Source: Synechococcus sp. CBW1002
GTDB taxonomy: Bacteria > Cyanobacteriota > Cyanobacteriia > PCC-6307 > Cyanobiaceae
Direction: 5' to 3'
DNA: 64,000 nucleotides
NCBI RefSeq assembly: GCF_015840915.1
Contig: NZ_CP060398.1
Span: 1,364,001-1,428,000, forward strand
Shown here: in pieces, positions 1 through 64,000 of the stretch
Layout of the letters: each line of letters starts with the position of its first letter
Numbering within the stretch: position 1 is the stretch's first letter
The notes under the pieces: model-generated
Database searches by the model: none
What the model was told of the DNA's origin: nothing
The model's input: the letters and a program-made list of their open reading frames with translations, nothing else
Made by a program: the position numbers and the translations under genes

Positions 1-2
1 TG

Positions 3-893
3 GCTCCCCAGATGATCTCCCACCAGCGGCATCAGCACCTGCCCCGCTGGCAGGGGCAGGTGGACCAGCACCCCCTTGCAGGCTCCCTGCTGATCTGGCG
101 GGAGCAGGGGATCGGCGAGGAAATCCTCTTCCTCAGCCTGGTGCGCGATTTGATCGCCCAGGGGCAGCCTCTGGTGCTGGAGGTCTCAGCCCGCCTCCAA
201 CGGCTGGTTCAACGGAGCTTCCCCGGTGTGCCTGTGATCAGCCAGGGGGACTCCCTGGCGGGCCTCGACATCACCGCCGCCCTGCCGCTTGGCAGCCTCG
301 GTCTGCACAGCGGCTTCGACCAGGCTTCCTGGCTGCGCCGCCGCAGTCCATTCCTGCGGCCAGGGGCGGAGAGCGACCTGGCCCGGGTGCGCGCCTGCCT
401 GCCCCACCCCACCCACAGGAGCCGGGTGGGGCTCTGCTGGCGCAGCGTGGGATCGATCTATGCCGGACCGAAGTCCATCCCCCTGGCCAGTTTTGAACCA
501 CTGACCGGCCAGGCCGACACCCAGTGGATCAGCCTCCAGCATGGGGCCCTGGAGCCAGGGGAGGCTGAGGGGCTTGAACGTCTGGGGATTCACCGTCCGG
601 ACGCCGATTTCTTCCACGATCTGGAAGCCCTGGCCGCCTGGATTGCCAGCTGCGATCTTGTGATCACGATCAGTACCGCCACGGCCCATCTGGCCTGCGC
701 CCTCGGCAAGCCCACCTGGATGCTGTTGCCCGCTCCGCAATCGTTCTTCTGGTGGTGGGGCAATGAGGGAACACATACGCCCTGGTACCCCAGCGCCCGG
801 CTGTTCCGTCAGCCCAGCCCCGGCGACTGGGACGGTGTGATCACGCAGGTCCACCAGGCACTCGGGAGCTCCATACCATCGGCAGACTCCTGA
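3..893 (+). CDS. Glycosyltransferase-like protein (GT9-like C-terminal part), 5' partial
   Basis: The reading frame is open from the left edge of the window, so the ATG at 12 is probably internal and the N-terminus is missing. The visible 293 residues resemble the C-terminal ADP-heptose-transferase-like (GT9-like) part of TPR glycosyltransferases. An early GEEILFLSLVRDL stretch matches the conserved region that follows the TPRs in such proteins. Later, CDLVITISTATAHLACALGKP matches the donor-binding region, and PTWMLLP follows. TPR repeats would be expected upstream of the window but cannot be seen. The next gene starts 13 bases downstream on the same strand. The family call is good; substrate and linkage are unknown. 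Confidence 0.7.
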   Translation, partial: APQMISHQRHQHLPRWQGQVDQHPLAGSLLIWREQGIGEEILFLSLVRDLIAQGQPLVLEVSARLQRLVQRSFPGVPVISQGDSLAGLDITAALPLGSLGLHSGFDQASWLRRRSPFLRPGAESDLARVRACLPHPTHRSRVGLCWRSVGSIYAGPKSIPLASFEPLTGQADTQWISLQHGALEPGEAEGLERLGIHRPDADFFHDLEALAAWIASCDLVITISTATAHLACALGKPTWMLLPAPQSFFWWWGNEGTHTPWYPSARLFRQPSPGDWDGVITQVHQALGSSIPSADS

Positions 894-906
894 GCAGGCC
901 GGTCTG

Positions 907-1641
907 GTGATTCCCCGAATCCTTCATTACCTCTGGCTCAGTGATGAGCCCAGGCCAGAGCTCATGCGCCGCTGTATCGCGTCGTGGCAGCAGGTGATGC
1001 CTGACTTCCAGATCCGGCACTGGTCGTTGGCCGATTTTGATCAGAGCGCCCTGCCCCTCTTCGCCCAGCAGGCGATCGCGCTGAGGCAGTGGGCCTTTGC
1101 CTCCGATGTGCTGCGGCTCTGGCTTCTTGTTCAGCATGGGGGGGTGTATTTCGATGCGGATGTGCTGGCCGTGCGTTCCCTGGAGCCCCTGCTGGGCTAC
1201 GAGGCGTTCACGGCGGTGGAGTTCAATCCCATGGCTTTTGCCGCCGGGAACGGCGCCGCCTGGCTGGATGCTGATGGCAACCGGCGGGCAGGCGTTCGCC
1301 ACCAGGGACCGCCACCCGGCATCGGCCTGCAGGCGGCGGTGCTGGGCGCGGTTGCCGGGCACCCCTTCCTGCGCTCCTGCCTGGCCTACTACGAGTGCCG
1401 CCCTTTCCTGGAGCCCGATGGCAGCTGGCACCGCGATCCGATCGCCCCCGGGATCTATGGCCTGGCAGCGGAGCAGCATGGCTTCCGCTGGATCAACCAC
1501 ATGCAGAAACTCAGCCATGGCGTTGTTGTTCTGCCGGCGGAGATCATCGCCAGCACCAAGGCCCAATATGGGCGCAATACCCTGGCTTTCCACTGCTGCG
1601 CCGGATCGTGGCGCCAATCAATGCCACAGGTATTCCCTTAA
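907..1641 (+). CDS. Glycosyltransferase with DXD sugar-binding region (Gly_transf_sug / OCH1-like)
   Basis: This 244-residue protein starts with GTG at 907, directly at the conserved IPRILHYLWLSDE motif that opens this family, so the start is well placed. The motif HGGVYFDADVL (about residues 77-88) carries the DxD that binds the nucleotide-sugar/metal complex in capsular-polysaccharide and OCH1-type transferases. The protein has no signal peptide or membrane segment and is probably cytoplasmic. It lies in a block of glycan genes, 13 bases after the preceding glycosyltransferase, which suggests co-transcription. The sugar transferred cannot be read from the sequence. Confidence 0.8.
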   Translation: MIPRILHYLWLSDEPRPELMRRCIASWQQVMPDFQIRHWSLADFDQSALPLFAQQAIALRQWAFASDVLRLWLLVQHGGVYFDADVLAVRSLEPLLGYEAFTAVEFNPMAFAAGNGAAWLDADGNRRAGVRHQGPPPGIGLQAAVLGAVAGHPFLRSCLAYYECRPFLEPDGSWHRDPIAPGIYGLAAEQHGFRWINHMQKLSHGVVVLPAEIIASTKAQYGRNTLAFHCCAGSWRQSMPQVFP

Positions 1642-1792
1642 GGTCCGTCGTGAAGAATGGAACGCTTCATGGGGTTGGCTCTTCCATGACTTCGGTGTCT
1701 TTCACGGCTGGAGTCAGCCTCGCCCGCGTTTGCCGAAACTATCAATAGAGAGTGCAACTAAGGCCTGGTTTTCAATATGTTCTTCGGCCAGA

Positions 1793-2728
1793 TCAGGATA
1801 TCGGCGCGCAGGTGAGTGCCAGCACCTGTTTGAGGTGGCGCTCATACATCTCCGCCACCTCCGCAGCTGTCAGGTAGCGCCAGGCGGCATGGGCGCCTGC
1901 ACTGGCGTGATAGGCCGTCTCACAGCTGAAACGCTCCACCACCGTTGGTGGTGGTGGAGTGGGGTCATGGCGTGCCAGGTGCCGTGCGAAGAAGATGTCC
2001 TCCGGTTCCTCCGGCGGCGATGCCGCTGCTTCGGCCTGGCAGATGCGCACCATCAGCTGGCGATCCCGCACCGAGAGGCCACCGTTGCCATTGCTCATCC
2101 CCTCAGGCACCGTGTTGCAGAAGCGTCGGGTCAGCCAGACGGGTGGCAGAGGCTCCAGATCGGCGCCGTAGCGGGGGAAAGCCTGGCTCACATGGCGGCC
2201 CTTGGCCCAGGGGGATCCCACATAGCCATAGGCAAAGACGGCAGGATCAGGTGGCTCGATCAGCAACGTGTCGGTCTGAAACAGGAGCAGTTTCGGGGCG
2301 GGGAGCTGGGCCCAGAACGCGGCCGTCTTCAGCAGCCGGTTGTAGGCCAGCCAGTCGAAGTGGTCGGCCTCTCCCGCCCGCAGCCCGACCACCGACACCC
2401 ACGCTGCCAGGTCGGCGAACAGCGCACGACTGCGCTCCAGAGACGCGGGCGCCGTGTAGAGCGTCACTCCCCAGCGTTGGCGCCCCATCAACAAGGTGTT
2501 GAGCACCGTCATCCGCAACAGCGGCGTGGGGCGATCGTCCACGATCACAGCCCGCAGGTGTGGATCCTGGGGACCGCTCGGCTGCCGCTGGCTGGCCAGG
2601 GCGCGAGCCCAGGGCTCGAGGTGGGTGCCCAGCACCACGCTGCAGTGGGCCTTGAAGATGGCGATGCGATAGGCCTCCAGCTGGTGCGTGGGGCTCTGGG
2701 GCAGGGGCGACGGCCCCGTCGTTGTCAT
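1793..2728 (-). CDS. DUF5672 family protein (glycosyltransferase-like)
   Basis: The 311-residue product has the hallmarks I associate with DUF5672: a region with YGYVGSPWAKG, a GNGGLSVRDRQLM segment and a PEDIFFARHL segment. These parallel the donor/metal and acceptor regions of GT-A-fold transferases, and DUF5672 proteins usually sit in polysaccharide clusters. An earlier LLLFQTDTLLI stretch provides an acidic residue at the place of a DxD-like motif. The ATG at 2728 overlaps the TGA of the upstream methyltransferase gene as ATGA, so translation is probably coupled. It is the last gene of a three-gene minus-strand set (sulfotransferase, methyltransferase, DUF5672). Enzymatic activity is inferred, not shown. 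Confidence 0.65.
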   Translation of the reverse strand: MTTTGPSPLPQSPTHQLEAYRIAIFKAHCSVVLGTHLEPWARALASQRQPSGPQDPHLRAVIVDDRPTPLLRMTVLNTLLMGRQRWGVTLYTAPASLERSRALFADLAAWVSVVGLRAGEADHFDWLAYNRLLKTAAFWAQLPAPKLLLFQTDTLLIEPPDPAVFAYGYVGSPWAKGRHVSQAFPRYGADLEPLPPVWLTRRFCNTVPEGMSNGNGGLSVRDRQLMVRICQAEAAASPPEEPEDIFFARHLARHDPTPPPPTVVERFSCETAYHASAGAHAAWRYLTAAEVAEMYERHLKQVLALTCAPIS

Positions 2729-3405
2729 GGCGCCGGGCGGTAGGCCACCATCACCTGATCACGGGGATGGTTCCAGGCGCCGATATATTCGGCCCGGTAG
2801 CCATGGGCCTCACCAAAGCCCTCCATCTGCTGCTTCGTGTAAGCGAAGAAGCCGTGGTCGTGGGCTTCGGTGGGGTTGCGCTGCTCCTGCAGCACCTCGA
2901 AGTAGGTGGCGTAGAAGACCCCATCCGGCTGCAGGCAGGGCCGCAGGCGTTGCAGGCACTGCTCGATCGCGGCCGGCGGCAGATGGGTGAACAGCGACTG
3001 GGCCATCGCCCGATCCACCCGTCGCCCGAAGCGTTCAAAGCTGAAATCGGCACCCTGCAGCAGCTGGGGCCGCTTCTGGTGGCGCACCGCCGCTGTCAGT
3101 TCCTGCTCCAGTCCGGCCTGAAGCAGGGCAGCCTCCTTCTCCATGCCCAGGTAGTGCTCCGGCTCCAGGTAGGGGATCACCTTCACGCCCAGCCGCAACG
3201 CCCCACAGGCGATGTCGAGCAACACATGCGACGGCTGCAGCCCCTGAGCCAGCAGGAAATCGAACTGCAGCTGGCCGATCTCCTCCCACAGCCCGCCGAC
3301 ATAACGGCGATGACCCAGCTCGGCCACCCCTTCAGCCCCGCTGGGCGGCAGGCTGGCTGTCATCGGTGGAACTGCATCAAGGTGCTGCACCATGGCGCCG
3401 GTCAT
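2725..3405 (-). CDS. Class I SAM-dependent methyltransferase
   Basis: I chose the ATG at 3405 because it overlaps the TGA of the upstream sulfotransferase as ATGA; a longer in-frame start at 3585 would run far into that gene and gives low-complexity residues. The 226-residue protein carries the SAM-binding motif I, VLLDIACGALRLGVKVIPYL (about residues 45-64), followed by an acidic/aromatic YLGMEKE stretch. A later FSFERFGRRVDRAMAQSLFT region resembles motif II/III. The place in a coupled operon with a sulfotransferase and a DUF5672 protein suggests methylation of a sugar or other glycan component. The acceptor is unknown. A C-terminal FFAYTKQQMEGFGEAHGYRA region is typical of small-molecule methyltransferases. 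Confidence 0.75.
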   Translation of the reverse strand: MTGAMVQHLDAVPPMTASLPPSGAEGVAELGHRRYVGGLWEEIGQLQFDFLLAQGLQPSHVLLDIACGALRLGVKVIPYLEPEHYLGMEKEAALLQAGLEQELTAAVRHQKRPQLLQGADFSFERFGRRVDRAMAQSLFTHLPPAAIEQCLQRLRPCLQPDGVFYATYFEVLQEQRNPTEAHDHGFFAYTKQQMEGFGEAHGYRAEYIGAWNHPRDQVMVAYRPAP

Positions 3406-4166
3406 GGCCAGGTTATGCCGTAGCGCCGGGCCATCTGGTCGTAGGTCGGCTCCAGCTGACGCCGCAACTGGCGTCGCAGCTCCTGCGGCACCTGTCCGGC
3501 CTCGCCGGCGCCCGCATTGTGCCGAGGCAGCCGCTCCGGCAAGGGGGATGGGTCGAGGCCCAGGAAACCCAGCAGCCGTGGCCACACCAGCTCCGGCCGG
3601 TCGAAGAGATCCTCCGCCTTGATCAGCAGGAGCTGCTCCGGAGCGAACAAGACCTCGTAGCGTTCCAACTGGGGGCCGTAGCAGCTGCGGCTCAGGTAGC
3701 TGTGCACCTGGTGTGAATGGTGCTGCGACAGGCCCGCCCGCAATTGCTCATCCGCTCCGGCCAGGCGACCAGACTCAGCGGCCAGGGCCTGCTCGGGCGG
3801 CAGCGACTCCAACCCCAGGCGGATCGAATGGAACAACCCGGAAAGAGCCCTCTCCACCGGGTCCCGCAACAGCACCACCAGTCGGGCGCCGGGGATCAGG
3901 TCATGCAACCGCTGCGGTGCAGCCGGATGGAACAGGTAATACGGCGTGATGTCGCCGCAGCGCTGATCGTTCCGAGCCGCCGCATAGTGCTGCCCGTACC
4001 AAATCGGGCCCCGCCCGTGGTTCAGGGTGAAGTAGTGCAGCTCTTTGCTGGCGGGCAACCACACCTGTGGATGATCGGCCAGCAGGCGGTGCAGGCTGGT
4101 GGTGCCCCCCTTCTGCGCCCCGAGGCCAACGAAATCGGGCAGTCGCAACCGGCTCGTTTCCCCCAC
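3402..4166 (-). CDS. Sulfotransferase (PAPS-dependent, Sulfotransfer_1-like)
   Basis: The 254-residue protein has both PAPS-binding signatures. The 5'-phosphosulfate loop is FVGLGAQKGGTTSLHRLL near residue 12, followed by a KELHYF segment. The 3'-phosphate loop is PGARLVVLLRDPVERALSGL near residue 90. This arrangement is that of heparan-sulfate-type and bacterial carbohydrate sulfotransferases. It probably transfers sulfate from PAPS to a hydroxyl or amine of a sugar in the cytoplasm. It is the first gene of a minus-strand operon, its stop overlaps the next gene as ATGA, and it is divergent from a second sulfotransferase-like gene at 4246, separated by 79 bases that must contain both promoters. 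Confidence 0.85.
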   Translation of the reverse strand: MGETSRLRLPDFVGLGAQKGGTTSLHRLLADHPQVWLPASKELHYFTLNHGRGPIWYGQHYAAARNDQRCGDITPYYLFHPAAPQRLHDLIPGARLVVLLRDPVERALSGLFHSIRLGLESLPPEQALAAESGRLAGADEQLRAGLSQHHSHQVHSYLSRSCYGPQLERYEVLFAPEQLLLIKAEDLFDRPELVWPRLLGFLGLDPSPLPERLPRHNAGAGEAGQVPQELRRQLRRQLEPTYDQMARRYGITWP

Positions 4167-4245
4167 GTTGCCGGGATCCTATGGGGGGCCGTGCCGGCGG
4201 CAGCCAGGATGTCGCTGCTGATCCACCACCGAGAGGCGGGTATCG

Positions 4246-4860
4246 ATGATCGTGGCCGACACGTTCCTGTGGCTTCATCTGCCCAAGACCGGCGGCACCA
4301 CCATGACGCGTCTGTTCCGCGAGCTCAATCTCCCCGGGATCGCCGTCGATGCCGACGACACCCCCGCCAAGCACGATTCCATTGCCCTCAGGGAAAGCCT
4401 TGGCCGCTGGAAGGCCGGGCAGCGGCGCCGCTTCATCACGGCGCGGCGGTTGGACGCCTGGCTGATCAGCGACTGGCACCACAAGCGGCGGCACATGAAC
4501 CTGCCGGATCTCCCGTTTGAGCCGGTTCGCAGCGGGCTCTCCTATTCACTCCGCCTTGGCGGCACCTGGGTGGCTGCAGACTGGTGGCTCCAGTACTTCG
4601 GCCTGACGTCCGAGATGTGCGCCCTGCGGCTCGAGCACTTCACGGCCGACTTCAATCAGCATCTGCTGCCCCTGCTGCCGCCGGGCACGCCGGCGCTGCA
4701 CTCACCACCGCGGGAAAATGCCAAGCCTGTGGTGGACCCAGCCTTTGAGCCCTGGTTCAGCGCGGCAGACCGTGCCCGCATCCATGCGGTGAACCCCCGC
4801 TGGAGCGCCTGGGAACGCTCCCTTTACGGTGAGCCCCCTGTCCAACCGTCCCCGGATTGA
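4246..4860 (+). CDS. Sulfotransferase-like protein
   Basis: The 204-residue product begins with FLWLHLPKTGGTTMTRLFRE (residues 7-26), a match to the 5'-phosphosulfate-binding loop of sulfotransferases (pattern LPKTGGT-T). A clear 3'-phosphate-binding RDP motif is not visible, so the protein may be a divergent or shortened member. The gene ends in a TTGA overlap with the next coding sequence, which indicates translational coupling. It starts divergently from the sulfotransferase gene at 3402-4166. Together with the next gene this gives three sulfotransferase-type domains within 4 kb. Activity is likely but less certain than for the neighbour because of the missing second motif. Confidence 0.65.
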   Translation: MIVADTFLWLHLPKTGGTTMTRLFRELNLPGIAVDADDTPAKHDSIALRESLGRWKAGQRRRFITARRLDAWLISDWHHKRRHMNLPDLPFEPVRSGLSYSLRLGGTWVAADWWLQYFGLTSEMCALRLEHFTADFNQHLLPLLPPGTPALHSPPRENAKPVVDPAFEPWFSAADRARIHAVNPRWSAWERSLYGEPPVQPSPD

Positions 4861-7856
4861 GCCCGCCGGAGTCCCCGTCCCTGATCCTGCTGGTGGGAAT
4901 GCATCGCAGCGGCACCTCGCTGCTGGGCTCGCTGCTGCCGGCACTGGGGGTGCCGCTGCCGGGTGATCTGATCGCCGGCGATGCCCATAACCCCGAGGGC
5001 TACTACGAACGTTCCGACATCACGGCTCTGCAGGAGCAGCTGCTGATCGCAATGGGCCAGTGGTGGCCGTCGGAAGCGGGGGTGCTGCATCGGCCCGAGG
5101 GCTGGCTCGACTTTCCCGCCGTACGCAGCGCTGCCGAGAGCCTCGACCGGCTTCTGGCGCAGGAGCAGCGGCGCCAGCTTGGGCCCTGGGCCATCAAGGA
5201 TCCGCGCACGTGCCTGCTGCTGCCGCTCTGGCGCCAGGTCGCCGCGCAGCGCGGGGTGCCCCTGAAGCTGGTGCTGAGCGTGCGGGATCCCGCCGAGGTG
5301 ATGGTGTCGCTGCTCCAGCGCGATCGCCGGGCCGCCGGCATGACCGCCTGGCGGGCCCAGCGCCTCTGGTGGCGCCACAACCGTGCGCTTCTGCTGGATG
5401 CCGCTGATCTTCCCCTGCTGGTGGTCGACTATGGCGCCTGGTTCGATCCTTCGACCTGCCGCCGCCAGCTGCAGGCCCTGGGACTCTTCTGCCTGGAAGC
5501 CGAACCCATGTCAGCGGCCCTCGAGGCTGCCGCGGCCTGCATCCGCCCAGGTCATCGGCGCAGCCGCCGTTCCCGCGCCGAGCTCCCCCAGGCCCTGCAC
5601 CCGCGCCTTCGTCGGCTGCACCGTGCGCTGCAGGAGCTGGCTGCGGGGCCACCCGATCGGGAACGCCGGCAGAGGCGGCTGGTTCGCTGGCTGGCGGCGC
5701 CGGGGCGCCAGCAGATACCGCCGATCGCACCGGCCGGCCGCTCCCTGCGCTCCCAGCTGATCCATCGGCGCGCTTCCCTGGCGCCCCAGGCGGAGGTGGG
5801 CCCCTGGTTCGATCCGGCCCACTATCGCCGCCAGGCGCCGGGTCTGGGCCTGGACCACGACCCCCTCTGCCACTACTGGTGGCGGGGATGGCGGGAGCAG
5901 CGCTCCCCCCATCCCGCCTTCGAGGGGGACGCCTACCGGCTGGCCTGTCGTAACCGAGGCCTCACCGTTCGGGGAGCACCGCTGCGCCATTTCCTCACCG
6001 TGGGTCTGGCGGCCGGCATCCCGCCCTCCCCGGTGGCCGAACCGCGCTGGCTGGCCGGCACACTGCAGCGGCAGGCGCTCTGGCGCGCCGCCCGACTGGA
6101 GGGGCTCCATCCGTGGGGGGCAGCAGCTCTGGCCCTGGAGGGTGACGATCTCCAGCAGGCGGTGGAGCGGCTCCGTCACTGGCAACGGCAGGGCTTCAGC
6201 GCCGACGATCTGGCCGCGATCGCCGCTGCCCCCCCCGGAAGCTTCACCCTGCCCGCTGCCCTGCTTCCGGATCCACCGCCGCTTCCACAGCGCTGCCGCC
6301 TGCAGGTACTGGGCACCCACCTGCACGATTGGCAGGTCCATGCCTGGTTGCAGCATGCACCCCTGCCGCCGGGGTTCTCGTTGATCGAGGGGCAGGCGCC
6401 GCCCGAAGCGGCTGAGTCGGTCATCGCCCTGGTGCTGAGCCCCCTGCCGCCGGGCCCCGCCAGCCTGCAGCTGCTCGGTCTGGCGCTGCTGCCCTGGGTG
6501 TTCGCCAGGGCCGAGCAGGTGCCGCTGCTGCGTCGCCTGGGGATCAATGCCCAACCCCTCGAGCCCGGCGTCGCCCCCAACGGCTGGCTGGCGGTGGAGG
6601 AGGCGGAGGCCGAAGCCGCGCGGCAGCTCGGAGTACCACCCGCGGCGGCCCTGGCCGGGCTGGCGCCCATCCTCGCCTTCGGCAGTCTGGGAGCAGAGTG
6701 GGAACGAAGCCTGGCGCCACCGATCTGGGGCTGGCCGGAGTTCGACGACCTGGCGATCGAGACCCCGCAGCAGGCCAGGCTGCTGGCCGCCTGGCTGGAT
6801 GCCTGCAACCGTGCCGGCATCCAGCTGGTGCGGCTCGAGCCCCCAGGCAGTGAGCGGCTGCTGCGGGGGTGGCAGGCCCTGATGCCCCCCTCTGACCCGG
6901 CACCGGGCTGGCTGCCGCCCCAGGGCTTCGTGGCGCCACTCAGCGCGATGGAGCTGCAGGGGGAACTGCGCTGGCGGGGCCAGGGGGCGCCAGCACCACC
7001 GCCGGTGCAGACCCCCAGGCCCGCCCACACGCTTCTGTGGGCCTGGCAAGGCGACGCCTCCGGGCCAGGCGGGATGGTGCAGACGCCCACGGCGGCGGTG
7101 TGCATCAGCCTGCACAACTACGCCGACCGGATCACCGCGGCCCTCGAAAGCGTCCTCGTCCAGAGCCATGGACCCCTCGAGCTGATCGTGGTCGACGATG
7201 CTTCCGAGGACGGTGGCGAGCAGCGCTGCCTGGCCTGGTTGGAGCGCCACGGTCAACGCTTCGTGCGTGCCCTGCTGGTGCGGCACACCGGCAATGGCGG
7301 TCTGGCGGCCGCACGCAACACCGCCTTCAGGCTCGCCCAGGCTCCCTGGTGCTTCGTGCTGGATGCCGACAACCTGCTCCACCCCGAGGCGGTGGCCGCC
7401 TGCCTGCGCCTGGCTCAGGCGAGCCCGGCAGACATCGCCGTGGTGCATCCCCTGGTGGAGGTGCTCCAGGACGGCGTGCTGCAGGGCAGCGACTCCACAG
7501 GGGCGGCGCCCAGCCTGATCAGCGGCCGCAGCTGGCAGCGCTGCCATTTCCTGGATCGCAACCTGTTGGACGCCATGGCCCTGGTGCGGCGCAGCGCCTG
7601 GGACGCGGTGGGGGGCTATGCCCACATTCCGGGCGGATGGGAGGATTACGACTTCTGGTGCAAGTTGATGGAAGCCGGCTACCAGGGCGTGCTGGCTCCG
7701 CAGCGGCTGGCCACCTACCACCGCCACCCTGAATCGATGCTCGCCACCGCCACCCATCAGCGGCTGCGGCTGGTGAGCCGCCACCTGCAGCAGCGTCATC
7801 CCTGGTTGCAGCTGAGTCTCGCCGCCGGGCCCGAGGAAGGATGGACCCTGGCGTGA
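4857..7856 (+). CDS. Fusion protein: N-terminal sulfotransferase, central glycan-associated region, C-terminal GT2 glycosyltransferase
   Basis: The 999-residue protein starts with TTG at 4857, overlapping the previous stop as TTGA. Residues about 8-50 hold a sulfotransferase loop (LILLVGMHRSGTSLLGSLLP) and residues about 135-150 a second motif (LVLSVRDPAEVMVSL). Residues about 310-400 contain two copies of a motif of the type FDP-HY and HYWWRGWREQRSPHPAF, a linker seen in large multi-domain polysaccharide transferases. Residues about 745-990 form a GT2 domain with VCISLHNYADRITAALESVL, IVVDDASEDGG and FVLDADNLLHP. About 300 residues between these parts are not assignable. The architecture suggests that sulfation and sugar transfer are joined in one polypeptide. 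The next gene overlaps by 16 bases. Confidence 0.75.
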   Translation: MSPPESPSLILLVGMHRSGTSLLGSLLPALGVPLPGDLIAGDAHNPEGYYERSDITALQEQLLIAMGQWWPSEAGVLHRPEGWLDFPAVRSAAESLDRLLAQEQRRQLGPWAIKDPRTCLLLPLWRQVAAQRGVPLKLVLSVRDPAEVMVSLLQRDRRAAGMTAWRAQRLWWRHNRALLLDAADLPLLVVDYGAWFDPSTCRRQLQALGLFCLEAEPMSAALEAAAACIRPGHRRSRRSRAELPQALHPRLRRLHRALQELAAGPPDRERRQRRLVRWLAAPGRQQIPPIAPAGRSLRSQLIHRRASLAPQAEVGPWFDPAHYRRQAPGLGLDHDPLCHYWWRGWREQRSPHPAFEGDAYRLACRNRGLTVRGAPLRHFLTVGLAAGIPPSPVAEPRWLAGTLQRQALWRAARLEGLHPWGAAALALEGDDLQQAVERLRHWQRQGFSADDLAAIAAAPPGSFTLPAALLPDPPPLPQRCRLQVLGTHLHDWQVHAWLQHAPLPPGFSLIEGQAPPEAAESVIALVLSPLPPGPASLQLLGLALLPWVFARAEQVPLLRRLGINAQPLEPGVAPNGWLAVEEAEAEAARQLGVPPAAALAGLAPILAFGSLGAEWERSLAPPIWGWPEFDDLAIETPQQARLLAAWLDACNRAGIQLVRLEPPGSERLLRGWQALMPPSDPAPGWLPPQGFVAPLSAMELQGELRWRGQGAPAPPPVQTPRPAHTLLWAWQGDASGPGGMVQTPTAAVCISLHNYADRITAALESVLVQSHGPLELIVVDDASEDGGEQRCLAWLERHGQRFVRALLVRHTGNGGLAAARNTAFRLAQAPWCFVLDADNLLHPEAVAACLRLAQASPADIAVVHPLVEVLQDGVLQGSDSTGAAPSLISGRSWQRCHFLDRNLLDAMALVRRSAWDAVGGYAHIPGGWEDYDFWCKLMEAGYQGVLAPQRLATYHRHPESMLATATHQRLRLVSRHLQQRHPWLQLSLAAGPEEGWTLA

Positions 7857-8941
7857 TGTCCACAGCCGCCGTGGACACGGACCTCCACCGGGCCGGTGGC
7901 CTTTCCTGCCTGGTGATCTCCCGCACACCGGAGCTGCTCAACCGCATGCTGGCCACACTCCAGGACGCCCGGGCGTTCTGGCACCCGGGTGATGAAGTGC
8001 TCTGCTCCTGGAATGGCAGCGCTGAGGCTGAGAACGCTCTCCAGCCCCCCGCGCCTGCTCTGCCGGGATTTCGGATCGCTCAGCGGCAGCCGTATCACTT
8101 CGCCAGCAACATGAACGCTCTGGCGCGGCAGGCGCAGGGTGAGTGGCTGTTGCTACTCAACGATGATCTCATCCTTGATCCCGGAAGTATCGATCGCGCC
8201 ATCCATCTCCTCAGCCAGCACCCGGAGGTCGGGGTGCTGGGCGGTCGATTGCGCCAGTCGGGCGGACAGATCAGCCATGCCGGGCTGCTGTTTTCCTCCC
8301 CGGAGGGTCTGCCGTACAACCGCCTGCGACCCCAGCTGGGGCCCCTGATCGACGCCGAGGGCCCGGAAGCGCTCGAATCAGGCCCGATCCCCGCGGTCAC
8401 CGGCGCCCTGATGTTGCTGCGTCGATCCGATTTCCTGGCGGTGGGGGGGCTGCGCGAGAGCTTCCGGGTGTGCGGCGAAGACATCGCCCTCTGCCTCGAT
8501 CTCTGGCAGCAGCTCGGCAAGACGCCCTACTACGCCAGCGATGTGAGTGGCATCCACGATGAGAAGAGCACCCGCGGCACGACCCCCGACCAGCACGACA
8601 TCCGGGCGGTAGGACGGCTCGCTGCGCCCTTCTGCCAGCACGATCAGGCCTTCCAGGCACGCCAGAGCCACTGGGCCCTGCAGGAGGCGGCGTTGCTGTG
8701 TCGTCTCACCGAGGAGCAATGGCACCAGGCCGGCGTGTGCCGCCAGCAGCTGGACCGGCAGCAGCAGCAATGGGAAGCGAATCAACAGCACTGGGCCCGC
8801 GAACGCAGCGCCCTGCTGGCCAGGATTGACAATCTCGAACAACGGCTGGAAGCCCTGCTGCGCAGCAGCTCCTGGGCCATCACCAAACCCTGGCGGGCCC
8901 TGGGTCGCTGCTTTGCACCGACTGCGGGGCGCCAGTCCTGA
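7841..8941 (+). CDS. Family 2 glycosyltransferase with C-terminal coiled coil
   Basis: The 366-residue protein has a GT-A fold signature. LSCLVISRTPELLNRMLATL opens the domain, LLLLNDDLILDPGSID carries the DD metal-binding residues, and ALMLLRRSDFLAVGGL is followed by GEDIALCLDLW, the acidic catalytic region (ED). This spacing is typical of rhamnosyltransferase-like GT2 enzymes. Residues about 265-350 are rich in Gln, Glu, Arg and Leu (RQQLDRQQQQWEANQQ) and likely form a coiled coil ending in a positively charged tail (SSWAITKPWRALG) that recurs in cyanobacterial glycan enzymes. The ATG at 7841 lies inside the end of the preceding fusion gene, so the two are probably coupled. Confidence 0.82.
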   Translation: MDPGVMSTAAVDTDLHRAGGLSCLVISRTPELLNRMLATLQDARAFWHPGDEVLCSWNGSAEAENALQPPAPALPGFRIAQRQPYHFASNMNALARQAQGEWLLLLNDDLILDPGSIDRAIHLLSQHPEVGVLGGRLRQSGGQISHAGLLFSSPEGLPYNRLRPQLGPLIDAEGPEALESGPIPAVTGALMLLRRSDFLAVGGLRESFRVCGEDIALCLDLWQQLGKTPYYASDVSGIHDEKSTRGTTPDQHDIRAVGRLAAPFCQHDQAFQARQSHWALQEAALLCRLTEEQWHQAGVCRQQLDRQQQQWEANQQHWARERSALLARIDNLEQRLEALLRSSSWAITKPWRALGRCFAPTAGRQS

Positions 8942-8960
8942 TCGTTCCGCCGGCCTGCCG

Positions 8961-10187
8961 ATGCCTGCCCCCCCTCCCCCCCTGGAACACCTCTGGGTGG
9001 ACCTCACCCCGATGCTCCCCGGTGGCGCCAACGGTGGCGCCAAGCCGTTCATCCTCACCCTGCTGACCGAGCTGGCCCGTCAGCACCCCCAGGTGCGATT
9101 CGATTGCACCTGTCGGCCCGAGCTGCTGCCGGAACTGGCACTCGCATCGCCGCTGGAGCCGAATCTCCACGTCGGTCCGGTCATCCCCGCGGTGGCGGCC
9201 GGACGCTGGCTGGGTTCGCGGCGTCTGGGTCGGGCGGGTCGCCGCTGGCGTCGACGTCTGGCCTCGCGGCCCGGGACGCCGGTGGAGACCGGGCAACCGA
9301 ACCGGGGCGAGGGAGCGCAGCTGCTCTACTGCCCCTTTGGAGCACCGCTGCTGCACCGGGCCAGCCTCACCACGGTGTCCACCTTCCACGACCTGCAGGT
9401 GCAGGCCTATCCCGACTTCTTCCCCGCCGCGGCCCGCCGGGAGCGCCTGGAGCATTTCCGCCAGATGCTGGCGAAGGCCAGTCGCATCGCGGCCATCTCC
9501 CAGTTCTCCCGTCAGGAGGCGATCGAGCTGGGGGGCGATCCCGGCCGGATCGTGGTCATTCCCCACCGCATGGCCCTCAGCCGCAGGGCCGTGCCGATGG
9601 CTGAGCCCCCCTGCGCCCTGCCCTCCGGACGCTTCTTCCTCTACCCCGCCAATCTCTGGCGTCACAAGAACCATGAACTGCTGCTCAGTGCCTTCGCCAT
9701 GGCCCGCCACCAGGGGCTGCCAGCCGACCTGAAACTGGTGTGCACCGGTGATGGCGTCGACCGGCTCGAGCCCCTGCGCGAGCTGGCAGAGCAGCTCGGT
9801 CTGGCTGAGGCCGTCCTCCTGCCCGGATTCGTCAGCGATGCGGAGCTGGAGGGGCTCTACCAGCACGCCCTGGCCGTGGTGTTCCCCTCCCTCTACGAAG
9901 GCTTCGGCCTGCCGGTGATCGAGGCGATGGCCCGCGGCCTGCCGGTGGCCTGCAGCGACACCACCGCCCTGGGGGAAGTGGCCGGGGAGGCCGCCCTGCG
10001 CTTCCATCCCGGCCATCCCCAGCAGATCGCCGATGCCTTGCGCCAGCTGGCGGAGGATCCGGCCCTGCGAGACCGGCTGATCGAGCGGGGCCTGAGCCAG
10101 GCAGACGCCTACGCCCAGCCGGCTGTGATGGCTCAGCAGTACTGGGAGCTGTTCCAGGAAGCCCATGCCGCCGGTCCGGTGGCCTGA
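8961..10187 (+). CDS. Family 4 glycosyltransferase
   Basis: I chose the ATG at 8961 because the conserved HLWVDLTPMLPGGANGG start of this GT4 subgroup follows at once and because it lies just after the preceding stop; an in-frame ATG at 8826 is inside the previous gene. The 408-residue enzyme has the C-terminal GT4 signature: FFLYPANLWRHKNHELLLSA, then VVFPSLYEGFGLPVIEAMAR, whose E-x7-E pattern binds the nucleotide sugar, and a following CSDTTALGEVAGEAAL segment. It probably transfers mannose or a related hexose from a nucleotide sugar on the cytoplasmic side. The preceding gene ends 19 bases upstream. Confidence 0.85.
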   Translation: MPAPPPPLEHLWVDLTPMLPGGANGGAKPFILTLLTELARQHPQVRFDCTCRPELLPELALASPLEPNLHVGPVIPAVAAGRWLGSRRLGRAGRRWRRRLASRPGTPVETGQPNRGEGAQLLYCPFGAPLLHRASLTTVSTFHDLQVQAYPDFFPAAARRERLEHFRQMLAKASRIAAISQFSRQEAIELGGDPGRIVVIPHRMALSRRAVPMAEPPCALPSGRFFLYPANLWRHKNHELLLSAFAMARHQGLPADLKLVCTGDGVDRLEPLRELAEQLGLAEAVLLPGFVSDAELEGLYQHALAVVFPSLYEGFGLPVIEAMARGLPVACSDTTALGEVAGEAALRFHPGHPQQIADALRQLAEDPALRDRLIERGLSQADAYAQPAVMAQQYWELFQEAHAAGPVA

Positions 10188-10227
10188 GGCTGAGCGCCTC
10201 CGAGAATCATCTCCGCAGCACCGTTCC

Positions 10228-11139
10228 ATGAGCGCATCGATCCGCATCAGTGTCGTGACGCCCTCGTACAACCAGGGGGCCTTTCTGGCCCGCACCCTGG
10301 CCAGCGTGGCCAGTCAGAGCCATCCCGCCCATGAGCATCTGGTGTTCGATGGCGGCAGCACCGACGACACCCTGCAGGTGCTGGAGGCCGCAGGTGACGG
10401 GGTGCGCTGGGTGTCGCGGCCGGATGGAGGCCAGGCTGACGCTGTGAACCAGGGTCTGCAGGCGGCCGGCGGTGATGTGATCGCCTGGATCAACTCGGAT
10501 GACGTCTATTACCCCGGTGCCTTTGCAAGGGTGGCTGCCGCCTTCGCCAACGATCCCGACCTGGATGTGGTGTACGGAGCTGCCGATCACATCGACCTGA
10601 ATGACAGGGCCTTCGAGGCCTACCCCACCACCTTCTGGGATCCGGAACTGTTGCGCCACACCTGCTTCATCTGCCAGCCGGCCCTGTTCTTCCGCAGGCG
10701 CGTGGTGGAGACGGTGGGTCTGCTGGATCCGGGTCTGCGGTATTGCATGGACTACAACTACTGGCTCAGGCTTGCCGATGCCGGCTGCCGCTTCGCCTAC
10801 CTGAGCGACAAGCTGGCCGGCTCCCGCCTCTACGCCGACAACAAGACCCTCAGGGACCGGCCGGCCGTGCATCGGGAGATCGCCGAGATGTTCAAGGCCT
10901 ACGACGGCCAGGTGCCGCTGCGATGGGTCTTCGCCTACGCGCACCACAGCACGGCGGCCTGGATCGACCGCAGCGACCATCCCCTGCGCTTCAAGATCAG
11001 CCTCTATCTGGAAACGATGCGCAGTCAGTGGCGCTGGAACCATCGCGTCGGGATCTCCGCTCTGCGGGAGCTGCGCCGTGCCAGTCGACGTCATGCCCTG
11101 GAGGGTCAGGCCGCCGAGGCTGCCGCGGCCTCCTCGTAG
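10228..11139 (+). CDS. Family 2 glycosyltransferase
   Basis: The start at 10228 is preferred over an upstream in-frame ATG at 10165 because the latter overlaps the previous gene, while the GT2 domain starts within a few residues of 10228 (RISVVTPSYNQGAFLARTLA). The 303-residue protein contains HLVFDGGSTDDTLQVL, GGDVIAWINSDDVYYPGAF with the DxD-like DD, and a catalytic region CMDYNYWLRLADAGCRFAYL. This is the pattern of WcaA/SpsA-like GT2 enzymes that add sugars to lipid-linked chains. Its 3' end overlaps the convergent GT4 gene by 34 bases (11106-11139). Confidence 0.85.
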   Translation: MSASIRISVVTPSYNQGAFLARTLASVASQSHPAHEHLVFDGGSTDDTLQVLEAAGDGVRWVSRPDGGQADAVNQGLQAAGGDVIAWINSDDVYYPGAFARVAAAFANDPDLDVVYGAADHIDLNDRAFEAYPTTFWDPELLRHTCFICQPALFFRRRVVETVGLLDPGLRYCMDYNYWLRLADAGCRFAYLSDKLAGSRLYADNKTLRDRPAVHREIAEMFKAYDGQVPLRWVFAYAHHSTAAWIDRSDHPLRFKISLYLETMRSQWRWNHRVGISALRELRRASRRHALEGQAAEAAAASS

Positions 11140-12287
11140 AGCTCCAGCAGCTGGCGGGTGCTGTCCTGCCAGTTGAAGGCTGCAGCCCTGTCCCGGGCTG
11201 CAGCAGCCAGACCGGCAAGCCTCTGGGGCTGGTTCAGGAGACTCTCGATGGCCTCCACCCAGCCGTCGCGATCATCCGGTGCCAGGAGGATGCCGGCATC
11301 CGCGACGATCTCGGGCAGTGAGGTGGTCGAGGAACTGAGAACCGCTGCCCCCTGCCCCATCCCCTCCAGCACAGGCAGACCAAAGCCCTCGTAGTGGCTT
11401 GGGTAGAGGTTCAACAGGCAGTTCCGGTAGAGCCAGATCAGCTCCCGATCACTCACATAGCCGAGCAGGTGGATATCCGAGGCCCAGGGCGATGCCGCCA
11501 GATCCTTCTCGAAGCCTTCCATCAACCAGCCCTTGCCACCGGCAAACACCAGCGGAATCGCCGCTCCGCCCCTCTCCCGGAAGCGTTGATACACCTCCAC
11601 CAGGAAGCGCTGGTTTTTGCGCGGTTCGATCGTGCCGGTGGAGAGCAGGAAGGGCCGGCCGCTGCGGAACAGTGCGGCTCGCGGTTGGCTGGGCTGCAGA
11701 TCGAAGCCGGGCTGATCGAAGCGCGAGGCCGGATGGATCACCCGCACCCGCTCCGCCGGCACGTGGGGGAAATGACGCAGGAATGCACGCTTCGACGCAT
11801 GGGAGATGGCCACCAGCCAGTCCGCCCGCAGGGAGGCCTGCAGCACACCCTGGAAGCAACCGAGCCGATTCTTTTCGGTCGTCCACTCGGGATGCTCGGC
11901 AAAGCTCAGGTCGTAGAGCGTGTAGATCAGGGTGGAACGGAGCCGCCAGGGCGGACACCAGAAGTTGTTGGCGTGCACCAGATCGAAGCCGGCGAGCTGA
12001 TCGTTCACCCGCTGCCGATCCCGCCAGAAGGCCTCTGCATCGCTGCGTCGCGGCAGGCGGGGTCCATAGGCCACACCCTGACGGCGATGGGGGAAGGCCG
12101 CCGCCTGGCTGGGATCGTGAAAGAAATCGCCGAAGCTGGTGAGCAGGGTGTAGCGATGCGGTGCACCCGAGGCCAGCAGGCCGTCGATCAGGGCGGCGGC
12201 ATAGAACCCGCAACCGGCCTTGCGCGGGCCCGTCTGACTCACATCAAAGGCGATGTTCAGCGGCGCCACCCCTCCTCTCCTGGACAA
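11106..12287 (-). CDS. Family 4 glycosyltransferase
   Basis: The protein is 393 residues from ATG 12287. The conserved start is NIAFDVSQTGPRKAGCGFYA, so shorter starts are possible: a GTG at 12269 or even a CTG at 12260, which would overlap the upstream stop as CTGA. The upstream GT2 gene ends at 12257, so the longest form overlaps it by 31 bases. GT4 signatures are FLLSTGTIEPRKNQRFLVEV and LLNLYPSHYEGFGLPVLEGM, with the E-x7-E pattern near residue 305. Donor and acceptor are unknown. It converges on the GT2 gene at 10228-11139. Confidence 0.82.
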   Translation of the reverse strand: MSRRGGVAPLNIAFDVSQTGPRKAGCGFYAAALIDGLLASGAPHRYTLLTSFGDFFHDPSQAAAFPHRRQGVAYGPRLPRRSDAEAFWRDRQRVNDQLAGFDLVHANNFWCPPWRLRSTLIYTLYDLSFAEHPEWTTEKNRLGCFQGVLQASLRADWLVAISHASKRAFLRHFPHVPAERVRVIHPASRFDQPGFDLQPSQPRAALFRSGRPFLLSTGTIEPRKNQRFLVEVYQRFRERGGAAIPLVFAGGKGWLMEGFEKDLAASPWASDIHLLGYVSDRELIWLYRNCLLNLYPSHYEGFGLPVLEGMGQGAAVLSSSTTSLPEIVADAGILLAPDDRDGWVEAIESLLNQPQRLAGLAAAARDRAAAFNWQDSTRQLLELYEEAAAASAA

Positions 12288-13177
12288 TCGGGCAAGGGTA
12301 TCGGAGCCGGACGCGGCCCCAGCCGCAGGCGCAGCTTGCCCCAGTAGCGCTGCCAGGGCGGCGCCACAATCCCCAGCTCCCGGTTGATCGCGGCCAACTG
12401 CCTCCGGCCCCGCAGGATCGCCCGCCAGCCGCTGGTGGCCCCACCCTCCGCCATCGCCACCAGCGGGTCCGAGCAGATCTGGACGCGATCCGCCAGCTCG
12501 GGTCGCAGCAGCAGGGTCTGCATCAGTTTGTAGTCGGCGGAGAGGCTGTAGCGCTCATCGAACCCGGTGGCCCGGTAGAGGGCGGTTTCGGCCAGAAAGC
12601 CGGGATGGGGGTAGTGCAGCCCGCTGCGCAGCCGCTGATGCCAGAGGGCCGGATCCCGCGGCGGGGATGGCACCATCCACCGGGCCCGCAGCCAACGATC
12701 GGGCCGGCGGAAGTATCCGATCGAGGCCAGCAGCAGAGCGGCTTCCCGCCGACGAGCCTGCAGCAGGAAGGCCGCGTAGGCGCCCGGATCCAGCAGGAGA
12801 TCGTCTGCGTTGAGCACGTGGCTGTAGTGGCCACGCGCCAGCCGCAGGCCCACATTCATGGCGGCATAGGGGCCGCCGCCGATGTCCGTCTGCCAGCGGC
12901 AGAAGGGATGACGGTCTGCATGCCGCTCCAGCAGCCGTTGGGTGCCGTCACGGGAGCCGCCATCAATCACCAGATGCTCCAGGTCTTCACCGGCCTGCCG
13001 CAGAATCTGCCGAGCCCGCGCCACGCTCGTGAGCGTCTCGGGCAAGGTTCTCGCGGCTTCGAGGCAGGGGGTGATCACCGTCACCAGCGGCAGCCCGCCT
13101 TCCGAACCGGACCCTGCGGCATCGGTCTCGGGAGACGCAGCCTTCACGGGCACAGGGGCGGCAGGGAGGGGGTCCAT
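12257..13177 (-). CDS. Family 2 glycosyltransferase
   Basis: The chosen ATG at 13177 gives 306 residues and a GT2 domain starting at about residue 30 (LPLVTVITPCLEAARTLPET). The frame stays open much further upstream, to 13963, but that part is antisense to the neighbouring GT4 gene and has no family signature. Motifs are HLVIDGGSRDGTQRLL, GGPYAAMNVGLRLARGHYSH, LNADDLLLDPGAYA with the DD, and ERYSLSADYKLMQTLL near the expected catalytic site. It is divergent from the GT4 gene starting at 13214, with only 36 bases between the starts. The gene downstream overlaps it. Confidence 0.83.
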   Translation of the reverse strand: MDPLPAAPVPVKAASPETDAAGSGSEGGLPLVTVITPCLEAARTLPETLTSVARARQILRQAGEDLEHLVIDGGSRDGTQRLLERHADRHPFCRWQTDIGGGPYAAMNVGLRLARGHYSHVLNADDLLLDPGAYAAFLLQARRREAALLLASIGYFRRPDRWLRARWMVPSPPRDPALWHQRLRSGLHYPHPGFLAETALYRATGFDERYSLSADYKLMQTLLLRPELADRVQICSDPLVAMAEGGATSGWRAILRGRRQLAAINRELGIVAPPWQRYWGKLRLRLGPRPAPIPLPDCPGEEGWRR

Positions 13178-13213
13178 GGGCACGCTGTGACCCGGGATAC
13201 CGGAGACTGAAGC

Positions 13214-14308
13214 ATGCCCTCTCGCTTCTCCCAGAGCGTCAGCATCGGCTTCGATGGCCAGATCTTCCGGCGGCAGCGGCGGGGGGGGATCAGCCGCTAC
13301 TTCCGAGAACTGGCCCTGAATCTGCGCGCTGCGGGCGCAGAGGTGCTGATGGCGGAGGAGCGCCAGGGCTGCTGGCCCTGGTCCGGTCACCTGCCCTGGC
13401 GGCGGGCGGATGTGGTGCACGCCACGTTCTACGGCGGCGGGCCCTATCGGCTGCAGAGCCACCAACGCCTGGTGAGCAGCCTGTTCGACATGACGCCGGA
13501 GCGCCATCCCGAGCACTTTTTCCTGCCGGCCCTGCGTTCCCCCCATGCCAACAAGCCGGGGTGGCTGGAGGTCTCTGACCTGATCATCAGCATCAGCGCC
13601 GCCAGCGCCGACGACCTGGCTTTCTTCCAGCCGACCCTGCGGACGCCCCTCAGGGTGATCCACCTCGCCACCGCCATCGACAGGCTGGTCCCCCAGCCCG
13701 TGGAGGCGCTGGAGGGGCGACGGTTCTGGCTGATGGTGGGCAAGCGCCACGCCTACAAGAACGGCCTCACACTTCTGCGGGCCCTGAGCCTGCTGCATGG
13801 CGGCGACGGCGATCGGGGTCGCAGGGATCAGCCCCTGCTGGTCTGTGCCGGAGGAGGCCCCTGGAGAGCCGAGGAGCGGCGCTGGATCCATGGCCAGGGT
13901 CTGGAGGATGCGGTGCTGCAACTGGCAGCGACGGATCCGGTGCTGGCCTGGCTCTACCGCCACGCCGAAGCCGTGCTGGTGCCCTCCCTGGCTGAGGGGT
14001 TCTCCCTTCCGCTGATCGAAGCTCTCGCCTGTGACACGCCAGTGGTGGCCTCAGATCTGGAGGTGCACCGGGAGGTTGGCCAGAGCTTCGCGACCCTGCT
14101 GCCGGCCCTGAATGCACGGGTCTGGAGCGAGCTGCTGGCCGCGGCCGGGCAGGGGACTCTGCCGCGGCCGAGTCACCGGCTGGGAGGAGAGCGCTATGCC
14201 CGGCTGCGTCGTCATTTCGCCCCCGAGCGGCTGGTGCAGGACCATCTGGAGGCCTACGGATCCACCACCGACCGTCCCAGTCCCCGGATCAGGGGCAGGC
14301 GTGGCTGA
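13214..14308 (+). CDS. Family 4 glycosyltransferase (mannosyltransferase-like)
   Basis: The 364-residue enzyme begins with SIGFDGQIFRRQRRGGISRY, a start typical of GT4 mannosyl- or related transferases. Its C-terminal half has FWLMVGKRHAYKNGLTLLRA, VLVPSLAEGFSLPLIEALAC with the E-x7-E motif, and TPVVASDLEVHREVGQSFA. It reads divergently from the GT2 gene at 12257-13177. Its end overlaps the convergent GDP-mannose dehydratase gene by 20 bases (14289-14308). Position beside that dehydratase makes a GDP-sugar donor plausible, but this is inference. Confidence 0.83.
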   Translation: MPSRFSQSVSIGFDGQIFRRQRRGGISRYFRELALNLRAAGAEVLMAEERQGCWPWSGHLPWRRADVVHATFYGGGPYRLQSHQRLVSSLFDMTPERHPEHFFLPALRSPHANKPGWLEVSDLIISISAASADDLAFFQPTLRTPLRVIHLATAIDRLVPQPVEALEGRRFWLMVGKRHAYKNGLTLLRALSLLHGGDGDRGRRDQPLLVCAGGGPWRAEERRWIHGQGLEDAVLQLAATDPVLAWLYRHAEAVLVPSLAEGFSLPLIEALACDTPVVASDLEVHREVGQSFATLLPALNARVWSELLAAAGQGTLPRPSHRLGGERYARLRRHFAPERLVQDHLEAYGSTTDRPSPRIRGRRG

Positions 14309-15233
14309 TCAGGGCTGCGATCACACCATCCACATCAAGCCGTGCCCGCCAGCCATGGCGTTCCAGCATCGGCGCGGGATCTCCGACACTGCTGAGGATT
14401 TCCGAGGGACGCCGCAGGCTCTCCACAAGGTCGACATGATCGTGCCAGTCGAGGTCAAGCTCCCGGAATACGCGGGCGACAAAATATTCCAGAGTTTCCA
14501 TTCTTCCAGTACAGATCACCTGGTCCTCCAGGCAGTCGGCGCGAAGGATCAGCTGCATGGCGTCGATATATTCTTCGGCCCAGCCCCAGTCTCGCGCTAC
14601 AGACAGATCTCCTAGCTGTAGGCGAAATCGGGAATCGTGTCGGCAGCGTAATGCCCCGTCAACGATCTTTCGGGTTACGAATGTGGAGGAGCGGTAGGGT
14701 GATTCGTGGTTGAACAGGACGCCGGTCACGCAGCCGAGACCATAGGCTTGTCGATAGACTTGCACCGTATTGAAGCTGGCATCTTTTGCGATGGCATAAG
14801 GGCTCAGAGGCTGGCGCGGACTCCGCACATCGGCGGGTCGCGGCGTATTTCCGAAAATCTCACTACTGCCGGCAAAATAGAGTCGTCCATTGAAGTCGGC
14901 GAAGCGTGCAACCTCCAGTAGGTTGATCGTGCCATTGATGATACTGTTAAAGGTGTCCACCGGTTGACGAAAGGAAAGTCCAACCGACGACTGGGCTGCC
15001 AAGTTATAGATTTCCTCTGGCTGATGGCGGGTCATCAGTTCTAGAATCTCGCGGAAATCGCAGAGATCTGCTGTGGTCAGCTCCAGATCTCCTGTGATGC
15101 CAAGCTGCTGATGGGTTGCCAGGTTGGGATTGCTGGAGCGGGACACACCCACCACTGTTGCCCCTTGGCGCAGCAGCGAGCGACACAACAGTGAGCCATC
15201 CTGGCCAGTGCAGCCAAACACCAGTGCCTTCAC
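14289..15233 (-). CDS. gmd: GDP-mannose 4,6-dehydratase (short form)
   Basis: The 314-residue protein belongs to the extended short-chain dehydrogenases. It opens with the NAD(P)-binding ALVFGCTGQDGSLLCRSL and carries the catalytic Tyr-Lys pair in SPYAIAKDASFNT. The LFNHESPYRSSTFVTRKIVD stretch is the best family marker of GDP-mannose 4,6-dehydratase, which makes GDP-4-keto-6-deoxymannose for GDP-fucose, GDP-rhamnose or related sugars. It is about 10-50 residues shorter than usual, and its C-terminal end (GDPAPMLERHGWRARLDVDG) departs from the normal GDP-SKAK-LGW form. The DNA is visibly less GC-rich than the flanks. It lies one base from the sugar-phosphate transferase gene at 15235 (same strand, upstream), an operon. 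Confidence 0.85.
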   Translation of the reverse strand: MKALVFGCTGQDGSLLCRSLLRQGATVVGVSRSSNPNLATHQQLGITGDLELTTADLCDFREILELMTRHQPEEIYNLAAQSSVGLSFRQPVDTFNSIINGTINLLEVARFADFNGRLYFAGSSEIFGNTPRPADVRSPRQPLSPYAIAKDASFNTVQVYRQAYGLGCVTGVLFNHESPYRSSTFVTRKIVDGALRCRHDSRFRLQLGDLSVARDWGWAEEYIDAMQLILRADCLEDQVICTGRMETLEYFVARVFRELDLDWHDHVDLVESLRRPSEILSSVGDPAPMLERHGWRARLDVDGVIAALISHACP

Positions 15234-15234
15234 C

Positions 15235-16539
15235 TCAGCGGCCCCCTGCCTTGAGAATGATCTTGATCGTCTTAATCAGAATCAGCAGGTCTAAAGCTGT
15301 GCTCCAGTTATGTAGATAGTAAAGGTCATAACTGAGCTTGAGTTCGGCTTCCTCCAGGCTTGCGGCATAGGGCGCACATACCTGAGCCCAGCCGCTCAGG
15401 CCTGGTCGCATCCAATGGCGCTTGCGATAGTGGGGAATATGAATTTCCAGCTCAGCTTCGAACTCCGGGCGCTCTGGTCTTGGGCCGATCAGGCTCATAT
15501 CGCCCTTGAGCACGTTGATCAACTGGGGCAGTTCATCGAGTCGCACCCGCCGCAGTAACTGACCCACCCGCGTAATGCGACAGTCACCAGGCAAGGTCCA
15601 GCTGGCAGGCGCATTCGGATCGGCGCGGGTCATGGTGCGCAGCTTGAGCAGTCGGAAGGTATGGCCCATCCAGCCGCTGCGCTCCTGGACATAGAACACT
15701 GACCCTCGATCCTCAAGCCAGATCAGGAGAGCTGCCAACAACATCACAGGCAGGCAGACCACCAGCAGAAGGACCGCTACCACCACATCGGCAACACGTT
15801 TGAGCTGGCGTTGCACACTGAAGGTGTCAGACCAGGGAATGTCAGCCTGGGATAACCAGTCGGCAGGCAGAAGGGCGGGGGGCAGTCGCTCCAGTTCCCG
15901 CTCCGCCAGCTCGATCACTGTTGTGATCGGGACACCGTTGTCGCCCAGAACCTGAAGCTGGTGTTCCTGGTCGGGGGCCAAGCGCAGATCGCTGCCAAGG
16001 ACCACACCGCCCGGGGGGAAGGCATGGCCCGCAGGGGTGAGCACCCGAGGGGTGACCGCAAAGGGTGTGCGTTGCCACTCCCGCAGGATTGCCGGGGCTT
16101 CGTGAGGAGTCGCCATCAGGCCCCAGTCTCGCTGGGGTGAGTGGCGGCCCAGCCAGCGGAGGCCCAGTCTCACCAGCAGCGCCCAGACGGTGAGGGAACC
16201 GAGCAGGAACGTCTGTGTGCTTCGGTGGCTCAGGTAAAGCCCCACAGGCAGGTTGAAGAGCCAATCCATCAGGGCCACAACCAGCATGGTTGCCAGGGCT
16301 GTGATCATCAGGCGCAGGATCACCAGACGCAGGCGCAACCAGGGCCAGCGAAGCACCGTATAAGTACCGAACAGCCAGCCGAACAGCAGGTACAGAAGTG
16401 CGAAGGCGATCAGCCACCGAGGCTGTCCCAGGAGATCGGTTCTCCGTGTCTGATCGAGCAATGCTGCCAGGATCAGGCAAGCGCTCAGATCAAGGGAGGC
16501 GCAGAGGAAGAGAAGTCTGCGGGGCTTTCGCCAGTGCAA
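15235..16539 (-). CDS. Polyprenyl-phosphate sugar-1-phosphate transferase (WbaP/ExoY-type, initiates glycan synthesis)
   Basis: The 434-residue membrane protein has about four hydrophobic N-terminal helices (residues about 10-115), a CoA-binding-like middle part, another hydrophobic segment (VVVAVLLLVVCLPVMLLAAL) and a C-terminal bacterial sugar transferase domain. The domain is marked by KRVADVVVAVLLL, SVFYVQERSGWMGHTFRLLK, LRTMTRAD, TRVGQLLRRVRLDELPQLIN, SLIGPRPERPEF and RPGLSGWAQV. Such enzymes transfer a hexose-1-phosphate to undecaprenyl phosphate, the first step of O-antigen or capsule synthesis. It is upstream of gmd in a two-gene operon. About 107 relatively AT-rich bases separate its start from ribH. 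Confidence 0.88.
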   Translation of the reverse strand: MHWRKPRRLLFLCASLDLSACLILAALLDQTRRTDLLGQPRWLIAFALLYLLFGWLFGTYTVLRWPWLRLRLVILRLMITALATMLVVALMDWLFNLPVGLYLSHRSTQTFLLGSLTVWALLVRLGLRWLGRHSPQRDWGLMATPHEAPAILREWQRTPFAVTPRVLTPAGHAFPPGGVVLGSDLRLAPDQEHQLQVLGDNGVPITTVIELAERELERLPPALLPADWLSQADIPWSDTFSVQRQLKRVADVVVAVLLLVVCLPVMLLAALLIWLEDRGSVFYVQERSGWMGHTFRLLKLRTMTRADPNAPASWTLPGDCRITRVGQLLRRVRLDELPQLINVLKGDMSLIGPRPERPEFEAELEIHIPHYRKRHWMRPGLSGWAQVCAPYAASLEEAELKLSYDLYYLHNWSTALDLLILIKTIKIILKAGGR

Positions 16540-16646
16540 TACAGGATTTTATCTGAATTGAACTTAAGTCCAAATGGTCCCAGAGCACAAAGGACATGGC
16601 GGCTGGGGCTCCGGCACAACAGGCCCGGCCAGTGCCATGTAGCGGC

Positions 16647-17129
16647 TCAGGGGTCTGCCAATGCCCCCATGAGGCTGCCCATCTCCAGGGCCTGCAGGCC
16701 GTAGCTCCAGCCCAGGTTGCTCTTGATGCCCGCCCGCTCCAGGGCCTGCTGCAGGGTGTCGGTGGTGAGTACCCCGAAGATCACCGGCACTCCGGTGTCA
16801 CGGGCGACGCTGGCCACGCCCTTGCTCACTTCGGCCACCACCACATCGAAGTGGGGGGTGTCGCCGCGGATCACCGCCCCGAGGGTGACCACCACCTGAT
16901 AGCGACCACTGCCGGCAAGCCGCTGGGCGACCAGGGGAATCTCAAAACTGCCGGGGACCCAGGCCACGTCAAGCTGGGCGCTCGACTCGCCCACATCGAT
17001 GCCGTGGCGTGAGAGGCAATCCAGGCAGCCGCTGAGCAACTTACCGGTCACCAGATCGTTGAACCGCGCCACCACAACAGCGATGCGGAGGCTGGCAACG
17101 TCGGTGAAGCGACCTTCAAAAATGGCCAA
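16647..17129 (-). CDS. ribH: 6,7-dimethyl-8-ribityllumazine synthase (riboflavin synthase beta chain)
   Basis: The 160-residue protein is full length for RibH. It catalyses condensation of 5-amino-6-ribitylaminouracil with dihydroxybutanone phosphate, the penultimate step of riboflavin synthesis. Key stretches are [51 protein letters not shown] with the catalytic-region His, and [20 protein letters not shown]. It forms icosahedral or pentameric cytoplasmic assemblies in other bacteria. The ATG lies 5 bases after the psbZ stop on the same strand, so psbZ and ribH are co-transcribed. Function is certain on family grounds. Confidence 0.97.
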
Positions 17130-17134
17130 GGGGT

Positions 17135-17323
17135 TCAGACCACGAAATAGCTCATGCCCCAGTTGAGCAGCACCAGGGCCACCCAGGCGGCGCCGCCCAG
17201 CAGGATGATGCGATTGGAGCGGCCGCTGTCGTCGCTGCTGGCGTAGAGCACGGGCACCGCCACCACCAGCGCGAACGACATCACCACCAGGGCCAGAACG
17301 GTGAGGGTGTTGAGGATCTGCAT
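17135..17323 (-). CDS. psbZ: Photosystem II reaction centre protein Z
   Basis: I placed the start at ATG 17323, which gives 62 residues, the standard PsbZ length; a longer in-frame start exists at 17611 but adds low-complexity sequence. The protein has two hydrophobic helices (about residues 3-25 and 38-58), the loop [19 protein letters not shown], and the characteristic [10 protein letters not shown] end. PsbZ lies at the periphery of the PSII core and stabilises interactions with CP43 and other small subunits. The gene is followed 5 bases later by ribH. mutS is divergent on the other side, about 170 bases away. Confidence 0.95.
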
Positions 17324-17493
17324 GGGTGCGGCAACGGAGATGGCCGGCAGCGGCATGGGGTCGCCGGCGGTCAGTTTTGGGATTCTCACACGACGATTCC
17401 TGCCCCCGTCCCGGAGCTGGCAGGTTCCTTCACAAGTTGTCGGGAGCGGGCCGACCAGGCCCCTTACGATCAATCCTCGTTCGTCCTGCCAGC

Positions 17494-20343
17494 GTGGCCG
17501 CGGGAGCCGAGCAGCAGCTGTCGCTGGTGGACGATCTGGGGCTGCAGGGAGACCTGTTCGCCGCAGCTCCGGCCGCGCTGCCCAGCTCGGATCAGGCCCC
17601 AGTCGAGGCAAATCGCAGCGGTGATGAGGCGCCCCTGGACGACGCCCAGCTGGAGGCCGATGCCACGGCCCGGCCCCGCCGACGCCGGCCAGCCAGAGCG
17701 GCTGGCGGCCTGGACCTCGCGACCGGTGACGGCAACGGCAACGGAGGCGAGCTCAGTGGTCTGGACACGGAGCCCATTGGCTCCACCAGCGCAGCAACCC
17801 CTGACGGATCCTGTGCCGCAGCCGCTGCTCCGGCCGACGCTGAAGACCTGCCTGATCACGACCTGCCCCGCTGGCATCACCACAGCCTGGTGGATCCGGC
17901 CCAGCTGACGCCGGTGCTGCGCCACTACGTCGAACTCAAGGCGGCCCATCCCGAGCGGGTGCTGCTCTACCGCCTGGGTGATTTCTTCGAGTGTTTCTTC
18001 GAAGACGCGATCACCCTCTCGCGCCTGCTGGAGCTCACCCTCACCGGCAAGGAGGCCGGCAAGGCGATCGGGCGCGTCCCGATGGCGGGCCTGCCCCACC
18101 ATGCGGCTGAGCGCCACTGCAGCGAACTGGTGCGCCGCGGCCTCAGCGTCGCCCTCTGCGATCAGCTGGAGACCACCCCAGCCAAGGGGGCCCTGCTCAA
18201 GCGGGAGATCACCCGCGTGCTCACACCGGGCACGGTGCTGGACGAGGGCATGCTCAGCGCCCGCCGCAACAACTGGCTGGCGGCCGTGGTGCGGGAGGGC
18301 AACCACTGGGGACTGGCCGTAGCCGATGTGAGCACCGGCGAATTCCGGCTCACCGAGCGGCAGGGCACGGATCTGCTGCACCAGGAGCTGCTGCAGCAGG
18401 ACGCCGCCGAAGTGCTCTGGAGCGGAGAGCCCGAACCGGCCTGGTGCCCTGACGGCTTGCTGCTCACCAGCCAGCCCCGCACGCCGTTCGCGGCACCGGA
18501 GGCGCGGGCAAGGCTGCTGGCCCGCTTCCGCCTGGCCAGCCTCGATGGCCTGGGGCTGGCGGAGGCCCCCCTGGCCCTGCGCGCCGCCGGCGGACTGCTC
18601 GCCTATCTGGAGGGCACCGAGACCGGCCGGCTGGTGCCCCTGGACATGCCTCGGCTCTGGCATGCCGGCGACCAGCTGGTGCTCGACGCCCAGACCCGCC
18701 GCAACCTGGAGCTGACCCGCACCCAGCTGGGGGGCAGCCTGCAGGGCTCCCTGCTCTGGGCCCTGGATCGCTCCATGACCGCCATGGGGGGGCGCTGTCT
18801 GCGCCGCTGGATCGAGGCTCCCCTGGTGGATCGGGCCGCGATCAGCGCCCGTCAGGACGGCGTGGGCGAACTGGTGGCCAGCCGTTCGCTGCGCCTGAGT
18901 GTGCGGCGCCTGCTGCGGCCCATGGGTGATCTGGAGCGGCTGGCGGGCCGGGCCGGCGCCGGCACCGCCTCGGCCCGGGATCTGGTGGCCCTGGCCGACG
19001 GCCTGGAGCGGCTGCCCCTGCTGGCCGGTCTGCTCGCCCAGGCCAGCAGCCCCCCCCTGACGGCGCTGCAGCGCACCTGGCCGGAGCTGGTGGAGCTGGC
19101 CGCGGTGCTGCGCCACACCCTGGTGGACGATCCACCGCTGAGCCTCAGCGACGGCGGCCTGATCCACGACAGCGTCGATGCCCGCCTCGATGGCCTGCGC
19201 AACCAGCTCGACGACCAGGACACCTGGCTGGAACAGCAGGAAGCCCTGGAGCGCCGCGCCAGCGGCAACCCCAACCTGCGCCTGCAGTACCACCGCACCT
19301 TCGGCTACTTCCTCTCGGTCAGCCGCGCCAAGGCCGCCTCGGTGCCAACGCACTGGATCCGCCGCCAGACCCTGGCCAACGAAGAACGCTTCGTGACCCC
19401 CGAGCTCAAGGGCCGCGAAGGCCGCATCCTGCAGCTGCGGACCCGGGCCGCCCAGCGGGAGTACGAGCTGTTCTGCGCCCTGCGCGAGCAGGTGGGGGAG
19501 CGGGCCGCCGTGATCCGGGAGGCGGCGCGGCGGGTGGCCGAGCTCGATGTGATCGCCTCTCTGGCGGAGGTGGCGGCCACCGGTGGCTACTGCCGCCCTG
19601 AGATCGTCGAAGGGCGCGAGCTCTGGATCGACGCGGGTCGCCATCCGGTGGTGGAGCAGCTGCTGGTGGAGGAGCCCTTCACGGCCAACAGCCTGAGGCT
19701 GGGGTCTGCGCCGCACGCCGCCACCGTTCCGGATCTGCTGGTGCTCACCGGTCCGAATGCCAGCGGCAAGAGCTGCTATCTGCGCCAGAGCGGGTTGCTG
19801 CAGCTGATGGCCCAGATCGGCAGCTGGATTCCGGCCCGCAGTGCCCGCCTCGGCATTGCCGATCGGATCTTCACCCGCGTCGGCGCCGTCGACGACCTGG
19901 CCAGCGGCCAGTCCACCTTCATGGTGGAGATGGCCGAAACCGCCAACATCCTCCACCACGCCACCAGCCATTCCCTGGTGCTGCTCGATGAGATCGGCCG
20001 GGGCACCGCCACCTTCGATGGACTTTCGATCGCCTGGGCCGTGGCCGAGCACCTGGCCGAACGGATCGGTGCCCGCACGATCTTCGCCACCCATTACCAC
20101 GAGCTCAATGAGCTGGCCGATCTGCTGCCCAACGTGGCCAATGCCCAGGTGCTGGTGCAGGAAACCGGCGACGACCTGGTGTTCCTGCATCAGGTGGTGA
20201 CGGGCGGCGCCAGCCGCAGCTACGGCATCGAGGCGGCCCGCCTGGCCGGGGTGCCGCCGGTGGTGGTGCAGCGGGCCCGCCAGGTGCTCGATCGGATCGA
20301 GGCCAACAGCCACGTGGCGGTGGGGCTGGAGCCAGAGGCCTGA
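17494..20343 (+). CDS. mutS: DNA mismatch repair protein MutS with N-terminal extension
   Basis: From GTG 17494 the protein has 949 residues. Residues about 1-130 are an acidic, Ala/Arg-rich extension of no recognisable fold that contains QQLSLVDDL near its start, reminiscent of a beta-clamp-binding peptide. The MutS core then follows. [14 protein letters not shown] is the mismatch-recognition loop, with FFE in place of the usual FYE. The ATPase has Walker A GPNASGKS, Walker [17 protein letters not shown] and the FATHYHEL motif. The dimer region follows. An ATG at 17326 is in frame but overlaps the divergent psbZ start region, so it is less likely. Repair of replication errors in the cytoplasm is the expected role. 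Confidence 0.93.
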
Positions 20344-20373
20344 GCGACCAGGCTGACCCCCTCCCTTCGGCTC

Positions 20374-21132
20374 TCAGGCGTTCGCGGCCAGCCAGACGTG
20401 ACGCAGCAGGGCATTGGCAGCCGCGCCGACCAGACCGGCACCACCGCGGCTGCCCTCCAGGCGGATCTGGGCCAGACCGCTGCGGGCCAGGCGGCGCTTG
20501 CTCTCAAGCACCCCCACGAAGCCCACCGGCATGCCGATCACCAGGGCCGGTGCCACGCAGCCAGGCGCCATCGGGGCAGGCGCCACCTGCCCAGGTGCCA
20601 TCGGATCGTGAGCAGGAGATGGGCAGGTCAGATCGATCAGGCACTCCAGCGCGGTGGGGGCACTGCCGATCAGCACCACGGCACCGGGATGCTCCGCCAG
20701 GGCCCGCGCCATGCCCGCCGCCGCACGGGTACTGCCGGCCGGCGCCACCGCCGGAGCCCAGGCCAGCACGCTATGGACCGGGTTGGCGAAGGTGCGCCGC
20801 GCCATCGGCGTCACCGCCGCCGCGGCCATGGCCGTATCCGTGAGGATCGCCGTTCCGGCCGACAGGGCCGCCAGGCCCGCTTCGCAGGCCCCCGTGCTGA
20901 AGCGCAGCAGGGGCGCCAGCGCCGGATCGCCGCTGCTGTGCACCAGCCGTTCGAGCACCTCCTGCTCCACGCCGCGGAAACCCGTCTCCCCCAACCAGGC
21001 GTGGATGCGGCGCAGGCTTTCGGTGAAGATCGGATGGTCGAAACCGGCCGCCGCGCCAGGGCTGCCCTCCGCTTCCCTTTCGTTTCCCCTGTCGTTCTCC
21101 AGCCCCTGCCGCTCCATCCGGCCGCGCCGCAC
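20374..21132 (-). CDS. cobH: Precorrin-8X methylmutase
   Basis: The 252-residue product matches CobH/CbiC, which moves a methyl group from C-11 to C-12 of the corrin ring in cobamide synthesis. Family stretches are HPIFTESLRRIHAWL, LERLVHSSGDPAL, AGTAILTDTAMAAAAV, SAPTALECLIDL and VIGMPVGFVGVLESK. The His of LVHSSGD is at the position of the catalytic His. Start ATG 21132 is the longest; ATG 21117 is equally possible and leaves more room for promoters. Between ECLIDL and VIGMP is an inserted low-complexity repeat (MAPGQVAPAPMAPGCVAPAL) not expected in the family. The gene is divergent from holA with 2 bases between the longest starts. Confidence 0.92.
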   Translation of the reverse strand: MRRGRMERQGLENDRGNEREAEGSPGAAAGFDHPIFTESLRRIHAWLGETGFRGVEQEVLERLVHSSGDPALAPLLRFSTGACEAGLAALSAGTAILTDTAMAAAAVTPMARRTFANPVHSVLAWAPAVAPAGSTRAAAGMARALAEHPGAVVLIGSAPTALECLIDLTCPSPAHDPMAPGQVAPAPMAPGCVAPALVIGMPVGFVGVLESKRRLARSGLAQIRLEGSRGGAGLVGAAANALLRHVWLAANA

Positions 21133-21134
21133 CG

Positions 21135-22157
21135 ATGCCGATCCATCTCTACTGGGGCGACGATGAAGCCGCCCGCCAGCGGGCCGTGGAGGCCCTGGTG
21201 ACTGAGCTGGTGGATCCGGCCTGGGCTTCGATCAACCTCAGCCGCCTCGATGGCAACGACTCCGGCCAGGCCGCCCGGGCCCTGGAAGACGCACGCACCC
21301 CGCCCTTCGGCAGCGGAGCGCGGCTGGTGGTGCTGCAGCGCAGCCCCTTCACCAGCCAGTGTCCGGCGGAGCTGGCGGCCCAGATGGAGGCCTGCCTGGA
21401 GCTGGTTCCCGAGACCTGCCACCTGCTGCTGGTGAGCAGCAACAAACCCGACGCCCGCCTGCGCCTCACCAAGGCCCTCAAGGCGGTGGCCCGGGAACGG
21501 AGCTTCACCCTGCCGGCCGCCTGGGACGGGGCCGGCCAGCTGGATCTGGTGACCCGCACGGCCCACGAACTCGGCCTGAGCCTGGAGCCGGGCGCCGCCG
21601 AGGCCCTGTGCGAGGCGATCGGCAGCGACAGCGCCCGGCTGGCCAGTGAGCTGGAAAAGCTGGCGCTCTATGCCGGTGCCGCCCCGGGATCCTCAGCGGC
21701 GACACCCACAGCCCGCCCAATCAACGTCGCCGCGGTGCAGGCCCTGATCGGCAGCCATGCCACCACCAGCCTGGCCGTGGGCGACGCCCTGCTGGCGGGG
21801 CGTCCCGCCGACGCCATCGCCCTGGTGGACAACCTGCTGGAGGTGAACGAACCCGCTCTGCGGATCGTGGCGGCACTGACCAGTCAGATCCGGGGCTGGC
21901 TGTGGGTGAGCCTGCTGGACAAAACGGGCGAGACCGACGTGGCGACCATCGCCAAGGCCGCCGGCATCGGCAACCCCAAGCGGATCTACGTGATGCGCAA
22001 ACAGCTCCGCGGCCGCGGCCCGGGGCCGCTGCTGAAGCTGCTCAGCCAGCTGCTGGAGGTGGAGGCCGCCCTGAAGCGGGGCGCAACGCCGGGCGATGCC
22101 TTCCGCGACGGCTTCCTGCTCGCCGGGGGCATCGCCCTTGACCATGCGGGCCGATAA
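21135..22157 (+). CDS. holA: DNA polymerase III subunit delta
   Basis: The 340-residue protein is the clamp-loader wrench subunit. Recognisable parts are the N-terminal HLYWGDDEAARQRAVEALVT, a FGSGARLVVLQRSPF stretch, a LEKLALYAG region and the C-terminal helical collar (ALRIVAALTSQIRGWLWVSL and NPKRIYVMRKQLRGRG). HolA binds the sliding clamp and opens it for loading on primed DNA. It starts directly beside cobH and is followed 30 bases later by lysC on the same strand. As is usual for delta, no ATP-binding motif is present. Confidence 0.92.
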   Translation: MPIHLYWGDDEAARQRAVEALVTELVDPAWASINLSRLDGNDSGQAARALEDARTPPFGSGARLVVLQRSPFTSQCPAELAAQMEACLELVPETCHLLLVSSNKPDARLRLTKALKAVARERSFTLPAAWDGAGQLDLVTRTAHELGLSLEPGAAEALCEAIGSDSARLASELEKLALYAGAAPGSSAATPTARPINVAAVQALIGSHATTSLAVGDALLAGRPADAIALVDNLLEVNEPALRIVAALTSQIRGWLWVSLLDKTGETDVATIAKAAGIGNPKRIYVMRKQLRGRGPGPLLKLLSQLLEVEAALKRGATPGDAFRDGFLLAGGIALDHAGR

Positions 22158-22187
22158 TCGCCCGTTCCCGCCGCGTCCGACTCGCCG

Positions 22188-24002
22188 ATGGCCCTGCTCG
22201 TCCAGAAGTTCGGGGGCACCTCGGTGGCCGACGTGGAGCGGATCCGGGCCGTGGCCCGGCGGGTGGCAGCCTGCCGCGAGGAGGGCCACGACCTGGTGGT
22301 GGTGGTCTCGGCGATGGGCCACACCACCGACGAACTGACCAGCCTTGCCCGGGCCATCAGCAGCGATCCGCCCCAGCGCGAGATGGACATGCTGCTGTCC
22401 ACAGGCGAACAGGTCTCGATCGCCCTGCTCTCGATGGCTCTGCACGCCGAAGGGGTGCCGGCCGTCTCCATGACCGGCACCCAGGCGGGGATCATCACCG
22501 AGTCCTCCCACGGGCGGGCCCGCATCCTCGAGATCCGCACCGAGCGGCTGCAGCGGCTGCTGGCCGATGGCCAGGTGGTGGTGGTGGCCGGCTTCCAGGG
22601 CACCAGCAGCGGCCGGGCCGGCACCCCCGAGATCACCACCCTGGGCCGGGGCGGCTCCGATACCTCGGCCGTGGCCCTGGCCGCCGCCCTCGGGGCCGCC
22701 GCCTGCGAGATCTACACCGATGTCCCCGGGGTGCTCACCACCGATCCCCGCAAGGTGGCCGACGCCCAGCTGATGGACACGGTCACCTGCGACGAGATGC
22801 TGGAGCTGGCCAGCCTCGGCGCGGCGGTGCTGCATCCGCGGGCGGTGGAGATCGCCCGCAACTACGGCATGCCCCTGGTGGTCCGCTCCAGCTGGAGCGA
22901 CGCCCCCGGCACCCGCCTGACCAGCGGCGCCCCCCGGTCGATCGGCAGCGAAGGCCTGGAGCTGGGCAAGCCGGTGGACGCGGCGGAGCTGCAGGTCGAT
23001 CAGGCCGTGCTGGCCCTGGCCCATGTGCCCGACTGCCCCGGCGTGGCCGCCCAGCTGTTCGAGGCGCTGGGGGCCGCGGGGCTGAACGTCGATCTGATCG
23101 TGCAGGCCACCCACGAGGGCGCCAGCAACGACATCGCCTTCACCCTGCACCAATCCGAGATGGAGGCGGCCCGCGCGGTCTGTGAGCAGGTGCTGGCGGC
23201 CATGGGAGCCGGGGCGGCCCTGCTCAGCGCCGAAGGCGGCATGGCCAAGCTCAGCATCGCCGGGGCCGGCATCATGGGTCGCCCCGGGGTGGCCGCCCGC
23301 CTGTTCGACACCCTCGCCCGCGACGGCATCAACCTGCGGCTGATCGCCACCAGCGAGGTGAAGGTGAGCTGCCTGGTGGAGGGTCCCCAGGGCAGCAAGG
23401 CGCTGCGGTCTGCGGCCCAGGCCTTTGAGCTGGGCGAGCAACAGCTGCGCCACGATCCGCCGCCCTGCCATCTGGGCGATCCGGCCGTCCGTGGCGTGGC
23501 CCTCGATCGCGATCAGGCCCAGGTGGCGGTGCGGCAGGTGCCGGACCGGCCCGGCACCGCCGCCGCGATCTGCCGCGCCTTGGCCGACAACGGCATCAGC
23601 CTCGACGCCATCGTGCAGTCGGAGCGCACCCACGGCAGCCCCGGCCACCTCAGCCGCGACATGAGCTTCATCCTCCGCAAGGGTGACCTGGTCCAGGCGG
23701 AACGGGCCCTGGCGCAGCTGCTGAAGCAATGGCCCGGCACCCGCTTCGAGGAAGGTCCGGCGATCGCCCGGGTGAGTGCGGTGGGTGCGGGCATGCCCTG
23801 CACCGCCGGCACCGCCGCCCGCATGTTCCGCAGCCTGGCCGATGCCGGCATCAACATCGAGCTGATCGCCACCAGCGAAATCCGCACCAGTTGCGTGGTG
23901 GCGGAGGCCGATGGCGTGGCGGCCCTGCGGGTGGTCCATGGCGCCTTCGGCCTGGGCGGCGGCGTGCAGCACCGGGCCGAAGGCAGTGAAGCCCCGGCCT
24001 GA
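22188..24002 (+). CDS. lysC: Aspartate kinase with four ACT domains
   Basis: The 604-residue enzyme phosphorylates aspartate, the first step to lysine, threonine and methionine. The kinase domain starts with [17 protein letters not shown] and contains [14 protein letters not shown] and the [18 protein letters not shown] region. The C-terminal half carries four ACT regulatory domains in two pairs, a length and layout characteristic of cyanobacteria (others have about 400-450 residues and two ACT domains). Repeated [20 protein letters not shown]-type stretches mark them. It is likely feedback-regulated by lysine and/or threonine. The gene follows holA by 30 bases and converges on a small membrane-protein gene. 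Confidence 0.96.
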
Positions 24003-24008
24003 GCGGCC

Positions 24009-24215
24009 TCAGCGCTGCACCAGAAACGGCAACGCGATCAGCAGCAGCCCCACGATCAGCTGGGGCAGCACGCCGGGCAGGAAAAAGGGCACGATCATCA
24101 GCAGGATGCCGCTCACCAGAGGGACCAGCGCATCCTGCTTACGGCCATACAGCACGTAGGCCATGCCCACGAATCCGAGCATGAGGCTGAGCATCAGCTC
24201 GGCGGGGCTTGGCAT
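24009..24215 (-). CDS. Small membrane protein of unknown function
   Basis: The 68-residue product has two hydrophobic segments (about residues 4-22 and 33-63) separated by the basic/polar YGRKQDALVP loop, so it is probably an inner- or thylakoid-membrane hairpin. The ATG overlaps the uvrB stop by one base (TGATG), which indicates translational coupling to uvrB. I do not recognise a functional family. Because it depends on uvrB for expression, a DNA-damage-linked role is conceivable, but the link may be only positional. It ends 6 bases from the convergent lysC. Confidence 0.75.
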   Translation of the reverse strand: MPSPAELMLSLMLGFVGMAYVLYGRKQDALVPLVSGILLMIVPFFLPGVLPQLIVGLLLIALPFLVQR

Positions 24216-26218
24216 CAGGCCCTGCCCACCAGCTTCTGGCGCAGCTGCTTGATCCGATCGCGGAGATTGGCGGCCTCCTCGAACTCGAGGTTCTTGGCCG
24301 CCGCCTTCATCTTGTCCTCCAGCTGGGTGATCAGTTCCGGGAGCGATTCCAGCGGCACCGCATTGTTCTCAGCCTGCTCAGTCGCCTCTTCAAGCTGTTC
24401 ATCACTCAACCGGCGGGAGACCTCCAGGAAGGCGAGGATGGCATTGCCAGCCCGCTTTCCAGCCGGGGTGGGGGTGATGCCGTTGGCCGCGTTGTAGGCC
24501 TGCTGGATGGCGCGGCGGCGCTCGGTTTCTGAGATCGCCTTCTCCATGCTCTCGGTGAGGTTGTCGGCATAGAGCAGTGCCACCCCTTCCACATGGCGGG
24601 CCGCCCGCCCGATCGTCTGGATCAAGGAGCGTTCGGCCCGCAGGAAGCCTTCCTTGTCGGCATCGAGAATCGCCACCAGCGACACCTCCGGCAGATCGAG
24701 GCCTTCGCGCAGCAGGTTCACCCCCACCAGCACGTCGTACACCCCGTTGCGCAGGTCCTGGATGATCTCAATCCGCTCGATCGAGTGAATCTCGGAGTGC
24801 AGATAGCGCACCCGCACGCCGTTCTCGGCCAGGTAGTCGCTGAGGTCTTCCGCCATCCGCTTGGTGAGGGTGGTGATCAGCACCCGCTCCTGCTTCTCGG
24901 CCCGGACGCGGATTTCTCCCAGCAGGTCGTCCACCTGCCCCTCGGTGGGACGCACCTCCACGATCGGGTCGAGCACGCCGGTGGGGCGAATCACCTGCTG
25001 CACCACCTGATCCTGGCTCTGGGCCAGCTCCCAGCTGCCTGGTGTGGCACTCACGAAGATCGTCTGCTGAGCCTTCTGCCAGAACTCCTCCCCCTTGAGC
25101 GGGCGGTTGTCGGCGGCGCTGGGCAGGCGGAACCCATGCTCGATCAACACACTCTTGCGGCTCTGATCGCCGTTGTACATGGCCTGCAGCTGGGAGCAGG
25201 TGACGTGACTTTCGTCCACCACCAGCAGCCAGTCGTCCGGGAAGTAATCGATCAGGCACTCCGGCGGCGTGCCGGCCGGCCGGCCGGCCAGGTGACGGGC
25301 GTAGTTCTCGACGCCGTTGCAGTAGCCCACCTGCTCCAGCATCTCCAGATCGTAGGTGGTGCGCTGCTCGAGGCGCTGGGCCTCCAGCAAGCGGCCCTGG
25401 CTGTTGAGCAGGTCAAGTCGCTGGCGCAGCTCGGCGCGGATCTCGCCAATGGCTTCGACCAGGCGCTCCTTCGGCGTCACGAAGTGCTTGGCCGGATAGA
25501 TGTTGATGGTTTCAAGACTCTGAAGAATCTCGCCGGTGGTGGGATCGACGTAGCGGATCGCCTCCACTTCATCGCCGAACAGCTCCACCCGCACCAGGCG
25601 ATCTTCATAGGCGGGGCCGATCTCCAGAACATCGCCGCGCACACGGAAGCGACCGCGGGAGATCTCCAGATCGTTGCGGGAGTATTGATTGTTGACCAGC
25701 TCCCGCAGCGACGCGCGGAGATTGAGCGTGTCGCCCACCTGAAACTTCACCGCCGCCTTGAGGTACTCCGATGGAATGCCCAGGCCGTAGATGCAGCTGA
25801 TCGAGGCCACCACGATCACATCGCGGCGCTCGAACAAGGAGCGGGTGGCCGAGTGGCGCAGCATGTCGATCTCCTCGTTGATCGACGCCGTTTTGGCGAT
25901 GTAGGTATCGCTGACCGGCACGTAGGCCTCTGGCTGGTAGTAGTCGTAATAGGAGATGAAGTATTCGACGGCGTTCTTCGGGAAAAATTCGCGCAGTTCA
26001 TTGCAGAGCTGCGCCGCCAGAGTCTTGTTGTGGGCCAGCACCAGGGCAGGCCGCCCGGTGCGGGCGATCACATTGGCGATCGTGAAGGTCTTGCCGGTGC
26101 CGGTGGCTCCCAGCAGGGTCTGATAACGCTCACCACCTTCAACCCCGCCCACGAGGGCCTCGATGGCGGTGGGCTGGTCGCCCTTGGGCTCGTAGGGAGC
26201 GTGCAGCTGAAAGGCCAT
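24215..26218 (-). CDS. uvrB: UvrABC system protein B
   Basis: The 667-residue protein is full length. It is the damage-verifying helicase of nucleotide excision repair, loaded by UvrA and partner of UvrC. Walker A is [16 protein letters not shown] near residue 37. The beta-hairpin region [18 protein letters not shown] follows. Helicase motifs include [20 protein letters not shown], then [13 protein letters not shown] (motif VI). A C-terminal UVR domain ([20 protein letters not shown]) contacts UvrC. The gene is preceded by a membrane-protein gene 60 bases away and ends in a TGATG overlap with the 68-residue membrane-protein gene. Confidence 0.97.
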
Positions 26219-26278
26219 CGGGCCATTCTCACGGTTGTGGCCGATCAGTGCTGCCCGCCCGGCTACGGGTTGCCGGCC

Positions 26279-26665
26279 TCAGCCCCGCTCCAGACCGAAC
26301 ACCCTCAGAACCGCGCCGGTGAGCAACGTGTAGACCAACGCTCCCAGCACGGCACTGACCAGGCCGTTGCGCAGCCGGAACTCCGGGATCAGAGAGGCCG
26401 CCAGGGCAAACAGCGCCACGGTGATCAGGCCGTCGAACAGCCAGCTGATCGGCGCGATCAGCCCGCCCAGGCTGGTGATCACCCAGAGGGGTGCCAGCAG
26501 CAACTTCAGCAGCGGCGCCAGCAGCGCCCCCAGCAGGCTGATCACGATCACAGCCAGCACCGCCGCGCCGAAGCTCTGCATCTCCACCCCCAGGGGCAAC
26601 TGGGCAACGATCAGCAGCACCACGGCCCGGATCGGCCACTGCAACAGCCAGGCCAGTGAACCCAT
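26279..26665 (-). CDS. Phage_holin_4_2-type small membrane protein
   Basis: The 128-residue product is almost wholly hydrophobic with about four predicted membrane helices. The pattern of LLLAPLWVITSLGGLIAPIS in the middle and a short charged tail (FGLERG) is typical of the Phage_holin_4_2 (YvlD-like) family, which is common in bacterial chromosomes and not evidence of a prophage. The function is not established; membrane-stress roles are proposed for relatives. It lies upstream of uvrB on the same strand, 60 bases away, with a short basic terminus that sets the topology. Confidence 0.75.
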   Translation of the reverse strand: MGSLAWLLQWPIRAVVLLIVAQLPLGVEMQSFGAAVLAVIVISLLGALLAPLLKLLLAPLWVITSLGGLIAPISWLFDGLITVALFALAASLIPEFRLRNGLVSAVLGALVYTLLTGAVLRVFGLERG

Positions 26666-26722
26666 CGATCCTTCGACGCAGGGAATGCCATGAGGCTAAA
26701 CAAGGCCCCAGCAAGGCGCTAG

Positions 26723-26747
26723 GCAAGCTGCTGGCACAGCAGCTTGC
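26723..26747 (-). terminator. Perfect 11-bp hairpin downstream of the DUF561 gene
   Basis: GCAAGCTGCTG (26723-26733) pairs with CAGCAGCTTGC (26737-26747) across a 3-base loop (GCA). It is placed 58 bases after the DUF561 stop on the minus strand. It lacks a clear T-run, so it is a likely but unproven terminator. Confidence 0.45.
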
Positions 26748-26790
26748 GCCAGCCAAACAGTCGGCGCCAGCCAAACAGCCGGCGCCTGAC
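26743..26790. repeat. Short direct repeats of a GCGCCAGCCAAACAG unit
   Basis: The unit GCGCCAGCCAAACAG occurs at about 26746-26760 and again at about 26764-26778, with a decayed third copy (GGCGCCTGACAG) after it. The repeat is noncoding between the holin-like and DUF561 genes. Confidence 0.7.
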
Positions 26791-26804
26791 AGGGTGCCTG
26801 CGAT

Positions 26805-27587
26805 TCAGCGATCAGCTGGCACAGCGTTCGTCGCAGCTGCTGCCACAGCCACCGGCGCCAGGGCATCGCGCAGACCGCGCACCACCGCCACCATCGCCAG
26901 TTCATCGTCAAGCCGGTTCACGGCGGAGCCCACACCCACGCCGGCGGCACCGGCGGCGATGGCCAGCGGCAGGGTGACAGCGGAGAGGCCGGAGGCGCAG
27001 AGCACCGGCACGGTCACGGCTCGGCTGAGGGCATGGGCGGCCGCCAGGGTGGGCGCCGCCTTCTCGATCAGGCCGAGACTGCCGGGGCTGAACGGCCGGG
27101 CACTGGTGCCGCCTTCGGTCTGGATCAGATCGGCGCCGGCGGCCACCAGATCGATGGCGAGCTGCTCCTGCTGATCCAGGGGCAGCACGTGGGGCACGGT
27201 CACCGAGAGCACCCCATCGCCGAGCAGCTCGCGGCTGCGGCGGGTGAGCGCCAGCACCTCCTCGGCCCCGAAGATGCGGCCCTGGGGGTAGAAGCTGTCG
27301 TAGTTGCCGATCTCCACCATGGCGGCGCCAGCGGCCACCGCTGCGGGGAACAGCTCGGGATCCACCGCAGACACGCAGATCGGCAGACCCGAGGCGGCGG
27401 CCGCCAGGGTCACCAGCTCCGGATCACAGGCCACATCGATCAGGTCGGCGCCACCGGCACCGGCGGCTCGGCTGATCCGCTGCACGGCAGCGGCATCAAA
27501 GTTGGAGAGACCGGCGATCACCTTCAGGGCCCGGCGCTCGGCGATGGCGCGCTGCAGGGAGCTGGGCAGGCTGGACAGACGCGACAT
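26805..27587 (-). CDS. DUF561 (Ycf23-like) protein
   Basis: I chose ATG 27587 because SLQRAIAERRALKVIAGLSN, the conserved opening of this family, follows closely; the frame is open further upstream but antisense to tilS. The 260-residue protein resembles a TIM-barrel with AGGADLIDVACDPELV, VEIGNYDSFYPQGRIFGAEE, IQTEGGTSARPF and a phosphate-binding-like AAGAAGVGVGSAVNRL. DUF561 is found in cyanobacteria and as ycf23 in plastids, so a conserved photosynthetic-lineage role is likely but undefined. It is divergent from tilS, with 23 bases between the starts. A perfect 11-bp hairpin lies downstream. Confidence 0.85.
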   Translation of the reverse strand: MSRLSSLPSSLQRAIAERRALKVIAGLSNFDAAAVQRISRAAGAGGADLIDVACDPELVTLAAAASGLPICVSAVDPELFPAAVAAGAAMVEIGNYDSFYPQGRIFGAEEVLALTRRSRELLGDGVLSVTVPHVLPLDQQEQLAIDLVAAGADLIQTEGGTSARPFSPGSLGLIEKAAPTLAAAHALSRAVTVPVLCASGLSAVTLPLAIAAGAAGVGVGSAVNRLDDELAMVAVVRGLRDALAPVAVAAAATNAVPADR

Positions 27588-27610
27588 CGGCGGCGCAGAG
27601 AGCTGGATTC

Positions 27611-28747
27611 GTGATTCTCCCATCTGAAACCGTGAACTCCCACGAAGCGCCAGCTGGGGCCCCGGCCAAGGCCCAGCCGCACTGGAGCGCCGACCATCTG
27701 AGCCTGCACCAGCTGCTGCGTCAGCAACCCCAGCTGCTGCCCGCCGGCGCACCCCTGCTGCTGGCCGTCTCCGGCGGGCAGGATTCGATGGCGATGACGG
27801 GCCTGCTGCTGGATCTGACACGCCTGCATGGCTGGTCGCTGCAGCTCTGGCATGGCGACCATGGCTGGCGGCCGGAATCGGGCCAGCAGGCCGCCGAACT
27901 GGCCCAGTGGGCCCAGCAGCACGGGCTGGCGCTGCAGATCGATCGCGCCGAAGCGCTGGCGCCCAACGAAGCAGCGGCGCGGCACTGGCGCTACGAGCGG
28001 CTGGCCCACTGGGCCGAGCGGCTGGGCTGCCAGCGGGTGGTGACGGCCCACACCGCCAGCGACCGGGCCGAAACCCTGCTCTTGCACCTGGCCCGCGGCA
28101 GCCATCGGCGCGGCCTGGCCAGCCTGCGGCGCCAGCGCCCCCTGCTGGAGCCGGCACCGTCAGATCCCGCTGCCGAGACAGCGATCCAGCTGGTGCGGCC
28201 ACTGTTGCTGTTCAGCCGCAGCGACACGGCCCGTCTCTGCCGCGAGCTGGGCCTGCCGGTCTGGACGGACCCCAGCAATACCGATCCCCGCTTCGCTCGC
28301 AATCGGCTGCGGCAGGAGGTGCTGCCTGTGCTGGAGCAGCTCCATCCCGGCGCCACCCGACGGATCGGCGCCCAGGCCGAAAGGCTGGCCGAGGAACTGG
28401 AGCGGGACGAGGAACTCGTTGCACTTGCCCTGGCCGGCCTGCATACCACTCCCGCGACTTCCACCCACGAGGTTTTCACCCACGAGGCTTCCTCCCTCGG
28501 CCGGCAGTTGCAACGGGCGCCGCTGGTGGCCCTCAGCCTGGCCAGCCAACGGGCCCTGCTGCAGCACTGGCTGAGCCAGCACAACCTGCAGCCTCTCTCC
28601 AGCCGTCAGCTGGAGACGCTGCTGGCCCGCCTGGCGCCGCGCCGCGGTCCTGGCCGGCTCGATCTGGCCGGAGGCTGGCGCTTGCGCTGGGATCGCAGCA
28701 CACTGGCCCTGCTTGGGCCCACCGCCGGATCGCCGCTGCATGACTGA
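27611..28747 (+). CDS. tilS: tRNA(Ile)-lysidine synthase
   Basis: TilS adds lysine to C34 of tRNA-Ile(CAU) so that it reads AUA. The 378-residue protein has the PP-loop ATP-binding motif LLAVSGGQDSMAMTGLL near residue 50, then HGDHGWRPES, VVTAHTASDRAETLLLHLAR and the LPVWTDPSNTDPRFARNRLR region, all characteristic. A GTG at 27611 or one at 27632 could be the start; both precede the domain. The C-terminal part contains a small THEVFTHEASS duplication. The gene is divergent from the DUF561 gene and overlaps the next gene by 8 bases. Confidence 0.93.
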   Translation: MILPSETVNSHEAPAGAPAKAQPHWSADHLSLHQLLRQQPQLLPAGAPLLLAVSGGQDSMAMTGLLLDLTRLHGWSLQLWHGDHGWRPESGQQAAELAQWAQQHGLALQIDRAEALAPNEAAARHWRYERLAHWAERLGCQRVVTAHTASDRAETLLLHLARGSHRRGLASLRRQRPLLEPAPSDPAAETAIQLVRPLLLFSRSDTARLCRELGLPVWTDPSNTDPRFARNRLRQEVLPVLEQLHPGATRRIGAQAERLAEELERDEELVALALAGLHTTPATSTHEVFTHEASSLGRQLQRAPLVALSLASQRALLQHWLSQHNLQPLSSRQLETLLARLAPRRGPGRLDLAGGWRLRWDRSTLALLGPTAGSPLHD

Positions 28748-29732
28748 GACCCAGGACCATCTCTACGCGGCCGTGGAACTGGCCTACAGCGAGGCCCGGT
28801 GGTCCGAGGCCCTGTCCATCGGTCAGCAGCTGCTGGGGCAACTGGATCCAGCAGCGAATGCCTCGCTGAAGGTGCGCCTGGAGCTGCTGCTGGGCCACAT
28901 TCAGCTCTATGGCTTCGGTAATGCCACCGCTGCCGCCGAGCACTACACCACGGTGAGTCAGGCCAGGCCGGCCCCGATCCTGCTGGACATCGCCCAGCAG
29001 GGGCTGGAGCATTGCCAGGTGTTGCTCGGCGGCAGCGCGGGGGCTGCACCGGTGCTGGACGGCATCGAGCAAGGGGATGTCGTCCCGGAGGGCTCGTTGC
29101 TGGGGAACTCCGATCCTGATCAGGAGCGTGGCGAAGCAGAGAATCCGGCAACCCCAGCGCCAGCTCTGGACGGCACAGCGGCAGCCACAGGCCTGGAAGA
29201 CGGATCGACGCCGGAGACAATCGAAACGGCCGGTGCGACAGGCGCGGCGTTCCCCTTCACGCCCACGGCGGTGGCCAGGGGAGGAATCGCCATGCCTGCG
29301 GCAGCCATGCCCTGGATGGTGGATCTGGGTGCCAGCGATCCCGGAGCCCAGCCCGCGGCAGATGGCGCCGTGGCGATGGCCTCCAATCCCTTTCTGCAAG
29401 CTTCACCAGTGATGCCGGCGGGTATCACCGTGCCGCATTTACAGGCGGATCCCCAAGAAGCCGCTGCTGAACCCACAGCGCCGGTGGCTGCAGTGATGGC
29501 TGTTGCACCGATCGCGGTGGAGGTGGTGGATGAACCCGAGCTCATCGAGGTGAACCAGGCTGATCCCACCCGGGCCGAGGAGATCGAGGTGGTTCCTGTG
29601 GAAGCCAAAGGTGGGGCCAGCCTCACCCTGGAGAAGACCGGGGAGGCAGAAGTTACCGTTCCGCCGCCCCTGTTCACTCCGGAGGAAGAGGAGGAGCTGG
29701 CCCGCGGACTGCTGCGGGTGGTGCTGCGCTGA
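28740..29732 (+). CDS. Conserved acidic protein of unknown function
   Basis: The ATG at 28740 overlaps the tilS end (ATGACTGA), so the genes are probably co-translated. Of 330 residues, the first 100 are helical and TPR-like (HLYAAVELAYSEARWSEALS and LDIAQQGLEHCQVLL). The rest is low-complexity, rich in Ala, Pro, Glu and Val, and ends in an acidic LFTPEEEEELARGLLRVVLR helix. There is no signal peptide or membrane segment. I do not recognise a named family; TPR-like interaction plus a disordered acidic tail suggests a scaffold. The gene converges on rnj, 48 bases away. Confidence 0.7.
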   Translation: MTETQDHLYAAVELAYSEARWSEALSIGQQLLGQLDPAANASLKVRLELLLGHIQLYGFGNATAAAEHYTTVSQARPAPILLDIAQQGLEHCQVLLGGSAGAAPVLDGIEQGDVVPEGSLLGNSDPDQERGEAENPATPAPALDGTAAATGLEDGSTPETIETAGATGAAFPFTPTAVARGGIAMPAAAMPWMVDLGASDPGAQPAADGAVAMASNPFLQASPVMPAGITVPHLQADPQEAAAEPTAPVAAVMAVAPIAVEVVDEPELIEVNQADPTRAEEIEVVPVEAKGGASLTLEKTGEAEVTVPPPLFTPEEEEELARGLLRVVLR

Positions 29733-29780
29733 GGGCGCACGCACCACTCCTGACAGAAGCGGGCGTTCAACAACCGGCGA

Positions 29781-31814
29781 TCAACCGGCCACGGCAGCGG
29801 AGCGGCGGCGGCGGGTGCGTCCGACCGGCTCCTCCTCCTTGACCGCCACCTGCCGGACGGCTGCGGCAGGTGCAGCCACAGGGGGTGCCACCGCGACAGC
29901 GGCGGCAGATGCGGGCGCTGATGCAACGGCCGCTGCAGCGGCCACTGGTTGACGCTGGGGGGCGCCGTTGCCGTTGCGGATGATCTCCCGCCCGCCATCA
30001 CGACGACCTCGCGGCGCGGGACGGGTATCGGGTTCGGCATCAGCGCGCCCCTTGTAGGCAGGCGTACCGGCCGGGGCGGGCTGCACCAGGCAGATGATCA
30101 GCGGCTCCACCTGCAGCTCGCGGCGCAGGCGACGCTGCAGCCCCAGTTCGATCTCGCGCTGCACACCGACCCAGTCGACGTCGGGGGCATTGCCGCCGCT
30201 GTTCCGGGCCAGCTGGCTCCAGCGATTCTCGAGCACCCAGTTGATCTCGCGCTCGGTCCAGACCGAGAGCTTGCGGGCATCGGCGGTGGTGACCACGCCG
30301 CGCAGATTCACCCGGGGCGGGGCCGCCATCACACCATCGGTGCTGATCACGGTGAGCAGGTTGATCACGCCGTCTTCCGCCAGCTGCTGGCGCTCCTTGA
30401 GCACGCGCGCATCGACGATGCCGTTGCGGGAGGCATCCAGCAGCTCGATGCCGGCCTTGACTGCTTCTCCTTTGCGGATCGAATCGGGGGTGAGTTCGAC
30501 CACATCTCCGTTATCGATCAACAGCATGTTGTCGGCGGGCACCCCCATCGACTGGGCCGTCTTGCTGTGGCAGACGAGCATGCGGTGCTCACCGTGCACC
30601 GGCACGAAGTACTTGGGCCGGGTGAGGGCCAGCATCAGCTTCTGGTCTTCCTGGCAACCATGACCCGAGACGTGGATGCCTTCGCCCTTGCCATACACCA
30701 CCTTGGCGCCGAGCATCATCAGGCGGTCAATCGTGTTGACTACCGAGATGGTGTTGCCCGGAATCGGACTGGCCGAGAAGATGATCGTGTCGCTGCTCTT
30801 CACCTGAACCTGCGGGTGCTCACCGCGGGAGATGCGGCTCAGGGCGGCCAGCGGCTCACCCTGGCTGCCCGTCATCAGCAGCAGGGTTTCACGATCGGGA
30901 AGATCGCGGATCTGCTTGATCGGCACGAACAGTTCATCGGGGGCACGCATGTAGCCGAGTTCCCTTGCCTTGGCGATCACGTTCAGCATCGAACGACCCA
31001 GCAGGCCGACCTTCCGGCCATTCTTGAGTGCTAGCTCCAGAATCATCGCCACCCGATGGATCGAGCTGGCGAAGGTGGTGATGATCACCCGACCCTCAGC
31101 CTGGGCGATGTGCTGGTCGAGTTTGGGGAACACGGCCCGTTCCGAGGGCGTGAAGCCGGGTACCTCCGCATTGGTGGAGTCGCTGAACAGACACAGCACA
31201 CCTTGTTCGCCGTAGTGGGCCAGGCGGGCCATGTCGAAGTGCTCGCCGTCGACCGGCGTATGGTCGAACTTGAAATCACCGGTGAACACCACCACCCCGA
31301 CCGGCGTGGTGACCGCCAGGGTGAAGCTGTCCGCCATCGAGTGGGTGTTGCGGATGAACTCCACCTTGAAGTGCTTACCCACCTGCACCACATCACGTGG
31401 GCCCACCGTCTGAATCACCGTGCGATCGGTGACACCGGCCTCCTCCATCTTTCCCTGCAACAGGGACATGGCCAGGCGGGGGCCATAGATCACGGGGATG
31501 GTGAAGTTCTTAAGGTGGTGGGGGATGCCACCGATGTGATCTTCGTGACCATGGGTCACGATCATCCCGCGGATCCGTTTCTGATTCTCACGCAGATAGC
31601 TGGTGTCGGGCAGCACCACGTTGACGCCGTGCATGCCATCGCTGGGGAAGGCCAGGCCGGCATCGACGAGCATGATGTCGTCGCCGTATTCGAACACGCA
31701 GGTATTCTTGCCGATCTCATGCAGGCCCCCCAGGGGAATCACCCGCAGCGCCGGGGTCTTGCCATTGGCGCCGGGGGAGGAGCTTGGACGAGCGTGGCCG
31801 TTCTGATTGGTCAT
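29781..31814 (-). CDS. rnj: Ribonuclease J
   Basis: The 677-residue metallo-beta-lactamase-fold nuclease acts as 5'-3' exo- and endoribonuclease in RNA decay. The core starts with LRVIPLGGLHEIGKNTCVFE and has the zinc site TLV-like IVTHGHEDHIGG, then GDFKFDHTPVDGEHFD, SDSTNAEVPGFTPSE, SGSQ/GEP (LLMTGSQGEPLAALSRI) and HVSGHGCQED plus PVHGEHRMLV. After about residue 560 there is a basic, then Ala/Pro-rich tail (about 80 residues) ending in VGRTRRRRSAAVAG, which is longer than in RNase J of Firmicutes. There is no Shine-Dalgarno; a pyrimidine tract precedes the ATG (see the regulatory entry). Confidence 0.94.
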   Translation of the reverse strand: MTNQNGHARPSSSPGANGKTPALRVIPLGGLHEIGKNTCVFEYGDDIMLVDAGLAFPSDGMHGVNVVLPDTSYLRENQKRIRGMIVTHGHEDHIGGIPHHLKNFTIPVIYGPRLAMSLLQGKMEEAGVTDRTVIQTVGPRDVVQVGKHFKVEFIRNTHSMADSFTLAVTTPVGVVVFTGDFKFDHTPVDGEHFDMARLAHYGEQGVLCLFSDSTNAEVPGFTPSERAVFPKLDQHIAQAEGRVIITTFASSIHRVAMILELALKNGRKVGLLGRSMLNVIAKARELGYMRAPDELFVPIKQIRDLPDRETLLLMTGSQGEPLAALSRISRGEHPQVQVKSSDTIIFSASPIPGNTISVVNTIDRLMMLGAKVVYGKGEGIHVSGHGCQEDQKLMLALTRPKYFVPVHGEHRMLVCHSKTAQSMGVPADNMLLIDNGDVVELTPDSIRKGEAVKAGIELLDASRNGIVDARVLKERQQLAEDGVINLLTVISTDGVMAAPPRVNLRGVVTTADARKLSVWTEREINWVLENRWSQLARNSGGNAPDVDWVGVQREIELGLQRRLRRELQVEPLIICLVQPAPAGTPAYKGRADAEPDTRPAPRGRRDGGREIIRNGNGAPQRQPVAAAAAVASAPASAAAVAVAPPVAAPAAAVRQVAVKEEEPVGRTRRRRSAAVAG

Positions 31815-31816
31815 GT

Positions 31817-31846
31817 AGGAAAAAGGAAAGAAGAAAAAGAAAGAGA
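31817..31846 (-). promoter_or_regulatory. Pyrimidine-rich leader tract immediately upstream of rnj
   Basis: Read on the minus strand, about 30 bases directly before the rnj ATG consist almost only of T and C, with runs of five T (31840-31817), and no purine-rich Shine-Dalgarno lies before the start. This is unusual in so GC-rich a genome. U-rich 5' leaders are known control sites of the cyanobacterial RNase E gene. A similar autoregulatory role for rnj is inference. Confidence 0.45.
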
Positions 31847-31906
31847 CCGATGAAGCGAGCGTAAGGACGGATGGCGGTCCGTCGTCGGGCAGCGCAAGCC
31901 TTGGCG

Positions 31907-32827
31907 TCAGGTAGGACGCAGGGCAGCCAGGACAGAGATGAGGCGTTGACGCACGTCGGTATCAGCGGAAAGAAGGGGAAGACGGGGAGCACCCACCGGC
32001 CAGCCGCAGATCTCCAGGGCGGCTTTGACGGGGATGGGATTGGTGGTGCAGAACAGGGCTTTGCACAGGGGCAGCAGCTGCTCATGCAGCGCCAGGGCAG
32101 CGGCGGCATCGCCAGCGAGGAAGGCCTGGATCATGGCCTTGATCTGGGGGCCGGCCACGTGGCTGGCGACGCTGACCACCCCGACGGCCCCCACGGCCAG
32201 CATCGGCAGGGTGAGGGCATCGTCGCCGCTGTAGATCGCCAGCCGATCCCCGCAGAGCAGGCGCAGCTGGCTCACTTCTTCGGTGGTGCCGCTGGCGGCC
32301 TTGAAACTGACCACGTTGGGCAGATCCAGCAGGCGAACCACGGTGTCGGGGGCCAGGCTGCAGGCGGTGCGTCCGGGGATGTTGTAAAGCATCAGCGGCA
32401 GCTGGGGCGCTGCCTCGGCCACAGCCCGGAAATGGGCTTCCAGGCCCGCCTGGGGAGGCTTGTTGTAATACGGCACCACCACCAGGGCGGCATCGGCACC
32501 CAAGGCAGCCGCGGCTCGGGTGGCCTCCACCGCCTCGGCAGTGCAGTTGCTGCCGGAGCCGGCAATCAGTTGGGCCCGGCCGTCGATCGCCTCCTTCACG
32601 GCGGCGAACAGACGGTGCTCCTCCTCCCAGCTGAGGGTGGGAGATTCGCCGGTGGTTCCGCACACCAGCACCCCATCGGAGCCATGGCTGACCAGGTGAT
32701 CGGCGAGGCGGCCAGCCAGCTCCAGGTCCACCGACCCATCGGCGGCAAAGGGGGTCACCATGGCGGTGACGACCCGGCCGAAGGGCGCGTTCATCCAGGG
32801 CGATGGTGCCGTGTTCCCAGGGCTCAA
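31907..32827 (-). CDS. dapA: 4-hydroxy-tetrahydrodipicolinate synthase
   Basis: DapA condenses aspartate semialdehyde with pyruvate, the first committed step to lysine and diaminopimelate. The 306-residue protein has [35 protein letters not shown], the catalytic Tyr in [14 protein letters not shown] and the Schiff-base Lys in [14 protein letters not shown]. The longest start is TTG at 32827, which overlaps the asd stop as TTGA; ATG 32794 gives a shorter form beginning MNAPFGRVV. The order asd-dapA-rnj on one strand matches the shared pathway for the first two genes. Confidence 0.95.
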
Positions 32828-33921
32828 GCGGCACCTCCGGCAGAAACGGTCGCCGCCGTCAGGCCGGCAGGATCGCGCAGCAGCTCGGCGATCTGGATGG
32901 CATTGAGGGCCGCACCCTTGCGGATCTGATCACCGCAGAGCCAGAGCTCCAGCGCGTTGGGGTCGCTCAGGTCCTGGCGGATCCGCCCCACCGCCACCGG
33001 GTCGCGGCCGGTCACATCGGTGGGCATCGGGAAGCGGTTGGCCTCGAAGTTCTCGAGCAGTTCCACCCCGGGCGCCCGGGCCAGGAGCTGCCGCGCCTCC
33101 TCCACCGGGAAGGGCTCGGCGAATTCAATGTTCACGGCTTCGGAATGGGCCCGCAGCACCGGCACTCGCACACAGGTGGCCGTGAGCCGCAGATCGGGCA
33201 GCCCCATGATCTTGCGGGTCTCGTTCAGCATCTTCAGCTCTTCCTCGCAGTAGCCACTGGGCTGCAGGGGGGAGTTGTGCAGGAAGAGGTTGAAGGCGAG
33301 GGAATGGGGCAACACCTCACTGACTGGCTCACCACCGTCGAGCACGGTGCGGCTGAGGCGCTGCAGTTCCTCCATGGCACGGGCACCGGCGCCGCTGGCA
33401 GACTGATAAGTGCTCACCACCACCCGGCGGATCGGGCGTCGGGCCGCCAGCGGTGCCAGCGCCAGGGTGAGCAGGATCGTGGTGCAGTTGGGGTTGGCGA
33501 TGATGCCGCCGTGGCTGAAGGCGGCCTCGGGATTCACCTCCGGCACCACCAGAGGCACCGATGGATCCATGCGGAAGGCACTGGAGTTGTCGATCACCAC
33601 GGCGCCGGCCGCGGCCGCCAGCGGCGCCCATTGCTTCGACACCGAACCACCGGCCGAGGCCAGCACCAGATCAACGCCGTCGAACGCCTCCTCCGCCACC
33701 GGTTCGATCGTCAGGCTGCGCCCCTGCCAGGCCAGGGTCTGGCCGGCGGAGCGGGGCGATGCCAGGGGCCGCAGCTCGGCCACGGGGAAGCGGCGTTCCT
33801 CCAGAAGTTGCAGCAGCTCCTGGCCAACGGCGCCGGTGGCTCCCAGGATCGCGATCCGCAGGGGGCGCTGCGGCAGGGCGGCAGGGCGGGCAGCTGTGGT
33901 GAGGGGGTGAGAGACGGTCAA
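32824..33921 (-). CDS. asd: Aspartate-semialdehyde dehydrogenase
   Basis: The 365-residue enzyme reduces aspartyl phosphate to the semialdehyde, supplying DapA and homoserine synthesis. The NADP-binding start is [20 protein letters not shown]. The catalytic Cys lies in the conserved [29 protein letters not shown] and the [20 protein letters not shown] segments follow. Length is normal with a short N-terminal lead. It starts opposite tig, 625 bases away, so its promoter lies in that noncoding stretch. The stop overlaps the downstream dapA start. Confidence 0.96.
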
Positions 33922-34546
33922 GAGCGGTGGGAACGGGTGGGATCCATGGCGTCAACGGCCAGGGCTGTGGCTGAGAACCAGGCTGTGGGCGAAATCCGGG
34001 CAGCCTGTGAAGGAGCGCTACGGAGTCGGGGCGCCGAGCCGAAGCGGTTCGGGCAGTCCGGGGCCGCGATCGGGGAAAGCGGTGGCTGAGGCCGACCGAA
34101 CCGGTCGACAGGGTGGGGAGGCTGGGGAGTGGGTGAACGTGAAGTGGAAAAGCTGGCGGCGCCGAATCGGATGTGGTGACCGGAATGGGGAGCTGTCTCC
34201 AGGCTGGGCTCGAGCCGTGGCAGAGGCTTCAGAGGGATGAGGCGCCGGGGTGTGCGTCAGGCCAAGTCGACTGTGAACACTCGACTGCGAGCCATCAACC
34301 GTTAACAATCGATTGAAACCAATCCATTGTCTCGCTTCAAGAATCGCTGCAACAGGCGACCTTGTTCAGGCGGCCTCGACCGGGATCGAGACCGTTGCCG
34401 CAGGTTCCGGCACAGGCCAATCAGCCCAGGCCAGACCGGCAGCAGGGATATGGACGTCGTCGTCGTCGTCCTCCGCACAATACGTGGCGCGGCGTGTCCT
34501 GGGCCACTTTCTAGGATGAGGGGCTGCCTGTTGATCCGCCCCCGTC
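33922..34546. other. Noncoding stretch between divergent asd and tig
   Basis: No open frame in this 625-base stretch has family signatures or a convincing start, so I see no gene. Its right half is the most AT-rich DNA of the neighbourhood: 34260-34345 carries a 6-bp inverted repeat around AGTCGA..TCGACT and a perfect 10-bp palindrome CAATCGATTG at 34306-34315. The stretch should hold the divergent promoters of asd and tig. The palindromes may be regulator sites, which is inference. Confidence 0.5.
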
Positions 34547-35929
34547 ATGCCTGCCACCGCCGAGTCCGCCAGCCCCACGGACCGCAGCCCAGCGCTGACG
34601 GTCAGCACCAGTCCAAGGCCCGGCAGCCGCATCGCCGTGGAGGTGGCCGTCCCTGCCGCGCGCTGCCAGGCCAGCTACGACACCGCCCTCGAAAAGCTCA
34701 GCCGCACGATCAAGCTGCCCGGTTTCCGCAAGGGCAAGGTTCCCCGGCCGGTGCTGCTTCAGCAGATCGGACCAGTGCGGATCCGCGCCACCGCCCTTGA
34801 GGAGCTGGTGGAGGCCATCGTGCAGGAGGCGATCCGGCAGGAGGCGATCGACGCGATCGGCCGCCCCGAACTGAGCGAGGGCTTCGAGCAGCTGCTGGAG
34901 CGTTTCAGCCCCGGCAGTGAGCTCACCCTCACCCTCGTGATGGATGTGGAGCCCAGCCCGAGCCTCAAGGCCACCCGGGGCCTGAAGGCCGAAGCCGAGA
35001 CCGTGCCCTTCGATCCGGCCCGGGTCGACGAGCTGATCGAGGAGCAGCGCAAGCGGCTGGCCACCCTGGTGCCGGTGGAAGATCGCCCGGCCGCCGCCGG
35101 TGACGTGGCCGTGCTGAGTTTCGAGGGGGTCTATGCCGACACCGAGGAAGCGATCACCGGTGGCAGCAGCGAGACCATGGAGGTCGAACTCGAAGTGGAT
35201 CGGATGATCCCCGGGTTCGTGGAGGGGGTGATCGGGATGGAAGTGGGGGAGAACCGCACGATTGAGTGCCAGTTCCCCGACAGCTACCCCCAGGAGGAGG
35301 CCCGCGGCCGCCAGGCCCGTTTCGCGATCACGCTCAAGGAGCTCAAGACCCACGAACTTCCCGCCCTGGACGACTCCTTCGCCCAGCAGGCCAGCGACAA
35401 GCAGACCCTGGCCGAGCTGCGCCAGGACCTGGAGCAACGGCTGCAGGAGGACGCCGAGCAACGCACCCGCAGCAACCGCCACAACGCCCTGCTCACCGCC
35501 CTGGTGGAGCAGCTGGAGGTGGAACTGCCGGAAACCCTCGTGCAGGAGGAGATCCGCGCCCTGATCGAGCAGACCGCCGGCCAGATCGCCCAGCAGGGCA
35601 TGGACGTGAAGAAGCTCTTCACTCCCGATCTGGTGCGCAGCCTGATGGAGACCTCAAGGCCGGAGGCGGAGCAGCGTCTCCGCCGCAACCTGGCCCTCCA
35701 GGCCCTGGCCGCCGCCGAAGCGATCGAGGTGGCCGCCGAGGAGATTCAGGAGAAGCTGCGGGAGGTGAGCCGCAGCCTCAGCGACAGCGACGCGATTGAT
35801 CCGGAGCGCCTGCGGCTGGCGGTGACCGACGACCTGCTGCGCAGCAAATTGCTGGAGTGGCTGGAGCAGAACAGCACCATCGAAGAAACCGAGGCGAACC
35901 CGACTGGAGATCCTGCAGCCGAGGCCTAA
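34547..35929 (+). CDS. tig: Trigger factor (ribosome-associated chaperone)
   Basis: The 460-residue chaperone binds the ribosome near L23 and holds nascent chains. The ribosome-binding signature is [19 protein letters not shown] near residue 63. A FKBP-type prolyl isomerase domain follows ([20 protein letters not shown]) and then an elongated helical C-terminal part ([20 protein letters not shown]). The N-terminus has an extra about 28 residues before the conserved start. The gene precedes clpP-clpX on the same strand, a common arrangement, with 110 bases between tig and clpP. Confidence 0.96.
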
Positions 35930-35960
35930 GCCAGGGGCCTGAAGCCAGGGGCCTGGCAGA
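35928..35960. repeat. 14-bp tandem duplication after tig
   Basis: AAGCCAGGGGCCTG is present twice in tandem directly at the tig stop codon. The second copy begins a palindromic CCAGGGGCCTGG stretch. It lies between tig and clpP. Confidence 0.7.
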
Positions 35961-36039
35961 ATCGCTCACTGACTTGAATCCACAGGCCTGGGATTCCCCA
36001 TAGATTGACCGACCAGTCCGACAGCCCGGCAGCCACCGC

Positions 36040-36768
36040 GTGATCGACGCCCCTCTCAGCACCCTGCGCCCCCACCCGGTTCAAAACCGCTGGCAGGGGG
36101 AGCGTCCCTGGAACGGCCTGCCCACCGCCAGCGCGGTTGGTTCGCCGATGGCCAACCCCGGCGTGCTCCCCACGGTGGTGGAGCAGTCTGGCCGGGGCGA
36201 GCGGGCCTTCGACATCTATTCGCGCCTGCTGCGCGAGCGGATCATCTTCATGGGCACCGGCATCGACGACGCCGTCGCCGATGCCCTGGTGGCGCAGCTG
36301 CTCTTCCTCGAAGCGGAAGACCCCGAGAAGGACATCCAGATCTACATCAATTCTCCGGGGGGATCGGTCACGGCGGGGCTGGCCATCTACGACACCATGC
36401 AGCAGGTCGCTCCTGACGTGGTGACCATCTGCTACGGCCTCGCCGCCAGCATGGGCGCCTTCCTGCTTTCCGGCGGCACCAAGGGCAAGCGCCTGGCCCT
36501 GCCCAATGCGCGGATCATGATCCACCAGCCCCTCGGCGGTGCCCAGGGCCAGGCGGTGGATATCGAGATCCAGGCCCGCGAGATCCTCTTCCTCAAGGAC
36601 ACGCTCAACGGTCTGATGGCCGACCACACCGGCCAACCCCTGGCAAAGATCGCCGAAGACACCGACCGCGACTACTTCCTTTCTCCAGCGGAAGCGGTTG
36701 AATACGGTCTGATCGACAGGGTCGTCGAGGAGGGATCGGCCACCACCGGACAACCGGTACCGGTCTGA
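36040..36768 (+). CDS. clpP: ATP-dependent Clp protease proteolytic subunit
   Basis: The serine protease subunit pairs with ClpX encoded next. Catalytic Ser is in [16 protein letters not shown] and His in [20 protein letters not shown]; the Asp region is in [18 protein letters not shown] 36040 gives 242 residues with about 36 residues before the usual [20 protein letters not shown] core; an ATG at 36148 is the alternative that gives about 206 residues. The upstream part includes [15 protein letters not shown], which looks like real protein rather than noise. The region after the gene holds a short tandem duplication. Adjacent to clpX, as for cyanobacterial clpP2. Confidence 0.95.
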
Positions 36769-36787
36769 TCCCTACCGGTTTGATCCT
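36754..36787. repeat. 15-bp tandem duplication at the clpP stop
   Basis: ACCGGTCTGATCCCT is followed directly by ACCGGTTTGATCCTT, differing at two positions; the first copy overlaps the stop codon of clpP. Further such duplications lie in cobH and before dnaX. Confidence 0.65.
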
Positions 36788-36886
36788 TAAGGACTGCCCT
36801 CCAAGGGCGATTTGCGTTGATCCTGGAGATTCGGGGTCACCCTGCCAGCCCCGGCACCCAACCCTGACCCGAACGCCCCCTGCGCG

Positions 36887-38245
36887 ATGGCCAAGTTCGA
36901 TGCTCACCTGAAGTGCTCGTTCTGCGGCAAGTCGCAGGAACAGGTGCGCAAGCTGATTGCAGGCCCAGGCGTCTACATCTGTGACGAGTGCATCGATCTC
37001 TGCAACGAGATTCTCGATGAGGAGCTTGTCGACGCGCCGGCGGGTGGTGCCAGCCGCAGCAGCCCGGAGAGCGGCCGCAAAAGCGTGGCCAAGAAGGCTC
37101 CCAAGCCGGCGCCGACCCTGGCTTCGATCCCCAAGCCCCAGCAGATCAAGACCTTTCTCGACCAGCAGGTGGTCGGCCAGGACGACGCCAAGAAGGTGCT
37201 CTCGGTCGCCGTGTACAACCACTACAAGCGCCTGGCCTGGCAGGGCGATGGCCAGGGAGAGACCGACCGCACCGCCACCCGGCTGCACAAGTCCAACATC
37301 CTGCTGATCGGCCCCACCGGCTGCGGCAAGACCCTGCTGGCCCAGACCCTGGCCGAGCTGCTGGATGTGCCCTTCGCCGTGGCGGACGCCACCACCCTCA
37401 CCGAAGCGGGCTATGTGGGCGAGGACGTGGAGAACATCCTGCTGCGCCTGCTGCAGAAGGCCGACATGGATGTGGAGGTGGCCCAGCGGGGGATCATCTA
37501 CATCGATGAGATCGACAAGATCTCCCGCAAGAGCGAGAACCCCTCGATCACCCGCGACGTTTCCGGTGAAGGCGTTCAGCAGGCGCTGCTGAAGATGCTG
37601 GAGGGCACGGTCGCCAACGTGCCACCCCAGGGGGGCCGTAAGCACCCCTATCAGGACTGCATCCAGATCGACACCAGCCAGATTCTGTTCATCTGCGGCG
37701 GCGCCTTCGTGGGCCTCGAAGATGTGGTGCAGCGGCGCATGGGCCGCAATGCGATCGGCTTCCTGCAGGCTGACGGACGGACCCGCCCTCGCGGCAAGGA
37801 CCATCAGGCCGCCCAGGTGCTGCGGCATCTGGAGCCGGACGATCTGGTGCGTTATGGCCTGATCCCCGAATTCATCGGCCGCCTGCCGGTGAGTGCCGTG
37901 CTCGAACCGCTCGATACCCGCGCCCTTGAGGCGATCCTCACCGAGCCGCGCGATGCCCTGGTCAAGCAGTTCCAGACCCTGCTGAGCATGGATGACGTGC
38001 ACCTGGAGTTCGAACCGGATGCGATTGAGGCGATCGCCATTGAGGCGCACCGCCGCAAGACCGGTGCCCGCGCCCTGCGCGGCATTGTGGAAGAGCTGAT
38101 GCTGGAGTTGATGTACGACCTGCCCTCCCGCCAGGACGTGAAGACTTTCACGATCAGCCGGAATCTGGTGGAGCAGCGCAGCCTGGCCAAGGTGGTGCCC
38201 TATCCCAGCAACCTCGACCGGGAGCAGAACGACAAGACCGCCTGA
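36887..38245 (+). CDS. clpX: Clp protease ATP-binding subunit ClpX
   Basis: The 452-residue AAA+ unfoldase selects substrates and threads them into ClpP. The N-terminal zinc-binding domain has four Cys: [15 protein letters not shown] and [10 protein letters not shown]. Walker A is [20 protein letters not shown], the pore loop [12 protein letters not shown] and Walker [14 protein letters not shown] sensor/ISAR region ([17 protein letters not shown]) and an IGF-loop-like stretch follow. The gene is 118 bases downstream of clpP on the same strand, forming a clpP-clpX unit, and is followed 14 bases later by the NC-domain gene. Confidence 0.97.
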
Positions 38246-38259
38246 CGGGGTAGCCGGCG

Positions 38260-38940
38260 ATGGCGGCAGCCGATCATCTTGAAGTTCCCCGCCAGCACGG
38301 TCTGTTCCATCACCACGGCATCGACCTCGGCGATGGCACGGTGGCCCACTACCTGGAGGGAAGGGCCATCCTGCGCAGCCCCCTGGAGGAGTTCAGCCGC
38401 GACCAGCCGGTGAGTCTGGTGACCTATCCACCGCAGGTCTGCTCCCCGTCTGGAGTGACCCTGCGGCGCGCCATGAGCCGGCTGGGGGAGCAGAACTACA
38501 ACCTGCTGTTCAACAACTGCGAGCACTTCGCCCACTGGTGCAAGACCGGGCGCCATCGCAGCGGCCAGGTGGAGGACTGGCTCCAGACCGGCAGCCGCGG
38601 CCTCCAGGCCTTCGGGCAGGTGGTGCCGGCAGCCCTGATCGGTGCCGTGCGCCTGCTGCTGAGCCAGGGTCTCAACCTCGATGCCCGGCAACTCGAGCAG
38701 GGGCGCGCCCTGGCCCTCAGAAGCCTCGAGCAGCTCGATGGGCTACGGCTCAACCTGCAGCGGCGGCTGGAGACCGAGCTGGCCAGGGCCGAGGAACGCT
38801 GGGGCCAGGGCAGTGGCGCCGGCAACGACCAGTTCGCGGCCCTGCGTCTGGCCGCCCAGAAGCTGGCCGATCAGCTCAGCGAGGTCGAGGAGCTGGAAGG
38901 GCGTCTGGAGCGGCTGCTGGAGCAGGGGGGCGGCCAGTAG
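38260..38940 (+). CDS. NC-domain (LRAT-like) protein
   Basis: The 226-residue protein contains a permuted papain-like NC domain. The His lies in QHGLFHHHGIDLGDGTVAHY and the catalytic Cys in NYNLLFNNCEHFAHWCKTGR, the arrangement seen in LRAT/HRASLS lipid acyltransferases and phospholipases. The C-terminal third (after about residue 110) is helical and probably coiled coil (RSLEQLDGLRLNLQRRLETE). No signal peptide is visible. It sits 14 bases after clpX and before dnaX on the same strand, so it is likely part of that operon. The substrate is unknown; family membership is better supported than function. Confidence 0.8.
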   Translation: MAAADHLEVPRQHGLFHHHGIDLGDGTVAHYLEGRAILRSPLEEFSRDQPVSLVTYPPQVCSPSGVTLRRAMSRLGEQNYNLLFNNCEHFAHWCKTGRHRSGQVEDWLQTGSRGLQAFGQVVPAALIGAVRLLLSQGLNLDARQLEQGRALALRSLEQLDGLRLNLQRRLETELARAEERWGQGSGAGNDQFAALRLAAQKLADQLSEVEELEGRLERLLEQGGGQ

Positions 38941-39027
38941 CCTCGGACTCCGGCCGCGTCATCCGGACGGCACGACGCAGCGAGCGGTGATGCAGCGATC
39001 AGGGATGCAGCGATCCATGAACCCGCC

Positions 39028-40992
39028 ATGAGCCAGGCGTACCAGCCGCTGCACCACAAGTACCGGCCCCAGCGCTTCGACCAGCTGGTGGGTCAGGAGG
39101 CGATCGCCGCCACCCTGGGCAATGCCCTGCGCACCGGCAGGATCGCGCCGGCCTACCTGTTCAGCGGCCCGCGTGGCACCGGCAAGACCTCCAGCGCCCG
39201 CATCCTGGCCCGCTCGCTCAACTGCATCGCCCATGCGGGTCCCACGCTCGAGCCCTGCGGCATCTGCGAGCTGTGCGTCGCGATCGCCGCGGGCAATGCC
39301 CTCGATGTGATCGAGATCGACGCCGCCTCCAATACCGGCGTCGACAACATCCGCGAGCTGATCGAACGTTCCCGCTTCGCGCCGGTGCAGGCCCGCTGGA
39401 AGGTCTACGTGGTGGACGAGTGCCACATGCTCTCCACCGCAGCCTTCAACGCCCTGCTCAAAACCCTCGAGGAGCCGCCGCCACGGGTGGTGTTCGTGCT
39501 CGCCACCACTGACCCCCAGCGGGTGCTGCCCACGATCCTGAGCCGCTGCCAGCGCTTCGATTTCCGCCGCATCCCCCTGGAGGCCCTCGAGCAGCACCTG
39601 CGCTGGATTGCCGAGCAGGAGTCGATCGGCATCACCCCCGAAGCGCTGCATGTGGTGTGCCAGCGGGCTCAGGGGGGATTGCGGGATGCGGAAAGCCTGC
39701 TCGATCAGCTCAGCCTGCTGCCCCCACCGATCGAGGCCGGTGCGGTCTGGGAGCTGCTGGGGGCCGTGCCCGAACAGGAGCTGCTGGAGCTGGCCGGTGC
39801 CATGGCGACATCGGAGCCGCTGGGGGTGATCGATGCCAGCCGCCAGTTGCTGGAACGGGGCCGCGAACCGGGGGCGGTGCTGCAGGGACTGGCCGGCCTG
39901 CTGCGTGATCTGGTGCTGGCCGGCGTGGCGCCGGAACGGCTCGAACTCACCAGTTTCTCGCCCCAGTTCCGGCCCCGGCTCCCAGAGCTGGCGCGGCAGA
40001 TCGGCAAGGCCCGCCTGCTGCAGTGGCAGGCGCAACTGCGCGGCAGCGAACAGCAACTGCGCCAGAGCGTGCAGCCGCGGCTGTGGCTGGAAGTGCTGCT
40101 GCTGGGTCTGCTGGCGGAGCCCACCATCACCGCCGCCGCAGTGCCCCCAAGGCCGGCCGTGGCCACGGCGACCGCGACGGGCACGGGCGCGGGCACGGGC
40201 ACAGTCGCAGGGAGCCGCACGGAATCATCCAAACCAGCCTCCACCTCCGAGCGCCCGACCCACCCCACGGACCAGCCAGTCGCCAGCCCGACACCGGCAC
40301 CCGCGGCAGCAGCCACTCCACCCCAGCCGATCGACACCACGACCGCCTTGCCGGAACTCTGGCAACAGATCCTGGCGGGGCTGGAACTGCCGTCGACCCG
40401 CATGCTGCTCTCCCAGCAGGCCCAGCTGGTGCGCCTCGACGGGCAACGAGCCGTGGTGCGGGTGGCCAGCACCTGGATCGCGATGGTCCAGAGCCGCCTG
40501 CCGCTGCTGGAGCGTGCGATCACGTCCGTTGTGGGCAGTCCGCGCCAACTGGTGCTGGAAAGCAGTGATCAGGGTCCGGCGGCCGGCGCCGAAACCAACC
40601 CGGCGGCCGCCGCTCCTTCACCGGCCCAGTCCTTCCACACCAGCGGCCGCTCCGTTCCGGGCCCATCCGCTGCCAGCGTGTCAGCAGCGCCTCGTCCCGA
40701 GGCGCTGCAAGTAAGGCCTGCGGCTCAGCCGGTTCGAGAGCCAGCTGGCTCACTGGCCCCTGATCCACAGCCGCAGGCCGCCAGCCCGGTGCCTCAGCCA
40801 ACCTCACCCTCCCAACAAGCAGCGACTCCGACGCCACCCCACACTGATCCTGGTGCTGGCCGACTGGATGAGAAGGCACGGCGACTGGCCGACTTCTTCC
40901 AGGGGGAAGTGGTGGAGTTGGACGCCCCCCTCGAGAGGGAGGAACCCTCGGTTGAACGTCTGGCGACAAGCCCCTCTGAGTTGACAACCTGA
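39028..40992 (+). CDS. dnaX: DNA polymerase III subunits gamma/tau
   Basis: The 654-residue clamp-loader ATPase begins YQPLHHKYRPQRFDQLVGQE. Walker A is AYLFSGPRGTGKTSSARILA, followed by zinc Cys in LEPCGICELC, Walker B WKVYVVDECHMLS and LKTLEEPPPRVVFVLATTD. The C-terminal half is an unstructured Pro/Thr/Ala-rich linker and a domain with LPELWQQILAGLELPSTRML and VRVASTWIAMVQSRLPLLE, the tau-type region for contact with the polymerase. There is no intein and no obvious slippery frameshift site. The gene follows the NC-domain gene by 87 bases and converges on a GT2 gene. Confidence 0.95.
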   Translation: MSQAYQPLHHKYRPQRFDQLVGQEAIAATLGNALRTGRIAPAYLFSGPRGTGKTSSARILARSLNCIAHAGPTLEPCGICELCVAIAAGNALDVIEIDAASNTGVDNIRELIERSRFAPVQARWKVYVVDECHMLSTAAFNALLKTLEEPPPRVVFVLATTDPQRVLPTILSRCQRFDFRRIPLEALEQHLRWIAEQESIGITPEALHVVCQRAQGGLRDAESLLDQLSLLPPPIEAGAVWELLGAVPEQELLELAGAMATSEPLGVIDASRQLLERGREPGAVLQGLAGLLRDLVLAGVAPERLELTSFSPQFRPRLPELARQIGKARLLQWQAQLRGSEQQLRQSVQPRLWLEVLLLGLLAEPTITAAAVPPRPAVATATATGTGAGTGTVAGSRTESSKPASTSERPTHPTDQPVASPTPAPAAAATPPQPIDTTTALPELWQQILAGLELPSTRMLLSQQAQLVRLDGQRAVVRVASTWIAMVQSRLPLLERAITSVVGSPRQLVLESSDQGPAAGAETNPAAAAPSPAQSFHTSGRSVPGPSAASVSAAPRPEALQVRPAAQPVREPAGSLAPDPQPQAASPVPQPTSPSQQAATPTPPHTDPGAGRLDEKARRLADFFQGEVVELDAPLEREEPSVERLATSPSELTT

Positions 40993-41043
40993 GCTGCGCT
41001 CCGAGGTTGCTCGCGTCGGGTTCAAGGCCGCGCTGGAGGTGCT

Positions 41044-42438
41044 CTAACTGCTGACGGCCTCTTCGACACTGGCGTCATCGCCGAGGTGCAGGGTCTTGAC
41101 CCAGACCAGGCGCTTCGGCAGCACAGCCATACGCAGGGTCACCCAGGGGATCACCACGAACCAGTGCACTAGATAGAGGATGCCCAGACCCATGGCCAGC
41201 GGACCCATGGCCGGCAGGGCAGGCCCCTCGCTGGGACGCCGGCAGCCGCTCACGATCGCCAGGCCGGAGAGACCGAGGGCCACGATCGAGAGCGGCCAGA
41301 TCGTGGGCAGGGTGCGGGTGATCAGAGCGCCGGCCAGATCCGCGATCGAGACCACCGGCAGCATGTACTGCAGGAGGAAGAAGCAGGTCAGATCAAGTTT
41401 CTGGCTGAAACGGAGCGGCCCGAACACCAGGCCCTGGCCGTAGTCGAAGAAGCGTTGCAGGCCCCCTTCCGCCCACCGCTGCCGCTGGCGCCAGAGGGCG
41501 GCGAGGCTGAGCACCGCCTCCTCCTCCACCGGCGGATCCCAGAACACGCCGATCGGCTGGTTGGCCAGCAGCAAGCGGAAGCTGAGATCGAGGTCGTCGG
41601 TCACCGTGGCCTCGTTGAAGCCGCCGCAGGCCTGCACGGCTTCGCGCAGCAACAGCTGGCCGTTGCCGCGCAGCTCGGGCACACCGCCCACCGACAGGCG
41701 CCCCTCCTGGATCACCGCATCGAGTGCCATCTCCATGGCCTGGGCGCGGGTGAGCAGGTTGACAGGGCCATTCACCACCGCCTTGCGCAGCTGCACCGCC
41801 GACCAGCCACCGGCCTCGGCGGCGGGAATGACCCTCTCGAGCAGGTCAGGCTGCAGGCCGGCATCGGCATCGAGCACCAGCATCCAGCGGCCCCGCAGCT
41901 GGGTCATCACCTCGTTGAGGGCGCCCGATTTGCCCCCACCCGCATCGCGGGGGCGCCGCAGCACCCGCAACAGCGGCGTGGTCTGCTCCAGCTCCCGTAG
42001 CAGCTCGGGAGTGGCATCGTCGCTGCCGTCGTCGATCACCCAGAGCCGCAACTGGCCCTCCGGATAGCGCAGCTGCCGGATCCGATCCACCAGACGACCG
42101 ATGACGGCCTGCTCGTCGCGGGCGGCCACCACAAGATCCACTGCCGGCAGATCGATGGCTGGCAAGTCCCCCGCAGACGCGTCCACACTGCGGCGAGCCT
42201 GACGCAGAGCCTGGAGCAGCACCGTGCGCAGGCTGTAACCGCCCAGCAGCACCGCCAGGCTGAGCGCAGGCAGAAGGCTGCGCTCAGCTGCCAGCCAGTG
42301 GGGTGCGAGCCCGGCCCAGGTGCAGCCCAGCAGGAACAGTGCCGATTTGGCGCGGCGATCTCTGCCAGTGCTGGCAATGCCAACGCCGGCATTGGCACTG
42401 TCGCTGGCAGTGGCGCTGTCGCCGGCAGCCATGGACAC
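41044..42438 (-). CDS. Membrane family 2 glycosyltransferase, possibly monoglucosyldiacylglycerol synthase
   Basis: The 464-residue protein has two N-terminal hydrophobic segments, a GT-A domain, and about three C-terminal membrane helices. GT2 signatures are VDLVVAARDEQAVIGRLVDR, LWVIDDGSDDATPELL, GRWMLVLDADAGLQPDLLER, TVTDDLDLSFRLL and the QxxRW motif in RQRQRWAEGGLQRFFDY, as in processive-type membrane transferases. The overall layout and length match cyanobacterial beta-monoglucosyldiacylglycerol synthase (about 480 residues), the first enzyme of galactolipid synthesis, but a related polysaccharide synthase is possible. It is downstream of the SpoIID-like gene and probably in its operon. 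Confidence 0.72.
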   Translation of the reverse strand: MSMAAGDSATASDSANAGVGIASTGRDRRAKSALFLLGCTWAGLAPHWLAAERSLLPALSLAVLLGGYSLRTVLLQALRQARRSVDASAGDLPAIDLPAVDLVVAARDEQAVIGRLVDRIRQLRYPEGQLRLWVIDDGSDDATPELLRELEQTTPLLRVLRRPRDAGGGKSGALNEVMTQLRGRWMLVLDADAGLQPDLLERVIPAAEAGGWSAVQLRKAVVNGPVNLLTRAQAMEMALDAVIQEGRLSVGGVPELRGNGQLLLREAVQACGGFNEATVTDDLDLSFRLLLANQPIGVFWDPPVEEEAVLSLAALWRQRQRWAEGGLQRFFDYGQGLVFGPLRFSQKLDLTCFFLLQYMLPVVSIADLAGALITRTLPTIWPLSIVALGLSGLAIVSGCRRPSEGPALPAMGPLAMGLGILYLVHWFVVIPWVTLRMAVLPKRLVWVKTLHLGDDASVEEAVSS

Positions 42439-42456
42439 CCCGTGAGTGGCCAGACT

Positions 42457-44136
42457 TTAAGGGTGACGCTCCGGAATCACAGGCGGAGCCTCGGACTGAA
42501 GACCCGTCAGCGGCACCAGTGCCGTGCCCGGGTAGTAATGCTGCAGGATCCGCTGCAGGCCCCAGCCACGGCGCGCCAGATCAATGGCGCCGGCCTGGGA
42601 CAGGCCGGCGCCATGGCCGAAGCCGCCCCCCACGACACGCCACTGGCCCGCCGCCACGGGCCGCACCTCGAACAGGGTGCTGGGCAATGTGCGCAGGTTG
42701 CGGCGGATCGCATCGAGCCGCAGCACTGTGGAGTCGCCACTGCCGACAATCTCCAGGGCCAGCACCCGGCCACTGGGGCCCCGCTCCAGCACCCGCACAC
42801 TGCGCGGCTCACCGAGCCTTGGGGCCACTCCGCGCAGAGCCGCACTGATCTGGGCGGCGGTCAGCTGGCGCTGCCAGCGGAAGACGGGATGGCTGGCTCC
42901 ATAGGCGGCCCCTCCCTGGCGCAGCAGCAGGGCAAGGCCCTCCTGCTGAAGAGGCAGCGGCAGTGAGGCCTGCAACGCGGCTGGTCCATCCACGAAAGAC
43001 TGCAGATACGGGAGAGGCTCTCCACTCCACCCTTCCTCGAAGCCTGCCGCTACCCCACCGTTGGTGGCGTGATAGACGGCATGAATCGGCCGGCCGGCGT
43101 AACTGAGCACCTGGTGGCGGGTGCTGGCGATCGCCTGGCGAACCGCCGCGCCGGCCTGGCGTGGATCGCTGTAGACCTGGCACTGGGTGTCAGCACAGAG
43201 GTGATAGCCATCCACCCCATAGCGATGCTGGTTGCGCAGCGCCCAGGTGCGCGCCAGCACGGCCTGGGCCGCCAGGGCTGCTGCCGGCGAACCGGCTCCG
43301 ATTTCATGGGGCACCACGCCCTCGAGATAACGCTCGAGCGGCGCCTCCTCCAGCAGTGACCAGCTGCCGTAGGCATCGGGTTGCAGGCGGAAGGGACCGC
43401 CGTACACGCCGTTCTGCCAGCGCAGCCCACCAGGGGCCTCGATCCGGATCGGCTCCTGAAGTGGCCGTGCACCGTCGGCCGGCCGCAGCTCCGGTACCCA
43501 GCGACCCGGCAGCCGGCGTTCCTGCAGCCGGGGATGCAACCCCAGGGGTGGCAGGGCGGAGGCGGGTGCCCACACCTCCCAGTCGCCCGGGTGCGCGATC
43601 ACGGCTGCCACACCAAGCTGGCGCCACTGGTCAGCAGCCTGCTCGGCACTCTCGAAACTGGCGAACGGCCCGAGCACCTGGCGCCGCCAGATCCGGGGCT
43701 GGGCCAGGGGCTGCCAGCGCCAGTGCACCAGCAGATCGGCCCCCTGGACTCTGTGGCCGGCCGCATCGGTGAGGATGAGGCCACCGCGGGCGCTGCGCAG
43801 CCGCAGCGGCGGTGGCACCGGGCCAGCAGCCTGGCTTGCGGGGGCGAGCCGGGCGGCCAGGGCCACCCAGAGACGCGGATCCCGTGGATCGGGGTTTGGC
43901 GGCGGTGGCACGGGCCAGTGCAGTTCCGACTCCATGGCCACAGTCCCCGGCGGGGGTGGAGCCGCCGGGACCGCCATGGTGGGACCTGCTGCCGGGGTTG
44001 ATGCGGATGAGGCGTGATCGGTGGGAAGCGAGGCCCGGCAGCCCCCTCCAGCCAGCATGAGGGGCACCAGTGCACTGACCGCGAGACCCCGCAACGGCGG
44101 TGAAGAAGAGGCAAGGAGACGGGGGGCTGCAGCCAT
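42457..44136 (-). CDS. SpoIID/LytB-domain protein with signal peptide
   Basis: I chose ATG 44136 since a signal-peptide-like start follows (LRGLAVSALVPLMLAGGGC); the frame is open further but lies antisense to ribosomal protein genes. Of 559 residues, about residues 145-190 resemble a SPOR-like repeat (VLGPFASFESAEQAADQWRQ), and a SpoIID domain follows from about residue 250 with LERYLEGVVPHEIGAGSPAA, AQAVLARTWALRNQHRYG, and VYHATNGGVAAGFEEGW. The Cys at the end of the signal peptide (GGGC) is only a weak lipobox. SpoIID is a lytic transglycosylase of peptidoglycan in spore formers; in cyanobacteria a wall-remodelling role is inferred. It starts 72 bases from rpmI, divergently. Confidence 0.8.
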   Translation of the reverse strand: MAAAPRLLASSSPPLRGLAVSALVPLMLAGGGCRASLPTDHASSASTPAAGPTMAVPAAPPPPGTVAMESELHWPVPPPPNPDPRDPRLWVALAARLAPASQAAGPVPPPLRLRSARGGLILTDAAGHRVQGADLLVHWRWQPLAQPRIWRRQVLGPFASFESAEQAADQWRQLGVAAVIAHPGDWEVWAPASALPPLGLHPRLQERRLPGRWVPELRPADGARPLQEPIRIEAPGGLRWQNGVYGGPFRLQPDAYGSWSLLEEAPLERYLEGVVPHEIGAGSPAAALAAQAVLARTWALRNQHRYGVDGYHLCADTQCQVYSDPRQAGAAVRQAIASTRHQVLSYAGRPIHAVYHATNGGVAAGFEEGWSGEPLPYLQSFVDGPAALQASLPLPLQQEGLALLLRQGGAAYGASHPVFRWQRQLTAAQISAALRGVAPRLGEPRSVRVLERGPSGRVLALEIVGSGDSTVLRLDAIRRNLRTLPSTLFEVRPVAAGQWRVVGGGFGHGAGLSQAGAIDLARRGWGLQRILQHYYPGTALVPLTGLQSEAPPVIPERHP

Positions 44137-44208
44137 GGATGAGTTGGGTTGCTTGGCGAATGGGAGGTTCGCGTCGTACTTTGCTTGTTTGCGTCCGCGC
44201 CGCGAGAC

Positions 44209-44406
44209 ATGCCGAAGCTCAAGACCCGCAAAGCTGCCGCCAAGCGGTTCAAGGTCACCGGCAGCGGCAAATTCATGCGCCGGCGCGCCTTCCACAACCA
44301 CCTGCTCGATCACAAGAGCCCGAAGCGGAAGCGCTATCTCGGCACGATGGCCGTGGTGGATGAGCGCGACGCCGAAAACGTGGCCCGCATGATGCCTTAC
44401 GCCTGA
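44209..44406 (+). CDS. rpmI: 50S ribosomal protein L35
   Basis: The 65-residue basic protein starts [20 protein letters not shown], the family hallmark, and continues with [20 protein letters not shown]. Its length is normal. It assembles into the large ribosomal subunit. The next gene, rplT, follows after 55 bases, the usual L35-L20 pair; infC is not adjacent here. Because L20 represses this operon in E. coli through an mRNA structure, similar control is possible, but no such structure could be confirmed by reading. Confidence 0.97.
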
Positions 44407-44461
44407 GCCAGCAGCGTCCGGCTCGCCTGATTCCTGATCCTTTTCAACCCGATTCCTCCCC

Positions 44462-44809
44462 ATGGCCCGCGTCAAGAGGGGCAACGTAGCCCGCAAACGT
44501 CGCAATAAGATTCTTCGCCTGGCCCGGGGTTTCCGCGGCGGTAACGGCTCGTTGTTCCGCACCGCCAACCAGCGGGTGATGAAGGCTCTCTGTAACGCCT
44601 ATCGGGATCGCCGTCGCCGCAAGCGCGATTTCCGTCGTCTCTGGATCGCCCGCATCAACGCCGCCGCCCGCATCAACGGCCTCAGCTACAGCCGCTTGAT
44701 GGGTGGTCTCAAGAAGGCAGACGTGCGTCTCAACCGCAAGATGCTGGCCCAGCTTGCTGTGGTCGATCCCAGCAGCTTCTCCAGCGTCGCCAGCGCCGTC
44801 AAGGCCTGA
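44462..44809 (+). CDS. rplT: 50S ribosomal protein L20
   Basis: The 115-residue protein begins [20 protein letters not shown] and has the typical [20 protein letters not shown] stretch and the conserved C-terminal LAVVDPSSF. It binds 23S rRNA early in assembly. The ATG is preceded by a pyrimidine-rich stretch instead of a clear Shine-Dalgarno, as is common for such genes in cyanobacteria. A TPR protein follows 17 bases later on the same strand. Confidence 0.97.
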
Positions 44810-44826
44810 CGGCGGCGGTCGGCCCG

Positions 44827-45381
44827 ATGGATCTTCTTCTGCCTCAGGCTTACCTGCTCGGTCTGGTGGTGCTGCTCGGAGGTGCCGCTGTCGTGGTGAC
44901 CCGCCAGATCCTGCGGGTCCGGCGGGATGAGTCAACCCTGGCCCGGCTTGAGGGTGCGGGAGTCGAACAGGATGCTGCCAATCTGTACGAGCTTGGCTCC
45001 GTGCAGCTGCGCAAACGGCTCTATGGCCAGGCGGTTGACACCCTGAAGCGGGCCCTCAAACAGGTGGATGGCGAACAATCCCCTGGTGAGGCCAGGGCTC
45101 TGATTGCCAACGCGATCGGCTTCGGCCTGGCTGCTCAGGGACAGTACAAATCCGCGATTCGTCATTACGAATCTGCTCTGCGTGCCAAGCCGGATTATCC
45201 GGTGGCACTCAACAATGTCGCTTTCGCCCTCGAGAAGCAGCAGAAACTCGAGGAAGCCTGCGAGGCCTACAAGCAGGCCCTCACTCTCGATCCCTCCAAC
45301 AAGACGGCCCTGCGCCGGTTGAAGCGACTGGAGCGCAGTCAATCAGCTCTCAAGACCAGCGTTCCCAATCCAGAAACCTGA
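44827..45381 (+). CDS. Membrane-anchored TPR protein
   Basis: The 184-residue protein starts with a single hydrophobic helix (YLLGLVVLLGGAAVVVTRQI), so it is likely N-terminally anchored with the rest cytoplasmic or lumenal. Residues about 50-170 form three to four TPR-type helical pairs, for example NLYELGSVQLRKRLYGQAVD, then SAIRHYESALRAKPDYPVAL and ACEAYKQALTLDPSNKTALR, the last two in canonical TPR form. TPR proteins of this kind are scaffolds, often in photosystem assembly in cyanobacteria. It follows rplT by 17 bases and is probably co-transcribed. A specific function is not recognisable. Confidence 0.8.
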   Translation: MDLLLPQAYLLGLVVLLGGAAVVVTRQILRVRRDESTLARLEGAGVEQDAANLYELGSVQLRKRLYGQAVDTLKRALKQVDGEQSPGEARALIANAIGFGLAAQGQYKSAIRHYESALRAKPDYPVALNNVAFALEKQQKLEEACEAYKQALTLDPSNKTALRRLKRLERSQSALKTSVPNPET

Positions 45382-45550
45382 AGCTGTCACTCCCTCAGTG
45401 CAGCCGTCGGGACTGCTCATCTGTCTGCGGCCACAGAATCCAGGCGCTGCCCACAGAGTCCAGTCACCGAAGTGCTCGCCCAGGGGTCGACGAGGCCACG
45501 GCCACCCCATCAGCAGGGCAGCCTGGGCCTGCGCTCTCGACTTCAGTCAG

Positions 45551-46114
45551 TCACCAGAGTCCGCGGATCGGCGTCCTTACGGCGGCAGGGGCTGCAGGCA
45601 TGGAAACGTTGTTCACGGCAGGCTGCAGCTCTAAGCGACCTCCCATGCCGGTGAGGCGGGGGGCGTTCCATCCACTCAGCTGAAGACCCTGCAGCCCCTG
45701 GAACTCGCCACCGGCCTCCAGGCCGGCAACGTCGCATTTGCTGCAGAGCAGCAACAGATCAATCTGATCAGACTTGGCATTGAGATTCCCCTGCACAGGC
45801 CAGGTGACGGAGCCCACGGTGATCTGGCCACGCAGGTCGACCATCTGGCCGATGGCGGTGGTGGAGGCCAGGCGCAGATCCACGGAAACCGGAGCACCGC
45901 CGAAGGGCTGGTAGCTCCCGACCCAGTCCCGCGGCATCTGCTGGGCCATCACCAGGGCCCGGGCGATCGGATCAAAGGTCTCCACCGGCTCAAACACACC
46001 CAGGACCGGGGAGGACCCATAGGGCGCGGGCGTGGTGAAGGGAACGAAGTCGTTCCGGGGCGGGGCCGGCGTCGCCGTGAGAGGCATGGCGGCCAGCAGC
46101 AGGGCGAGCGGCAT
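45551..46114 (-). CDS. Secreted or exported protein of unknown function
   Basis: The 187-residue protein has a hydrophobic signal-like start (MPLALLLAAMPLTATPAPP) with no charged n-region, and a Gly/Ala-rich C-terminal half with LRGQITVGSVTWPVQGNLNA and LELQPAVNNVSMP. I do not recognise a family. The ATG at 46114 is 34 bases from the left end of the IS5-type element, so its normal promoter or a longer N-terminus could have been displaced; the frame is open back to the IS end without another ATG. Two Cys in LLLCSKCDVAGLE may form a disulfide or metal site. Confidence 0.6.
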   Translation of the reverse strand: MPLALLLAAMPLTATPAPPRNDFVPFTTPAPYGSSPVLGVFEPVETFDPIARALVMAQQMPRDWVGSYQPFGGAPVSVDLRLASTTAIGQMVDLRGQITVGSVTWPVQGNLNAKSDQIDLLLLCSKCDVAGLEAGGEFQGLQGLQLSGWNAPRLTGMGGRLELQPAVNNVSMPAAPAAVRTPIRGLW

Positions 46115-46148
46115 GGAATGGAGTGGATCGTGAGGTCCAAGGCTATAG

Positions 46149-47517
46149 GAGTTTGCGGAAAAACCGCCTGAGAAGCAGCGTTTTTCCCTCCTGAGAGCTG
46201 GTGCAGCTCATTTCGGTCTGGTTTTCAGAGTTTCAGCGGCTCAGAGCTCCCCTTTTGGTGTGTTTTGCCCCTTTGGGGCTCCCTGATCACTGCCGTCTGG
46301 GCACACTTCTGGGCAACCACCTGTTCACGCCGCCGCCATCGCCGGTTTGAGCAGGTTGCCCAGGCGGATCAGGTTGTAGGCGATCACATTCAGGCCGAAC
46401 ACCGCACTCACCTTCTCGGTGCCGCGCAGCTTGAACTGGCGCAGACCTCCCCACTGTTTGATCCAGCCAAACACCTTCTCGATGCCGCGGCGGGCATGGA
46501 TCGACTTGGCGTAGCCCACGTGGCGGGTGGTGCGGCCATCGATGGCGGAACCACCAGATCGGGCGGTGTTCTGCACCACGTGCGGCGTCACGCCGATGCG
46601 GCGCATCTCGGCGACAAAGCCCCTGGTGTCGTAGTGCTTGTCGGCACCGATGGTTTTCTGGTGGGCACCGGGACGATCCGCGGCCATGGCTTTGGCGGCA
46701 TCCCGCTCCCCGGTGCCCGTGGCTTGCGTGACCTTGCAATCGACGATCAGGGCATGGCGGTTGTCCATGAGCACATGACCCCGGTAGCTCGGTTGAGCCG
46801 GGTGGGCGTTGGATTTCCGGGCCAGCAAGGCGTCGGGATCACTGCCGGAGCGGTGGGTCTTGTTGCTGAGCTTGATGCCTCGGAAATCCCCTTTCGCTCG
46901 CTTCTTGCCGGGCTTTGGAGCGCCAAAACCCTCGCCAGGGCCTGACGGCGGTGGCGGCGGATCGTCCTGCCCATCGATCCGCTCCAGTGAGGCATGGGAG
47001 GCCCAGGCCTGCAGCAAGGTGCCATCGACGGAGAAGTGCTCGTCACTGAGCAGCGGCTTGACCTCCGGAGCACCCATCAGCTTCTCCAGGAACTTCCCCA
47101 TCACCTGCTCGTTCAGCAGCCGCTCCCGGTTTTTTGTGAATGTGGTGGGATGCCAGATCGGATCATCTGGGCTCAGCCCCACAAACCAGCGGAACAGCAG
47201 GTTGTAGTGGAGCTGCTCGAGCAGCAACCGCTCCGAGCGGATGCCGTAGAACGCCTGCAGCAACGAGGCCAGCAGCAGTTGCTCCGGCGGCACTGATGGC
47301 CGGCCTTCTGCGGCGTACAGATCACAGAAGGTGGGATTGAGGCGATCGAGGGCCTGATCGGCCAGCTTGCGGATCCGCCGCAGCGGATGGCCGGCCGGGA
47401 TCCGATCCTCAATCGACACGTAGGAGAACAGGGAGCCGCTGCGCTCCCGTTGACCTCGCATCTGGGCTGGACAGCTGGCCCATTCTCGCAGAGATGGCCG
47501 GGTTTTTCAGCAAACTC
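46149..47517 (-). mobile_element. Complete IS5-type insertion sequence with 17-bp terminal repeats and ATAG target duplication
   Basis: The ends are defined by imperfect inverted repeats: GAGTTTGCGGAAAAACC at 46149-46165 and, on the other strand, GAGTTTGCTGAAAAACC at 47517-47501 (16 of 17 match). The flanks show a 4-base direct repeat ATAG at 46145-46148 and 47518-47521, a target-site duplication. The 1369-bp element holds one intact transposase. It lies between the divergent secreted-protein gene and thiG, an original gap of about 89 bases. Confidence 0.88.
46325..47461 (-). CDS. IS5-type DDE transposase
   Basis: The 378-residue protein carries an N-terminal DUF772-like part ([20 protein letters not shown]) and a DDE catalytic core: D in [19 protein letters not shown] in [18 protein letters not shown] in [16 protein letters not shown]. 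The frame is uninterrupted. It lies inside an element with matched ends and a target duplication, so it may still be mobile. The strand runs toward the secreted-protein gene. A short GC-rich stem (GCCCC..GGGGC at about 46268) downstream may act as terminator. Confidence 0.9.
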
Positions 47518-47576
47518 ATAGGCGGGAACCCCCTCGCGATACGGTCGATGGACCAGCTCGCCTGTTTGATCCGGCC

Positions 47577-48398
47577 GTGTCCCAGCCTGAGCCCAGTAAC
47601 CCTCCGGCCGATGCCCTGGTGATCGGCGGGCGCACGTTCCGCAGCCGCCTGATGACCGGCACCGGCAAATATCCCAGCCTGGCGGTGATGCAGGCCAGCC
47701 TCGAAGCCAGCGCCTGCGACATCGTGACCGTCGCCGTGCGCCGGGTGCAGAGCGTGGCTGCCGGCCATGAGGGGCTGATGCAGGCGATCGACTGGCAACG
47801 CCTCTGGATGCTGCCCAACACCGCCGGCTGCGCCACCGCAGACGAGGCGGTGCGGGTGGCCCGTCTGGGCCGCGAACTGGCCAAGCTGGCCGGCCAGGAA
47901 GACAACAATTTCGTGAAGCTGGAGGTGATTCCAGACCCGAAACATCTGCTGCCAGACCCGATCGGCACCCTGGAGGCCGCCGAGCAGCTGGTCAGAGAGG
48001 GCTTCACCGTGCTCCCCTACATCAATGCCGATCCTCTGCTGGCCAGGCGGCTGGAGGAGGCCGGTTGCGCCACGGTGATGCCACTCGGGTCACCGATCGG
48101 TTCCGGCCAGGGCATTCGCAACGCTGCCAACATCGCCCTGATCATCGAGAACTCCGGCGTTCCGGTGGTGGTGGATGCCGGCATCGGAGTTCCCAGCGAA
48201 GCCGCCCAGGCCATGGAGATGGGGGCGGATGCCCTGCTGGTCAACAGTGCCATCGCCCTGGCAGGGAATCCAGCGGCGATGGCGAGGGCCATGGCCATGG
48301 CCTGTGAGGCTGGCCGGGTTGCCCATGCCGCCGGCCGGCTGCCGGTGCGGCCGGACGCAAGGGCCAGCTCACCACTGCAGGGCCGGGTGGGCAGCTGA
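47577..48398 (+). CDS. thiG: Thiazole synthase
   Basis: The 273-residue enzyme forms the thiazole phosphate of thiamine from deoxyxylulose phosphate, ThiS-thiocarboxylate and dehydroglycine. It starts GTG 47577 and contains [20 protein letters not shown], the catalytic-Lys region in [19 protein letters not shown], and the phosphate-binding [19 protein letters not shown] plus [20 protein letters not shown]. It begins 60 bases from the right end of the IS5-type element, so its promoter may be altered. No TPP riboswitch motif could be seen in the short leader. Confidence 0.96.
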
Positions 48399-48519
48399 TG
48401 CCTCGACTCGCATCGACTCCAGGTGCCCCGGGGTCAAGAGCCGTGAAGTTCCATAGAGGAAGCGAAGATCCTCCCGTCGCGGTCCATAGGGTGAGTGCTC
48501 TTACCTACTCGAGGGCGTC

Positions 48520-48687
48520 ATGCAGGTCACGGAAGAAGACGGTGGGCGACTCAACGCCTTCGCCAAGGAGCCGCGGATGGAGGTGATGGAAGCGGGGGAG
48601 GGCACCAGCCGCAGCTCCATGGCCCTGATCGTGGGTGGCAGCGTTCTGGTGCTGTTGCTGGTCGCAGTCGCGGTGGGCATCAGCTGA
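48520..48687 (+). CDS. psb34: Psb34-like small membrane protein (ssl1498 family)
   Basis: This short gene encodes 55 residues. The N-terminal half has EEDGGRLNAFAKEPRMEV, which resembles the N-terminal region of the ssl1498/Psb34 family (EGGRLNNFA-EP), followed by one transmembrane helix (LIVGGSVLVLLLVAVAVGIS). Psb34 joins photosystem II assembly intermediates containing CP47 and helps their maturation in other cyanobacteria. The ATG at 48520 fits the family start. sqdB follows 92 bases later on the same strand. Since it was read by eye, the family call rests on the N-terminal motif and the topology. Confidence 0.82.
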   Translation: MQVTEEDGGRLNAFAKEPRMEVMEAGEGTSRSSMALIVGGSVLVLLLVAVAVGIS

Positions 48688-48779
48688 TCCGTCACCACGG
48701 ACCGGCCAGTCGGGATCCGGGCCGGATGCCTGTAGTAGCTTGCCATCCGGAGCACGTGCTCGTTCAGCAGGAGTCTGGC

Positions 48780-49982
48780 GTGAAGGTTTTCGTTCTCGGT
48801 GGCGACGGCTTCTGCGGTTGGCCCTGTGCGGTGAACCTGGCGGACGCCGGCCACGATGTGGTGATCATCGACAACCTCAGCCGCCGCAAGATCGACATCG
48901 ATCTCGAGGTGGAGTCGCTGACGCCGATCGCGACGATCGGCGACCGCCTCAAGGCCTGGCAGCAGGTGGGCGGCAAGGCGATGCGGTTCGTCCACCTCGA
49001 TATCGCCCACGAGTACACCCGGCTTCTGGATCTGCTGCGTGACGAGCGGCCGGCGGCGGTGGTGCACTTCGCCGAGCAGCGCGCCGCTCCTTATTCGATG
49101 AAGAGCAGCGCTACCAAGCGCTACACGGTCGACAACAACGTCAACGGCACCCACAACCTGCTGGCCGCCATCGTTGAGAGCGGCCTCGACATCCACATCG
49201 TGCACCTGGGCACGATGGGCGTGTACGGCTATGGATCCCACCGCGGTGCCACCATCCCCGAGGGTTACCTCACGGTGGAGGTGCCCCAGCCCGATGGCAG
49301 CCGCTTCACCGAGAAGATCCTGCACCCTGCCAGCCCTGGCAGTGTGTACCACATGACCAAGACGCTGGATCAGCTGCTCTTTCTCTACTACAACAAAAAC
49401 GATCAGATCCGCATCACCGATCTGCACCAGGGCATCGTCTGGGGAACCAATACGACCCTCACGGAAAAGGATCCGCGCCTCACCAACCGCTTCGATTACG
49501 ACGGCGACTACGGCACGGTGCTGAACCGTTTCCTGATGCAGGCAGCGATCGGCTACCCCCTCACCGTGCACGGCACCGGCGGCCAGACCCGCGCCTTCAT
49601 CCACATCCGCGACTCGGTGCGCTGCGTGCAGCTGGCCCTGGAGAACCCCCCTGAGGTGGGCGAGAAGGTGAAGATCTTCAACCAGATGACCGAGAGCCAC
49701 CAGGTGGGCGAGCTGGCTCGCAAAGTGTCAGCGCTCACCGGGGCGGAGATCAACTACCTGCCCAATCCCCGCAATGAGGCGGTGGAGAACGACCTGATCG
49801 TCGACAACCGCTGCTTCATCGAACTGGGCCTCAAGCCCACCACCCTCGACGACGGCCTGCTGGCGGAAGTGGTGGATGTGGCGCGCCGCTGGGCGGATCG
49901 CTGCGATCGCAGCCGCATTCCCTGCGTGTCCGCCTGGACCCACAAGCAGGCTGAGGCCATCCACAGCGTGCCGGTTGCCTGA
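48780..49982 (+). CDS. sqdB: UDP-sulfoquinovose synthase
   Basis: I chose GTG 48780 because the NAD-binding motif KVFVLGGDGFCGWPCAVNLA starts there; the frame is open upstream but that part overlaps psb34. The 400-residue enzyme converts UDP-glucose and sulfite to UDP-sulfoquinovose for the thylakoid lipid SQDG. Catalytic features are the HLGTMGVYGYGS region and the Tyr-Lys pair in SVYHMTKTLDQLLFLYY; the NAFLFAEQR-type segment is VVHFAEQRAAPYSMKS. The gene is followed by sqdX after 4 bases, the normal sulfolipid operon. Confidence 0.96.
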   Translation: MKVFVLGGDGFCGWPCAVNLADAGHDVVIIDNLSRRKIDIDLEVESLTPIATIGDRLKAWQQVGGKAMRFVHLDIAHEYTRLLDLLRDERPAAVVHFAEQRAAPYSMKSSATKRYTVDNNVNGTHNLLAAIVESGLDIHIVHLGTMGVYGYGSHRGATIPEGYLTVEVPQPDGSRFTEKILHPASPGSVYHMTKTLDQLLFLYYNKNDQIRITDLHQGIVWGTNTTLTEKDPRLTNRFDYDGDYGTVLNRFLMQAAIGYPLTVHGTGGQTRAFIHIRDSVRCVQLALENPPEVGEKVKIFNQMTESHQVGELARKVSALTGAEINYLPNPRNEAVENDLIVDNRCFIELGLKPTTLDDGLLAEVVDVARRWADRCDRSRIPCVSAWTHKQAEAIHSVPVA

Positions 49983-49986
49983 TCCC

Positions 49987-51135
49987 TTGAAGATCGCCTT
50001 CTTCACCGAAACCTTCCTGCCCAAGGTGGACGGGATTGTCACCCGCCTCACCAAGACCGTCGAGCACCTGGTCGCGGCCGGCGACCAGGTGGTGATCTTC
50101 TGTCCGGAGGGAGCACCGGAGTCCTACAGGGGAGCCCAGGTGGTGGGGGTGCCGGCGATGCCGTTGCCGCTTTACCCGGAGCTGAAGCTGGCCCTGCCGC
50201 GGCCAGCCGTGTCGGAGGCCCTGGAGAGCTTTGCGCCCGATCTGGTGCATGTGGTGAACCCAGCCGTGCTGGGGCTGGGCGGCATCTGGCTCGCCAAGAC
50301 CCGGGATATCCCCCTGGTGGCGAGCTACCACACCCATCTGCCCAAATACCTCGAGCACTACGGCATGGGCATGCTCGAGCCCTTGCTGTGGGAGCTGCTC
50401 AAGGCGGCCCACAACCAGGCCCGGCTCAATCTCTGCACCTCCTCGGCCATGGTGGAGGAACTGAGCGAGAAGGGGATCCAGTCCACCGCCCTGTGGCAGC
50501 GGGGTGTGGATACGGACCTGTTCCGTCCCGAGCTGCGCAGCCCGGCGATGCGGCTCCGGCTGCTGGATGGCCGAAGCGATACCGGCCAGCTTCTGCTCTA
50601 CATCGGCCGCCTCTCGGCCGAGAAACAGATCGAGCGCATCAAGCCGGTGCTGGAGGCTCTGCCCGACGCACGCCTGGCGCTGGTGGGGGATGGCCCCTAC
50701 CGCAGCCAGCTGGAGCGGATCTTTGCCGGCACCCCCACCAGTTTCGTCGGCTACCTGGCTGGGGAAGAGCTGGCCTCTGCCTATGCCAGCGGCGATGCCT
50801 TCCTGTTCCCCTCGAGCACCGAAACCCTGGGACTGGTGCTGCTTGAGGCCATGGCCGCCGGCTGTCCGGTGGTGGGCGCCAACCGCGGCGGCATTCCCGA
50901 CATCGTGACCGACGGTGAGAATGGCTGCCTCTATGAACCGGAGGGCGCCGACGGGGGAGCCGCCAGCCTCACCGCCGCGGTGCAACGCCTTCTCGGCGAT
51001 GCCAGCCGACTGGAACAGCTGCGCCGCAACGCTCGCCAGGAGGCGGAGCGCTGGGGATGGGCCGGTGCCACTGCCCAGCTGCGGGCGTACTACCGCCAGG
51101 TGCTCGGACATCCGCAGCTGCAGCTGGTGGTCTGA
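49987..51135 (+). CDS. sqdX: Sulfoquinovosyltransferase SqdX
   Basis: The 382-residue GT4 enzyme transfers sulfoquinovose from UDP to diacylglycerol. It starts with TTG 49987 at LKIAFFTETFLPKVDGIVTR, a strong family match, four bases after the sqdB stop. Other marks are VVNPAVLGLGGIWLAKTRDI, VASYHTHLPKYLEHYGMG and the GT4 motif FLFPSSTETLGLVLLEAMAA. It is likely a peripheral enzyme at the thylakoid/cytoplasmic membrane. The TTG start is plausible because no other start lies in a useful position. Confidence 0.95.
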   Translation: MKIAFFTETFLPKVDGIVTRLTKTVEHLVAAGDQVVIFCPEGAPESYRGAQVVGVPAMPLPLYPELKLALPRPAVSEALESFAPDLVHVVNPAVLGLGGIWLAKTRDIPLVASYHTHLPKYLEHYGMGMLEPLLWELLKAAHNQARLNLCTSSAMVEELSEKGIQSTALWQRGVDTDLFRPELRSPAMRLRLLDGRSDTGQLLLYIGRLSAEKQIERIKPVLEALPDARLALVGDGPYRSQLERIFAGTPTSFVGYLAGEELASAYASGDAFLFPSSTETLGLVLLEAMAAGCPVVGANRGGIPDIVTDGENGCLYEPEGADGGAASLTAAVQRLLGDASRLEQLRRNARQEAERWGWAGATAQLRAYYRQVLGHPQLQLVV

Positions 51136-51157
51136 GTTTCAGGAGTTCTGGTGAGAC

Positions 51158-52918
51158 TCAGCTCTTGCGGCCGGTTGGCTGGGGAGCCGAACCCTTGAAC
51201 CAGGTGGTCATCAGCGCCTTCACCATCGGAGCCGCCACAGTTCCGCCATAACCACCGCTGTTCTGTCCAAAGGCAATGATCACCAAGGTGGGCTTGTCGG
51301 CGGGGGCATAGCCACCGAACCAGGCATGGTCAGGACGGGGGGGATCTTCACCGGTGCCGGTCTTCCCGGCCACCGGAGGCAGGGAAGGGTCATTGAGGAG
51401 CGTGGCGGTGCCACTGGTCACCACATCGCGCAGCCCCTGCCGCAGCACCCGCAGGGTGTCGGGCCGCAGGCCGATCCAGGTGCGTGGTGTGGAGCGCTCC
51501 ACCAGGTGGGGCGTCACCAGCCAGCCGCCATTGGCCACCGCCGCATAGAGCCGTGCCATCTGGATCGGCGTCACCGTCACCGCCCCCTGGCCAATCGCGG
51601 AGGTGATCGTGTCCACGGGGGTCCAGGGTTCGCCCAGCACCTCCTTCTTCCAGGCCTGGTCCCCCAGCAGGCCCGGGGTATCTTCTTCGATCAATTCCAC
51701 GCCGCTGAGACTGCCGAAGCCCATGCGGCGGGCCGCCTTGAACAGCTCATCGGGTCCCACCTTGAGGCCCACCTGGTAGTAAAAACTGTTACTGCTCACT
51801 GCCAGGGCAAAGGGAAACCCGATCGCCCCGAAGGCGCCATGGTCGGCGTAACACTGCCCGTAGTAGCAGAACGAGTTCATCGTGGGCACCTTGGAGGCCG
51901 CGGTGTACTTACCCGATTCGATCCCGGCGATCGTGGTGACGGTCTTGAAGGTGCTGGCCGGGGGAAATCCCTGGAAGGCCCGGTTCAGCAGTGGCGCCTC
52001 CGGACGGTTGAGCGCATTCCACTGGGCCGTGGTGGGCCCATCCGAAAACACGTTGGGATCAAAGGTGGGCCGGCTGGCCAGGGCACGGATGGCGCCGGTC
52101 TGAGGATCCATCGCCACGATCGCCCCCTTGCGCACGCCGTCCAGGGCCCGTTCGGCGGCGCGTTGGAGGTCGAGATCCAGGGTGAGGCGCAAGTCCTTGC
52201 CTGCCTTGGCGGGCTTGTCTCCGAGCACGCGCTGCACCTGACCGGCGGCGTTCACCTCCAGCTGCTGGCCACCCCATTCGCCGCGAAGGTGCGACTCATA
52301 CACCTTCTCGACACCGCTGCGGCCGATGCGGTCGCGGATGCGGTATCCCTCGCTGCGCAGCCGGTCGTATTCCTCGCCGGTGATGCCGCTGGTGTAACCC
52401 AGCACATGGGCGGCCAGGCTGCCATTGGGATAACTGCGCAGCACGTCAACGTCCACCTCGGCGCCGCGCAGCCGGTCAGCCTGTTCGCGGAAGCGCAGCA
52501 CCTGCTGGGGGGTGAGCGGACCGGCCAGCTCGATGCGGTAGCCCTCCGGGTTGGCGCCACTGCGCCGATTCTCATCGAGCTCAGCGGCGCCAACACCCAT
52601 CACCTGCACCAGCTGATCGCGCAGCGCCGGCCACCGGTCATCGTCCACCTCCCGTGGCTGGATGTAGAGGTTGTAGGTGAGGCGGTTGGTGGCCAGGACG
52701 CGGCCATGGCGATCCAGCAACCGACCCCGCATCGGGCTGCGGGGCATCAGGCGGATGCGGTTTTCATCAGCCATCTCGCGGAATTCGGGGCCGTGGAGCA
52801 GCTGCAGCCACGCCAGCCGGGCCCCCATGGCGCTGCAGCAGGCCAGCACGAGCAGCAGCAGCCAGAGGGGCTGCTGGCCCATGCCGGAATGGCGTACTGA
52901 AGCCGGACCCATCGCCAT
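51158..52918 (-). CDS. mrdA: Penicillin-binding protein 2 (peptidoglycan DD-transpeptidase)
   Basis: The 586-residue protein has a single N-terminal membrane helix (WLLLLVLACCSAMGARLAWL), a dimerisation domain starting RSPMRGRLLDRHGRVLATNR and a transpeptidase domain. The catalytic Ser is in FQGFPPASTFKTVTTIAGIE, SxN in ALAVSSNSFYYQVGLKV and KTG in LPPVAGKTGTGEDPPRPD. It cross-links peptidoglycan for cell elongation. An uncharacterised 122-residue gene lies 3 bases upstream on the same strand. It converges on sqdX. Confidence 0.95.
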   Translation of the reverse strand: MAMGPASVRHSGMGQQPLWLLLLVLACCSAMGARLAWLQLLHGPEFREMADENRIRLMPRSPMRGRLLDRHGRVLATNRLTYNLYIQPREVDDDRWPALRDQLVQVMGVGAAELDENRRSGANPEGYRIELAGPLTPQQVLRFREQADRLRGAEVDVDVLRSYPNGSLAAHVLGYTSGITGEEYDRLRSEGYRIRDRIGRSGVEKVYESHLRGEWGGQQLEVNAAGQVQRVLGDKPAKAGKDLRLTLDLDLQRAAERALDGVRKGAIVAMDPQTGAIRALASRPTFDPNVFSDGPTTAQWNALNRPEAPLLNRAFQGFPPASTFKTVTTIAGIESGKYTAASKVPTMNSFCYYGQCYADHGAFGAIGFPFALAVSSNSFYYQVGLKVGPDELFKAARRMGFGSLSGVELIEEDTPGLLGDQAWKKEVLGEPWTPVDTITSAIGQGAVTVTPIQMARLYAAVANGGWLVTPHLVERSTPRTWIGLRPDTLRVLRQGLRDVVTSGTATLLNDPSLPPVAGKTGTGEDPPRPDHAWFGGYAPADKPTLVIIAFGQNSGGYGGTVAAPMVKALMTTWFKGSAPQPTGRKS

Positions 52919-52921
52919 CGA

Positions 52922-53290
52922 TCAGGAGGCCGAGTCGTCAATCCTCTGCTCCAGCAGCCGCAATCGCCCGGAGATCCGCTCCAGGGTGCGGGCCAGAGCT
53001 GCATCATCCACCGCCGTGGCCGCCGATGGCTCGGTCGGCACATCCCGCACCTCCACCTTCATCACCGGATTGCCGAGGCCGGGCTGGACGCGGTCGAGAC
53101 CCTCACGCACCTGGCTGGCCACCGGCTCCCCCTCTTCGCGCAGCTGGCCAAGCGGGTCATTGGTGTCGTTGAAGGCGGCCATCACCTCAGCCGGACCGCC
53201 CTTGCGGGCCCGTTCCACCACGGCCAGGCCAACCGGCAGCACGTCCTGCATCAGGGTCAGCCGCAGCGCGTCGAAGGGATCGGCAGCCAT
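52922..53290 (-). CDS. Conserved protein of unknown function, upstream of PBP2
   Basis: I chose ATG 53290 (MAADPFDALRLTLMQDVLPV) for 122 residues; a longer frame starts at 53314. The protein is rich in charged and helical residues, with LARTLERISGRLRLLEQRID near its end resembling a coiled coil. The gene ends 3 bases before the PBP2 start on the same strand, so the two are co-transcribed. I do not recognise a family. A role in cell-wall synthesis or elongation is suggested only by position. Confidence 0.7.
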   Translation of the reverse strand: MAADPFDALRLTLMQDVLPVGLAVVERARKGGPAEVMAAFNDTNDPLGQLREEGEPVASQVREGLDRVQPGLGNPVMKVEVRDVPTEPSAATAVDDAALARTLERISGRLRLLEQRIDDSAS

Positions 53291-53356
53291 TGAGGGTGCG
53301 GGCAGAGGGCACATCCCACAGTCTGCCCCGCAAGCTTCCGCTATGGGGGCATCAGC

Positions 53357-53998
53357 TCAGGGCGTGGGCCGTTGCACGCCTGGAGTCACGACCACCTGCC
53401 GGCAGCTCTGCTGACTGCCCCACCACCAGCCTGCACCCACGGCCAGCACGAGCAAGGCCATCAGGGGCACCAAGGCCTGACGCGTGGTATCCAGCACAAT
53501 CCACTCACTCCAGCCCCGCCAGAAGCGTTCGCGATCGAAACGGCGACGCTCTTTCTGCTCGGCCTGCTCGCGGCGACGCAGGGCCTTCTCGACCCAGCGC
53601 TCGAAACTGCGCTTCTTGGTGACGGCCATCTTGCGCTCGACCTCGAGCAGGTGGCCGGAGCCGAGCTCGGGGTTGAACGTGGTGATCAACTCCATGGTCT
53701 TGAGAAACATCTCCACCGCCCCTTCCTTGATCCTGACCTCGGCCGGATCGAGCAGGTCCCAGTCGAGCTCGGGATAGAAGCGGCTGCGGTTGACCCGGAT
53801 CTGCTCCTCGGGAAGCTGGCCGGGCTGCCGCAGCCAGCGGTCGGTGTTGGCGTCGAATCGGCGCCAGTACAGGAAAGGGTTGAGGTAGACCACCTTGCCG
53901 GCCAGCAGGATGCTGTCCTGCTGGAGCCGCCGCTGGGTCTGGGAATCCGGCTCGGCAGCGGCGCCTGCAGCGGTCACACCGGAGCTGGTGACGGTCAA
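53357..53998 (-). CDS. Conserved membrane protein of unknown function (single C-terminal helix)
   Basis: The 213-residue product has a helical, charged region (AVTKKRSFERWVEKALRRRE, then a second basic stretch) and one hydrophobic segment near the C-terminus (ALVPLMALLVLAVGAGWWWG). A LNPFLYWRRFDANTDRWLRQ motif near the start is distinctive and probably conserved in cyanobacteria, but I recognise no named family. The gene precedes the 122-residue gene on the minus strand and follows guaA, all on one strand. Localisation is likely thylakoid or plasma membrane; the function is unknown. Confidence 0.72.
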   Translation of the reverse strand: MTVTSSGVTAAGAAAEPDSQTQRRLQQDSILLAGKVVYLNPFLYWRRFDANTDRWLRQPGQLPEEQIRVNRSRFYPELDWDLLDPAEVRIKEGAVEMFLKTMELITTFNPELGSGHLLEVERKMAVTKKRSFERWVEKALRRREQAEQKERRRFDRERFWRGWSEWIVLDTTRQALVPLMALLVLAVGAGWWWGSQQSCRQVVVTPGVQRPTP

Positions 53999-54054
53999 GG
54001 GAAATCAGCCGGGGCCCGATGCTATCGGAGCTCCCCCGCGGCGACCAGTCACCC

Positions 54055-55635
54055 CTATTCCCATTCGATCGTGCCGGGGGGCTTGCTGGTGATGTCGAGC
54101 ACCACCCGGTTGACTCCCTTGACTTCGTTGACGATGCGGTTGGAGATGGTTTCGAGCAGGTCGTAGGGCAGGCGCGACCAGTCGGCGGTCATGCCATCTT
54201 CCGAGGAGACGCAGCGCACGACCACCGGGAAGGCATAGGTGCGCTTATCGCCCATCACGCCGACACTGCGCACCGGCAACAGCACCGCGAACGCCTGCCA
54301 GATGTCGTGGTAGAGGCCGGCGTTACTGACTTCCTCCCGCACGACGAGATCCGCATCGCGGAGGATGTTCAGCTTCTCGGCGGTCACCTCGCCGAGGATG
54401 CGGATCGCCAGGCCCGGTCCAGGGAAGGGGTGACGGCGCACGATCTCTTCAGGCAGGCCGAGGCTGCGACCCACCTTGCGCACCTCATCCTTGAACAGCC
54501 GACGCAGGGGCTCCACCAGCTTGAACTGCAGATCCTTGGGCAGGCCACCGACGTTGTGGTGGCTCTTGATCTTCACGGCGACCCGTTCGCCGGTCTTGGG
54601 GTCGACGTTAGTGCCGGCACTTTCGATCACATCGGGGTAAAGAGTGCCCTGGGCGAGGTAGTCAAAGGGGCCGAGGCGCTTGCTTTCCTCTTCGAAGACC
54701 CGGATGAATTCAGCACCGATGATCTTGCGTTTCTGCTCCGGATCGGTGATGCCGGCCAGCTTGTTGATGAAGCGTTTGCGGGCATTGATGTATTCGACAT
54801 TGATGTGGAACTGCCGATCGAAGAACTCCACCAGGAACTCAGGCTCGCCCTTGCGCATGAAGCCCTGGTCGATGAACATGCAGGTGAGCTGATCACCGAT
54901 CGCCCGGTGCAGCAGAAACGCCAGGGTGGAGGAATCAACCCCGCCCGAGAGGGCCAGCAGCACCCGCTTGTCGCCCACCTGGGCGCGGACATCGGCGATG
55001 GCTTCGTCGATGAAGGCGGCGGTGGTCCAGTCGGGCTCGCAGCCGCAGATGTGATACACGAAGTTGCGGATCATCGCCATGCCGCAGGTGGAATGCACCA
55101 CCTCGGGATGGAACTGCACGCCGTACAGGTGCCGTTGGTGATTGGCGATCGCCGCTTCCGGCGTGTTGTCGGTATGGGCCAGGCGCACGAAGCCTGCGGG
55201 GAGGCGCTCCACCGAATCGCCATGGCTCATCCACATGGTGGAGCCCTGGTCCACGTTGGTGAGCAGGTCGGTGGGATCGTCCACCTGCAGCGGCGCCTTG
55301 CCGTATTCGGCCCGGCCAGCCGCCACGACGGCGCCACCGAGCTGCTGCACCATCAACTGCATGCCGTAGCAGACGCCCAGCACCGGAATGCCGAGATCCC
55401 AGATGGCGGGGTCGCACACCGGCGCCCCCTCTTCGTAGACCGAACTGGGGCCACCGCTGAGGATGATGCCCTTCGGAGCCATGGCGCGCAGCTCCTCGGC
55501 GCTGGTGGCATAGCCCAGCACGAGGGAGAACACCTCCGTCTCCCGGATCCGGCGGGCGATCAGCTCCGAATACTGGGAGCCGAAATCGAGGATCACGATC
55601 GCCGGATAGCGGGACGACTGGGAGGACTCGGACAT
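54055..55635 (-). CDS. guaA: GMP synthase (glutamine-hydrolysing)
   Basis: The ATG at 55635 begins [20 protein letters not shown]; a longer frame to 55746 adds residues without homology. The 526-residue enzyme aminates XMP to GMP using glutamine. The glutamine amidotransferase has Cys in [17 protein letters not shown] and His in [16 protein letters not shown]. The ATP-pyrophosphatase has [19 protein letters not shown]. The C-terminal dimerisation part ends [20 protein letters not shown], the family end. It is followed by the membrane-protein gene on the same strand, 56 bases later. Confidence 0.97.
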
Positions 55636-55669
55636 CGGGGCCTGCGGCCGTTTGAGCATTCGGGCCAGC

Positions 55670-56965
55670 CTAGGTGTCGCCGCCGTGGGCACCCACCCGT
55701 TCCGGCGCCAACGGCGTTGCTCCAGCCCGCGCCCAGTGCATCGCACCCACTGGCCCCGCCGCCACGATCTGCCGCCCCCGATCGAACAGCACGGCCCCCA
55801 CGGCCATGGAGTGGTGGCCGTAGCGGGCCAGGTAGGCGCAGCTGCGCTGCTCCACCGTGGCGGCGATCCGCCGCCGCAGCCGGCCGGCCGCGCCTGGATC
55901 CACCGCCATCAGCTCGGCCAGGGCCGCCTCCACGGTGGGCGCGGCGTGGAGTGCCTCCAACTGAGGCCCTGGCAGCCCCTCCAGGGCCGCCAGGGCCGTG
56001 AGCACCTCGGCGCGTCCATCGGCCAGGTGGTGGTGGGTGTGGAAGATGCCGCCGGCCAGTTTGATCAGCTTGCCCTGGTAGCCGAACAGCAGCAGCCGCT
56101 GCGCACCCCCCTCCGCCGCGGCCACCAGCAGGGGGCCGAGCCAGTTGCCGGCCTTGATCACCCGGTCCGCGGGCAGACCCACCCGGGCAGACAGATCCAG
56201 TCCGTTCTCGCCGATCACCAGCACGAGATCGCCGCCGCAGTCGGGCGTCGCCAGGCGCTCCGCCAGTTCGGCCAGGGCCTGCTCGAGCCGATCGGGGGCG
56301 GCACTGCGCTGCACCTGGGCCTGGGTGCCGATCAGGGCGAGGCCGTCCACCACCCCGAAGGCGGCGTTGCTGGTGCGCTCGGCCAGGCGCCGGCCCTCCG
56401 GCAGCACCACCTTCAGCCGCAGCCCCTGCCCCTCGGGCACCAGGGGCCGCAGGGTGCGCTCGAGCAGGCCCTGGGCATAGGCCGACAGACAGAGGCGGCC
56501 ACTGACCTGTTCCACCCCGGCCCCCTCACCCGCCTCCAGCCGCAACCAGTGGGGGTCGGGGGCCGTTGCGCTCGGATCAGCAGAGGCGACAGACCCTGGC
56601 TCCCACCAGCGCAGCAGGGCCCAGACGGCCAGACCACGGGTGAGATCCAGCACCTCCTCGCCGGGGTCGCAGCGGCTGATGCCCAGGGCCCAGCCATCGG
56701 CCAGCAGGGCTGCCGACTCCACGGGAATCGCCGTGGCCACGGCGACCTGATCGGGTTCCTCGAGCAGAAGCGGCTGATGAGGGCAGAACGTCTCCTCCCT
56801 CAGGGCCACCAGAGCTGCCCTGGCGGCGGCAGCAAGCCACACCGGCAGCGTGAAACCCGTGGCGGTGCCTGCAGGGCCGGCTGCATCGGCGTCAGCTGGT
56901 CTAGGAGCTGTGAAGCCAGTAGCTGTGAAGCCAGTAGCGGTGAAGCCGGCGGCCGAGGGGAGCAT
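55670..56965 (-). CDS. cbiD: Cobalt-precorrin-5B (C1)-methyltransferase CbiD with repeated N-terminus
   Basis: The protein of 431 residues catalyses ring methylation in anaerobic-type cobamide synthesis. Family marks are [73 protein letters not shown] and [20 protein letters not shown]. Upstream of the conserved GFTLPVW, the N-terminus has two or three extra copies of a five-residue unit (GFTAT), encoded by 15-bp tandem repeats at 56906-56950. The true start may be inside this region, but ATG 56965 is the only ATG before the repeats. Together with cobH it indicates (pseudo)cobalamin synthesis. Confidence 0.92.
56906..56950 (-). repeat. Three 15-bp tandem repeats at the 5' end of cbiD
   Basis: The plus-strand unit AGCTGTGAAGCCAGT occurs exactly at 56906-56920 and 56921-56935, and with three changes at 56936-56950. 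On the coding strand each unit encodes a TGFTA-like pentapeptide which mimics the TGFT just before the conserved PVW of CbiD. Being in frame, changes of copy number would not break the gene. Confidence 0.9.
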
Positions 56966-57039
56966 GGCCCTGGGAGAACGTTTTTTTACAGTGATTGATT
57001 GCGCCGCTGTCGCGTCGCGCCGCGTTTCGCCCCAGCCCC

Positions 57040-58191
57040 ATGCAGGACAAGCTCACTCTGATGATCCCCGGCCCCACCCCGGTGCCGGAAACCGTCCTGC
57101 TGGCGATGAGTCGCCATCCGATCGGGCATCGCAGCGCCGACTTCCAGAAGATCGTCAAGCGCACCACCGAGCAGCTGAAGTGGCTCCATCAGACCAGCGG
57201 CGACGTGCTGGTGATGAGCGGCAGCGGCACCGCCGCCATGGAGGCCGGCATCATCAACGTGCTCAGCCGGGGCGACAAGGTGCTCTGCGGCGACAACGGC
57301 AAGTTCGGCGAACGCTGGGTGAAGTTGTCCAGGGCCTTTGGCCTTGAGGTGCAGGTGATCAAGGCCGAGTGGGGCCAGCCCCTGGATCCGGAGGCGTTCC
57401 GTGCCGCCCTGGAGGCCGACACCGCCAAGGAGATCCGGGCCGTGATCCTCACCCACTCCGAAACCTCCACCGGGGTGATCAACGACCTGCAGACGATCGC
57501 CGGCCACGTGCGTGCCCACGGCACCGCCCTCACCATCGCCGACTGCGTCACCAGCCTGGGCGCCTGTGATGTGCCCATGGACGCCTGGGGCCTGGACGTG
57601 GTGGGCTCCGGTTCCCAGAAGGGCTACATGATGCCTCCGGGCCTGGCCTTCGTGGGCATGAGCGATCGCGCCTGGACGGCCTACGAGCGCTCCGATCTGC
57701 CGAAGTTCTACCTGGATCTGGGCAAGTACCGCAAAGCGGCCCATGCCGACAGCAACCCCTTCACCCCGCCGGTGAATCTCTACTTCGCCCTCGAGGCAGC
57801 CCTCGAGATGATGCAGGCAGAGGGCCTGGAGGCCATCTTCGCCCGCCATGCCCGCCACCGCGCCGCCGCCCAGGCCGGCATGACGGCCATGGGCCTGCCG
57901 CTCTATGCCGCCGCCGGCCATGGCAGCCCCGCCATCACCGCCGTGGCTCCGGAGGGGGTCGACGCCGAGGTGCTGCGCAAGGCCGTGAAGGAGCGTTTCG
58001 ACATCCTGCTGGCCGGCGGCCAGGACCACCTCAAGGGCAAGGTGTTCCGCATCGGCCACCTCGGCTTCGTGTGTGATCGCGACGTGCTCACGGCCGTGGC
58101 GGCCATCGAGGCGACCCTGCAGGGCCTGGGGCTGCACAAGGGCACCCCTGGGGCAGGGATGGCGGCCACGGCGGCGGCCCTGGCCGGCTGA
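57040..58191 (+). CDS. Class V aminotransferase (alanine-glyoxylate / serine-pyruvate type)
   Basis: The 383-residue PLP enzyme starts at ATG 57040 with LTLMIPGPTPVPETVLLAMS, the signature of this class V subgroup. The cofactor Lys is in VVGSGSQKGYMMPPGLAFVG near residue 197, and ILTHSETSTGVINDLQTIAG and HRSADFQKIVKRTTEQLKWL are family marks. It probably transfers an amino group to glyoxylate or pyruvate, useful in photorespiratory glycolate metabolism. Older annotations call relatives a 'soluble hydrogenase small subunit', which I consider wrong. The start is close to the divergent cbiD, leaving 74 bases for both promoters. Confidence 0.9.
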   Translation: MQDKLTLMIPGPTPVPETVLLAMSRHPIGHRSADFQKIVKRTTEQLKWLHQTSGDVLVMSGSGTAAMEAGIINVLSRGDKVLCGDNGKFGERWVKLSRAFGLEVQVIKAEWGQPLDPEAFRAALEADTAKEIRAVILTHSETSTGVINDLQTIAGHVRAHGTALTIADCVTSLGACDVPMDAWGLDVVGSGSQKGYMMPPGLAFVGMSDRAWTAYERSDLPKFYLDLGKYRKAAHADSNPFTPPVNLYFALEAALEMMQAEGLEAIFARHARHRAAAQAGMTAMGLPLYAAAGHGSPAITAVAPEGVDAEVLRKAVKERFDILLAGGQDHLKGKVFRIGHLGFVCDRDVLTAVAAIEATLQGLGLHKGTPGAGMAATAAALAG

Positions 58192-58259
58192 CGGGGTGCA
58201 TCAGGGCGGTGGGTCCCCGGGAGGGGTCCACCTACCGTTGAGGGCCATGCGTGTTCGCG

Positions 58260-58694
58260 ATGCGTCGCACAATGCTGGCCCTTGGGGCCGTTCTCAGCCT
58301 GGCTCTGGCCGCCTGCCAGAAGCAGGACACAGCCAAGATGGAGCAGAAGACCGAAGGGGAGATCTGCACCCAGCTGGCAGCGGTCGGTGCGGCCCTTGAG
58401 AAGACTGCGGCCCTCACCCCCCAGTCGACCGTCGGCGAGGCCGAAGCAGCCAACAAGGAACTCGGCGGCTCCCTCAAGGCCCTGGCTGACGAAGAGAAGA
58501 AGCTCCAGGAACTCCGCCTGCAGGACTTCCGCAAGCAGGTGAAGACCTTCAAGAAAGATGTGGCCACGGTGGCCAACAGCAAGAAGCTCACCCTGGAGGA
58601 AGCCGCCGGCCAGCTGAAAGGCAAGGCCCAGCCCCTGCTTGCCGCCCACAAGCAACTCACCGCCGAGGTGAACTGCAGCCCCGCCAAGCCCTGA
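58260..58694 (+). CDS. Small lipoprotein of unknown function
   Basis: The 144-residue product has a signal peptide and lipobox (MLALGAVLSLALAACQKQD), with Cys at about residue 16, so it is probably lipid-anchored on the outer face of a membrane. The mature part is charged and helical with many Lys/Glu residues (EEKKLQELRLQDFRKQVKTF) and ends CSPAKP. A GTG at 58251 is an alternative start, but the ATG at 58260 fits a signal peptide better. It follows the aminotransferase gene by about 68 bases and precedes tRNA-Gly. I know no family. Confidence 0.8.
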   Translation: MRRTMLALGAVLSLALAACQKQDTAKMEQKTEGEICTQLAAVGAALEKTAALTPQSTVGEAEAANKELGGSLKALADEEKKLQELRLQDFRKQVKTFKKDVATVANSKKLTLEEAAGQLKGKAQPLLAAHKQLTAEVNCSPAKP

Positions 58695-58743
58695 GGCTGC
58701 AACAGCAAGCCGGGCGCCCAGAGCCAATCGATGCCCGGCTTGC

Positions 58744-58749
58744 TAGGAT
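58744..58749 (+). promoter_or_regulatory. Possible -10 element of the tRNA-Gly gene
   Basis: TAGGAT is a plausible -10 hexamer ending 8 bases upstream of the first base of the tRNA. No good -35 match was seen, so this is tentative. Confidence 0.3.
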
Positions 58750-58757
58750 TTACTTGT

Positions 58758-58829
58758 GCGGGTGTAATTCAGTGGTAGAATGTCAGCTTCCCAAGCTGAA
58801 CGTCGCCGGTTCGAGTCCGGTCACCCGCT
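58758..58829 (+). tRNA. tRNA-Gly, anticodon CCC
   Basis: The sequence folds as a cloverleaf. The acceptor stem is GCGGGTG with CACCCGC, the T-arm is GCCGG-TTCGAGT-CCGG(T), the D-arm contains TTCAGTGGTAGA, and the anticodon stem is TCAGC/GCTGA around the loop TTCCCAA, giving anticodon CCC (reads GGG). CCA is not encoded; the discriminator base is T. The mobile-element region starts directly downstream, so this tRNA may be an integration site, though no duplicated 3' end was found within the window. Confidence 0.96.
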
Positions 58830-59272
58830 TCTAGTCCAGGACTGAGATTTATTGTGCCTCGAGTAATTATCTCTCTTGGCACGCGTTGGCAGCATGCCAG
58901 ATGCTGACCGTGGATAACAGGTCATGCCCGCGATTGGTGCAACCTTCTCACAGGGCTTCTCACTGCCGGGTCGTTTCATGGCCTGATTTGACCGTCCTTG
59001 ATCGGTCCGGATCGCCGCAGTGGATCGACCGAATCCGAGACCTGAAACGCGACCTCTGATGCAGTCCTGAGCTGGCCTGACCCCCAGGTGGCGTACCGCG
59101 TGCTGACCGAGACCGCCGTAAGCATCTCGGAACAAAAAAGAACCCGATGACCACCGTGGCGGCCGGTGACGGGATGGCGGTCGCGGTGCCCAACAGCAAT
59201 GAGCCGGCCATCTACTGCGTTCCGGCCAAGGCCTACGAGGAGCTGATGGATCTCGTGGAAGACATGGAGCTA

Positions 59273-60420
59273 GTGTTCCGTCCCGCAAATACACGGTAAA
59301 ATATGGGGGTGTCTCCTCGCGGGGTCGTTTCATGCCGACCGGTCGGCCCATGGCTCCTCTGGAGCTTTCGGCTGATGAGGCCAGCCAGCTCCAGAGCCTG
59401 GCTGGATCAAGAACCTTGCCGCATTCGATCGTTCATCGGGCCCAGATCGTGCTGGCCTGCGCTGCTGGTGACACCAACACCGCTGTCGCGAAGCGCTTTG
59501 GGGTCCGCGGCTCAACCGTGGGCAAATGGCGGCAGCGCTATATCGATCTGGGCATCGAGGGCCTGCATGACGAACTGCGTCCCGGCCGTCCCCGCACCTA
59601 CGAGGACGACAAGGTGGCCGAGGTGATCAACCGGGCTCTGCAGACCAGGCCTCCCGATGGCAGCACCCACTGGAGCGCACGGACTTTGGCTGCAGCGACT
59701 GGGATCTCCAAGACCACGGTTCACCGCTGGCTGCAGACCTTCTCGGTCCAGCCCCACCGGCAGAAGCACTTCAAGCTCTCGACCGATCCGTTCTTTGTCG
59801 AGAAAGTCCGGGACATCGTCGGCCTGTACCTGAATCCGCCCGACAAGGCGATGGTGCTCTGCGTCGACGAGAAGACCCAGATCCAGGCCCTGGACCGCAC
59901 CCAGCCGCTGCTGCCCATGGGTCTGGGCTACGTGGAGGGGGTGACCCATGACTACATCCGCCACGGCACCACCACCCTGTTCGCCGCCCTGGACGTGGCC
60001 ACCGGAGAGGTGATCACCCAGTGCAAACCCCGCCACCGGCACCAGGAGTTCCTGGGATTTCTCCGGCAGATCGAGACGTCGGTTCCCGATGACCTGGACA
60101 TCCACCTGATCGTGGACAACTACTGCACCCACAAGCACGCCAAGGTCAGGTCCTGGCTGGCGCAGCGGCCCCGCTTCCACGTGCACTACACGCCCACGTA
60201 TGCCTCCTGGCTCAACCAGGTGGAGCGTTGGTTTGGGATCATCACCCAGCGAGCGATCCGCCGGGGCAGCTTCTCGAGCGTCAAAGAACTGATCGCCAAG
60301 ATCGAGCAGTTCGTGGCGGCCTACAACAAGACCAGAGCCCCGTTCAACTGGACCGCGACGGCGGACTCAATCCTGGAGAAGCTCCAGCGACTTTGTTCGC
60401 AAATCTCCGGGACGGCACAC
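59273..60420 (+). mobile_element. Complete IS630-type insertion sequence at a TA target
   Basis: The ends match as inverted repeats: left GTGTTCCGTCCCGCAAAT starting at 59273, right (minus strand) GTGTGCCGTCCCGGAGATTT starting at 60420. Both are flanked by TA (59271-59272 and 60421-60422), the duplicated dinucleotide target of IS630/Tc1-type elements. The element is about 1148 bp with one transposase gene. It interrupts the antitoxin pseudogene in the codon CTA. Confidence 0.9.
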
Positions 60421-60423
60421 TAG
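59332..60423 (+). CDS. IS630-type DDE transposase
   Basis: The 363-residue protein starts ATG 59332 with a helix-turn-helix half (VAKRFGVRGSTVGKWRQRYI) and a DDE core: D in AMVLCVDEKTQIQALDRTQP, D in LDIHLIVDNYCTHKHAKVRS, E in YASWLNQVERWFGIITQR. All three catalytic residues are present and the frame is intact. The stop TAG at 60421 uses the duplicated TA of the target site and the next genomic base, so its stop codon depends on where the element landed. Confidence 0.93.
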   Translation: MPTGRPMAPLELSADEASQLQSLAGSRTLPHSIVHRAQIVLACAAGDTNTAVAKRFGVRGSTVGKWRQRYIDLGIEGLHDELRPGRPRTYEDDKVAEVINRALQTRPPDGSTHWSARTLAAATGISKTTVHRWLQTFSVQPHRQKHFKLSTDPFFVEKVRDIVGLYLNPPDKAMVLCVDEKTQIQALDRTQPLLPMGLGYVEGVTHDYIRHGTTTLFAALDVATGEVITQCKPRHRHQEFLGFLRQIETSVPDDLDIHLIVDNYCTHKHAKVRSWLAQRPRFHVHYTPTYASWLNQVERWFGIITQRAIRRGSFSSVKELIAKIEQFVAAYNKTRAPFNWTATADSILEKLQRLCSQISGTAH

Positions 60424-60510
60424 GCCGCATTGCCGATGCCCGCCTGGCGGCCGGCCAGGAAGGCTGCTGGTCAGCCTCGATCTAAGTGGTTGTGCCCAGG
60501 CGGTTTTGAT

Positions 60511-60564
60511 TGTCAAGCGACATCCGCTTTTGGTCCTCCGCTCAGTTTTCAGTGTCGCTTGACA
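60511..60564. repeat. Perfect 12-bp inverted repeat pair (54-bp palindromic segment)
   Basis: TGTCAAGCGACA at 60511-60522 is matched by its exact reverse complement TGTCGCTTGACA at 60553-60564, separated by 30 bases. It falls within the decayed toxin region. It resembles ends of an insertion element or a small MITE, but no direct repeat was seen in the flanks, so the origin is unknown. Confidence 0.7.
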
Positions 60565-60589
60565 CCGGCTCGCGGCTCTGGCCGCCAGG

Positions 60590-60895
60590 CACGATCTCCC
60601 GGTTGAGGAGAGGCCCACCTCGACGAAGCCGTGCTGCTTAAGACCCGCAGCCGCAAGGTCTGCATGACCTGCCACAGCTGCCGGCAGCACATTCGGCCCA
60701 CGGACCTGCAGGACGATTGGTCCCCTGGCACCGGACAACGCCAGCATCGTTGCGAAATCCAGGTCGTGAGTGAACACCGCATAGCCATGGGCAGTCGCGC
60801 ACTGCATCAGGGCCGGCGGCCGTCAGCAGCGGGATCTATGCGATCGACACTGTCTCTTGTCAGCGACCGGTCATGTCGACCAGAAGGCTGGCCAT
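60590..60895 (-). pseudogene. Degraded DUF5615/PIN-like toxin
   Basis: On the minus strand a start-like ATG at 60895 reads LLVDMTGR. Then, in another frame and after several stops, from about 60813, ALMQCATAHGYAVFTHDLDF and GPIVLQVRGPNVLP follow, which is the VFTHDLDF and VLQVR core of DUF5615 PIN-like toxins. The C-terminal part is frameshifted (another frame reads AGQVMQTL). The gene is clearly non-functional. The ATG overlaps the stop of an upstream unidentified frame as TGATG, a layout typical of toxin-antitoxin pairs. Confidence 0.65.
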
Positions 60896-61441
60896 CAGCT
60901 CAGGACCAGCGCCTCTTCCCGCTCTTGCGCGCGCCAGGCGGTGTAAGCCAGACCCTCATCGATGACGACATGCCCACTGTGATGCTTGGGCTGTTGCCGG
61001 GAAGCGGCAAGGGCAAAAGGTCGGGAGCCTCGATCACCACCCGCGCGACAGCCACCAACCGGCGGCTTCACCGCATCCCGCTGGGTCAGGGGCTCGCCAG
61101 GCGGCTGGTGACATCGGCCATCGGCAGGTCGGCATTGCCCCAAGCCTGACCGGTCAGCAGAGGAGCAGCCCCCGGCGACGGCCGTACAGCGGGACCGGCT
61201 GCAAAGGCGGCTTCCGTCCAAGCCAGCAGGAGCGGCCCCACGGCACCACCTGCGCTGTTCTGCCCAGGCCGCAGATTGAAGTGATCCCCGTCCTGCACTA
61301 GGAGTTTGTCGCCCAAAACCAGCAGCGCCAGCGAGCCAAGCACGTGCTGAACCAATGGTCTTGGTTATCGGCATCTCAATGCCGGTGTTTCCGGCCAATC
61401 GTCGGCTGCAGCAGGCAGCGGCAGCCAGAGGGGCTGTCCCC
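60896..61441. other. Remnant DNA between the toxin pseudogene and an IS1182 remnant
   Basis: No intact gene is recognised in this stretch of about 550 bases. Minus-strand frames from 61398 and from 61355 give partial peptides (for example VLGDKLLVQDGDHFNLRPG) that look like real protein but match no family I know. The frame that ends against the toxin start reads AYTAWRAQEREEALVLS and may be the end of an antitoxin. GC-rich palindromic GAGGGGCTGTCCCCTC near 61427-61442 marks the border with the IS1182 remnant. Confidence 0.5.
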
Positions 61442-62485
61442 TCAAGCTGCCAGTGCTGCTTTGAACCTGAACAACTTGTTGATGTTGTGGGTCAGGCACC
61501 AGAGCGCCCATTCACCGTTCACGTTGTCCAGGCCGCGCAGCAGAAAGCGGCGCAGCCCGCGGCATTCCTTGGTCTGACCAAAGACGGGCTCCACGATCGT
61601 CTTGCGCCTGGCGTAGATCTCGCGTCCCTTCTTGCAGCGCAGCTTGCGGTTCATCCGGCCCTTGGCATCCAGGTTTTTGGGGATGGGGCCACGGGTTGGT
61701 GCTGGAGGCTGGCCGTGCTTCTCCCTGCCGGTCGCGATGTGGGGATCGACGCCCCGTGCCGTGCAGGCCTCGGCGTTGGCCTCGCTCCAGTAGCCGGCAT
61801 CCGCGATCAATGTTTTCGGAAGCTGAGCGGTGTTGGCAATGGTGCGCTCAAGCATCGGTTCGAGATGCTCCACATCAGGCGGCTGGTTGCTGACGCCGAT
61901 GGCCACGATCACCTGGTAGTCCCCATCCACAGCTGCTTGGCAGTTGTAGCCCTGAATCCAGTTCCCATCGCTCTTCATGATGTGGCTGGCTGGATCAGTG
62001 AAATTGCGCTGGCTGCCTTTTGTCGGTGTGCCGCAAGCCTTGTGCGCCAGGCCGCGATGGGGCATCTGATCGGCGGCCAGCGGCTCAAGATCAGGTGGTC
62101 CCAGGCCCGCCTCGTTGGCCTTGGCGATCGCCAGATCTTTTGCCGCAGCTGCCTTCTCGACTACGCGATCGGCTGTCTTGCTGCATTCTTGCCGTTGCTG
62201 CTCGGGCCCCTCTTCCGCGGCCTTCGCTGCCGCTGCCGCCTGCTCCTGCCGTTCCCGTGCAGCGGCAGCCGCGGTTTCAGCCTCCAGTTCCCGGCGAGCT
62301 TGGCGGATCCTCTCCAGCCGGTCTTCTCGGCGGCTCAGTGCCTCAGGCAGGTCGCTGCCGCGTTTGCCCTTGCCGTAGCGGCCATCCTCCTGGGCGTCGA
62401 GGATCTCGGCCTTGCGCAGCAGCTCCCTGATCTCCTGCTCCAACTGCTCCTCGGATTTGAGCATCCGCTGGTGGCTCATGGCCAT
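61442..62485 (-). pseudogene. IS1182-type transposase, N-terminally truncated
   Basis: The 347-residue frame from ATG 62485 starts MAMSHQRMLKSEEQLEQEIR, which in intact IS1182 transposases lies in the middle of the protein. A coiled region (RIRQARRELEAETAAAAARE) and DDE core parts follow: D in TLIADAGYWSEANAEACTAR and E in TIVEPVFGQTKECRGLRRFL. The N-terminal third, including the first catalytic Asp, is absent; upstream residues do not continue the family. An insertion or deletion that also brought in the IS110 element may have removed it. It is unlikely to be active. Confidence 0.8.
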
Positions 62486-62698
62486 TGATGATTTCGGGAC
62501 CCCACCAGCGCGGGCCTGACCCTGCTCATGGCGGACCTTCTCCAGTTTGGGGTGGTGTCTTTCACAAGACCTGTCGGTCCGTGCGGTGGGGCAACCAGCC
62601 GGGAAGTCCCGTGACCTCATAGGAGTCCGACGTTCCCGTCCCGTCAATGGCCTGTCCGTCTGCCCGGTTGGTTGCACCCCCTCCCGTCCCCAGCAGTC
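62486..62698. other. Noncoding DNA between the IS1182 remnant and the IS110-type transposase; possible left end of an IS110 element
   Basis: This 213-base segment contains no gene of its own. It has short GC-rich repeats (for example GGGAAGTCCC near 62611 and TCCCGTCCCGTC). In IS110 elements the noncoding end next to the transposase encodes a bridge RNA; this stretch is the place to look for it. The border with the IS1182 remnant is not resolved. Confidence 0.35.
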
Positions 62699-63781
62699 AT
62701 GAGCGCAGCGACAGCACATGCCCCCGAGATCAGCACTGGCCACGATGTGGTGGTCGGCATTGACACCCACAAACTCACGCACATGGCGGTGGCCCTGGGC
62801 GCCAATGGCGGCTGGCTGGGCAGCCTCAAGCTGGATGCCAAACGCAGTGGCTACCAGGAGCTGATCCGCTGGGCCGCAGCATTCGGCTCCAACCCGGTAT
62901 TCGCCGTGGAGGGAACCGGTTGCTACGGCGCCGGGCTCTGCCGCGCCCTGCAGGCCGCAGGGATGGCAGTGGTAGAAGTGAACCGGCCGGATCGCTCCAC
63001 GCGGCGGCGCATCGGTAAGGACGACACCATCGATGCGGAGGCCGCAGCACGGGCCTGTATCGCCGGAACGGCCAGCGTCATCCCCAAGGCGGGCGACGCT
63101 TTGGTGGAGATGATCCGCATGCTCAAGGTGGCCAAGGATTCGGCCACCGCGAACCGCACCGCAGCCCTCAATCAGCTGCACGCCATCGTGGTGACGGCGC
63201 CGGCAGCGTTGCGGGAACGGCTGCAGCGGCTCAAGAGAAAGGAGCTGCTCGAAAGCTGCACAGGCCTGCGTTCTGGCGAGATCACCACCCCTCAGGCGGC
63301 CGCCAAGATGACCCTGCGCATCCTGGCGCGCCGCATCCAGCAGCTGGATGAGGAGCTCAAGGAAACCGTCACGCAGCTGGATCGACTGACCATGCAGCTG
63401 TGCCCCGAGCTGCGGAACACCTACGGCGTGGGTGTGGACATCAGTGCCACCCTCGTTGTGGCAGTTGGCGACAACCAGGAACGGATGAAATCCGAGGCGT
63501 CATTCGCTGCCCTCTGTGGCGTCAATCCACTGCCCGCCAGTTCGGGCAAGGTGGTGCGGCACCGGCTGAACCGCAGCGGCAACCGCCAGGCCAACTGCGC
63601 CCTGCACCGCATCGTGATCTGCCGGCTGCAGCGGCATCAGCAGACCCGGGAGTACGTCGAACGACGCACGGCAGAAGGACGCTCGATGAAGGAGATCATC
63701 CGCTGCCTCAAGCGGTTCGTCGCCCGCGAGGTGTTCGGCATCCTGCGCGGCGGTCCCGCCGTTCGCACCGCAACGGCCTGA
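62699..63781 (+). CDS. IS110-type DEDD transposase
   Basis: The 360-residue protein starts at ATG 62699. The RuvC-like DEDD domain shows HDVVVGIDTHKLTHMAVAL, VFAVEGTGCYGAGLCRALQA and the later acidic pair in RRIGKDDTIDAEAAARACIA. The C-terminal Transposase_20 part with the conserved Ser is in SFAALCGVNPLPASSGKVVR and HRLNRSGNRQANCALHRIVI. Such enzymes act with a bridge RNA made from the element's noncoding end. The gene is uninterrupted. It runs toward the 21-bp hairpin and the convergent partial gene. Confidence 0.9.
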   Translation: MSAATAHAPEISTGHDVVVGIDTHKLTHMAVALGANGGWLGSLKLDAKRSGYQELIRWAAAFGSNPVFAVEGTGCYGAGLCRALQAAGMAVVEVNRPDRSTRRRIGKDDTIDAEAAARACIAGTASVIPKAGDALVEMIRMLKVAKDSATANRTAALNQLHAIVVTAPAALRERLQRLKRKELLESCTGLRSGEITTPQAAAKMTLRILARRIQQLDEELKETVTQLDRLTMQLCPELRNTYGVGVDISATLVVAVGDNQERMKSEASFAALCGVNPLPASSGKVVRHRLNRSGNRQANCALHRIVICRLQRHQQTREYVERRTAEGRSMKEIIRCLKRFVAREVFGILRGGPAVRTATA

Positions 63782-63815
63782 TCGCCAGCAGGATTGCTCC
63801 AGTAGCCCAGGCTCC

Positions 63816-63862
63816 TGGCAGATCCGTTGCCTGCCGTGGGGCGGCAGGCAACGGATCTGCCA
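63816..63862. terminator. Perfect 21-bp hairpin between convergent genes
   Basis: TGGCAGATCCGTTGCCTGCCG (arm 63816-63836) and its exact reverse complement (63842-63862) flank a 5-base loop, TGGGG. It lies 35 bases after the IS110-type transposase stop and 21 bases before the end of the convergent partial gene, as a bidirectional terminator would. No T-run follows on either strand, so other roles, such as an IS end or REP-like element, are possible. Confidence 0.6.
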
Positions 63863-63883
63863 GAACGAGAGCCGGCCGGTGGT

Positions 63884-64000
63884 TCACTCCTCCACGGGGA
63901 TCAGCACGTCGAGCACCTCGGACAGCAACGCCTGGCCAGGCTTCTCCGGCACGACCAGCACGACGGCTTTGGCCTCGCTCACGTCGCTGTCGTCGGCCAT
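63884..64000 (-). CDS. Unidentified protein, C-terminal part at the window edge
   Basis: The minus-strand frame from the right window edge to the TGA at 63884 reads 38 residues (MADDSDVSEAKAVVLVVPEK, then PGQALLSEVLDVLIPVEE). ATG at 64000 could be the start of a small protein, or the gene may continue beyond the window. I recognise no family. Confidence 0.45.
   Translation of the reverse strand: MADDSDVSEAKAVVLVVPEKPGQALLSEVLDVLIPVEE

Follow-up and report, generated by a model that had tools for sequence, protein, structure and literature searches.

A putative sulfation module of a surface glycan in the Synechococcus sp. CBW1002 chromosome

Three adjacent genes of Synechococcus sp. CBW1002, encoding ST1, ST2 and an ST3-GT2 fusion, probably attach sulfate to a surface sugar chain. 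They lie in a 64,000-nucleotide stretch of contig NZ_CP060398.1 (hereafter the window). Since ST1 and ST3 have the features of sulfotransferases, APS kinase for PAPS supply is encoded in the genome and the neighbouring genes encode glycosyltransferases, the locus is best read as specifying a sulfated surface glycan. We consider it likely that the three genes belong to the sulfation module of a glycan that would be built up on a polyprenyl-phosphate primer and receive its sulfate from PAPS while still in the cytoplasm, would probably be methylated, and would then leave the cytoplasm through a Wzm/Wzt ABC transporter whose genes lie ~20 kb upstream.

Gene content and sulfotransferase domains

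The open reading frames of ST1 (254 aa), ST2 (204 aa) and the fusion (999 aa) are real and conserved in relatives. A preliminary description of the window had located three sulfotransferase-type domains at 3402-7856 and had proposed profile searches and a synteny comparison as checks. The domains are borne out, ST1 clearly, ST3 through its relatives and ST2 probably, on its motifs. The synteny comparison showed that the three frames keep their order and orientation in the same-genus genome G001 (~65-75% identity) and in G054 and G035 (~50-67%), and that the ST1-ST3 pair recurs across Cyanobiaceae. The gene content is listed in Table 1. The gap between the divergent genes may be a promoter region common to both sides, which would drive an ST1-methyltransferase-DUF5672 operon in one direction and an ST2-ST3/GT2-GT2-GT4-GT2 operon in the other. 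The TPR-glycosyltransferase gene starts upstream of the window and, read across the border, is a single 559-codon frame with only the terminal stop. The ribH border is common to several relatives.

Table 1. Features of the glycan locus (positions in the window)
Feature	Position	Strand	Evidence
TPR-glycosyltransferase, C-terminal (GT9-like) part	12..893	+	weak PF01075 match; TPR repeats upstream
GT32-type glycosyltransferase (DXD sugar-binding region)	907..1641	+	PF04488 2.9e-10
DUF5672 protein, end gene of ST1 operon	1793..2728	-	PF18922 9.5e-19; 4 nt overlap with methyltransferase gene
SAM-dependent methyltransferase	2725..3423	-	PF08242 31 bits, cut-off 30
ST1 sulfotransferase	3402..4166	-	PF13469 and PF00685 over cut-off; 3rnl 6e-35; human 3-OST 1e-26
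Divergent intergenic gap, 79 bp, ST1 operon vs ST2/ST3 operon	4167..4245	.	coordinates and sequence
ST2, probable small sulfotransferase	4246..4860	+	11-homologue alignment; weak Sulfotransfer_2 profile match
ST3-GT2 fusion	4857..7856	+	N-terminal putative sulfotransferase; C-terminal GT2 1.6e-23
GT2 with C-terminal coiled-coil-like stretch (aa 291-349)	7841..8941	+	PF00535 4.6e-9; heptad scan
GT4 glycosyltransferase	8961..10187	+	PF00534 2.8e-32
GT2 glycosyltransferase	10165..11139	+	PF00535 2.5e-27
GT4 glycosyltransferase	11106..12287	-	PF00534 3.9e-24
GT2 glycosyltransferase	12257..13162	-	PF00535 4.2e-15
GT4 glycosyltransferase	13214..14308	+	PF00534 4.7e-17
GDP-mannose 4,6-dehydratase-like SDR, divergent paralogue	14289..15233	-	PF16363 1e-78; TIGR01472 217 vs cut-off 415 bits
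Polyprenyl-phosphate hexose-1-phosphate (priming) transferase	15235..16539	-	PF02397 1.3e-61; TIGR03025 289.7 vs cut-off 295.55
ribH, island border (then small gene, mutS)	16647..17129	-	PF00885; synteny

In the profile search, ST1 passed the cut-offs of PF13469 (49.3 against 27 bits) and PF00685 (32.9 against 22 bits), the fusion N-terminus scored below threshold (PF13469, 13.3 bits, E 0.1), and ST2 gave no Pfam match even at E 10 with five homologues searched. Together with its matches to structures, these scores place ST1 clearly among sulfotransferases, in the heparan-sulfate 3-OST/NDST-like branch. ST1 carries the P-loop QKGGTT (GAQKGGTTS), the motif KELHYF and the motif LLRDPVERALS, and its second PAPS motif, the 3'-phosphate-binding R-x7-S, is formed by R101 and S109. 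ST1 aligns with the 3-OSTs and the bacterial protein 3rnl over most of the domain. Glu184, the catalytic base of 3-OST-3 (PMC8341778), aligns with the invariant E-x-H-x-F motif of ST1, whose E42 and H44 are unchanged in nine relatives. In contrast, Ser/Thr and Ile stand at the positions of ST1 aligned with Asp189 and Lys215 of 3-OST-3, and ST1 is therefore classed as 3-OST-like rather than as a 3-OST. It may sulfate its sugar by a 3-OST-type mechanism.

ST2 is a probable sulfotransferase. It matched no PDB sequence, and neither ST2 nor the fusion N-terminus gave a family-level match to the ST1 profile. A weak hhalign profile match to a Sulfotransfer_2 (PF03567) protein was obtained (E 2e-4, probability 44%). 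An AlphaFold model made from five sequences had a mean pLDDT of 50 and was set aside. The P-loop reads LHLPKTGGT (conserved form LHxPKTGGT), and P13, K14, G17, T18, R67 and S75 are invariant in 11 aligned rows, Rhodobacter relatives included. The preliminary description had credited one of the single genes with only the first PAPS motif. For ST2 this is probably wrong, because the invariant R67-x7-S75 has the second-motif spacing of ST1 and of ST3 (R143/S151), and we rejected the reading of ST2 as a protein without that motif.

The fusion consists of the sulfotransferase region (~aa 1-270), a low-confidence linker (~285-420), a middle region (~420-735) and the GT2 domain (~743-985). That its N-terminus is a divergent sulfotransferase is supported through relatives. 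PF13469 matches the ST3 region in six of nine relatives (best 0.0013), and the Planktothrix homologue is over the cut-off (34 bits). An ST3 N-terminal profile matched protein-tyrosine sulfotransferase 1 (TPST1) at 8.5e-5. The P-loop GMHRSGTSLL is followed by R143 and S151 (R-x7-S), which are invariant in ten rows, and the fusion itself is present in nine aligned relatives. Foldseek and VIA-align were uninformative on ST3 and the middle region, since all matches to the whole fusion were taken up by the GT2 domain. ST3 may sulfate the sugar added by its fused GT2 or by a partner enzyme.

The glycan was previously suggested to be methylated and to contain a 6-deoxyhexose. Methylation is plausible, because ST1 overlaps a methyltransferase gene and is fused to a methyltransferase in Planktothrix. 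In the window the two genes share as many as 22 nt, or 4 nt if a downstream start at 3405 is used. The case for a 6-deoxyhexose is weak, as the gmd-like gene encodes a divergent paralogue. The other glycan genes, the priming transferase and the gmd-like gene are present as described, but the identification of the last as gmd did not hold. Its product is far under the cut-off of TIGR01472 (an NCBIfam equivalog), and its closest solved structure is 1rpn. The gene at 14289-15233 was rejected as the canonical gmd of the genome, which is at G000:C1:2804169.

Exporter linkage and distribution in relatives

The exporter genes upstream of ST1 encode ABC2_membrane (4.9e-24), ABC_tran (5.3e-22) and Wzt_C (2.9e-12) domains, the last being the sole Wzt_C domain in the genome (G000:C1:1346760). 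The island has Wzm/Wzt on its upstream side and the priming transferase and ribH-mutS downstream, and its further products include a type I exporter, HlyD, a PPIase, RTX proteins and a GT4. A role of the linked RTX genes in SwmA/oscillin-type motility was considered and set aside. A hydropathy scan of the called genes identified Wzm, the priming transferase and the type I exporter as the only multi-TM proteins of the island, and no Wzx-, Wzy- or PCP-like multi-TM protein was found from Wzm to ribH.

Of the 300 Cyanobiaceae genomes sampled, 48 had an ST1 ortholog. A Wzt_C domain co-occurred in 18 of these 48, compared to 35 of the 252 others (Fisher p 2.6e-4, a value that ignores phylogeny). 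In all ten genomes with ST1 and Wzt_C on one contig, the two were 6.6-21.4 kb apart. The exporter is not always of the Wzt_C type, since the remaining 30 ST1 genomes had no Wzt_C match; in some of them, such as Prochlorococcus MIT 0701, a nearby ABC pair lacks the C-terminal domain. Of 29 named Cyanobiaceae loci, Prochlorococcus included, 23 have ST3 no more than 9 kb from ST1, and in 19 of these 23 the two are on opposite strands. In Planktothrix, the gene order is Wzm, Wzt, an ST3-coiled coil-GT2-GT2-GT4-MTase fusion and then an ST1-MTase fusion. An extended coiled-coil-like region at ~aa 279-484 of the Planktothrix ST3 fusion is suggested by a simple heptad scan, together with weak matches to Pfam coiled-coil families; in the window, such a stretch is found in the GT2 gene adjoining the fusion. 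The ST1/ST3 pair appears to be a widespread variant, often beside an ABC exporter, and could serve as a marker for sulfated-glycan loci. If this is correct, sulfated surface glycans reach freshwater Cyanobium/Synechococcus and some Prochlorococcus, for which none is described in the open-access literature searched. Glycans of this kind matter for the adsorption of phages, for grazing, for the binding of metals and for dissolved organic sulfur.

Alternative readings of the locus

By analogy, the sulfate, with or without a methyl group, may be a chain-terminating cap, an attractive though doubtful reading in which the sulfotransferase, the methyltransferase and a coiled-coil ruler would stop polymerisation and the Wzt C-terminal domain would admit only capped chains. 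The Planktothrix fusions, one directly downstream of Wzm-Wzt and the other joining ST1 to a methyltransferase, are consistent with this, as is the coiled coil beside the window fusion. Known ABC-system terminators bear a coiled-coil ruler (PMC11231755), WbdD, on which the analogy draws, is a kinase-methyltransferase (PMC3482155), and a Wzt of A. aeolicus binds a methyl cap (PMC9445017). However, one cap needs fewer than two or three sulfotransferases, most ST1 genomes are without Wzt_C, and the Planktothrix methyltransferases are not close homologues of the window methyltransferase. A cap-reader signature was not seen in the Wzt C-terminal domain among the ST1-bearing loci compared; no conserved reader is visible because this domain is 25-48% identical between loci, compared to 57-80% for the ATPase part. 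The wider proposal, that ABC-exported glycans of picocyanobacteria and Planktothrix end in a sulfate or sulfate-plus-methyl cap, with a sulfotransferase in the role of the enterobacterial O-antigen kinase-methyltransferase terminators, is somewhat unlikely. The cap is a special case of the sulfation-module model, and the Planktothrix fusions make cap versus repeat decoration directly testable.

It is unlikely that the glycan decorates a secreted RTX protein to give a sulfated glycoprotein coat. The type I exporter and RTX genes of the island would fit such a coat, and among 29 Cyanobiaceae loci, 16 have a GT4 (PF12000), 13 HlyD and seven RTX no more than 10 kb from ST1, with GT4-RTX also downstream of ST1 in Planktothrix and Lyngbya. 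Yet this closeness may merely reflect a common surface-gene island, and type I substrates pass from the cytoplasm directly across both membranes, so that their glycosylation would be unusual. A synechan-like Wzx/Wzy-dependent polysaccharide, with flippase and polymerase encoded elsewhere, is quite unlikely. The priming transferase would suit it, as would two proteins that pass the Wzy_C cut-off and are encoded at other places in the genome, and in Synechocystis the synechan OPX is encoded away from the cluster (PMC8205485), but the content of the island and its linkage to Wzm/Wzt argue against it. Finally, the sulfotransferase-like proteins are very unlikely to act on a lipid or peptide or to be inactive. 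Although the best solved relatives of ST3 are tyrosylprotein sulfotransferases and ST2 matches no family, the relatives of ST1 are glycan sulfotransferases, ST3 is fused to a GT2 in the nine aligned relatives and the motifs are invariant.

Relation to known systems

The view that the locus differs from synechan is supported by its lack of a Wzx/Wzy-like protein and its linkage to Wzm/Wzt. The xss cluster of Synechocystis sp. PCC 6803 also groups several glycosyltransferases, a priming transferase and two sulfotransferases that belong to different subfamilies (PMC8205485). In contrast to the chromosomal island described here, with its Wzm/Wzt, sulfotransferase-GT2 fusion, overlapping methyltransferase and DUF5672 protein, xss is on a plasmid and carries Wzx, Wzy, PCP and the XssQRS regulators (PMC8205485). 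Most cyanobacterial sulfotransferases are encoded in glycan clusters of the Wzx/Wzy or ABC type, and an ABC-type cluster was suggested for the A. platensis capsule (PMC8205485). Since ABC-type sulfotransferase clusters were already predicted, this kind of system is known; the ST1/ST3-GT pair, the fusions and the presence in Prochlorococcus are not described for such clusters, e.g. Arthrospira, in the portion of PMC8205485 drawn on here. The kps-like capsule clusters of marine Synechococcus (Syn-eCAG_008/009), likened here by description, also place ABC-type capsule genes in picocyanobacteria, and sulfotransferases are unmentioned for them in PMC10119275. The E. coli O9a and K. pneumoniae O7 O-antigen systems share Wzm, the Wzt C-terminal domain, modular multi-GT enzymes, a methyltransferase and, putatively, a coiled coil with these loci, but their terminators are a kinase-methyltransferase or Kdo. 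The word 'sulfate' is absent from the main text of PMC11231755; a sulfate cap, if real, would be a new terminator chemistry.

Organisation of the sulfotransferase locus

The 3.85 Mb genome that holds the window is a single contig and belongs to the Synechococcus/Cyanobium family. The three sulfotransferase-type open reading frames claimed in the preliminary description are all present: ST1, the small ST2, and ST3, the N-terminal domain (~aa 1-270) of a 999-aa fusion with a GT2 glycosyltransferase. The observation of three sulfotransferase-type domains was confirmed, and its interpretation as a locus for a sulfated glycan was partly supported. ST1 and ST2/ST3 belong to gene groups on opposite strands separated by a gap of 79 bp. 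The Wzt of the ABC glycan exporter (Wzm/Wzt), encoded upstream of the window, carries the only C-terminal Wzt_C domain of the whole genome.

Coordinates of the sulfotransferase locus and associated features (L handles are the loci named in each row; G000:C1 is the contig of the CBW1002 genome, on which the window spans 1364001-1428000)
Feature	Coordinates	Strand	Content
ST1	3402-4166	-	overlapping group of ST1, methyltransferase and DUF5672 genes
Methyltransferase, DUF5672		-	
ST2	4246-4860	+	overlapping group of ST2, ST3-GT2 and GT2; then GT4 and a further GT2
ST3-GT2 fusion	4857-7856	+	
Toward ribH and mutS			three more glycosyltransferases, a gmd-like gene, a priming transferase
Upstream region	G000:C1:1345000-1364000		Wzm, Wzt with Wzt_C, secA, type I exporter with HlyD and PPIase, two RTX-like proteins, 301-aa protein, GT4, start of a TPR-glycosyltransferase
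Type I exporter	L034:7694-15830 (G000:C1 ~1352693-1360829)		exporter with cNMP-binding, C39-like and ABC parts; HlyD, PPIase and two RTX-like proteins
301-aa protein	L034:15946-16851		N-terminus VRVAIPHYF
Other PF13469 proteins	G000:C1:990726, 1483585, 1631255, 2944097, 2989474		
ST2 remnant, Prochlorococcus MIT 0701	L043:17328-17844		internal stop codons
ST1-ST2, Rhodobacter viridis	L113:10001-11399		
ST1-ST2, Aliiroseovarius	L103:7031-8464		

In this genome and in many relatives, the type I exporter, HlyD, the PPIase and two RTX-like proteins are encoded in linkage with the sulfotransferase island. The 301-aa protein, for which a Pfam search returned no match, is conserved next to ST1 from Prochlorococcus to Planktothrix. 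Five more PF13469 proteins are encoded elsewhere in the genome, and the 1243-codon open frame of the one at 1483585 may represent another fusion.

Synechan is Wzx/Wzy-dependent (PMC8205485). That paper had also reported ABC-type cyanobacterial clusters that contain sulfotransferases, which makes this kind of system known in outline. Searches of the open-access literature found no description of the conserved ST1/ST3-GT pair, of its fusions with methyltransferase and glycosyltransferase modules, or of its occurrence in Prochlorococcus.

Assignment of the three proteins as probable sulfotransferases

ST1 scored above the Pfam cut-offs of both PF13469 and PF00685. A profile built from nine rows matched the bacterial sulfotransferase 3rnl at 6e-35, human heparan-sulfate 3-O-sulfotransferases (3-OSTs) at ~1e-26 and N-sulfotransferases at 7e-19. 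In the alignment with the 3-OSTs, K19 of ST1 falls on the P-loop Lys, E42 on the catalytic Glu and H44 on the His; the catalytic base of 3-OST-3 is Glu184 (PMC8341778). Judged from its sequence, ST1 is almost certainly a sulfotransferase.

In the fusion, the GT2 domain was matched strongly and the sulfotransferase N-terminus was sub-threshold in Pfam. PF13469 was matched by six of nine fusion relatives, at 0.0013 for the best, and the Planktothrix homologue of the fusion lies above the cut-off of that family. An hhalign comparison of the fusion N-terminus with the Planktothrix domain gave 1e-21, and the N-terminal profile matched tyrosylprotein sulfotransferase 1 at 8.5e-5. ST3 is very probably a sulfotransferase. 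The middle of the fusion (aa ~420-735) is conserved and was modelled fairly confidently (pLDDT ~80), with no family match; it may be an additional domain of GT-like or binding type.

ST2 had no match in a Pfam search, and hhalign against a PF03567 protein gave a weak one. The P-loop and an R-x7-S motif are invariant among its relatives from Cyanobiaceae, Rhodobacter viridis and Aliiroseovarius, which makes ST2 a probable sulfotransferase. ST1 and ST2 homologues lie side by side in Rhodobacter viridis and Aliiroseovarius, indicating that the pairing crosses phyla. In Prochlorococcus MIT 0701, the ST1 beside the broken ST2 remnant is intact.

Distribution among relatives

Among the 300 genomes sampled from the family, 48 carried an ST1 ortholog, defined by a score of at least 270 bits, and the trait is therefore patchy. 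ST3 lies less than 9 kb from ST1 in 23 of the 29 named Cyanobiaceae loci, and loci with both include Prochlorococcus single-cell genomes and Prochlorococcus MIT 0701. In all ten genomes with ST1 and Wzt_C on one contig, the two are 6.6-21.4 kb apart. ST1 and Wzt_C also share a genome more often than expected by chance (Fisher p 2.6e-4, a statistic that ignores relatedness); no Wzt_C was found in 30 of the 48 ST1 genomes.

The ST1 tree places the window protein, with support of 100/97, in one group with Vulcanococcus limneticus, WH 5701 and three further Synechococcus; these five loci are exactly those where, as in the window, the methyltransferase and DUF5672 genes lie beside ST1. Synechococcus sp. 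CS-1328, of the same genus, falls outside this group and is without the two genes beside ST1. This correspondence suggests that ST1, the methyltransferase and DUF5672 move as a unit. ST1 and ST3-like genes are also carried by two contigs binned as Schlesneria (Planctomycetota; L069 and L071), whose ST1 nests within the picocyanobacterial clade, reflecting either transfer or mis-binning.

The Planktothrix arrangement and a possible role in chain termination

In Planktothrix and in related loci, a ~2,100-aa protein is encoded directly after Wzm and Wzt; in P. rubescens it has the module order ST3, coiled coil, GT2, GT2, GT4 and methyltransferase. Next come an ST1-methyltransferase fusion, a PF12000-like GT4 and an RTX protein. 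The arrangement ties together sulfation, methylation, polymerisation and ABC export. The terminators of ABC-dependent O antigens are modular in a similar way (PMC11231755, PMC3482155, PMC9445017), and this likeness, together with the arrangement itself, raises the idea that sulfate, with methyl, might cap the chain and terminate it, by analogy with the kinase-methyltransferase WbdD; we consider such a role for sulfate unlikely. A homologue of the 301-aa protein is also present in most Planktothrix-type loci.

Follow-up and report, generated by a model that had tools for sequence, protein, structure and literature searches.

A low-GC gmd-like and priming transferase gene pair as a probable recombination tract in a picocyanobacterial surface-polysaccharide locus

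Within the 64-kb window (the whole stretch of DNA analysed), a gmd-like gene and a gene encoding a priming transferase (PGT) lie in a surface-polysaccharide locus at a place where the GC content drops. Does this dip record a recent acquisition of the sugar-activation and chain-initiation steps within an older locus, as a preliminary description proposed, or does it have another history? We conclude, with a probability of about 0.8, that homologous recombination over a tract of approximately 2.56 kb (about 14109-16672) produced the low-GC segment and replaced a resident gene pair, the window lineage being the more likely recipient.

The dip itself is a direct observation and lies where it had been described. 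GC is 0.592 at 14289-16560 as compared to 0.674 for the whole window, and the lowest 1-kb stretch of the 64 kb is 14501-15500 (GC 0.556). The gmd-like gene has a GC of 0.574 and a GC3 of 0.625, PGT of about 0.610 and 0.713, and the genes adjoining the pair of 0.66-0.71 and 0.80-0.86. As a baseline we used the window and 19 sampled 20-kb stretches of the genome (targeted stretch L019 excluded), in which a simple gene caller, missing at least one window gene (12257-13177), found 302 genes, 226 of them of at least 200 aa. Among these 226 genes, the gmd-like gene is 10th lowest in GC (z -2.2) and 7th lowest in GC3 (z -2.8); PGT is 25th (z -1.4) and 20th (z -1.5). Low GC is clear for the gmd-like gene, moderate for PGT and not unique within the genome. 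Codon use of the window copies (gmd 0.494, PGT 0.515, against a mean of 0.660 for the sampled genes) is not host-like. Nor is the dip extreme for the genome, 17% of 3382 overlapping windows of equal length in the 19 stretches having an equally low GC.

The gmd-like gene (14289-15233, minus strand, GTG start) encodes a 314-aa protein of the short GDP-mannose 4,6-dehydratase subfamily (Pfam PF16363, 1e-78). It scores 217 bits against TIGR01472, under the cut-off of 415, and is not a canonical GMD equivalog by this measure. It shares with canonical GMD the Pfam family and several substrate-site positions, and keeps the S/T-x-E and YxxxK motifs as S123-x-E125, Y146 and K150, which we take to be its catalytic residues. 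It differs in its place in a quick tree, where it belongs to a clade distinct from canonical GMD (100%), and in lacking most of a stretch, R-R-x-S-x-N-x-x-R, which is invariant in 27 canonical rows of our motif and length alignment (73 chosen rows, four sets). A canonical GMD copy is present elsewhere in the same genome (C1:2804175), adjoining a GDP-L-fucose synthase-like gene. The C-terminal end had been called shortened and altered. Truncation was rejected: the TIGR01472 alignment runs to model position 336 of 342, the GMD structure sequence 1rpn aligns up to residue 325 of 335, 32 other clade members, as extracted for this comparison, measure 311-325 aa, and the copy in a congener is 89-90% identical. 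At 314 aa the gene is an ordinary representative of its short subfamily.

Upstream, the PGT gene (15235-16539, minus strand, TTG start) encodes a 434-aa transferase of the polyprenyl-phosphate sugar-phosphate type with a complete Bac_transf catalytic domain (PF02397 positions 1-179 of 179, residues 247-430, 1.3e-61). In this it resembles the EPS polyprenyl glycosylphosphotransferases; it differs in a TIGR03025 score of 289.7 bits, slightly under the cut-off of 295.55, and its sugar substrate is not predictable. Relatives of PGT occur in 96 of 400 family genomes and 29 of 59 genera (E 1e-90). Several genera keep a priming transferase beside the mutS-ribH anchor. Between PGT and ribH lies an AT-rich leader or spacer (16540-16646, minus strand) with a GC of 0.547 as compared to 0.655 in the congener introduced below (45% identity over 87 aligned sites). 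Within it, the stretch 16540-16575, previously described as AT-rich, has G or C at 10 of 36 positions. A search of 16540-16646 for a consensus promoter or terminator found none; a promoter in the leader was rejected, as no consensus site is present.

To what extent does the history of the pair differ from that of its flanks? We compared 48 window genes with 80 kb of one congener genome, on a contig matching Synechococcus sp. CS-1328; 40 genes were matched and 8 were not, the genes at 12257-13177 and 17135-17323 having been added by hand. Synonymous divergence jumps at the pair. With a dS of 1.60, gmd ranks first of 40 and is saturated (>1), and PGT ranks third (0.98). The median is 0.19 for the other 38 matched genes and 0.176 (about 0.18) for the 32 outside the sugar locus, which places the pair at roughly 5-9 times the latter. 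Fourfold-site differences agree with this, being 0.50 for gmd and 0.46 for PGT, against 0.05-0.42 in these 32 genes. dN is low in both (gmd 0.06, PGT 0.11), which suggests that purifying selection acts on either copy and that each is functional. The congener proteins are 89-90% (gmd) and 84% (PGT) identical to those of the window, and the congener genes have a GC of 0.638 and 0.674 and a host-like codon use (0.692 and 0.659). GC3 of the window copy minus that of the congener is -0.179 for gmd (z -7.4) and -0.120 for PGT (z -4.9), the other 38 genes having a mean of -0.006 (sd 0.023). The two copies are unlike in composition, and one of them is also unlike its host. Ordinary within-genome GC variation with nothing historical behind it, for which the 17% of equally low windows might speak, is contradicted by the synonymous divergence and by a congener in which the genes are not GC-poor; we consider it the least probable account of all.

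The divergent region also has sharp edges. A change-point model with one tract, fitted to the comparison with the congener over 13201-18500, places them at about 14109 and 16672, with 24.0% difference inside and 7.2% outside and a log-likelihood gain of 148. Edges within 3 log units range over 14073-14119 on the left and 16658-16708 on the right. Control blocks taken between 17 and 44 kb give a gain of at most 84 and a GC shift of at most -0.044 in size, as compared to about -0.06 at the tract. Over the 33 kb that the blocks span, none exceeds the tract in either measure. Both edges fall inside genes. The tract comprises the 3' end of a GT4 glycosyltransferase gene (13214-14308, plus strand, PF00534), the whole gmd-like gene, the whole of PGT, the spacer and the last bases of the lumazine synthase gene ribH (16647-17129, minus strand, TIGR00114 above cut-off). 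The GT4 gene, convergent with the gmd-like gene and overlapping its end by 20 bp, is 0.897 identical to the congener at 13214-14050 and 0.661 at 14090-14308; ribH is 0.780 identical at 16647-16700 (50 sites) and 0.925 at 16701-17129. The low-GC segment and its flanks hence differ in their recent history, and we infer recombination as the cause. Might rapid evolution of the two genes, or a mutation bias of their own, suffice with no recombination? Surface-sugar genes are often variable, and dS is raised in other genes of the locus as well. Such an account sits badly with a dN of 0.06 beside a dS of 1.6, and with changes that extend through the spacer into the ends of two adjoining genes and stop sharply inside reading frames; we regard it as quite unlikely.

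On both sides of the tract the gene order is conserved. The congener has, as the window does, mutS, psbZ (our presumed label for the gene between mutS and ribH), ribH, PGT, gmd, GT4, GT2 and GT4. mutS (17326-20343, plus strand, NF003810 981.8 bits) serves as a conserved flanking anchor with a dS of 0.12. Both the congener and G389, which belongs to another genus, have the gmd-PGT pair at this place and in this order, so that the event is read as the replacement of an existing pair and not, as first proposed, the acquisition of two steps. Taken strictly, that proposal would mean that a foreign cassette was gained recently from a distant low-GC bacterium or a phage. It may be suggested by the patchiness of gmd-like genes (53 of 400 family genomes, 10 of 59 genera; E 1e-60) and by related genes in phages and plasmids; it is contradicted by the shared site, by the trees and by the low identity of the phage and plasmid matches (both below), and is very unlikely. 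gmd may nevertheless have entered the family long ago.

Trees of both proteins, which had been recommended as a check, show no conflict. In each, the nearest neighbour of the window protein is that of the congener, with a support of 85 for gmd (quick tree, 117 rows) and of 100/99 for PGT (44 rows, residues 206-434 only, with a long-branch warning among distant rows). As the trees sample one congener and no donor lineage, an exchange is compatible with this result; the case for it is built on divergence and composition. The gmd tree left out L050 (contig end), L234 (short match), L236, the named duplicates L159-L162, and L053, L105-L106, L114, L116-L118, L120-L125, L127-L128, L131-L134, L163-L166 and L244-L248. 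Searches of family genomes, viral contigs, phages and plasmids turned up no donor nearer than the congener. G389 is not supported as the donor, its distance to the two gmd copies being much alike (identity 0.714 and 0.729), with neither clearly nearer. Phage origin was rejected, all 226 tblastn records in phages being below 60% identity, and blastn of 14050-16750 found no phage match. Viral contigs gave 12 loci with at most 38% identity and nothing close. The best plasmid match reached 50.5% identity (Azospirillum), and plasmid origin was likewise rejected.

Composition, our sole guide to direction, suggests that the window genome received the lower-GC copies. The reverse, in which the lower-GC copies of the window are the older ones and a GC-rich pair entered the congener, is a form of recombination too. 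It agrees with the low GC of gmd in three next relatives (0.509, 0.489 and 0.549) and in the window, the congener copy being the only GC-rich one. At PGT the comparison turns the other way: the window copy (0.611) is below that of the congener and below the copies adjoining ribH in G172, G211 and G085 (0.655-0.673), though the G128 copy is lower (0.594). Moreover, the codon use of both window genes is atypical for their own genome. We judge the reverse direction unlikely, yet the most credible of the alternatives.

The remainder of the locus is not simply older, as had been assumed; the whole sugar locus is a mosaic. GT4 and GT2 genes at 8826-11139 (plus strand) are unmatched in the congener stretch, which has there a single AT-rich glycosyltransferase-like ORF of 929 aa, a second difference, of gene content. 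Because four other locus genes have a dS of 0.53-1.0, high dS alone is not special in the sugar locus and several events may overlap. One of the four (7841-8941) exceeds PGT with a dS of 0.995 and has no downward shift in GC3. The GT2 glycosyltransferase gene at 12257-13177 (minus strand, PF00535), in the same locus and outside the tract, has a dS of 0.165.

In the recombination event we propose, the resident gmd-like and PGT genes would have given way to their counterparts from a related lineage of lower GC3, by crossovers that fell in the 3' ends of two genes, GT4 and ribH. The function of the pair should stay as before the replacement. From the families named, the GMD-like enzyme is predicted to convert GDP-mannose to a GDP-4-keto-6-deoxy sugar and PGT to start the chain by transferring the first sugar phosphate to a polyprenyl carrier; the GT2 and GT4 enzymes of the locus would extend it.

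Patchwork structure of bacterial surface-sugar regions is well known. A report on classical bordetellae describes a mosaic O-antigen (wbm) locus in a high-GC genome (~67%), with discrete lower-GC, divergent regions among closely related strains, low dN/dS and predicted breakpoints (PMC3849452). Regions there are below 50% similarity and their trees conflict with the genome tree. In contrast, the present tract is 2.6 kb long and 76% identical, keeps its gene content and shows no tree conflict, in a comparison of two genomes of a free-living cyanobacterium. In the related marine picocyanobacteria, gained genes are concentrated in genomic islands and more shared between close relatives (PMC7522525). 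Such islands are defined by gained genes, whereas the tract holds no gained gene relative to the congener. A narrow literature check found no earlier report of the 14109-16672 tract, and a literature search no paper on Synechococcus CS-1328; the instance is new.

A wider reading, which we offer as improbable, is that the gmd-PGT pair forms a portable unit which picocyanobacterial lineages exchange by recombination, with ribH and the glycosyltransferase genes on either side as anchors, and that the distinct dehydratase subfamily, short of most of the canonical arginine stretch, may yield a different GDP-sugar. If true, pair exchange could alter which sugar is activated or comes first in the surface chain, and hence phage sensitivity, with gene content unchanged. 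As it stands, the GC dip that was spotted by eye in this sugar locus is most likely the mark of a true recombination tract, in which existing genes were swapped and none gained. One picocyanobacterial lineage thereby fits the general pattern of mosaic surface-sugar loci; in other respects the finding is ordinary.

The gmd-like gene (14289-15233, minus strand, 314 aa) and the gene of the priming transferase (PGT; 15235-16539, minus strand, 434 aa) lie where the preliminary description had placed them. The lower GC content claimed for this DNA holds within the window (0.592 in 14289-16560 versus 0.674 in the whole window), and 14501-15500 is the lowest 1-kb window of the 64 kb (0.556). GC and GC3 are 0.574 and 0.625 in gmd and 0.610 and 0.713 in PGT; the neighbouring ribH, mutS and GT4 genes have GC values of 0.658, 0.712 and 0.694 and GC3 values of 0.826, 0.859 and 0.836, respectively. 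As a baseline we used 19 stretches of 20 kb spread over the 3.85-Mb genome, plus the window. Among 226 sampled genes of at least 200 aa, gmd ranks 10th from the lowest in GC and 7th in GC3, PGT 25th and 20th, and 17% of 3382 equal-length overlapping windows from the 19 stretches are as low as 14289-16560. The GC dip is therefore real, yet not exceptional within the genome.

The activation and initiation steps had been proposed to be recently acquired, but the same pair is already found at the same place in two relatives. The order mutS, psbZ, ribH, PGT, gmd, GT4, GT2, GT4 is shared with the congener, one genome of the same genus (contig G001:C47, matching Synechococcus sp. CS-1328); psbZ is the name we assume for the gene between mutS and ribH. 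A more distant genome of another genus (G389) has the order and strands of the window from the GT4 gene at 8826 to mutS, its PGT match consisting of two overlapping pieces. At E 1e-90, PGT is present in 96 of the 400 genomes of the family, covering 29 of 59 genera; at E 1e-60, the gmd-like gene is present in 53 genomes, covering 10 genera. Hence, the gmd-PGT pair is no newcomer at this site, and gmd by itself is patchy across the family. mutS, psbZ or ribH lie near PGT in 7 of 32 loci, the congener counted, with only about 1.5 kb of flank visible in 18 of the 32. Another stretch (L092 of G006) carries a PGT match in two gapped pieces (about 8926-10014) beside mutS/ribH/psbZ and a third partial match at 11871-12137; these copies are possibly shortened or duplicated.

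Forty of 48 window genes have matches in 80 kb of the congener contig. Gmd and PGT show dS values of 1.60 and 0.98, values above 1 being saturated, versus a median of 0.19 for the other 38 matched genes; fourfold-site differences agree (0.50 and 0.46). The 32 genes outside the sugar locus have a median dS of 0.176 and a maximum of 0.745. A TPR-repeat protein gene (44827-45381; dS 0.745) has a GC content of 0.607, low in both genomes. GC3 differs from the congener by -0.179 in gmd and -0.120 in PGT, and by -0.006 on average in the other 38 genes (sd 0.023). A one-tract model of window versus congener, fitted in a 5.3-kb region, sets abrupt limits at 14109 and 16672; the two genomes differ by 24.0% within these limits and by 7.2% beyond them. 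No other tract in the blocks compared across 33 kb equals its likelihood gain (up to 182); its GC shift is about -0.06, the largest among control tracts being -0.044. The next-strongest divergent tract and best control, 28757-30043, reaches a log-likelihood gain of up to 84, with 17.8% difference and a GC shift of -0.01. The left edge lies inside the 3' end of the GT4 gene, the right edge inside the 3' end of ribH, and the spacer holding the AT-rich leader (16540-16575) falls inside the tract. Fast evolution alone is unlikely to account for the divergence of both genes: dN is low (0.06 for gmd, 0.11 for PGT), the edges are sharp and within reading frames, and composition shifts too. From these comparisons we read 14109-16672 as a homologous-recombination tract, which would have replaced the resident gmd-PGT pair.

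The direction of such an exchange is less sure. Import into the window's lineage is favoured because codon use of the window copies is atypical for the host (0.494 and 0.515 versus a sample mean of 0.660) and that of the congener copies is not (0.692 and 0.659). Against this counts that gmd is also GC-poor in the three next relatives (0.49-0.55). A gmd peptide-pattern scan of 84,980 species, one genome each, gave no donor closer than the congener, nor did searches of 400 family genomes, viral contigs, phages and plasmids. Tree conflict is the classical proof of recombination. The phylogenies suggested as a check on both proteins revealed none, since window and congener are nearest neighbours in both trees (support 85 for gmd, 100/99 for PGT); the donor would need to be a closely related lineage that is not in the sample.

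The GMD-like protein matches PF16363 (1e-78) and scores 217 with the GMD equivalog model, below the cut-off of 415. Its C-terminus had been described as shortened and altered. This was not borne out, as alignments to the family model and to the 1rpn enzyme extend nearly to the ends of both, 32 other clade members are about equal in length (311-325 aa) and the congener gene is 89-90% identical. The clade is separate from canonical GMD, with 100% support for the dividing branch (quick tree, 117 rows). S123, E125, Y146, K150, N175, K189, R214, R275 and E278 are kept and are conserved in canonical rows, position 123 less strictly. Most of the stretch R-R-x-S-x-N-x-x-R, presumably a cofactor-binding loop and invariant in 27 canonical rows, is missing, only the first R and the N being retained; the 32 members of this short subfamily, from several phyla, likewise lack most of it. 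A second, canonical gmd in the same genome (C1:2804175; 557 bits, above cut-off) adjoins a GDP-L-fucose synthase-like gene (468 bits, cut-off 500). In PGT the PF02397 domain is complete and the score is slightly below the TIGR03025 cut-off. Pfam was run on 20 window ORFs; those in the sugar locus mostly encode sugar-transfer enzymes, GT2 and GT4 among them, and one encodes a methyltransferase. Only the gmd-like gene hit a family of epimerases or reductases, and the scanned part thus showed no dedicated reductase. The GT2 gene 12257-13177 is on the minus strand; the mechanically called plus-strand ORF 12161-13210 has no family match and is probably a shadow ORF.

The surrounding locus is not simply older, as had been supposed; by dS and gene content its remainder is a mosaic too. 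Four other sugar-locus genes show dS values of 0.53-1.0 versus the congener, one slightly above PGT. Gene content is truly swapped at one place in this locus: for the GT4 and GT2 genes of 8826-11139 the congener stretch has no match, and it carries there (L084:15841-18630) a GC-poor ORF of 929 aa (GC about 0.47-0.51) whose domain is of the GT4 type. In marine picocyanobacteria, gained genes are described as sitting in islands (PMC7522525). For the Bordetella wbm locus, a surface-sugar locus in a 67%-GC genome, lower GC, high divergence, low dN/dS and recombination breakpoints have been described (PMC3849452), and the window tract resembles it in lower GC, high divergence, low dN and sharp edges in a surface-sugar locus. 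By this analogy, the kind of event would be one already known, and its instance at gmd-PGT a new one.
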